Below are positions 1-24,242 of a DNA stretch of 24,242 bases, in pieces. Position numbers and translations under genes: made by a program. Under the pieces are notes generated by a model, which worked only from the letters and a program-made list of their open reading frames with translations, was not told the DNA's origin and did no database searches. Position 1 is the first letter of the stretch. The number at the start of each line of letters is the position of its first letter. The DNA is from a virus: positions 1 to 24,242 of the IMG/VR virus record IMGVR_UViG_3300042486_000180. One strand, given 5' to 3'.

Positions 1-33
1 CGATTAGCGTTGTAAATTTATTTTTAAGTTGCA
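1..33 (-). other. Left-edge leader or start of a further gene
   Basis: After the stop of the 102-residue gene, the minus strand reads through an AT-rich stretch ending in ACAACGCTAATCG at the window edge. ACAACGCT is the sequence found directly before the starts at 342, 627 and 1380, so the next gene probably begins just outside the window. The alternative is that an ATG at 34-32, overlapping the previous stop as TAATG, opens a gene of which only 11 codons are visible. The sequence shown cannot decide between them. Confidence 0.35.
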
Positions 34-342
34 TTATAATTGATTTATTTCTTGTTTAACAAAATCAAAATAAAATATCGCTTCGTGTCTTAAAGAATCA
101 TTATAGCGAATATCGTGATTAAAATCTTCTATTGTTCTATATGAAGTAATACTTAACGTTGTTTTTTGTGAATAAAGTACTTTTTGTATTTCATCCACTG
201 CTATTAATGCGGCTTCTTTAGCTTGTTGCCTCCATAAAGACGAACTCCATTCCCAAGTACCGTTATAATTTCCTTGAACTCCTAGGTGTTCTATATCTGC
301 GAACTTGTTAAATAATTCTTGTGCTTTTTCTTTCGATGTCAT
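34..342 (-). CDS. Hypothetical protein, 102 aa
   Basis: No family is recognised with certainty. The N-terminal part, with a KEKAQELFNKF stretch and later QQAKEAALIAVDEI, is helical and resembles small uncharacterised phage proteins that share an AKEAALIAVDEI-type segment. The function is unknown and no catalytic motif is visible. The start at 342 is supported by the leader ACAACGCT immediately before ATG, which recurs at neighbouring genes. It lies in the short-gene cluster downstream of the promoter at 1414-1445, about 57 nt after the previous gene, so it is probably co-transcribed with it. Composition matches its neighbours. Confidence 0.75.
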   Translation of the reverse strand: MTSKEKAQELFNKFADIEHLGVQGNYNGTWEWSSSLWRQQAKEAALIAVDEIQKVLYSQKTTLSITSYRTIEDFNHDIRYNDSLRHEAIFYFDFVKQEINQL

Positions 343-350
343 AGCGTTGT
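343..350 (-). promoter_or_regulatory. Recurrent leader ACAACGCT before ATG
   Basis: The minus strand reads ACAACGCT directly followed by the ATG at 342. The same or nearly the same octamer precedes the starts at 627 and 1380. It is not a Shine-Dalgarno sequence, and its role (translation enhancer, regulator target or shared ancestry of gene cassettes) is inferred. Confidence 0.5.
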
Positions 351-399
351 AATTTTAATTATTAAAGGTTTCCAAATATCCAAAACTAATATAGCGTGG

Positions 400-627
400 T
401 TAGTGTCGTAGGCTTGTACTATCGTTGTTCGTTGTTTGCGTTTGGATTTCGGGGTTTCCTGAAACCAATGTGTTATAGCGTATTCTTTCATTTTTTATTT
501 TTATAATGTTACAATAGTGGTTAAAATCAAAGTGTCCGTTTTTATGTATGTAGCCACCGCCACTTGTCCACCACCTTATTTGGTCGATTAAATCAATAGT
601 CCCTTCTTGAGTTCTTTCCGTTGTCAT
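400..627 (-). CDS. Hypothetical protein, 75 aa
   Basis: No family is recognised. The first 50 residues look like a real protein, with a DLIDQIRWWTSGGG segment and a DFNHYCNIIKIKNERI segment. The tail is polar and rich in Thr, Gln and Asn. The start at 627 lies 35 nt inside the upstream 103-residue gene. It is still preferred because it is the only in-frame ATG and the leader ACAAAACGCTT stands immediately in front of it, as at other genes of the cluster. Translational coupling to the upstream gene is likely. Function unknown. Confidence 0.6.
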   Translation of the reverse strand: MTTERTQEGTIDLIDQIRWWTSGGGYIHKNGHFDFNHYCNIIKIKNERIRYNTLVSGNPEIQTQTTNNDSTSLRH

Positions 628-904
628 AAGCGTTTTGTAATTTAGTGTTATAATCTGCCTGAGTAATTTCTTCGTGTAAATCCGAGTTTAATAAATCGTC
701 GTAAATTTCCGTTGCGATTAACTGCAAGTCGTACTCGGTTAGTAAATGTTCTAATTCTATTTCCAAGTCCGAGCGGTAAGCCACGGCCGTGCAAATTGTT
801 ACTATTAAGTCGTTGTCTTCGTCTACGGATAATTCGAACGTACATTCTCCTTCAAAGGTATCCGCGTAAAAGTACGCTAACGGGTAGTGAGTTTCTATTT
901 TCAT
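593..904 (-). CDS. Hypothetical acidic protein, 103 aa
   Basis: A strongly acidic small protein with many Asp and Glu residues, for example in SVDEDNDLIV and EIELEHLLTEYDLQ. No signal peptide or membrane segment is visible. Its ATG overlaps the stop of the 45-residue membrane protein by four bases (ATGA), so the two are probably translationally coupled. Its 3' end overlaps the next gene by 35 nt. Small acidic early phage proteins sometimes mimic DNA or bind host enzymes, but nothing here proves that, and no family is recognised. Confidence 0.7.
   Translation of the reverse strand: MKIETHYPLAYFYADTFEGECTFELSVDEDNDLIVTICTAVAYRSDLEIELEHLLTEYDLQLIATEIYDDLLNSDLHEEITQADYNTKLQNAYDNGKNSRRDY
628..638 (-). 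promoter_or_regulatory. Recurrent leader ACAAAACGCTT before ATG
   Basis: The minus strand reads ATTACAAAACGCTT and then the ATG at 627. It matches the leader at 342 apart from an inserted AA and one extra T. It lies inside the 3' end of the upstream gene, so it is conserved despite also coding, which supports 627 as the true start. Confidence 0.45.
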
Positions 905-1038
905 AAGATTATAAAATAAGCAATTAATAAAAGTGAAATAAAAAGCGTTCCAAATAGTAGTGTAAAATCGCGTATCGCGATAAGCAATAATTTTGCTTCG
1001 TTATCTAACTCGTTATAAAATTCTCTAAATCGTTTCAT
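901..1038 (-). CDS. Small membrane protein, 45 aa
   Basis: This gene fills an apparent gap between two larger frames. The protein begins MKRFREFYNELDNEAK, a charged amphipathic segment, followed by about 25 mostly hydrophobic residues (FTLLFGTLFISLLLIAYFII) near the C-terminus, which should span the inner membrane once. Its stop overlaps the next ATG as ATGA, and its start lies 14 nt inside the upstream gene, exactly the packing used throughout this genome. Function unknown. A single-span early phage protein could be a host-membrane effector or an exclusion factor, but this is only inference. Confidence 0.65.
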   Translation of the reverse strand: MKRFREFYNELDNEAKLLLIAIRDFTLLFGTLFISLLLIAYFIIL

Positions 1039-1210
1039 CGTTCAAGTTTAAGCGGGTTAATAATTCTTGCATTGTGTTCCATTCCCTCCAAGCGTTTTTC
1101 GTTGCTTCGTCCGTGTGTCCGAATGCGTCGCGGAATTCTTCGTAGTTTTCTTTTAACTCTTGTTCGTACTTCAGTACAATGTGTAAAATTAAATCGTTTA
1201 CTGTTTTCAT
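1025..1210 (-). CDS. Hypothetical helical protein, 61 aa
   Basis: A small, charged and almost entirely helical protein with a KYEQELKENYEEF segment and a WREWNTMQELLTRL segment. No motif or family is recognised. The start at 1210 follows a leader AAAAGCT directly before ATG, a weaker version of the ACAACGCT leader of its neighbours. The gap from the preceding gene is five bases. It belongs to the operon driven from the promoter at 1414-1445. Function unknown. Confidence 0.7.
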   Translation of the reverse strand: MKTVNDLILHIVLKYEQELKENYEEFRDAFGHTDEATKNAWREWNTMQELLTRLNLNDETI

Positions 1211-1215
1211 AGCTT

Positions 1216-1380
1216 TTAGTTTAATTCGGTTATTAAATAATTAACTGCGTCTCCCCACGTTGTCGTACCTAAATAATTACGGGCGTAAATCATTGCATAG
1301 GATAAATGAGTTTCTTCAATTACCTTAATAAATAACTCGTTACCGTCTTTGTCTTGAAATTCAATTCTAAAATTTTTCAT
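1216..1380 (-). CDS. Hypothetical protein, 54 aa, first gene of left operon
   Basis: Small protein beginning MKNFRIEFQDKDGNELFIKV, probably a beta-strand pair followed by a helix (SYAMIYARNYLG). No function is recognised. The same frame is open to an ATG at 1443, but that ATG lies across the -33 element of the promoter and upstream of the predicted transcription start, so it cannot be the start on this transcript. An in-frame ATG at 1410 would be almost leaderless. The ATG at 1380 is preferred because the leader ACAAAACGCT stands directly before it. The gene would be the first of the left operon. Confidence 0.7.
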   Translation of the reverse strand: MKNFRIEFQDKDGNELFIKVIEETHLSYAMIYARNYLGTTTWGDAVNYLITELN

Positions 1381-1390
1381 AGCGTTTTGT
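1381..1390 (-). promoter_or_regulatory. Recurrent leader ACAAAACGCT before ATG
   Basis: The minus strand reads ACAAAACGCT followed at once by the ATG at 1380. It shares the core with the leaders at 342 and 627 and decides the start of this gene. It lies within the predicted 5' untranslated region, about 27 nt long. Confidence 0.5.
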
Positions 1391-1413
1391 TTTTGTTCGT
1401 TAATAATCATACG

Positions 1414-1445
1414 CAAATATAAAGTAAAGGTTTCAATCTGCAAAA
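1414..1445 (-). promoter_or_regulatory. Bacteroidota-type promoter of the left operon
   Basis: The minus strand has TTTTG at 1445-1441, a spacer of 19 nt, and TATATTTG at 1421-1414. This is a full match to the Bacteroidota primary sigma consensus (TTTG at -33, TAnnTTTG at -7). Transcription should begin near 1407. It lies just after the terminator of the late operon and just before the first gene of the left cluster, where a promoter is needed. Confidence 0.75.
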
Positions 1446-1447
1446 CA

Positions 1448-1477
1448 TTTTAACAATTTTTTTTCACTTTTTAACAA
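1448..1477 (-). repeat. Paired direct repeat TTGTTAAAA upstream of promoter
   Basis: TTGTTAAAA occurs twice on the minus strand, at 1477-1469 and 1456-1448. The copies are 21 nt apart, about two helical turns, and lie just upstream of the -33 element. The position fits an activator or regulator site, or an AT-rich upstream element. A second, weaker pair, AAGCCTA on the plus strand at 1500 and 1514, lies further upstream. Confidence 0.45.
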
Positions 1478-1526
1478 ATCAAGTGTATAAACTTACGGAA
1501 AGCCTAATAAAATAAGCCTATAAACT

Positions 1527-1548
1527 AAAAAAGGGGTATTGCTACCCC
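1527..1548 (-). terminator. Intrinsic terminator of the late operon
   Basis: The minus strand reads GGGGTAGCAATACCCC followed by six T. The stem has six base pairs closed by a GCAA (GNRA) tetraloop. It lies 25 nt after the stop of the metallophosphoesterase gene and separates the late operon from the left promoter. Confidence 0.85.
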
Positions 1549-1573
1549 CTAATTAAAAACGCTATACGCAAAC

Positions 1574-2440
1574 TTACAACGGAAATTTGAAACTATCGAT
1601 ATTCTTTACTATCAACTTATCAACTTCTTTGCATTCGATTTTAAGAATTCGTCCGCCTAGTGGCTTAGGTGGTGCGCCACGTTCAACGTGCCAACCGTAT
1701 GCGCCTTCGCCGTATTCTTCTTTGTAAGTTCCAGTTAACATTAAGTGTAGTTGCTTTTGTTTAATTGAGTAACCCGTTTTCGCGTTGTGCTTAATTGTTT
1801 CCCTAACATCGTTACGCGAACTATTTTCGTGTATGTGTCCCATTGTAAACACGTCAAAGTCTTCGTACATTTCAAGCGCTCGCGTAAGGTTTAATGCGCC
1901 TTTGGTAACTACTCCACCACCGCCACTTCCGTGGTAATACTTAACCTTAGTTGTTATTTGAGCGTTCCCGTGGAACATTTGTCGAATAATTACCCATCCG
2001 CCATAACCGCCAGTTTGAACGCTTGAGCCACATTTATAGTTTAGTAGGTCTACGAATCTTTGGAGTAAGTCCGTTTCTTGATATTTAATTACTCCCGTTT
2101 CGTGGTTTCCGTATCCTATTACCTTAATAACGTCTGCGTAAGGCTTAAACCATTCCGAAGCCGTTTCAACAATCGAATCTAAATAACGCGCGTTGTTGTG
2201 TTCTTGTCTAATGTCCGATTTGTTGCGTCGATTATCCCCGCGTCCCTGCATAAGGCAAAAGAAATCCCCATTTATAATTACGGGTATATTATTTTCTTTA
2301 CAAAAGTCTAAGTGTTTTTTGAGTAGTTGCCTATCGCATTTAGGGTTATCCCAATGTAAGTCGCTAAGCATAGCTACGTGAACTTGCTTACCGTCAAGTT
2401 GCAGTTCGTGGACGTTTCGTCCGTGTTTAATTAAATTCAT
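1574..2440 (-). CDS. Calcineurin-like metallophosphoesterase
   Basis: 288 residues with all the signature motifs of the metallophosphoesterase superfamily: SDLHWD (D27, H29), NGDF (D59), GNHE (111-114), a later HG (H170) and GHIH (201-204). These residues bind two metal ions and hydrolyse phosphoester bonds. The family covers nucleases, cyclic-nucleotide phosphodiesterases and protein phosphatases, so the substrate is not known. The length is that of a single catalytic domain without accessory regions, and the protein should be cytoplasmic. It is the last gene of the late operon, four bases after the lipoprotein gene and just before the terminator. Late expression next to lysis genes is unusual for a DNA-metabolism enzyme. 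Confidence 0.9.
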   Translation of the reverse strand: MNLIKHGRNVHELQLDGKQVHVAMLSDLHWDNPKCDRQLLKKHLDFCKENNIPVIINGDFFCLMQGRGDNRRNKSDIRQEHNNARYLDSIVETASEWFKPYADVIKVIGYGNHETGVIKYQETDLLQRFVDLLNYKCGSSVQTGGYGGWVIIRQMFHGNAQITTKVKYYHGSGGGGVVTKGALNLTRALEMYEDFDVFTMGHIHENSSRNDVRETIKHNAKTGYSIKQKQLHLMLTGTYKEEYGEGAYGWHVERGAPPKPLGGRILKIECKEVDKLIVKNIDSFKFPL

Positions 2441-2444
2441 AACG

Positions 2445-2912
2445 TTAAATTTGCCCGAAATATCGGAAGAAAAGTCGAACCCGTGAAATAAATGTAGAAT
2501 TCAAGATAAATCTAAGAACGAATCCGAGTACAAACGCAATCAAAACTAACCACCACGAAGTTCGATATTTAACAACTTGAACGGCCTTCGCGGTCTTCCA
2601 TTTTGTTTTACCTTCTATTCGCAAGGTCTTAACTCGTTCTTTGTATTCTATTCGTGTTTGCCAACGTGTTTTAGGCACGTAAACGTTCTTAAAATTTACT
2701 ATTGTGTCTTTAGTAGTTATAAACTTTTCCCAAATTATCGTATCGTTTTTTATTACAGGAAAAGAATCTAAAGTAGTTATTCGTATCGTGTCGCTATCGT
2801 TAACCACCTTTAAGCCGTGTTTAAGCGCCTTTTTGTAGTGGTATTGTGCTTTGCGTTCACTTGAACACGAAAGTAGCGTTAAAACGCTTAAAATGACTAT
2901 TAGGTATTTCAT
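2445..2912 (-). CDS. Lipoprotein with C-terminal membrane span, candidate u-spanin
   Basis: 155 residues. The N-terminus is a lipoprotein signal ending in LLSC (Cys16 would be lipidated). A basic, beta-prone periplasmic part follows (about 20-115). A hydrophobic segment at about 119-138 comes next (WWLVLIAFVLGFVLRFIL), then a basic tail ending at 155. Lipobox plus C-terminal transmembrane segment is the layout of unimolecular spanins such as T1 gp11, which link outer and inner membranes and fuse them at the last step of lysis in Gram-negative hosts. The start overlaps the amidase stop by four bases, directly after holin and endolysin, which fits. Function is inferred from topology and position, not from sequence family. 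Confidence 0.7.
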   Translation of the reverse strand: MKYLIVILSVLTLLSCSSERKAQYHYKKALKHGLKVVNDSDTIRITTLDSFPVIKNDTIIWEKFITTKDTIVNFKNVYVPKTRWQTRIEYKERVKTLRIEGKTKWKTAKAVQVVKYRTSWWLVLIAFVLGFVLRFILNSTFISRVRLFFRYFGQI

Positions 2913-3565
2913 AAACTTTGAAGCATTTTAATCATTCTCGGACACGGGTAAATATCCGCTTTGTCTTTTCTTACGGAGTTATGCGTAAAGATTCCTTTTT
3001 CTCCGTCAAAGGCTGCTTTATCTAAACTCCAAATTTCTTTACGATAGGTGTTCGGGATTCCGTACGTTTCGCAAAGGTATTCTACAAGTTGGCGCGTTGA
3101 TTCTATTTGTGCGTCCGTGTATTTGTACCAGTGCTTGTAACCCTTGTAAGGTTCTTCCAACGTGGTAACGTAAGACGGATTAACAACACCACCAACGTAA
3201 TTATAAAATTTGCCGTTTTTTTCTTTGAGCATTCCCCAATTACAAACTTCAATACCTACACTTAATTTATTCAGGTTCTTATATTTCGAACCCATACGCG
3301 AAAAGTCTTCGGAATCAATACCCAAGTGCCAACCCCAATGCTTTGAACTAAAACATTGTACTATCGTTCCGTTTTCTCCTATTACAAACGCGGTGGCTAT
3401 TTGCGATTCGTTACTATTCCAAAAACGTGCAACTCCTTCCGCGTTTCCATTCCCTGCGGTATGGTGTAAATATATTTGCGTTTTGTCGCTTGCTTCTTCG
3501 AAGAATTGACCTTTTTTTAGTCGGTGTTGGACTATCTTTTGAATATCTAGTTTATTTGAACTCAT
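2909..3565 (-). CDS. N-acetylmuramoyl-L-alanine amidase (endolysin)
   Basis: 218 residues of the Amidase_2 / peptidoglycan-recognition fold, which cuts the bond between muramic acid and the stem peptide. YLHHTAG places a zinc-binding His at H34. HWGWHLG (75-81) and GIEVCNWG (104-111) are typical core segments. H195 with D204 or C208 in the KADIYPCP segment would complete the zinc site. There is no signal peptide or separate wall-binding domain, so release depends on the holin encoded just upstream (14-nt overlap). The start at 3565 is the first ATG and gives the usual length of a single-domain endolysin. Late operon, lysis module. Confidence 0.9.
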   Translation of the reverse strand: MSSNKLDIQKIVQHRLKKGQFFEEASDKTQIYLHHTAGNGNAEGVARFWNSNESQIATAFVIGENGTIVQCFSSKHWGWHLGIDSEDFSRMGSKYKNLNKLSVGIEVCNWGMLKEKNGKFYNYVGGVVNPSYVTTLEEPYKGYKHWYKYTDAQIESTRQLVEYLCETYGIPNTYRKEIWSLDKAAFDGEKGIFTHNSVRKDKADIYPCPRMIKMLQSL

Positions 3566-3971
3566 CCCATTCTTGTTTCTTTGCCGTTATGAACTCCTTA
3601 AATGATTTTAGAACGTCTTTTTTTGTTACATCGAAGTAACTTTCATTAATACTTTTTAACTCCGTGAAAACGCAATAAAACGTAAAAGCCTTGGTCAACA
3701 CTAAATCAACTTTTACAAACAATCCGATTAAATCCTCGAGAACGTATTTCTCAAGGAAGAAAACGCAAACAATCGAACCCGCATAAAGCAAGGTCTTTGA
3801 AATAGTCCGAGCAAACCCACGTGAACGTAAAGGTAACTTTAACATTTTACTTCGCCATATCCCTGCGCATAAATCAACCCATATAAAAAGAATTGTAATT
3901 AATACCATTCCTTTAACTGGCGCAAGAATTGAAAGTAGCGAAATTAAAAATAAAAGTAGTTTAGTTTTCAT
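3552..3971 (-). CDS. Phage holin (holin_4-like family)
   Basis: 139 residues with hydrophobic segments at about 4-20, 22-38, 60-78 and 89-105 and a charged C-terminal tail rich in Lys and Glu. The arrangement with a WVDLCAGIW segment resembles the phage holin_4 / toxin-secretion-lysis holin family, which forms inner-membrane lesions that release the endolysin. It directly precedes the amidase with a 14-nt overlap and follows another small membrane protein with an 11-nt overlap. Family assignment is from memory of pattern. Role is supported mainly by topology and position. Confidence 0.8.
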   Translation of the reverse strand: MKTKLLLFLISLLSILAPVKGMVLITILFIWVDLCAGIWRSKMLKLPLRSRGFARTISKTLLYAGSIVCVFFLEKYVLEDLIGLFVKVDLVLTKAFTFYCVFTELKSINESYFDVTKKDVLKSFKEFITAKKQEWDEFK

Positions 3972-4128
3972 TGTAGTAATAGTTCAAAAGTTGGAATGTC
4001 ATAAACACCCCATAGCCTAATGCAAATAGTTTGTAAAAAATATAAGGCGCTTCAAATAAGGCTACCAAAACACCCGTGTAAGATAGTATGTAATAAAGTA
4101 ATGAAAGTCCGCGTAAGTGGTTAAGCAT
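3961..4128 (-). CDS. Small membrane protein next to holin, 55 aa
   Basis: This short gene fills the apparent gap between 3971 and 4121. The protein starts MLNHLRGLSLLYYILSY and has two hydrophobic stretches, about 8-25 and 28-50, broken by a FEAP turn, and a polar YYNEN end. Its start lies just inside the end of the preceding 66-residue gene and its stop 11 nt inside the holin gene, the normal packing here. Two small membrane genes in tandem before an endolysin suggest a second holin, an antiholin or a pinholin-like partner, but no family is recognised. Confidence 0.65.
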   Translation of the reverse strand: MLNHLRGLSLLYYILSYTGVLVALFEAPYIFYKLFALGYGVFMTFQLLNYYYNEN

Positions 4129-4321
4129 ACAAAGCGGTTAAAAAGTCGTTTATATTGTCGTACGTGTTTTCGTTTACGCTCATCGAAGTATCGCAAAAAA
4201 TTATTCCTTTGTCCGTTGGAACGTGCGCTTGAGTTTCGCTTAAAATTTCCGCTTCGCCTTCGAAAATATATTCGAGTTCGTTCATTACGAACCCGTCTTT
4301 AATGGTAGTTAGATTAATCAT
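4121..4321 (-). CDS. Hypothetical acidic protein, 66 aa
   Basis: A small acidic protein with no recognised family. Visible segments are MNELEYIFEGEAEILSE and NENTYDNINDFLTALYA. A second in-frame Met at residue 13 gives a possible shorter product of 54 residues. The start at 4321 overlaps the end of the 201-residue gene by 8 nt and the end overlaps the small membrane gene by 8 nt. It could be a chaperone or accessory of the structural protein encoded upstream, but only position suggests this. Confidence 0.6.
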   Translation of the reverse strand: MINLTTIKDGFVMNELEYIFEGEAEILSETQAHVPTDKGIIFCDTSMSVNENTYDNINDFLTALYA

Positions 4322-4919
4322 AAATTTGTACTATTACGCGTTTGTGCCCTTGATTGTCGGGTGTCGTTGTTGAATTTTGAACTGCAAAAATTAAGTAGTG
4401 ATTAACCGCAGGGTTAAACGAATAAAGAGATATTACCCCCACTGTTAAATCGTTAGCTATTCCGTTGCTTGGGCTGTATATATTCAAATTTGTTCCGTCA
4501 AAGAAAATGTTTCGTTCGAATCGTTGGTGGTAATTAGTAGAAGTCATAGAAGCCGCGGTTGCTATTTGTGTTGCACCCGTTAAACTATTTGAAGTGTTGA
4601 TATAAATTCGAGCGGTTGAAGCCGTTGAACCTGCGGTTTTCGTTAGTAAATTTTTAATGTAAATTGTATTATTCGCGACCAAAGTTCCCGAAGGAATCAA
4701 CACCGAAGCGCTTATTTGGTTAGTCGTTCCCGTTAAATTTGGACCGTTAACACTTGCAAGTGTTCTTGGGTTTACACTTGGAACGGGAATAGCATTAATA
4801 ATTTCTTCGCCTGTTATGGACTTAGATTCGTAGCCGTCTGCGGTAGTTACCGAAACTTCGAGCAAGTCGCTATTTTGTAAATTTGCACCCTTTGGGGTTA
4901 GTTCACTTATTTTTATCAT
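4314..4919 (-). CDS. Putative tail-fibre or receptor-binding structural protein
   Basis: 201 residues. The N-terminus (MIKISELTPKGANLQNSDLL to about residue 45) resembles a short module (KISEL..., DLLEVS..., SKSITGEEI) seen at the start of many appendage proteins of Bacteroidota phages, where it probably docks the protein on the virion. The remaining 150 residues are rich in Ser, Thr, Asn and short beta strands, typical of a trimeric beta head domain. It stands at the end of the structural genes, before lysis, where fibre and adsorption genes often lie. A decoration protein is the main alternative. No enzymatic motif is visible. Confidence 0.5.
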   Translation of the reverse strand: MIKISELTPKGANLQNSDLLEVSVTTADGYESKSITGEEIINAIPVPSVNPRTLASVNGPNLTGTTNQISASVLIPSGTLVANNTIYIKNLLTKTAGSTASTARIYINTSNSLTGATQIATAASMTSTNYHQRFERNIFFDGTNLNIYSPSNGIANDLTVGVISLYSFNPAVNHYLIFAVQNSTTTPDNQGHKRVIVQIYD

Positions 4920-4998
4920 TTTCTAATTTGATTAGAAGTTTTTTTAGTTTAATTACGTTTGCCTTTTTTGGCGTGTATGGTTTTTTTATATTACCCAT
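4903..4998 (-). CDS. Possible 31-aa basic protein
   Basis: A short frame that fills the 66-nt gap between the connector and the 201-residue gene. It begins at an ATG 13 nt before the connector gene ends and stops 17 nt inside the next gene. The peptide (MGNIKKPYTPKKANVIKLKK and an acidic-basic end) is lysine-rich and ends in a predicted helix. The overlaps at both ends match how genes are packed here. Against it, the peptide is very short and AT-rich sequence readily yields Lys codons. Function unknown; it could serve only to couple translation across the gap. Confidence 0.35.
   Translation of the reverse strand: MGNIKKPYTPKKANVIKLKKLLIKLENDKNK
4921..4937 (-). repeat. 7-bp inverted repeat beside a start codon
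   Basis: TTCTAAT and ATTAGAA, separated by three bases, form a perfect AT-rich hairpin one base upstream of the ATG at 4919. In RNA it would lie over the ribosome landing site of the putative fibre gene and inside the possible 31-codon gene. The stem is weak, so a role in limiting translation is only a suggestion. Confidence 0.3.
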
Positions 4999-5486
4999 CC
5001 CATATAATTTGAATCCGAGTTAGGGTAAATATCCGAATTACTATTAGTGTAGTATTCAGGAAACGTATTACCACTAAAAGCCATATATTGAATAAACCGC
5101 TCGGTGTAGTTTTGCGCTAAATAACGTTGCTTTTCTATTAAAAAGTCTACTTCGTTTTTATCTACGTTAGAAGCGTTTTCGCTTGAGTGCTTAAAGATTC
5201 CTTTATTTGCGATTGTATAAGCCTGAAAAGGTAAAAACTCCACCATTGCCCAGTGAATCAACATAGGCTTTAAGTAGGTTTCCACAAGGTCAAGATACGG
5301 ATTCGCTAAGGTATTATTTACTATATCCGTTTTTATTTTGTCTAGTAATTGCGTTCCCGTGTATTGTTGAATGTGTATATCTTGAGCCACTTTAATCCAT
5401 TGAATAAAAGTGTCCGTATCCATATTCCCGTTGGTAGCGGTAAAGCGAACTAAATCGTCTCTTGTAATTAATAATGCTTCTGCCAT
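4986..5486 (-). CDS. Putative head-tail connector / DUF6712-like protein
   Basis: 166 residues, mainly helical. The segments ALLITRDDLVRFTATNGNMD, FIQWIKVAQDIHIQQYTGTQ, PMLIHWAMVEFLPFQAYT and SENASNVDKNEVDFLIEKQR match what is remembered of the DUF6712 family, common in Bacteroidota phages next to portal genes. Head-completion (adaptor) proteins that dock under the portal have a similar size, helical content and gene position. The gene starts on the portal stop (one-base overlap), which supports a connector role. Direct evidence for function is absent. Confidence 0.65.
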   Translation of the reverse strand: MAEALLITRDDLVRFTATNGNMDTDTFIQWIKVAQDIHIQQYTGTQLLDKIKTDIVNNTLANPYLDLVETYLKPMLIHWAMVEFLPFQAYTIANKGIFKHSSENASNVDKNEVDFLIEKQRYLAQNYTERFIQYMAFSGNTFPEYYTNSNSDIYPNSDSNYMGWVI

Positions 5487-7291
5487 TATCTTTCGTTTAT
5501 GAATCCTCGGTTCGGCATATCTATTGGACGTGTCGAAACAAGTGCATTGTTTTTAATTTTGTAACCAAATTTCTCCGCTTTTCGTACGGCTATTTGTTTT
5601 GCGTTTGGACTATTAACGTCTATTCCGAAGCGTGAATCGAATTGCGCGTAAACTTGTTTATTCCAACGGTGGTGGCAATTTGGACCACCCTTGTACAACC
5701 AAATATCGTAAGTTAAATTTCCGCCCTTACCGAAACCGATTGTTCTTCCTTCTGCGTTGGTATAGAATCCGTTAACTACGCTTTTACTCATTCGTAAAAT
5801 GTCTTCTTTACGATAAATCTTTTTAGCGCTTTTCATTAACTTACAAAAGGGACGCATTTTACCACTTTTACCGCCGTCTTCGCCTTCGTAAACATATCTA
5901 GTAATAAACTTAACCCCGTCTATTACTTCATCTTGCTCGGACTTTGCGTTAGGAAAAGCCATTCCCGTGTTTACTAATTCAACCAAACGACTGAACAAAG
6001 ATTTTTCGCCTTTAAGTGCGTTATTTTCTTCTTCGTCCGTGTCGTAGTCTACGGGTGCTTCGTCTATTAATAGCCAATCTTCTTGGGGTTGTTCGCCGAA
6101 TTCTTGTAACGCTAAAGCTATTTGTTCTTCTACACTTTGCGACTTTAATTCCGTTGCGTCTGCGCCCGTTTCCTCGGTTACTTGTTCTTCGGTTGTTGCG
6201 TTTTCTAAATCGGTAAATTCAAGCGGTTTTAATGTTCTAAAGAATAATTTTAACGCTATTCCGTTAAACGCTAATATCCTATCAAACGCTTCAAGTATTT
6301 CGTCCTGAAATGGCTTAATAATCATATTGTTAAACAAGATAAACGAATTTTGTAATTCGTCTGCGTTGCTTGAGAACCCGTTAGTTGAAGCAATACCAAA
6401 TAGCAAAGGACTTGTAACGTTGTGGCCTAACATTATTTTTCGTAAACATTCGTCCGATAAATACGTGTAATGGTCGGGCGCGTCATTTAATGGTATATCC
6501 TCAACGGTGGTTTTTGATTCTACGTTTGAATTAAACGCAACGATAACTTTTTGACCTTTAGAACCAGTTAACTTGCTTAATACCTTTTGAGAAATTAAGT
6601 CTTGTTGTTCTTCGCTTGGAACTCCGTTGTTAAAGTTAACTACTTTCGTTCCTGAAAAGCCGTTTTGTACTTCGTTAATTAAATAGTCGCTTACTTCTTC
6701 TTCTAAAACTGCATAAGGTAGTGCGCCTTGGTAGTCGGGGTAAGCATAATACTTCATTCCAACCCCGTAAGGTTTAACGAACATTATTTCGATTTTTTCC
6801 TTTGAGTGTCCAAACGCGGAAATTCTCATAGGCGGGAACTTACGTACTTCCTTCCAATTATCCGAGTAATAATACCCCGTTATTTCGCCTTTGTCGTTAC
6901 ATTTTTCAGCGCGTAAAAGATTCACGGGTATATGGTAAGCCTTTAGAATTTTATCGTGCTTTTCGTTGTAGTGTACTTGTATAGCAAATTGACCGAATAA
7001 CTTACGGTCGAATACCATTTTACGAACGCAATCTTTACTAAATAAAGTCATCATTTGCGCGTACTCGTTAGGCTTACGCGAAGCGTCTAAGGCGCTTAAA
7101 CCTTTTCCGTATATCAAACGTGAAACGTTGTTTATAATCGCGCCATTTGTCGTTGAATTTGTATACCTATCAATTAGGTAATCAAAGTAATCGTTATTTT
7201 CTCCCCAACCTACCCACGCGTCTCGCGAGTTTTCCTGAAGTACGGGTTGTTGGTATTCCGCTAATTGTAAAACGTGGACGTTATTACTCAT
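5486..7291 (-). CDS. Portal protein with C-terminal extension
   Basis: 601 residues. The first 380 residues look like a portal: an N-terminal DAWVGWGENNDYFDYLIDRY segment, a long central alpha/beta body, and a late helical part with LGHNVTSPLLFGIAST and IIKPFQDEILEAFDRILAFN, matching the clip/stem/crown order of Bacteroidota phage portals. A linker rich in Glu and Gln follows (about 365-420). A further domain from about 480 has RPFCKLMKSA, YDIWLYKGGPNC and C539-H540-H541-R542-W543, resembling the end of MuF-type head-morphogenesis proteins. The portal forms the dodecameric DNA gate at one capsid vertex. It lies downstream of the capsid gene here, opposite to the usual order. The fusion reading is tentative. 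Confidence 0.8.
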   Translation of the reverse strand: MSNNVHVLQLAEYQQPVLQENSRDAWVGWGENNDYFDYLIDRYTNSTTNGAIINNVSRLIYGKGLSALDASRKPNEYAQMMTLFSKDCVRKMVFDRKLFGQFAIQVHYNEKHDKILKAYHIPVNLLRAEKCNDKGEITGYYYSDNWKEVRKFPPMRISAFGHSKEKIEIMFVKPYGVGMKYYAYPDYQGALPYAVLEEEVSDYLINEVQNGFSGTKVVNFNNGVPSEEQQDLISQKVLSKLTGSKGQKVIVAFNSNVESKTTVEDIPLNDAPDHYTYLSDECLRKIMLGHNVTSPLLFGIASTNGFSSNADELQNSFILFNNMIIKPFQDEILEAFDRILAFNGIALKLFFRTLKPLEFTDLENATTEEQVTEETGADATELKSQSVEEQIALALQEFGEQPQEDWLLIDEAPVDYDTDEEENNALKGEKSLFSRLVELVNTGMAFPNAKSEQDEVIDGVKFITRYVYEGEDGGKSGKMRPFCKLMKSAKKIYRKEDILRMSKSVVNGFYTNAEGRTIGFGKGGNLTYDIWLYKGGPNCHHRWNKQVYAQFDSRFGIDVNSPNAKQIAVRKAEKFGYKIKNNALVSTRPIDMPNRGFINER

Positions 7292-7616
7292 ACATTATAA
7301 AGTCGTTAGTTGTTGTATTACTTATGTATTGACCGTCATTAACCGAGAAAGTGTTAATCGGTTGGTTAGTGCAAAACATACGCTCTTTTAATAGTAGATT
7401 TCCGCTTCCGTCTTTAATTACAACCCAATAAAATTGGTTTTCTTCCGTGGGTAAAATTCCGCTAAAGTTATAAACGTAATCCCCTGCGGTAAACGTACCC
7501 GAAACTACTTGAGTTGTATTCGTGTTTTCGCCCGTTAACTCCAACGTTACAGGAGTTCCGTAGCGCGGAATAAACTTAAAACTTTGCGAAGTGTTGGATT
7601 CGTTAACTACTATCAT
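7284..7616 (-). CDS. Hypothetical beta-rich structural protein, 110 aa
   Basis: 110 residues starting MIVVNESNTSQSFKFIPRYG. It is rich in beta strands and Thr, with no membrane segment. No family is named with confidence, but proteins with this opening occur among structural genes of flavobacterial phages, so a minor virion role is likely. The frame stays open upstream to 7691, but that part covers the terminator hairpin at 7651-7673. The ATG at 7616 has a good ribosome site (TAGGAGTT, about 8 nt ahead), one of the few in the window, so 7616 is chosen. It overlaps the portal start by 8 nt. Confidence 0.7.
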   Translation of the reverse strand: MIVVNESNTSQSFKFIPRYGTPVTLELTGENTNTTQVVSGTFTAGDYVYNFSGILPTEENQFYWVVIKDGSGNLLLKERMFCTNQPINTFSVNDGQYISNTTTNDFIMYE

Positions 7617-7650
7617 ATTATTATAACTCCTAATCCGTGTTTTTGTGCAT

Positions 7651-7673
7651 AAAAAAAGGGGTGTTGCCACCCC
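7651..7673 (-). terminator. Intra-operon terminator after tail-tube gene
   Basis: The minus strand reads GGGGTGGCAACACCCC followed by seven T: a 6-bp stem, GCAA tetraloop and U tract. It is 24 nt after the stop of the tail-tube candidate. No TAnnTTTG promoter lies between it and the next gene, so termination is probably partial. Confidence 0.8.
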
Positions 7674-7696
7674 CTTAACGTTATGAAACAAAGTTC

Positions 7697-8257
7697 TTAA
7701 GAATTAACTACCGTTGGGTTGTTCAATAAAGCAACTAATTGCGCTTCGGTTGCGCAATCCAAGAAATTGGCAGGCGTGGCCTCTTGGCCCGTGAAAGTCA
7801 ATCCGTAACCATTCATATCACCCAAGGCAGTACCATTCGATATAGTACCCGCCGTTACGTCCATTCCTCGGAATAATCCCGCTATAAAGTATTGTCCCGC
7901 GTTTGTCTCTACAATAATGTTAGGTCGTCCGTAAGATAATAATTTAACTTGTTTGTGCGTAATCGCGTCTTGTTTTTTTAATTGAACGCTTAATACTTGC
8001 TCGAAGAACGTAGTTCCGTTTTCACGTGAACTTGTAATAGTTGTTTCGAAGGAGTTTGTACCCTTAAGTTCGAATTTGTAAATTGAACTTAAAGCGGGTA
8101 AAGAAATCGCGTTAATAACGTCTTCTAATCCTGGCGCTGTATCGTAAGTAATGTCGGTTTCGTCGTAAAGTCCGTAATTAAGTACGTAAAGGTTTTTTAA
8201 TCCACCTACTACGTCTTTACAAGGTTCTAATCTACCGTGTGAAATATCGCAACTCAT
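7697..8257 (-). CDS. Putative major tail (tube) protein
   Basis: 186 residues, beta-rich. The order GRLEPCKDVVGGLKNLYVLN, then SFETTITSSRENGTTFFEQ, then VKLLSYGRPNIIVETNAGQY and GMDVTAGTISNGTALGDMNG matches a conserved structural protein of Bacteroidota siphoviruses that I take to be the tail-tube subunit. Tube proteins polymerise around the tape measure to form the tail. Hairpin terminators before and after the gene suggest its expression level is set separately, as expected for a subunit needed in hundreds of copies. It sits between capsid and portal, away from the other tail genes. A capsid decoration protein is the main alternative. Confidence 0.65.
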   Translation of the reverse strand: MSCDISHGRLEPCKDVVGGLKNLYVLNYGLYDETDITYDTAPGLEDVINAISLPALSSIYKFELKGTNSFETTITSSRENGTTFFEQVLSVQLKKQDAITHKQVKLLSYGRPNIIVETNAGQYFIAGLFRGMDVTAGTISNGTALGDMNGYGLTFTGQEATPANFLDCATEAQLVALLNNPTVVNS

Positions 8258-8279
8258 TTTATTTTAGTTTTTTAATGTT

Positions 8280-8311
8280 AAAAAAAAGGGTGGTAGTTTT
8301 ATCCACCACCC
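8280..8311 (-). terminator. Intra-operon terminator after capsid gene
   Basis: The minus strand has GGGTGGT and ACCACCC (7-bp stem, 10-nt loop) followed by eight T. It is 23 nt after the capsid stop and 22 nt before the next start. No consensus promoter follows, so it probably thins transcription or protects the 3' end of capsid mRNA. Confidence 0.8.
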
Positions 8312-8334
8312 CGTTATATTTTTGGTTAGGTTGA

Positions 8335-9267
8335 TTATCCGTAAATTACGATATCTTCAATAACTCCGTACTGAGTACCCGCAGCCATTCGCATAACTAC
8401 ACGAACGTTGTCATCTCCTAAAGTTGCAGATGTATCAATTACTCTAACTTCTTGCGTGTCGCTCAATAAAGAACAACCGAAGTAAAGGTTAGAAGTAGTT
8501 GTAGCCATCATTGAAGAAGAAGGTAAACCATTCGCCATAAACAAAGGAAGACCGTTGAAAGTTACCGCGCCGTTGTTATACCACATTGTACCCTGAGCGT
8601 TAACACCCGAATTAGACGTAGCCAAAACGGAGAATCCACCTAACGCAGCAACGTATGCTTTAATAACGTCTTGAGAAACGTAAATTTTAAGGTCTGGCTT
8701 TCCGTAAAGTGTAGCAGGAATTGCGTTGTAAACTGATTGTAATGCTTGAATAACGTTACCCGCGTTAATTGTACCACCCGCGATATTTTGTGCGATTGGT
8801 AAGTTAGGGTCTGCTTGAGCCGTTGTAAATAACCCGTCAAATTGACCTGAAACGGAAGAAGAACCTTGCCAAATTGAAATCTCGTTAGCGGCTGCAACTT
8901 TTTCAGCGGCATAAGCTATTAAATAATCCGAAAAAGATTTTGGCAAAGTATCGAAAGAAGAATAACCCATTTCGATTGATTGCCAAGTTGAGTGAAACTC
9001 GGACTTACAAAAAGTCATATTCACTTGAAGGTCTTTTACTTGTAATACACGCTCGGTTAAGTCAACGGTTCCAACTGGGGTAAAGTCGCAAGAAGCGTCC
9101 TTCAAAAAGTCAGTTGTCTCAAGTCGTTGAATAACGGCCTTGTATTTTACGTTAGGCATAACGGTTACCCCGCCACCCTCGATAGTTGGTGCGCTTAATA
9201 AAGCCGCAGATACGTACTTACCTGCCCACTGGCCTGCGTACGAAGTAGTAATAGTTGGATTTGGCAT
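8335..9267 (-). CDS. Major capsid protein (HK97 fold)
   Basis: 310 residues, the usual size of a processed or short HK97-fold coat protein. Visible features are a flexible N-terminal arm, a long helix region with FSDYLIAYAAEKVAAANEIS (spine-helix-like), then a region with a GGTINAGNVIQALQSVYNAI segment and a peptide-domain stretch (LKIYVSQDVIKAYVAALGG), ending in beta strands. These are features of Bacteroidota phage coat proteins. Scaffold directly precedes it (16 nt) and the XkdF-type protease is nearby, as expected. The start at 9267 follows an AATT-rich leader. A strong hairpin terminator directly after the gene suggests high-level or separately tuned expression. Confidence 0.85.
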   Translation of the reverse strand: MPNPTITTSYAGQWAGKYVSAALLSAPTIEGGGVTVMPNVKYKAVIQRLETTDFLKDASCDFTPVGTVDLTERVLQVKDLQVNMTFCKSEFHSTWQSIEMGYSSFDTLPKSFSDYLIAYAAEKVAAANEISIWQGSSSVSGQFDGLFTTAQADPNLPIAQNIAGGTINAGNVIQALQSVYNAIPATLYGKPDLKIYVSQDVIKAYVAALGGFSVLATSNSGVNAQGTMWYNNGAVTFNGLPLFMANGLPSSSMMATTTSNLYFGCSLLSDTQEVRVIDTSATLGDDNVRVVMRMAAGTQYGVIEDIVIYG

Positions 9268-9282
9268 TTTTTTTTAATTTAA

Positions 9283-9882
9283 TTATTTATACATTTTGTT
9301 TAATACGGAATCCATAATTCCGCGTGGTGCTTTTTTACCGATTTTAGTAAACTCGGTTTTAGCTTCGTTTTCAGGGTTAAAAGAAATTGGCTCAGGTGTT
9401 TCAAAAAGTTCGGTCTTTTCTTCTACGACTTCAGCAACTTTTGAAAGTTTAGCTAACTCAACTTTTAACGCTTCATTTTCTTCTTTAAGTTTTTCCATTT
9501 CGCTAAAGAATGTTTCTTTAACTATGGATTCGATTGTTTTCTTTGGAGTAGATACGGGCGCGCTCATTTCTTCTTCGGGCATCGGCTCGGTAGTTTCCTC
9601 TTTTACTTCTTCCTCAACTTTTTCTACTTCCTCTTCCTTTTCTTTAACCTCGGAAATAATACCTTCTTCTACAATAACTAAAATACGTCCGTCTTCTAAT
9701 TCGTATTCTCCAACGGGAACGGCTATCTTTTGTTCGTCTTCAGTTACGACAAAAACTTCTTTTCCTGCTTCGAACGAATCCGCTTCGATTTTGGTTACTC
9801 CGTCTCCCATTAACATTTGTTCTAACTTAATTTCGTTAGATAACAACGCTTTGATTTTTTCTAATAGTGTGCTATTTTTCAT
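9283..9882 (-). CDS. Capsid scaffolding protein
   Basis: 199 residues, strongly acidic and rich in Glu and Lys. There is a short N-terminal helix, then a small beta part (about 25-78, with GKEVFVVTEDEQKIAVPVGE), then an extended Glu-rich linker (80-105). A predicted coiled coil follows at about 120-155 (ETFFSEMEKLKEENEALKVE), then a basic C-terminus ending MDSVLNKMYK. Acidic, coiled-coil, directly upstream of the coat gene and with a basic C-terminal tail for coat binding is the classic scaffold pattern. The XkdF-type protease encoded upstream may remove it during maturation. The function follows from composition and position. Confidence 0.75.
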   Translation of the reverse strand: MKNSTLLEKIKALLSNEIKLEQMLMGDGVTKIEADSFEAGKEVFVVTEDEQKIAVPVGEYELEDGRILVIVEEGIISEVKEKEEEVEKVEEEVKEETTEPMPEEEMSAPVSTPKKTIESIVKETFFSEMEKLKEENEALKVELAKLSKVAEVVEEKTELFETPEPISFNPENEAKTEFTKIGKKAPRGIMDSVLNKMYK

Positions 9883-9886
9883 TTTT

Positions 9887-10297
9887 TTATACTTTAAGTG
9901 TTCTTACTGCATTTAACGCGTCGTCAATATCCCCTTGAATATCTTGTGCGTACATAAATAAATCGCTTAGTAATTTATCGGGTTCGCTTCCAACTAAATT
10001 GATTCCAAGTTCTTTGGAAAGTTTATCCATTTGCGCTTTATATTTTTGCGCTGTTGATAATGCTTTTTTTCCGTAATCTTTGTTCAAAGCAACAATTTTT
10101 ACAACTTCTTGTAATGCTGCAACATTTTTCAAAATAGCGTCTTTTCTTTTCTTGTAATCCACCGCGTCTTTTGCGCCATTTTTAGCATAAACTTTTAATT
10201 CATCTAATAACGCTAAATGTACTTGGTGTGTACCTAACTCCGTTTTTGTGGCTTCGATTTCGTAAGCCTTGTTGATTTTGTCTAAAATTGTTTTCAT
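9887..10297 (-). CDS. Hypothetical helical protein, 136 aa, capsid module
   Basis: 136 residues, almost all helix, with many Lys, Ala and Asp and no Cys. Segments such as EATKTELGTHQVHLALLDEL and YGKKALSTAQKYKAQMDKL suggest a helical bundle. The ending AQDIQGDIDDALNAVRTLKV is acidic then basic. No family is recognised. It lies between the small Cys-rich gene and the scaffold gene, four bases before the scaffold start, so a part in capsid assembly is plausible. It could be a second scaffold-like or packaged internal protein. Confidence 0.7.
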   Translation of the reverse strand: MKTILDKINKAYEIEATKTELGTHQVHLALLDELKVYAKNGAKDAVDYKKRKDAILKNVAALQEVVKIVALNKDYGKKALSTAQKYKAQMDKLSKELGINLVGSEPDKLLSDLFMYAQDIQGDIDDALNAVRTLKV

Positions 10298-10336
10298 ATC
10301 TATATAATTAAAGGTTAAAAGTTTTGTTGCATTTTG

Positions 10337-10519
10337 TTACGGCTTCGGATACCATAACGGGGGTGGTGGAACGGGATTCGGTGGCGTTACGTCGCTTCCG
10401 ATTCCTTGGTTTTGTAGTTCGCCCGTACAACACTTTGAGTTATAGGTGTTGTCTTTGCATAAGCACCCACGCTTACCACCACGCGGACTATTTCTTATTT
10501 CTTGTCTTCTTGCTTTCAT
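10337..10519 (-). CDS. Small conserved Cys-rich, Pro-tailed protein, 60 aa
   Basis: 60 residues in three parts: a basic start (MKARRQEIRNSPRGGKR), a compact core with four Cys (CLCKDNTYNSKCCTGELQNQ, then GIG), and a proline-rich end (PPNPVPPPPLWYPKP). The core recalls small proteins remembered from flavobacterial phages. Its Cys pairs could bind a metal or form disulphides in the virion. The start overlaps the stop of the preceding 44-residue gene as ATGA. Function unknown. A minor virion protein is likely because it lies between protease and scaffold. Confidence 0.65.
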   Translation of the reverse strand: MKARRQEIRNSPRGGKRGCLCKDNTYNSKCCTGELQNQGIGSDVTPPNPVPPPPLWYPKP

Positions 10520-10650
10520 CCTTGTCCGCGATTTAGTTTTTTATAATTCTTTGACGTTTTAAGTTGGCTTGTTTTTGATTTTGCGTGTACGTTAGGACGC
10601 TTTACTTTCGGCTTTTGAACGTGGTTAGAAGTTGCAACTTGTTTAGCCAT
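10516..10650 (-). CDS. Small basic protein, 44 aa
   Basis: This gene fills an apparent gap between 10519 and 10643. The peptide starts MAKQVATSNHVQKPKVKRPN and continues with HAKSKTSQLKTSKNYKKLNR, GQG at the end. It is very basic, with no acidic residue. Similar short basic proteins with an HAKTKTSKLK / SKNYKK pattern are remembered from Bacteroidota phages. The start is 8 nt inside the protease gene and the stop overlaps the next ATG as ATGA, so it is tightly coupled to both. A DNA- or capsid-binding role is suggested only by its charge. Confidence 0.7.
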   Translation of the reverse strand: MAKQVATSNHVQKPKVKRPNVHAKSKTSQLKTSKNYKKLNRGQG

Positions 10651-11227
10651 TGATACCTAATAAATTTTTAAGTTCCATTATTACCTCGGTTGCTTCCTGT
10701 TCTTCCGAACTCATTTCGAATTTATCAGCGAAGTAACCTTCTATTGAAAAGCCTTTTACTTTGCCTTCTTTAACATCGTTCCACACTTCTTCGTTGTTTA
10801 CTTTCATCGAAATCATCCAAGTACCTTTAGGTAAACTGAATCCGTAAAGGTTCGACTTGTCCTTTTTTTCGTCTTCGATTATCCACGACTCAACCACGCT
10901 TAAACCCTTTAACTTTTTTTCGTGTTCGTAAGTAGCATTGTTTTGGTTCGAGCGCATTAAAAACAATTCACTTGCTTTTCGAATAGTGTCCTCGGAGAAA
11001 TAAATATAGTATTCTTCGTTCTTTGCGTTGCGTCGGTAAATTTGTTTGTTTGGAACTAAAGCCGCACCCATAAGAATCCTTTTCTCGGTGTCAACTTCTT
11101 TAAGTTCGATTTCGTGTTTATTTAAGGCTACAAAGTTTTCTTCGATTGCAGGGGAATGCACAACGCTTACCGCGTCTATTCCGCTTTGTTCATCGTTTTC
11201 GTCTATGATTAATTCAATGATTCTCAT
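10643..11227 (-). CDS. Prohead maturation protease, XkdF / Peptidase_S78_2 type
   Basis: 194 residues. The order matches the XkdF family: GIDAVSVVHSPAIEENFVAL near the N-terminus, ILMGAALVPNKQIYRRN, then YEHEK (H102, likely catalytic), VVESWIIEDE, GTWMISMKVNNEEVWNDV, and KGFSIEGYF with the likely catalytic Ser161. The family is a herpesvirus-like serine protease that cuts scaffold and coat N-termini during prohead maturation. It lies three small genes upstream of the scaffold and coat genes. The gap from the tape-measure gene is 21 nt. It is the first gene of the head module, which here follows the tail module. Confidence 0.85.
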   Translation of the reverse strand: MRIIELIIDENDEQSGIDAVSVVHSPAIEENFVALNKHEIELKEVDTEKRILMGAALVPNKQIYRRNAKNEEYYIYFSEDTIRKASELFLMRSNQNNATYEHEKKLKGLSVVESWIIEDEKKDKSNLYGFSLPKGTWMISMKVNNEEVWNDVKEGKVKGFSIEGYFADKFEMSSEEQEATEVIMELKNLLGING

Positions 11228-11248
11228 ATCTAAATAATTTAATTTTGG

Positions 11249-13693
11249 TTAAAGTGTTGCGTTTTGTATTCGGTTTCTATCTAAACTTTGCGCAGTTGTT
11301 ACTTGTCCACTAACTACGTATGCTTGAGTAGGTTGTTGTTGAAGTTGCGAAAGTTGGTTAAGTCCGTTATTACCTACGACATTAAAGGAAGGCGCTTGAG
11401 TTCCGCCCGACATACCACCGCCACCACCTTCGGAAGCGCCACCACCACCCGTAGAAGAACCACCACCCTCGAATTTTTGCGAAGCAATTTTAGCAACTCC
11501 TGCCAATCCACTTGCTACGGCTATCCCTGCGGCAATACCACCACGAACGGGCGAAGTTGGGTCGGGAACGGGTGTAAACTGCGAAAAGTAAGCCGAACGC
11601 GCACTTAAAAATGTGTCAATTAATGCGGTGGCTATACTTGCCGCCTTTTTAACTTGGAATGCTTTTTTGGCTTGTTTTTCTCCCTTCTTACCAAACATTT
11701 CCGTAAGGTCGGAAATTAAGGTTAACCCTTGTTTTGCTAAATCCGCGTCGCGTTTAATTGCTTCTTCTTTACGTGCTTTTTCTGCGTCCGTATATTTCTT
11801 ATTGATTTCTTCTACTTCGCGGTTTTTGGCTTCGGTTATTGTTTTTTCTGCGTCTGCGTTACCTTTCGCCATTTTCTGCATTTCCTTATATTTCTCGTCG
11901 AGTAAATAAAGTTCGCGCGCTTGTTCGCTTAAAGTTTCTTGGTAATTTAGGTCTTTTAAGTTTTTAACATCTTTTAAGAAATCTTCTTGTCGTTTCTTTT
12001 CTTCTTCTTTTAATTTTTCGTCCGCTTCTTTGGCTTCCTTTAATTTTTCTGCTTGGTATTTTTCGTCTATTGCTAACAAGTCTTTATTCAAAACGTCTTT
12101 AGCGTTTACAAGTATTTGTCGTTCTTGTTCGGTTAGTTTAGATTCCGCGTTTACCCTTAATGCTTCGAGTTGTTTGTTATATTCTTCGCGACTTATTTTG
12201 CCCGACTCGTATTGTTTGTTTAGTGCTTCTTGTTCATCTGCTATTCGTTCTTTTAAGAAGTTATCTCGGTAGTCGTTGTAAGCGTCTTGACGTAATGCTT
12301 TTTCTTTTTCTATTCCGTCCGCCATTAACGCGAGTTTTTGGTTTTCGGCTTCTTCTTCTAATTTGCTTTGGTCGTCGTATTGTTTCTTTAAGTTGTCTAT
12401 GTAAGCCTTTCGGTTTTGTTCTGCGTTTTGCTTTGCCTTATTCCCTGCTTCTTTGGCTTTGTCGGCCATTTCTTTGTTGTGTTCGGCTTGCATTATTTGA
12501 ATTGAATGGTTTGTGTCTACGTTGTCTTTGTAGGTTTCGTCCATTATTTTTCTAACTCCTTCCGCTCGTTTCTTTAACTCTTTGTACCTATCGGAATCTT
12601 GGTCTTCGGTTGCTAATAGTAAATCCATTTCGGCCTTAATAGCCTTCATTTTGGATTTTTGAACTTCTAAATAAACACGTCCACTTGCTAAATGCGCTTT
12701 GGCCTTAGCTAATTCCATTTCGTAGGTCGCTTTTCCTGAAGCCTTTGCTAAATCTATTTCGCGTTGTGCCTTTGCATCGTTTTGGCTTTGTTCTTTTTTA
12801 ATTGCCTTTGCTCGTTTGTCCGCGGACTTTATAACCGCTTCCGTGTGGTCTTGAGCGTTCTTTTTCATTTTGGCCGTGTTAACATCGTCAACCAACCCCA
12901 TAGCTTCTAGCGCTTTAATAGTTCCGTAAATAATACCAATAAACGGAAACATTATCGAAATTAAAATCTTAACTCCAGTGCCTAATTTTTCAAACTTTTC
13001 ACGCGCCCACATTACCGCTTGAGTTACTTTATCAAAGTTGGCAATAAGTAAACCAACCGCGACAACTATTGCACCGATACCCGTAGCAATTAAAGCAATC
13101 CTAAATAATTTCATCGCGTTGCTCGCTACTCCCGTGGAAACTGCTACTCCCGTTTGAGCCGTGGCTAACCCCGTTGAAGCAACCGCTTGAGCGCCCGTTG
13201 TAACTACGTTCGCTTTATCAACCGCCGCACCCGCTGCCGTTACGGCATTCTTTTTGAATAAGCCTAAAACAACGTCTTTTATTTTTGTACCTAACGTGCT
13301 AAACGCTCTTCCCGCGTCTTCTAATCCTTCCAATCCCTGAGCCAAAGCCATTGCGCTTTGTACCTTTAGCATAGTTTCTTCAACGGCTTCGGATTCAACA
13401 CCAATTAAGCCTAAACCGCCCTGAACCGCACTAAAACCCGAAGCAACGGAAGACATAGCCTTACCCATAGCCAAAAACGTTCCCTCGCCTTTGTATGTTT
13501 TTAATAAGTCGTTAGTATCTTCTATTTGGTCTTTAAGTTCTGCCGCTCGTTTTGCTGCTATTACCGCTTGTTCGGATTGCTCGCCATAAAGCGAAACCAT
13601 TTTTTGTAATTCCGAAACCGCTTCTTTTAACTGCGCTTTTAATGGTTTAACATCGCTTTTTACTTCAAGTTCAATCGTTCGTTTTTCCGCCAT
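11249..13693 (-). CDS. Tail tape measure protein
   Basis: 814 residues. The N-terminal 70 residues form coiled coil. Two hydrophobic segments lie at about 197-220 (FRIALIATGIGAIVVAVGLL) and 241-260. A long charged helical region of Lys, Glu and Ala (about 280-660) has coiled-coil character. A glycine-rich stretch near 745-765 leads to a C-terminus with AYVVSGQVTTAQSLDRNRIQ, a very typical ending of tape measures in Bacteroidota phages. The protein sets tail length inside the tube. At roughly 0.15 nm per residue, a tail near 120 nm is expected. It overlaps the preceding gene by 23 nt and is the last tail gene before the head module. Confidence 0.9.
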   Translation of the reverse strand: MAEKRTIELEVKSDVKPLKAQLKEAVSELQKMVSLYGEQSEQAVIAAKRAAELKDQIEDTNDLLKTYKGEGTFLAMGKAMSSVASGFSAVQGGLGLIGVESEAVEETMLKVQSAMALAQGLEGLEDAGRAFSTLGTKIKDVVLGLFKKNAVTAAGAAVDKANVVTTGAQAVASTGLATAQTGVAVSTGVASNAMKLFRIALIATGIGAIVVAVGLLIANFDKVTQAVMWAREKFEKLGTGVKILISIMFPFIGIIYGTIKALEAMGLVDDVNTAKMKKNAQDHTEAVIKSADKRAKAIKKEQSQNDAKAQREIDLAKASGKATYEMELAKAKAHLASGRVYLEVQKSKMKAIKAEMDLLLATEDQDSDRYKELKKRAEGVRKIMDETYKDNVDTNHSIQIMQAEHNKEMADKAKEAGNKAKQNAEQNRKAYIDNLKKQYDDQSKLEEEAENQKLALMADGIEKEKALRQDAYNDYRDNFLKERIADEQEALNKQYESGKISREEYNKQLEALRVNAESKLTEQERQILVNAKDVLNKDLLAIDEKYQAEKLKEAKEADEKLKEEEKKRQEDFLKDVKNLKDLNYQETLSEQARELYLLDEKYKEMQKMAKGNADAEKTITEAKNREVEEINKKYTDAEKARKEEAIKRDADLAKQGLTLISDLTEMFGKKGEKQAKKAFQVKKAASIATALIDTFLSARSAYFSQFTPVPDPTSPVRGGIAAGIAVASGLAGVAKIASQKFEGGGSSTGGGGASEGGGGGMSGGTQAPSFNVVGNNGLNQLSQLQQQPTQAYVVSGQVTTAQSLDRNRIQNATL

Positions 13694-13850
13694 TTTTTTC
13701 TAGTTTCTTTATTAATAACTCCCGAACCATTTGTTTGTACGCGGGCTTTAATTTGTCGTGTAGTTTGTATTTACCTTTTGCTATCTCAATATATTCGTGT
13801 TCGCCTACGAATTCCGCTACCTGCAAAAGTTGTACTATTTGGTTTATCAT
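13671..13850 (-). CDS. Hypothetical protein between tail tip and tape measure, 59 aa
   Basis: 59 residues, helical, with a basic C-terminus (MINQIVQLLQ at the start, ELLIKKLEKNGGKTND at the end). The frame is open further to 13910, but the ATG at 13850 overlaps the stop of the 792-residue gene as ATGA, the coupling used repeatedly here. It is therefore taken as the start. No family is recognised. Its place directly before the tape measure, with a 23-nt overlap, suggests a small tail-assembly factor. Confidence 0.65.
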   Translation of the reverse strand: MINQIVQLLQVAEFVGEHEYIEIAKGKYKLHDKLKPAYKQMVRELLIKKLEKNGGKTND

Positions 13851-16225
13851 ATTCTTAAAATTACGATTTGACTTGTTTGTGTTGTTCCATCTTGGTATAT
13901 ATATTCGCAATCAACCGTTATAACATCGTTTCTGCCTTCCGTTTCTAATTGTACACCCGCTTCGGTTATTCTTAAATTTCCGTCTTGCGTTGCTCGGTCT
14001 ATATCCCCGATTATATCAGGTAAACTTATTCTTAACGTTTGTGAAGCGCTTATGGAAGTCGGGGTTAAAATTACACCCGTATTTGGCGAAGTAAAGTTAA
14101 CTAGGGTTGCGAAATTTGGTAGCGTAATTGGAACGGTTACGTCTTCTTGCGCTTCGCCAGTTTGAATAACACGAATAGGGAAAACGGGCATAAAGTCGTT
14201 AAGTAATTGGAATGTACTTTCCCCAGTTACTAAATTCGTTTTCATTTCGTTAATTAAATAACGCTTGTCCCTAATTATAAGTCGGTCGTTCAACCTTAAA
14301 TTAGTTAGAATACCAACGGGTAAATTTGTCTTAACGGTTGTTAGTCTATTCTTAGGGTTAAATAAGTTAGTTAAGTACGGAAAATAATACGTAGCGAATA
14401 TGCTTTGTTGAATCGGAGTTAACCAATAAGACGAAGTTTCGGGCGCAAAGTTAGTGGAGTAGTTTATTCCGTTGTCCGTTAAATCTTGTCCGAACATCAT
14501 ATAATCATTTGTTTGATACAAACTAATTCCGTCCGTAAAGTGTACGTGGTCTGCTATATTAACGCTTCCGTATTTGTAAAGTAAACACGGCTTCGGTATG
14601 TAAGGCGCGTAGGCTTGGTCTAACGAATAACCGACTTGTAAACCCGTTGGGGTTCCTGAATCAAAGAATTGATTAAATAGTAAATTTTCGAAAGGAACTT
14701 TAATTGTAAATTCTCCCCCGTCATAAGGGTATTGATATTCCGTGTTTCCGTATTCCTTTAACCCTTGCTCGAAGTAGGCTTTATTCATTAAAGAGTTGGA
14801 TTGCTCAAACGCGAATCCTATTTTTTTGTAAAGTTTTACGCGGTCTATTCCTATTTCGGTTTTATCCGTGAACTCGGTAATATCTATAATTGCGCCCGTA
14901 GCATACCAATCGTCCAAAGGAATAATCGTGTATTCGTTAACCCCACTACCATAACACGTTAAGTTAAATTGCTTTAAGATTCCCGAAATAAAATCTTGTA
15001 CTTTCATTTGTGGCGCTAATTGCGCTAAGTCGGTAAAAGCCGAAAGGTTTAATGTTATGTTTGAATATCGAATGTACTCCGTTGTAGGAATCGGATTCAC
15101 TGAAGTAATGTAAGTAACTTCGTATTGAATTTCGGAATCAAACGTTAACGGAAAATTAGAGCGAATATAAAACTCCCAAACATCGTTTAACCCCTGAACA
15201 TTTGTAACATTAGCAAGTCCGTAAGTAGCCGTTCCAGTTCCTTGGGTTGTAGAAAACAAAGCGCCGTTTCTATACGTATCAATCCAATAAGTTGTGGTAG
15301 GCGAACTTACCGAAGTAACGTCCAACGTTATTACGTGGTTCATCCACGTAGCGCCGTTAAAAAACGGGGTTGTAATTTGGTTTAACGACGTGTCAACGTA
15401 AAGATTAAGCGGGTAAGTTGGAATATAAGAACTTATGATAGTATCTAAGTCAAGTTGTTGAGGTTGTCCACTAAACTCGAAATCGTTTTTATTTTTATAC
15501 CAAATATAAGCTTGCGTAAATTTCGGGTCGGTTAAAAATGCGCCGTTAAAAGTTACTCCGTATTGTAAACCGATAATATCAAAAATTGATTTTACCCGTA
15601 ATGCAGGAAATAACTCGCGGTAATTTATCGCGCCTGCGTTTGTGTGAATATCGTTTGAATTTGAACCTAAAAACGGAACTAACCAATTCGGCACGTTTGC
15701 CACGGGTGCGGTAGATAGGTATTCCCAAATTCGATTAGAAGTAATTAACGGGTAAGAAACGTCGTAATCAACCGTTGTAGTTCTTATTCGATTAAACACT
15801 TCCGTAAACGTGTAATCGTGGTTTACTGTTGAGTAATCTAAGTCGCTTAATAGGTCTTCGCCTACCAAGTCTTTAAGCGTTGTAACATCCCCGTAAAAAG
15901 TAATCGTGTAGGAATTTGGTTGTCCGTTTTTTAGTTGCGACTTTTCCATTTGGATTTTACCCCTACGGAAAAATGTCATATCTATCTCAATGTACCCGTC
16001 TAAGCGTTCTTGATAGTTGATTGAACTATTAACCGCGTTTTCGTAGAAGTACTCCCATACCGCGTTATTACGTGCGCTCGTTGGTATTGTAAACGACTGC
16101 GAAAAGTCAGTAAACGTTTTGGAAATATCTTGTATGTTTTGAATGGTCGAATTTACCTCGATTGTTTCATCGTTGAATAAATCTAACTCCCTTCCCTCAA
16201 CAAAAATTCGAACTTGTCTTTTCAT
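13847..16225 (-). CDS. Large tail structural protein, probable tail-tip protein
   Basis: 792 residues, mostly beta, with no membrane segment or enzyme motif. The N-terminus (RQVRIFVEGRELDLFNDETI, then FTDFSQSFTIPTSARN and WEYFYENAVN) resembles large minor-tail proteins of Bacteroidota phages. The middle contains IDITEFTDKTEIGIDRVKLY and KKIGFAFEQSN, and the last 120 residues look like immunoglobulin-type beta strands. Its ATG shares one base with the stop of the 361-residue gene. A hub or Tal-like tail-tip role is inferred from size and neighbours. It precedes rather than follows the tape measure, which is the reverse of most siphoviruses. Confidence 0.65.
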   Translation of the reverse strand: MKRQVRIFVEGRELDLFNDETIEVNSTIQNIQDISKTFTDFSQSFTIPTSARNNAVWEYFYENAVNSSINYQERLDGYIEIDMTFFRRGKIQMEKSQLKNGQPNSYTITFYGDVTTLKDLVGEDLLSDLDYSTVNHDYTFTEVFNRIRTTTVDYDVSYPLITSNRIWEYLSTAPVANVPNWLVPFLGSNSNDIHTNAGAINYRELFPALRVKSIFDIIGLQYGVTFNGAFLTDPKFTQAYIWYKNKNDFEFSGQPQQLDLDTIISSYIPTYPLNLYVDTSLNQITTPFFNGATWMNHVITLDVTSVSSPTTTYWIDTYRNGALFSTTQGTGTATYGLANVTNVQGLNDVWEFYIRSNFPLTFDSEIQYEVTYITSVNPIPTTEYIRYSNITLNLSAFTDLAQLAPQMKVQDFISGILKQFNLTCYGSGVNEYTIIPLDDWYATGAIIDITEFTDKTEIGIDRVKLYKKIGFAFEQSNSLMNKAYFEQGLKEYGNTEYQYPYDGGEFTIKVPFENLLFNQFFDSGTPTGLQVGYSLDQAYAPYIPKPCLLYKYGSVNIADHVHFTDGISLYQTNDYMMFGQDLTDNGINYSTNFAPETSSYWLTPIQQSIFATYYFPYLTNLFNPKNRLTTVKTNLPVGILTNLRLNDRLIIRDKRYLINEMKTNLVTGESTFQLLNDFMPVFPIRVIQTGEAQEDVTVPITLPNFATLVNFTSPNTGVILTPTSISASQTLRISLPDIIGDIDRATQDGNLRITEAGVQLETEGRNDVITVDCEYIYQDGTTQTSQIVILRI

Positions 16226-17310
16226 TAGATAACGTTATTAATTAAGTCGGTTGAACTTTCGAACTCAAGAACGTAATTTATTTTTTTGTTGTTTATGTTC
16301 TTTTGTTTTTCGAATTCCTTTGTTTTCATTTTAACTGGTTGCCCGTCTAATAAAATTCGTTCGCTTAAAAGTAATTGCTGAATGTTTGAGTTAAAAGATT
16401 CGTCAACCCAACCCGTGTTAGTTCGGTAAGATATTAACCCGTTTGTGTTAAAAGTTTGTCGTTGGTTTAGGTTCGTGTTGTAACTGGCGAACGGACTTGA
16501 GAATTCTTGCATTAAGTTAAACTCGGTTGCCGTTGTCGCTAAACTTTCGTAGGAAGCCTTAAACATAAATTCACGTTGCCACGCGCCGTACTTGTTTATG
16601 AAGTCGATAACTACGGGAGTGTACAAACATTCTTCGATAGGATAAAAAGTAGATTCCCAAAGAATAGCAGCGCCTAATTTAATTCGTAAGATATTACCCG
16701 TTAAATAATACGCGGGTCTTACTCGGTAAAGATTATAAACGTTATCCGAAGCAATCGTATAAGAATGCGTTAAACCCGTTTGTAATTGCTCGTATTCAAC
16801 CGTGTAACCCGTTGGTAAATAAGCCGTAAAAGTTCCTGCGCGTTCAAGTGGATTAACCGAAGGGTTGTTATTCGCGTCCGCCCAATAAAAATAATTTTGT
16901 TCGTTAAGGTGGTAAAATTCCAACTGCATTGGGTTCATTCCTTCCGAATAATATCCGTAACCGTCAAACGCTCGGTAAGTAAACGTATCTAACAAAACGT
17001 ACGTACTTAATGCAAGTTTGTAGCGTTTAATTTGAACCATTGTATATTGTTCTACTCCTAATAAAGCGTTATCCGTTGCGTAATTGTTTACAAAATTATT
17101 GTGGTTAATTGCTTCCAATAAATACGGAGAAACGTTATAAAGCGTTTGTGTATTGTTACTAGCAGGGATTAACTTTTGTAGTGTGTAAGTTGGCGAAGTT
17201 GGCGGGGTTGTTCCATTCGGATAAATGTAAAGTTCGATTTTACTTCCGCTTTGTCCTACTTCGTTAACTTCTATAATAAATGGGGAACGTGCGTAAATGT
17301 TAGTTGCCAT
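16225..17310 (-). CDS. Tail structural protein, Dit-like candidate
   Basis: 361 residues, beta-rich, with many Tyr and Asn. It begins MATNIYARSPFIIEVNEVGQ. A central part with YRAFDGYGYYSEGMNP and FYPIEECLYTPVVIDFINKY is notable, and it ends in a KTKEFEKQKNINNKKINYVL region. No family is certain. Size and the place directly before the 792-residue tail-tip candidate suggest a distal tail (Dit-like) or baseplate component. It overlaps the gp10-like gene by 11 nt and shares one base with the next gene, so the three are probably made in a fixed ratio. Confidence 0.55.
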   Translation of the reverse strand: MATNIYARSPFIIEVNEVGQSGSKIELYIYPNGTTPPTSPTYTLQKLIPASNNTQTLYNVSPYLLEAINHNNFVNNYATDNALLGVEQYTMVQIKRYKLALSTYVLLDTFTYRAFDGYGYYSEGMNPMQLEFYHLNEQNYFYWADANNNPSVNPLERAGTFTAYLPTGYTVEYEQLQTGLTHSYTIASDNVYNLYRVRPAYYLTGNILRIKLGAAILWESTFYPIEECLYTPVVIDFINKYGAWQREFMFKASYESLATTATEFNLMQEFSSPFASYNTNLNQRQTFNTNGLISYRTNTGWVDESFNSNIQQLLLSERILLDGQPVKMKTKEFEKQKNINNKKINYVLEFESSTDLINNVI

Positions 17311-17833
17311 AGTTCTTAAAATTTTCTTTCATTATTGTATCAAAAGTTTCTTGTGCTTCAAGTCCGTAAGCGTCTATTAATTCGTTAGGTAAATTCTTAA
17401 ATGCGTACTTAAACGGCTTAGTAAAAAACATCGAAGGCTTAATACCCTTTTGCCATATCGAACGTGTTATAATCATTGCCGTAGCGTTAGAACTTATGAA
17501 CCTTCCTTTTTTATCTCGGAATTGAATTCGTCTTTGCTTAACCCACTTTTTAATACCTTCCGTTAAACCGCCTTTTTTTCCCGTTCCTGAGCCGAACTTA
17601 AACCCGCTTAAACTTCTTCCGCTTCGTACCCCTCGAACCCCTTGGTCTTGGTAGAATCCGTATTCTTCCATTTCAAAGAAAAAACGAATTGAATTCGGCA
17701 TAACCTTAATTTCAGCGCCTAACGATTGTTTGAGTTTACCCGAAGCGTTTTTACTGCGTAGGTTACTTTTCGCTTTAGCTATTACATAATCGCGAAATTC
17801 CTCGAGTGCTTTAAGTTGTAGTTCCTTGTCCAT
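17300..17833 (-). CDS. HK97 gp10-like tail completion protein
   Basis: 177 residues, basic. Segments EFRDYVIAKAKSNLRSKNAS, then GKLKQSLGAEIKVM, EYGFYQDQGVRG and KGIKPSMFFTKPF follow the layout of the HK97 gp10 / minor tail completion family, which has a GxYxxxGxxG-like strand and a final PxPFF-type motif. The frame is open to a TTG at 17839, but the ATG at 17833 overlaps the preceding stop as TAATG and is taken as start. It lies between the tail-terminator candidate and the tail-tip genes. The protein would act at the head-tail junction or tail end. Assignment is by pattern. Confidence 0.6.
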   Translation of the reverse strand: MDKELQLKALEEFRDYVIAKAKSNLRSKNASGKLKQSLGAEIKVMPNSIRFFFEMEEYGFYQDQGVRGVRSGRSLSGFKFGSGTGKKGGLTEGIKKWVKQRRIQFRDKKGRFISSNATAMIITRSIWQKGIKPSMFFTKPFKYAFKNLPNELIDAYGLEAQETFDTIMKENFKNYGN

Positions 17834-18288
17834 TAACAACGTGTCATATCATTAGGGAAGTCAACGTCGAAAGTCATTGCCCAACCTGCTAAGTAGTTTT
17901 CAAAGCGTTCTATAAAAGGTTCGCAAGTAGGCGCACCATTTAATTGGTAAAGGTTGTCCCATATATTTCCGTGTTTAAGCATTTCAAACGCTCGGTTAAG
18001 AATTGCTAATTGGGTGTTAAGTACGTCTATTTCGTTGTCCGAAGTTTCGAACTTTGTGGTTGGTTCTTCTTTACGCTGGCTTACGTTATCCATTGCCATT
18101 AATGTTACGTTCGCAGTCATTACGTTATCATTAAACGTAACTTGGTTTACCATAATGTGAACCAACGGGAATAAATTTTGTTTACCTAAATCTACGTTAA
18201 AAATTGAACCCTGAGTAATAGTATTAACCAACGGGTCGGAAGTAAAGTGGGTGTTAAGTTCGTTTAGTAAGGAGTAGTAACCGTTCAT
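17833..18288 (-). CDS. Putative tail terminator protein
   Basis: 151 residues of mixed alpha/beta type. Segments are MNGYYSLLNELNTHFTSDPL, FPLVHIMVNQVTFNDNVMTA, VLNTQLAILNRAFEMLK and NYLAGWAMTFDVDFPNDM. Proteins with this order are common in Bacteroidota phages beside tail genes. The size and the strand-helix-strand pattern fit tail terminator proteins, which cap the tube. Its ATG overlaps the stop of the frameshifted chaperone extension by four bases, and its stop overlaps the next start as TAATG. Function is inferred from fold impression and neighbours only. Confidence 0.55.
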   Translation of the reverse strand: MNGYYSLLNELNTHFTSDPLVNTITQGSIFNVDLGKQNLFPLVHIMVNQVTFNDNVMTANVTLMAMDNVSQRKEEPTTKFETSDNEIDVLNTQLAILNRAFEMLKHGNIWDNLYQLNGAPTCEPFIERFENYLAGWAMTFDVDFPNDMTRC

Positions 18289-18560
18289 TTGTTATGCTTT
18301 TTAATTTCCATTAATTCAATTTCGTTTTTTTCGGCTTCGAATGTAAGATAGGTAAGACACTTATATAATCCGTATTTAGTAACTTCGTCGTATCTTGTAA
18401 CATCTCCCTTAGCGAGTCCATAGATTGAACTATACCAACCCCACTTTTTACCGAATTGAGTTCTTGCGCTAAAGTCGCTTGTTCGGTCGCGTTCATCTTC
18501 TTCAACTCCGTCTCTAAATAGTTTAGGGTAGCGCTTAATAACTCGCTTCCTAAAGTCCAA
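18285..18560 (-). CDS. Tail assembly chaperone extension, -1 frame (GT product)
   Basis: A 91-codon frame lying -1 to the upstream chaperone. It has no ATG near its beginning: the first usable codon is the TTG directly after the T-run at 18560, so the product LDFRKRVIKRYPKLF... should be made by a -1 frameshift from the chaperone, giving a fusion of about 254 residues (163 + 91). The segment KKWGWYSSIYGLAKGDVTRY, then YKCLTYLTFEAEKNE, is typical of T domains of Bacteroidota phages. The T part is thought to bind tail-tube subunits and help load them on the tape measure. It overlaps the next ATG by four bases, which supports that it is translated. Confidence 0.8.
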   Translation of the reverse strand: MDFRKRVIKRYPKLFRDGVEEDERDRTSDFSARTQFGKKWGWYSSIYGLAKGDVTRYDEVTKYGLYKCLTYLTFEAEKNEIELMEIKKHNK

Positions 18561-19048
18561 AAAAAAACCGAAGCGGATATAGCTACGTCCATAGGCGCGA
18601 ACTTCATTAACTCGCTGTATTCCCCTGCGCCAGTGTATTCTATTATTTCGTATTTTTCTCCGTTTTTAATTTTAATTGGCCTATACATTACCGCCATAGC
18701 TTTGTGGAAATCGTCCCACTTCGCTAAGTAGTTATCTAAGTCCACGTATTCGCCAAAACTTATATTTTCAAGGTCGGTAATAAATCCAAACTCAAGGTCT
18801 TTAATTTTGAAGGTAGGCTTAAACTTTGGCTTTTCCGCGAATATATTACGAAAGTGAACAATTAAGTCGTTAACGCTTGTTAGTTTCATTTTAACAACGT
18901 CCTTTAGTTCTATACCGCAAAATATCTCAATCATTTTCTGCGCGATAAATTCCTCGTCGTTGGAAGATTGCTGCAACTTCAGGAACTTTTGATAGTTCAC
19001 TAAAGGAATTTCGCTAATTGAACTTGGGACGGTTATTTCTAACTTCAT
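18311..19048 (-). CDS. Tail assembly chaperone, zero-frame (G product)
   Basis: 245 residues, cytoplasmic. The part before the slip site has PSSISEIPLVNYQKFLKL, then FCGIELKDVVKMKLTSVNDL and FEYVDLDNY-like segments (SFGEYVDLDNYLAK, AMAVMYRPI), typical of chaperones that load tail-tube proteins on the tape measure. A slippery run at residues 161-163 sends some ribosomes to the -1 frame. Unlike lambda G, which ends soon after the site, the zero frame stays open for another 80 residues, so about 250 nt code in two frames. The extra C-terminus (ELLSATLNYLETELKKMNA...) is helical and looks like a genuine protein. It begins 10 nt after the preceding gene. Confidence 0.8.
   Translation of the reverse strand: MKLEITVPSSISEIPLVNYQKFLKLQQSSNDEEFIAQKMIEIFCGIELKDVVKMKLTSVNDLIVHFRNIFAEKPKFKPTFKIKDLEFGFITDLENISFGEYVDLDNYLAKWDDFHKAMAVMYRPIKIKNGEKYEIIEYTGAGEYSELMKFAPMDVAISASVFFWTLGSELLSATLNYLETELKKMNATEQATLAQELNSVKSGVGIVQSMDSLREMLQDTTKLLNTDYISVLPILHSKPKKTKLN
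18560..18566 (-). promoter_or_regulatory. Slippery heptamer T TTT TTT for -1 frameshift
   Basis: On the minus strand a run of nine T lies in GTT TTT TTT TGG (Val161-Phe-Phe-Trp164 of the chaperone). In the zero frame it contains the X XXY YYZ form T_TTT_TTT. A slip of one base back enters the TTG GAC TTT frame at the exact position where the 91-codon extension begins. Confidence 0.8.
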
Positions 19049-19058
19049 ATTTATTAAA

Positions 19059-19241
19059 CTATTTATTCGTGTTTTTGTAATTCATAACGTGTTCGTGCGC
19101 CTTAATTAGCATATCAAAGTGAGCGGTAAAACGTGCCATATTATTAAACACTATTCGAACGCGTTTGCCAGTGCGTTCCTGAATGTAAGATTCCACACGG
19201 GTAATCATTACTTGCATATCGTTAGTTTTATCGTATTGCAT
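19059..19241 (-). CDS. Hypothetical protein, 60 aa, after terminase
   Basis: 60 residues, basic, helix-strand-helix. It opens MQYDKTNDMQVMITRVESYI and has KRVRIVFNNMARFTAHFDML. No family is recognised. It overlaps the end of the large terminase gene by 14 nt and precedes the chaperone gene by 10 nt. A second in-frame Met at residue 9 is possible. The packing and the codon composition support a real gene. It may assist packaging or tail assembly. Confidence 0.65.
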   Translation of the reverse strand: MQYDKTNDMQVMITRVESYIQERTGKRVRIVFNNMARFTAHFDMLIKAHEHVMNYKNTNK

Positions 19242-20388
19242 AGCTTCCGTATGTTGCGCCTATTCCCAAAGTTTCCATTTCGTGGTAACGTAGCGCGTCT
19301 ATTGCGTGGTTATTAAAGTCGATAGGCTTGTTTAATCTTCTTCCCGTCTTATCTGTGTCCCAAATATACGAACGAAGTTCTTTGATTAAATCCACGCTTT
19401 GATTAGTTACTAAATAGTCTTGGCGCTGCATTACGTCTATTCCGTAGTTAATTGAATCCTTACCCTTGGTTACTCCTTTAATCGTTATTCCTAATCGTCT
19501 TATTTCTTCAATACTTTTAGGTTCGGAAGAATCCGCATATACTATTACGTTTTTTGGTAGGCGCTTCGCTATTTCACTATTTACTAATCCATTTTGGTAA
19601 ACAATTTGGTTTACTATTCGTTGGTTATTGTATGCGTAAATTTCTATAACTGCGGTCGGGTCGTTCGTATATCCGAAGTCAAGTCCTATACCTAATAACC
19701 TTGCTTCTTTTGGTATTGTGTCAATAGTTTTCCAATTACTAAAAACAACCCCTTCTAACATTCCGAGTTGTCCCTCGCCATAAACCTTCCACCAGTTAGC
19801 CCAATAACTTGAGGTCTTTGCTTTGTCTCGGTTCTTTTCGATTTGTTCTACTATACTTTGGTCTAACGCTTCGTTATCTTTATAGGTAAGAATTAAGAAG
19901 TCCGAGTCGGGTTCGTCTTTTAGTTCGGTATGCACCCAAAATTCGTTAGCAGGGTTGAAATCTAAATAAACTTCCTTTCGTGTTCGTATAGCCAACTCGT
20001 TATAAGCGTCAAACGTTACGTTATTACATTCGTTTATGTAAAGTATATCCCTTCGCGCTCCACGAAGTTTACTCGAATCGTCTGCGGAAAAGAATTCGAT
20101 AACGCTTCCATTTGCGAACTCATAACGGAGTAGCGACTTGTTAAACCTATCCTCAAAGAATCTGCCCGTCCATTTCATTATCTTTAAGAAGTCCTTTAAC
20201 GCGCCACGTCTTAAATGGGGTATAGTTTCCGCAACTACGCTTATTTCAATTCCGTGTATTAATAGCGCCTTGTTAATTAGCACCGCTAAAATTGAATAAG
20301 TTTTAGAAGCCGAAGTACCGCCCTGAATAATCTTAACGCGGTTTTTTAGTCCGAGTACCTTATTCGTTGCTGTTGTCCTCTTGAACAT
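19228..20388 (-). CDS. terL: Terminase large subunit
   Basis: 386 residues. The ATPase part shows Walker A GGTSASKT (residues 23-30) and Walker B ILYINE (115-120). The nuclease part has DFGYTNDP with D237, YADSSEP with D286 and a final HAIDAL with D364, the three acidic residues of the RNase H-like fold. The protein pumps DNA into proheads and cuts the concatemer. The frame is open to 20445, but the start at 20388 leaves a smaller overlap (29 nt) with the small subunit and begins just before the conserved domain. The small subunit lies directly upstream and portal is far away, a less common arrangement. Confidence 0.9.
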   Translation of the reverse strand: MFKRTTATNKVLGLKNRVKIIQGGTSASKTYSILAVLINKALLIHGIEISVVAETIPHLRRGALKDFLKIMKWTGRFFEDRFNKSLLRYEFANGSVIEFFSADDSSKLRGARRDILYINECNNVTFDAYNELAIRTRKEVYLDFNPANEFWVHTELKDEPDSDFLILTYKDNEALDQSIVEQIEKNRDKAKTSSYWANWWKVYGEGQLGMLEGVVFSNWKTIDTIPKEARLLGIGLDFGYTNDPTAVIEIYAYNNQRIVNQIVYQNGLVNSEIAKRLPKNVIVYADSSEPKSIEEIRRLGITIKGVTKGKDSINYGIDVMQRQDYLVTNQSVDLIKELRSYIWDTDKTGRRLNKPIDFNNHAIDALRYHEMETLGIGATYGSYAIR

Positions 20389-20689
20389 CGGGGAATAAAG
20401 GAATTTCGATATTTGTTTGTTCGATTTGCTGAACGGGTGCGCCATAACCGCTATCCATTAATGCTTTGTATGCGTTTACGTCTCCTTCACGCGCTTTTTT
20501 AATTAGCGCCAAGGTCATTAAGTCTTCTTGCGACATCGTTTCGTTCTCGCCTGTAATTGGATTCTTTAATGACTGATTAACTTCTAACCAACGTCTCGCG
20601 ATTGTACTTCGGTTCTTACTCCCCTTTGGTCTTCCTGCGGGGTTTCCGCTTTCGCCTTTCTTAAATGGTATTAAATCTTCTTTGCTCAT
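20360..20689 (-). CDS. terS: Terminase small subunit
   Basis: 109 residues. The N-terminus PFKKGESGNPAGRPKGSKNR is the DUF5681-type segment found on terminase small subunits and related DNA-binding proteins. A helical part follows (SQEDLMTLALIKKAREGDVN, AYKALMDSGYG) with an acidic end. The small subunit recognises the packaging site and recruits the large subunit. It lies directly before the large terminase gene and 15 nt after the methylase. The DNA-binding part would be a helix-turn-helix, not fully visible in so short a protein. Confidence 0.8.
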   Translation of the reverse strand: MSKEDLIPFKKGESGNPAGRPKGSKNRSTIARRWLEVNQSLKNPITGENETMSQEDLMTLALIKKAREGDVNAYKALMDSGYGAPVQQIEQTNIEIPLFPDVQEDNSNE

Positions 20690-20704
20690 TCTGTTTTTGT
20701 TCTG

Positions 20705-21925
20705 TTATTTTAATTCAACTCCATTACGCTTAATAACTAAACTTGGGTCAAGTTTTTTCATTCGGTCTATAATAACTTGGCAATACTTCGGGTCTAATTC
20801 CATTCCGTAACATTTGCGTTTAAGTTGGTGTGCTGCAACCATTGTTGAACCTGAACCCAAGAATAAATCCAATACCCTCATACCTTCTTTACTTGAATTG
20901 TTTAACGCATTTTCAATTAATGGAATTGGCTTCATAGTTGGGTGTAAATCATTTTTTAATGTTCTTTGAAACTGCCAAATATCTTCTTGTTTATATCGTT
21001 CGCCATAAAAATTACCTCCTTTTTGTCCATAAATTATTGGTTCATACCTGCTTTTATAATCCATATTTGAAAGTGCTGCTTGATTTTTCATCCATATAAT
21101 GATATTTTTCCATTTATGGCCTGAATCAATTAAACTATTTAATAATAAATGTAATTCCGAATAAGCAAAACATATATACCAAGCTCCTTTATTAAATAAA
21201 AATAAATTGCTTAAAACTTCAGCCATAAAATTTTTGAAATCATCTTCACTTAATGAATCGTTTTCTATTTCATCGTGTTTAGTATTTGCGCCTTTATGTC
21301 CGTGAATAACAACACCATCTTTTGTTGTGTTACTTATTCTTTGTCCTTGAAAAGAAACTCTATACGGTGGGTCGGTAAATACCATATCCGCCTTTTGTCC
21401 GTTCATTAGCTTTGCCACTTGGTCGCTATCCGTACTATCCCCACAAAGTAAACGGTGTTCTCCTATTTCGAATAAGTCTCCTAATACTATGTCCGTGTTT
21501 ATTTCGTTAGGTATTTCGTAGTTGTCTTCTTCGGCTTCGAGTTCTTCCTGAACGATTAAATCAACGGGTAAATCTAAACCCCATTCTTCGAGTTTATCTA
21601 CTTCCCATTCGTTTGCTAAAGTATCCCAATCCCACTCTCCAAAACCTACGTTATCCTTTACAATAAATTCGTCTTTTTGTTCGTTTGTAAGGTCTTTTGC
21701 TCTAACTATCGAAACTTCGGTGTATCCTGCTTCTTTAAGTGCCTTAAAACGCATATTTCCGCCCAAAATAATGTTATTCTCATCTACTACTATCGGACGG
21801 AGTTCTAACATTTGCGGAAAATCCTTAATTGATTTGACTAATTTCTTAAACTTTTCGTCTTTAATTAACCTCGGATTCTTCGGGTTCGGTTTAATTTCCG
21901 ATATCTTAACCTTCAATACTTCCAT
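20705..21925 (-). CDS. DNA methyltransferase with N-terminal ParB-like domain
   Basis: 406 residues, two domains. Residues 1-100 form a ParB/Srx-like domain (SEIKPNPKNPRLIKD, then ILGGNMRFKALKEAGY). Residues 145-395 form an N6-adenine or N4-cytosine methylase: CGDST, DPPY at 185-188 (catalytic motif IV), HPTMKP at 328-333, and FLGSGS at 355-360 (AdoMet-binding motif I). Motif IV before motif I marks the beta class. The target sequence is not known. Fusions of this kind are common in phages and likely protect phage DNA from host restriction or mark it for packaging. It stands next to the terminase genes. Residues about 229-308 are coded by unusually AT-rich, CpG-poor DNA. Confidence 0.9.
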   Translation of the reverse strand: MEVLKVKISEIKPNPKNPRLIKDEKFKKLVKSIKDFPQMLELRPIVVDENNIILGGNMRFKALKEAGYTEVSIVRAKDLTNEQKDEFIVKDNVGFGEWDWDTLANEWEVDKLEEWGLDLPVDLIVQEELEAEEDNYEIPNEINTDIVLGDLFEIGEHRLLCGDSTDSDQVAKLMNGQKADMVFTDPPYRVSFQGQRISNTTKDGVVIHGHKGANTKHDEIENDSLSEDDFKNFMAEVLSNLFLFNKGAWYICFAYSELHLLLNSLIDSGHKWKNIIIWMKNQAALSNMDYKSRYEPIIYGQKGGNFYGERYKQEDIWQFQRTLKNDLHPTMKPIPLIENALNNSSKEGMRVLDLFLGSGSTMVAAHQLKRKCYGMELDPKYCQVIIDRMKKLDPSLVIKRNGVELK

Positions 21926-22298
21926 CTTGTTCGGCTTTATATACTGCGTAAAGTTGATTAAGTTTGTTTACGATTTCGCGTAAGCAAGAACCGCACGAAG
22001 TTGGTTGTACTCGTTCGTGTAAAACCCGATTGTAAATCTTTAATAGTTCCCGTTGTTCACTTGGACTTACGCTACTTCTTCCACGATTGTAAAACGTGTC
22101 TAAGTATGCGTATTCGTCTTCCGTTAGGCATTCGGGTTTTTTATAGCGCCAAAGTTCGTTAAGTTTTGCTTTGCGTTCTTCGCACCCGCAATCTTCGCCC
22201 ATTACCCATTTAGCAACCTTTGCTATTCCTGTAACTTCTAAAATGTTTTCTACGGTGTCGCCTAATCCTTCTGCTTGTTTTTTTCTTGGTCTTCCCAT
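21906..22298 (-). CDS. Conserved phage protein with Cys pairs, 130 aa
   Basis: 130 residues. It opens MGRPRKKQAEGLGDTVENIL, a basic AT-hook-like start followed by a GLGDTVENILEVTGIAKVAK segment seen in many phage proteins of this host group. EDCGCEERKAKLNEL and a later TSCGSCLRE contribute four Cys that could bind a metal ion together. The rest is helical. No function is established. It lies between the sigma-like gene (7 nt) and the methylase (20-nt overlap), upstream of the terminase genes, which would fit a DNA-binding regulator or packaging factor. Confidence 0.75.
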   Translation of the reverse strand: MGRPRKKQAEGLGDTVENILEVTGIAKVAKWVMGEDCGCEERKAKLNELWRYKKPECLTEDEYAYLDTFYNRGRSSVSPSEQRELLKIYNRVLHERVQPTSCGSCLREIVNKLNQLYAVYKAEQDGSIEG

Positions 22299-22305
22299 AA
22301 CTTAT

Positions 22306-22836
22306 TTATTTAATTAATTCAAAATCCTCGTTTTTGTAGTCCGTGTAATCTTCTCCAACGGCTATTCTTATTTTTTGTTTGCAGTTCTTTAAGGTGTTGA
22401 AAATAGAACTCGAACTTATTTTCGTTTCGGCTGCAATATCTCTTATACTTAAATCTGTGTCTCGGTATAATTCGAATAACTTTTGGTCATACCAATGCCA
22501 CGAGTCTACTTCGTTTTCTATCTTACCCAATATCTTTAAGTAGGCTTCGTGTTTATCTAATTGGCTCGGTTCGTCTTTTATTTGTATCGCCTCAATATCA
22601 AACCCTTCAAATTTTCCTTTATTACGAATAGCATAAAGGTACATATTACGAAGAGTGAAGTACATAAATCCTTTATTGATTTGACCATTTGTTATTACGT
22701 TTTCGGGTTTCGTGTATTTGTATAATCTTAAGTAACATTCTTGTACAAGGTCTTCAGCGTATAAATCTTCGCCGAAACTTTTAACTAATTTTACCCATTC
22801 TTTGTGGTCTTTTGCCACGTCTTTAAGCCATTCCAT
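22306..22836 (-). CDS. RNA polymerase sigma-70-like factor
   Basis: 176 residues. A region-2-like part lies at about 20-70 (EDLYAEDLVQECYLRLYKY, the hallmark of sigma region 2.1-2.2) and a region-4-like helix-turn-helix at about 115-157 (LSIRDIAAETKISSSSIFNT). Region 1 and 3 are missing, as in ECF-type sigma factors. It should bind host RNA polymerase core and direct it to phage promoters, probably late ones. It is the first gene of the late operon behind the promoter at 22853-22886, with a leader of only about 10 nt. A non-sigma DNA-binding terminase-like factor is less likely but possible, since such proteins can resemble small packaging subunits. Confidence 0.75.
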   Translation of the reverse strand: MEWLKDVAKDHKEWVKLVKSFGEDLYAEDLVQECYLRLYKYTKPENVITNGQINKGFMYFTLRNMYLYAIRNKGKFEGFDIEAIQIKDEPSQLDKHEAYLKILGKIENEVDSWHWYDQKLFELYRDTDLSIRDIAAETKISSSSIFNTLKNCKQKIRIAVGEDYTDYKNEDFELIK

Positions 22837-22852
22837 ATGCTTAGTTTGTTGT

Positions 22853-22886
22853 CAAATATAATGATTAATTTTTAATCACAACAAAA
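22853..22886 (-). promoter_or_regulatory. Bacteroidota-type promoter of the late operon
   Basis: The minus strand has TTTTG at 22886-22882, a spacer of 21 nt, and TATATTTG at 22860-22853 (full match to TAnnTTTG). Transcription should start near 22846, leaving a leader of about 10 nt before the ATG at 22836. It lies directly after the terminator at 22890-22916. A second TTG three bases nearer gives an 18-nt spacer as alternative. Confidence 0.75.
22862..22878. promoter_or_regulatory. Putative operator inside the late promoter
   Basis: TGATTAA and TTAATCA, separated by three bases, form a perfect 17-nt dyad that fills most of the spacer between the -33 and -7 elements. A dimeric regulator bound there would block RNA polymerase. 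The sequence is AT-rich, so chance cannot be excluded, but the exact position is what a repressor site would need. Confidence 0.55.
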
Positions 22887-22889
22887 CAT

Positions 22890-22916
22890 AAAAAAAAGCC
22901 ACCTTATTCGGGTGGC
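22890..22916 (-). terminator. Intrinsic terminator of the right-hand unit
   Basis: The minus strand has GCCACC and GGTGGC (6-bp GC-rich stem, 7-nt loop) followed by eight T. The 5' half of the stem is also the last coding part of the 71-residue gene, whose TAA lies in the loop. It ends the right-hand unit directly before the late promoter. Confidence 0.85.
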
Positions 22917-23119
22917 AATCCATTGTAAAAACGATAAACAAACGCGTCTAACTTCTTTGCAGTTTCAAGGCTTACGGGTTTACCGAGTAAGAACCTATCT
23001 AAGTTGTACTGGTGCATTTTGTGCCCTCGTTCTTTTATTTCGGTTACTATTTGATTCCGTGTTTTTGTTTCGAGAATCTTACGCAAGTAACTTCGAAGTG
23101 AGTAATCGTCTATAAACAT
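22904..23119 (-). CDS. Small putative DNA-binding protein, 71 aa
   Basis: 71 residues, basic and helical. It opens MFIDDYSLRSYLRKILETKT and contains QIVTEIKERGHKMHQYNLDR followed by FLLGKPVSLETAKKLDAFV, which has the size and spacing of a helix-turn-helix of the Cro/XRE kind. Its coding end runs into the terminator stem. It lies one base after the DUF736-like gene and directly upstream of the late promoter with its dyad, so it is a reasonable candidate for the regulator that binds there. No family is recognised with certainty. Confidence 0.6.
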   Translation of the reverse strand: MFIDDYSLRSYLRKILETKTRNQIVTEIKERGHKMHQYNLDRFLLGKPVSLETAKKLDAFVYRFYNGLPPE

Positions 23120-23120
23120 A

Positions 23121-23360
23121 TTAAAAAGGTAAATCGTCTTTTTCTATTATTTGAGTGTGAACTTGTTTCGGGGATTCGTTCACGTATGGTTCGCTAAATG
23201 AACACGAAAAGTATTTTAATCCTTTGGAAGATTCTTTAAGCCAAAGTGCTATTTCCATTTCTTTTCCGTTTACGTTTACTTTTCCTCGGTAATCGGGTTG
23301 CTTTTCGTTCGTCTTTTTGTCGTTCTTAAAAATTGCGCCAGTGTTTACTTTTGTTTCCAT
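23121..23360 (-). CDS. DUF736-like small protein with SSB-like tail, 79 aa
   Basis: 79 residues. The core GAIFKNDKKTNEKQPDYRGK, then ALWLKESSKGLKYFSCSFSE, resembles the DUF736 family of small beta proteins. The last residues, EKDDLPF, copy the acidic tip of single-strand DNA-binding proteins (consensus DDDIPF), which docks replication and repair enzymes. It may bind DNA or interact with the replication machinery. It lies one base before the next gene and in the same unit as other early-type genes. DUF736 assignment is by pattern. Confidence 0.65.
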   Translation of the reverse strand: METKVNTGAIFKNDKKTNEKQPDYRGKVNVNGKEMEIALWLKESSKGLKYFSCSFSEPYVNESPKQVHTQIIEKDDLPF

Positions 23361-23361
23361 A

Positions 23362-23610
23362 TTACTTAATTAAATTTATTACTATTATTACTCCCGTTAC
23401 ATATCCAAAGGCCAACGAGAAAGCCATTTTAATTCGTTCGTTCCAATTTTCCGAGTCAACCATATACCCTGCAAAAGGTAAACCTAGAAACGGACTTATA
23501 AAAGCAAAGAATAGCATTCCTAACGTGTTTGCTTCCGAAACGTATCTAATGTAAAAGGTTGAACATATTTCGATAATTAACGCGCTTAAAAAGATTATTC
23601 CGTACTTCAT
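23362..23610 (-). CDS. Small membrane protein, 82 aa
   Basis: 82 residues with three hydrophobic segments: about 2-20 (KYGIIFLSALIIEICSTFY), 30-49 (GMLFFAFISPFLGLPFAGYM) and 62-81 (MAFSLAFGYVTGVIIVINLI). Short polar loops include SENWNERIK. No signal-peptide cut site is obvious, so it should be an inner-membrane protein. Similar small membrane proteins are remembered from Bacteroidota phages, without known function. It overlaps the preceding gene by four bases and lies one base before the DUF736-like gene. Confidence 0.75.
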   Translation of the reverse strand: MKYGIIFLSALIIEICSTFYIRYVSEANTLGMLFFAFISPFLGLPFAGYMVDSENWNERIKMAFSLAFGYVTGVIIVINLIK

Positions 23611-23828
23611 TTATCTAAGTTTATTTCGTGTTCTTGTAGGCTATTAAAAAACGTTTCCCGTATGCGTTCAACCATTTGGTATTCGTCTGCGTTTAGTTCT
23701 TCGTATTTCCATAGCTTACGGAGTTCCGCTTGCATTTCCCAAAGAACGTTTAACATAGCTTGTCCTTTCGTGGCGCAATAGTATTCCGCTTCTTCGTCGG
23801 GTAAGTTAAATTCGAGTTTTGCTTTCAT
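23607..23828 (-). CDS. Hypothetical helical protein, 73 aa
   Basis: 73 residues starting MKAKLEFNLPDEEAEYYCAT, with a helical remainder (LNVLWEMQAELRKLWKYEEL, then MVERIRETFFNSLQ). No family is certain. The opening FNLPDEEAEY recalls small phage proteins with an N-terminal LPEE segment. The frame is open to 23930, which would overlap the previous gene by 125 nt. The ATG at 23828 overlaps it by only 23 nt and opens the well-formed part, so it is used. Function unknown. Confidence 0.65.
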   Translation of the reverse strand: MKAKLEFNLPDEEAEYYCATKGQAMLNVLWEMQAELRKLWKYEELNADEYQMVERIRETFFNSLQEHEINLDK

Positions 23829-24045
23829 AGGTTTGTTTGTAGTAATTTTCTCCGTGTCTATGTTCAAGGCTCTCATATGCCTCAATGATTTGCTCTTTCT
23901 CCATTTGTAACATTTGAAAATCAATATCATTTTGAATGTTTATTAAGCATTGTTTATACCCTGCTTGATATTCACTTAACTCGCTATTTAATTCTTCTAT
24001 TGCGTGTTGAATTTTATCTTTTAATTCTTGCATAGATGTTTTCAT
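23806..24045 (-). CDS. Hypothetical coiled-coil protein, 79 aa
   Basis: 79 residues, nearly all helix with a heptad-like pattern (MQELKDKIQHAIEELNSELS, then NDIDFQMLQMEKEQIIEAYE). No family is recognised. Its ATG overlaps the stop of the preceding partial gene as ATGA, and its end overlaps the next gene by 23 nt. It probably self-associates or binds a partner through the coil. Function unknown. Confidence 0.7.
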   Translation of the reverse strand: MKTSMQELKDKIQHAIEELNSELSEYQAGYKQCLINIQNDIDFQMLQMEKEQIIEAYESLEHRHGENYYKQTYESKTRI

Positions 24046-24242
24046 AATTCTTTTTTAAGTTTCTCAATATAAAGAGTAGCATCCATCAATTCTTCTTGAA
24101 GGTGGTTAAGCCACCCCATTAAATCAACGTCTTTTCGGTCTAGGTTAGTTCCGTATTTTTTTATTCCTCGTTTACTGCGTTCGTGGTATTTAGTCATTAC
24201 GGAAATTAAAATAGTGTCTTCGTGTTTAATTGGGTCTTGCTC
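24042..24242 (-). CDS. MazG-like all-helical phage protein, C-terminal part
   Basis: The gene continues beyond the right edge, and 66 codons plus the stop are visible. The segment KYHERSKRGIKKYGTNLDRK, followed by DLMGWLNHLQEELMDATLYI and EKLKKEL, matches small phage proteins with a WLxHLQEELMDAxLYLEK motif. These resemble the all-alpha nucleotide pyrophosphohydrolase (MazG/dUTPase-type) superfamily, where such Glu and Asp residues bind magnesium. If so it would clean the nucleotide pool or act on a signalling nucleotide. The assignment is tentative because the N-terminus is not seen. It overlaps the next ATG by four bases. Confidence 0.6.
   Translation of the reverse strand, partial: EQDPIKHEDTILISVMTKYHERSKRGIKKYGTNLDRKDVDLMGWLNHLQEELMDATLYIEKLKKEL

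Follow-up and report, generated by a model that had tools for sequence, protein, structure and literature searches.

Two-frame coding beyond a conserved T9-T10 run in a tail-chaperone-like phage gene, with probable polymerase slippage

Layout of the slip gene

The DNA analysed here, called the window throughout, is a viral contig of 24,242 bases. One of its genes, referred to below as the slip gene, contains a run of nine T's beyond which two reading frames stay open, and every feature of this gene lies on the minus strand. The features used in the analysis, with the evidence for each, are as follows:

18311..19048, minus: zero-frame open reading frame (ORF), 245 aa, the putative unslipped (G-like) product; relatives, and a match to phrog_32199 (unknown function) at 8.8e-10
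18560..19048, minus: shared N-terminal domain, residues 1-163; two alignments, and a predicted fold with pLDDT mostly 67-88
18559..18567, minus: T9 slip run, T_TTT_TTT in the zero frame; sequence, and T9 or T10 in 269/269 distinct relatives
18285..18560, minus: -1 frame after the slip, a putative T-like domain of 91 residues, stop included; sequence, and dN/dS of 0.07-0.20 in the overlap
18311..18559, minus: stretch open in both frames, zero-frame tail W164-N245 plus stop; selection tests and codon resampling
18386..18559, minus: part of the overlap where the zero frame shows selection, approximately codons 2-58 in the -1 frame; zero-frame dN/dS
18311..18385, minus: clade-specific end of the zero-frame tail; zero-frame dN/dS not significant
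18550..18552, minus: TAG in the third (+1) frame, two codons past the run; sequence
18285..18288, minus: ATGA in which the -1 stop and the start codon of the next gene overlap; sequence
17833..18288, minus: next gene, 151 aa, probable tail completion or terminator protein; match to phrog_30964 (unknown function)
11249..13693, minus: tail length tape measure protein, the expected partner; PHROG tape measure families, best match 7e-13

In context the run reads GG-T9-GG, and the codons across it are GTT TTT TTT TGG, that is, the last base of codon 161 followed by F162 and F163. The initial annotation had placed T_TTT_TTT in the zero frame at residues 161-163, which is where it lies, and had described the -1 frame as becoming usable exactly at the next codon. 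That codon is indeed TTG (18560-18558), but the -1 frame is also open for 35 codons upstream of the run, and no stop therefore marks the slip site. Downstream, the -1 frame runs for 91 codons and ends in a TGA that overlaps the ATG of the next gene, giving the four-base overlap already reported; the same offset between the -1 stop and the next gene is found in 219 of 298 relatives checked. The -1 frame was also said to lack an ATG, and its first 50 codons contain none in 281 of 288 relatives. With almost no start codon in this frame, its product is most likely a fusion. The zero frame continues for 82 codons past the run to a stop at 18311-18313, so that the overlap measures 249 nt, as the earlier figure of about 80 further residues implied.

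Among close relatives, 155 of 156 have the third frame closed 2 codons past the slip, as do 63/63 of the next set, and in a further set of relatives it closes 0-4 codons past the slip; this stop is also dictated by the codons of the other two frames. In the window, the TAG would terminate the products of a one-base deletion, and early closure of this frame means more generally that such products would simply end.

The slip gene sits between a large terminase-like ORF (19228-20445), which immediately precedes it, and tail genes downstream. At the position equivalent to the 151-aa next gene, Nonlabens phage P12024S has a protein starting MNGYY; that the 151-aa protein is probably a tail completion or terminator protein is a role that we infer. 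The tape measure gene is on the same strand and in the same tail block, about 5 kb and several genes away from the slip gene. P12024S keeps the terminase-first gene order, and the neighbours are conserved there. The tape measure gene downstream and these conserved neighbours point to a tail role for the slip gene.

Other features of the window can be listed for completeness. Across 4986-20689 (minus) the gene order is unusual: terminase, slip gene, tail genes, tape measure, S78-like protease, then capsid-like and portal-like ORFs. The tail block precedes the head block, and the capsid-like and portal-like ORFs are named by reading only. A second nine-base A/T run, a T9 on the plus strand and an A9 on the coding strand, is found at 9267-9275, at the start of the capsid-like ORF (8335-9267, minus), and is probably part of an A-rich leader. 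At 20705-21925 (minus) an ORF of 406 aa appears, by eye, to join a ParB-type N-terminus to a DNA methyltransferase.

Relatives and growth of the zero-frame tail

Relatives were collected from IMG/VR in scans that used the zero-frame protein and the -1 domain as queries, as well as profiles: more distant ones of the N-terminal domain and a divergent one of the -1 domain. The scans yielded several hundred loci, 269 of them distinct after removal of duplicates around the run. The layout of the slip gene is conserved in these 269 distinct loci, some of which are about 23% identical, and all three sets of relatives share the in-frame heptamer and a conserved -1 domain. The only cultured relatives found are the Nonlabens phages P12024S and P12024L (about 23% identity), and a profile search of cellular genomes returned no relative of the slip gene. 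The family consists of aquatic phages, probably with flavobacterial hosts, and from P12024S the host of the window's phage would also be flavobacterial.

The length of the zero-frame tail differs among lineages. It is 16-27 codons in the P12024 lineage, no longer than expected by chance. Most marine relatives have about 52-69 codons, and the window's clade, a supported branch of the N-terminal tree, mostly has about 70-101. If the root falls between P12024 and all others, where midpoint rooting puts it, parsimony favours a stepwise lengthening of the unslipped frame over an older -1 domain. For a comparison of short and long tails past the shorter stop, the window's clade offers a single short-tail pair.

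The initial annotation had named the loss of one frame by stop codons in related phages as evidence against two functional ends. Apart from the short zero-frame tail of the P12024 lineage, such losses are isolated. One locus (L265, gene start near 2501) has a -1-frame stop 12 codons past the slip with both frames otherwise intact, which is either a sequencing error or a true loss of the fusion. In another (L528) the zero-frame tail is just 6 codons long, against about 56 in its relatives.

Run length and the nature of the slip

The length of the run is tightly constrained. Among the 269 distinct loci it is T9 in 226 and T10 in 43; runs of 7, 8 or 11 never occur. A scan anchored on the -1 domain finds T9 or T10 in 75 of 75 distinct loci, some contigs being common to both sets. 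The run is kept at this length in five codon registers (NTT TTT TTT T, TTT TTT TTT T, NTT TTT TTT TTN, AGT TTT TTT TTT and TTT TTT TTT), and the register states need 14 changes on the tree. When codon columns were shuffled in 79 lineages, 9-10 T's were retained in a mean of 49.5 (maximum 59), as against 79 observed, a comparison that ignores shared descent and is to be read alongside the 14 register changes.

Since T_TTT_TTT suffices for a tandem ribosomal slip, and a run of 9-10 T's holds just one in-frame heptamer, the extra T's need another reason. In a large share of bacterial genomes, avoidance of slippage-prone runs sets in at nine A's or T's (PMC1088944), and the RNA polymerase of Escherichia coli slips on T runs from seven up, more so with increasing length (PMC6260861). 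From the strict 9-10 T's in changing registers, together with the lack of a conserved RNA structure (below), transcriptional slippage is favoured: we infer that slippage occurs at the run and that it is mainly transcriptional.

The principal alternative is programmed -1 ribosomal frameshifting at T_TTT_TTT, which would make the same two products, with the 9-10 T's incidental or boosting the ribosomal slip. The heptamer is in frame in every relative, phage P2 carries T_TTT_TTG at a comparable place, and this is the known mode for tail chaperones (PMC5009743). However, seven T's would be enough for it, and yet runs of 7 and 8 are absent from the 269 loci; nor does any interrupted form, for example T_TTT_TTC or T_TTT_TTG, ever appear. 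Moreover, there is no conserved stimulatory structure downstream of the run (z-score -0.80; consensus -0.74 kcal/mol, with no compensatory pairs). Some known ribosomal frameshift sites do function with no downstream stimulatory structure. We regard ribosomal frameshifting as possible, though doubtful, and from the sequence rate transcriptional slippage as about twice as likely. Three points count the other way: the E. coli polymerase slips at T7-T8, so that a floor at nine is not demanded in every host; the run also holds a legal ribosomal heptamer; and selection may act on the hydrophobic residues encoded around the run rather than on the run itself. Of the G/GT frameshift originally proposed, the layout and the slip-dependent fusion are supported, while the ribosomal part is doubtful, a slip of the polymerase being a better fit to the run length.

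Avoidance of long A/T runs in the other genes was considered as independent proof of transcriptional slippage but is not relied on. Raw counts suggested a depletion of runs of at least nine; cluster weighting gives values of 0.86 (0-1.66) for T and 0.54 (0.14-1.08) for A, neither of them significant.

The run could also act as a genetic switch, with replication slippage between T9 and T10 generating phage subpopulations that encode either product (phase variation). One contig (L232, 478-1239; L444 is the same contig) has a T10 inside a T9 clade, which makes the fused protein a direct genomic product. This in-frame fusion may be real or a sequencing error, and it is the sole such case among the 269 distinct loci; a search for in-frame fusions with the fused protein of L232 and with the T domain found only L232 itself. 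At the other T10 loci the flanks are compensated and the G-like frame stays genomic. Phase variation is scarcely plausible as the explanation of the locus.

Selection on both frames

For dual coding, the question is whether each of the two frames is constrained beyond what the other imposes. The test set for the window's clade comprised 104 sequences below 95% identity, in which the third positions of the -1 frame are the second positions of the zero frame. Variation at -1-frame third positions is 0.324 in the overlap, compared with 0.516 at ordinary third positions upstream. Amino-acid-matched synonymous diversity is 0.28-0.68 of expectation per 15-codon bin of the overlap. The synonymous constraint on the -1 frame spans the whole overlap and is strongest in the first 30 codons past the run.

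Substitution classes were estimated from 46 independent pairs, and the values are approximate pairwise estimates. The rate of changes that are silent in the -1 frame but alter the zero frame (dSN) is 0.199 in the overlap versus 0.530 upstream in the same relative frame. Zero-frame dN/dS in the overlap is 0.46 (0.33-0.64) or 0.16 (0.07-0.47), depending on the estimator, against control values of 0.78 and 0.69 upstream and 1.2-1.3 in the third frame. The -1 frame itself has a dN/dS of 0.07-0.20 in the overlap. Divided along its length, the zero frame of the window's clade gives 0.44 (0.29-0.69) over columns 2-58 and 0.63 (0.28-1.56) over the last ~25 codons, where selection is not significant.

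The test was repeated in relatives that provide an internal control, namely those with a zero-frame tail of 50-63 codons, in which the -1 frame is alone past the zero-frame stop. Here dSN rises from 0.281 (0.22-0.35) within the overlap to 0.625 (0.46-0.83) past the stop. In addition, when the -1 protein of the window was resampled with synonymous codons, the zero frame stayed open this far in 0 of 4000 trials; the same resampling across 51 lineages gave a median P of 0.004.

Both frames are therefore under purifying selection over approximately the first 57 codons of the overlap, in two clades, and about 170-250 nt code twice. The claim of two functional C-termini over some 250 nt holds for this first part and is not borne out at a significant level for the last ~25 codons.

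Two other explanations of these patterns were weighed. If the -1 domain alone were functional, the zero frame could be open by chance or as a by-product of the -1 protein sequence. The chance-length tail of the P12024 lineage and the last ~25 codons of the window's tail would suit such an account, but across the overlap the synonymous positions of the -1 frame are constrained and past the zero-frame stop they are released, and the codon resampling and dN/dS results argue against it as well; we consider it very unlikely. Alternatively, the synonymous constraint could reflect an RNA structure or regulatory element rather than a second protein, and its peak in the first 30 codons past the run is of the kind such an element could produce. 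No stable or covarying structure is found, though, the constraint stops where the zero frame stops, and the zero frame stays open, so that an RNA element has only a very slim chance of being the explanation.

Proposed products and function

The reading that we prefer, and hold to be reasonably probable, is that two G/GT-like products arise by transcriptional slippage at the T9 run and that both tails are selected. One gene would give two tail-assembly proteins with residues 1-163 in common and different C-termini. Unslipped mRNA would be translated into the 245-aa protein with a helical zero-frame tail. In some of the mRNA, RNA polymerase would insert one extra U at the run, and this mRNA would encode the shared part fused to the 91-residue T-like domain of the -1 frame. 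By analogy with phage lambda (PMC5009743), coating of the tape measure protein would fall to the G-like form and recruitment of the tail tube protein to the GT-like form.

Structure prediction gives fair confidence for the N-terminal domain, low-confidence helices for the zero-frame tail and a small, helical -1 domain. Pfam and PDB sequence searches with both domains returned nothing meaningful, and their PHROG matches are mostly of unknown function. Comparison of the predicted folds found no PDB chain at Z of 8 or more, and hhalign detected no homology to lambda G or T, each of which served as a single-sequence template. The tail-chaperone identity originally assigned would thus be one of function, by analogy, rather than of membership in the lambda G/T family. 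Several uncharacterised viral proteins, among them the BFVD entries A0A516L5A8, A0A6J5N0W0 and A0A6J7WDG4, match models of both domains, which suggests that in some phages the N-terminal and -1 domains form one in-frame protein.

Protein R9VW65 of Flavobacterium phage 6H was examined as a possible member and rejected, having a weak fold match, a different junction and no T9 run. Its locus (L363, 10352-10927, minus) is a weak fold relative of the N-terminal domain, with the end motif seemingly in another frame near TGTTTTTTC; either another kind of frameshift or an error in the sequence could account for this.

Extended to the family, which is old, large and probably flavobacterial, the proposal is that a chaperone pair is made by polymerase slippage at T9-T10 and that the zero frame was extended stepwise to give 52-101 mostly selected dual codons. 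We give this broader statement somewhat better than an even chance.

Comparison with known systems

Conserved ribosomal recoding in phages has its textbook example in tail-chaperone frameshifting. In the lambda G/GT and P2 E/E+E' pairs, as in the window, both proteins begin with the same N-terminal part, the slip site is close to where the first frame ends, the -1 frame has no start of its own and the genes lie in the tail block. They differ in the length of the zero frame past the slip, which is 5 codons in lambda and 6 in P2; the window has 82 codons and most relatives have 52-101, selected over at least about 57. The strict T9-T10 run of the window's family likewise sets it apart from lambda and P2.

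Transcriptional slippage in bacteria (Thermus dnaX, Shigella mxiE and spa13, IS elements) uses a comparable homopolymer of about nine A's or T's, and the heterogeneous mRNA similarly leads to alternative C-termini (PMC1088944, PMC5009743). Unlike in those cases, the alternative ends in the window overlap over a long dual-coded stretch. Potyvirus P3N-PIPO combines polymerase slippage with a shared N-terminus and an alternative C-terminus that overlaps a coding frame (PMC5009743), but in an RNA virus, with a viral RNA polymerase and unrelated proteins.

The counterparts in a cultured phage are genes 38 and 39 of Nonlabens phage P12024S (phrog_32199), which encode a homologous N-terminal protein and -1 domain with a T9 in the same register. 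In contrast to the window, the zero-frame tail of P12024S has 25 codons. For annotation, it matters that the sole cultured relatives found record the two frames as separate, unrelated hypothetical genes.

In the open-access literature, to which the search was confined, we found neither slippage-made tail chaperones nor such long dual coding in one. If the slip has moved to transcription, selection would preserve the two products rather than the mechanism. Overprinting can also be traced in the long dual-coded tail: it is short in one lineage but extended in others, and both frames can be measured. Relative to known G/GT pairs, what is new is the conserved, selected dual-coded end, together with a constraint on run length that suggests RNA polymerase as the agent of the slip.
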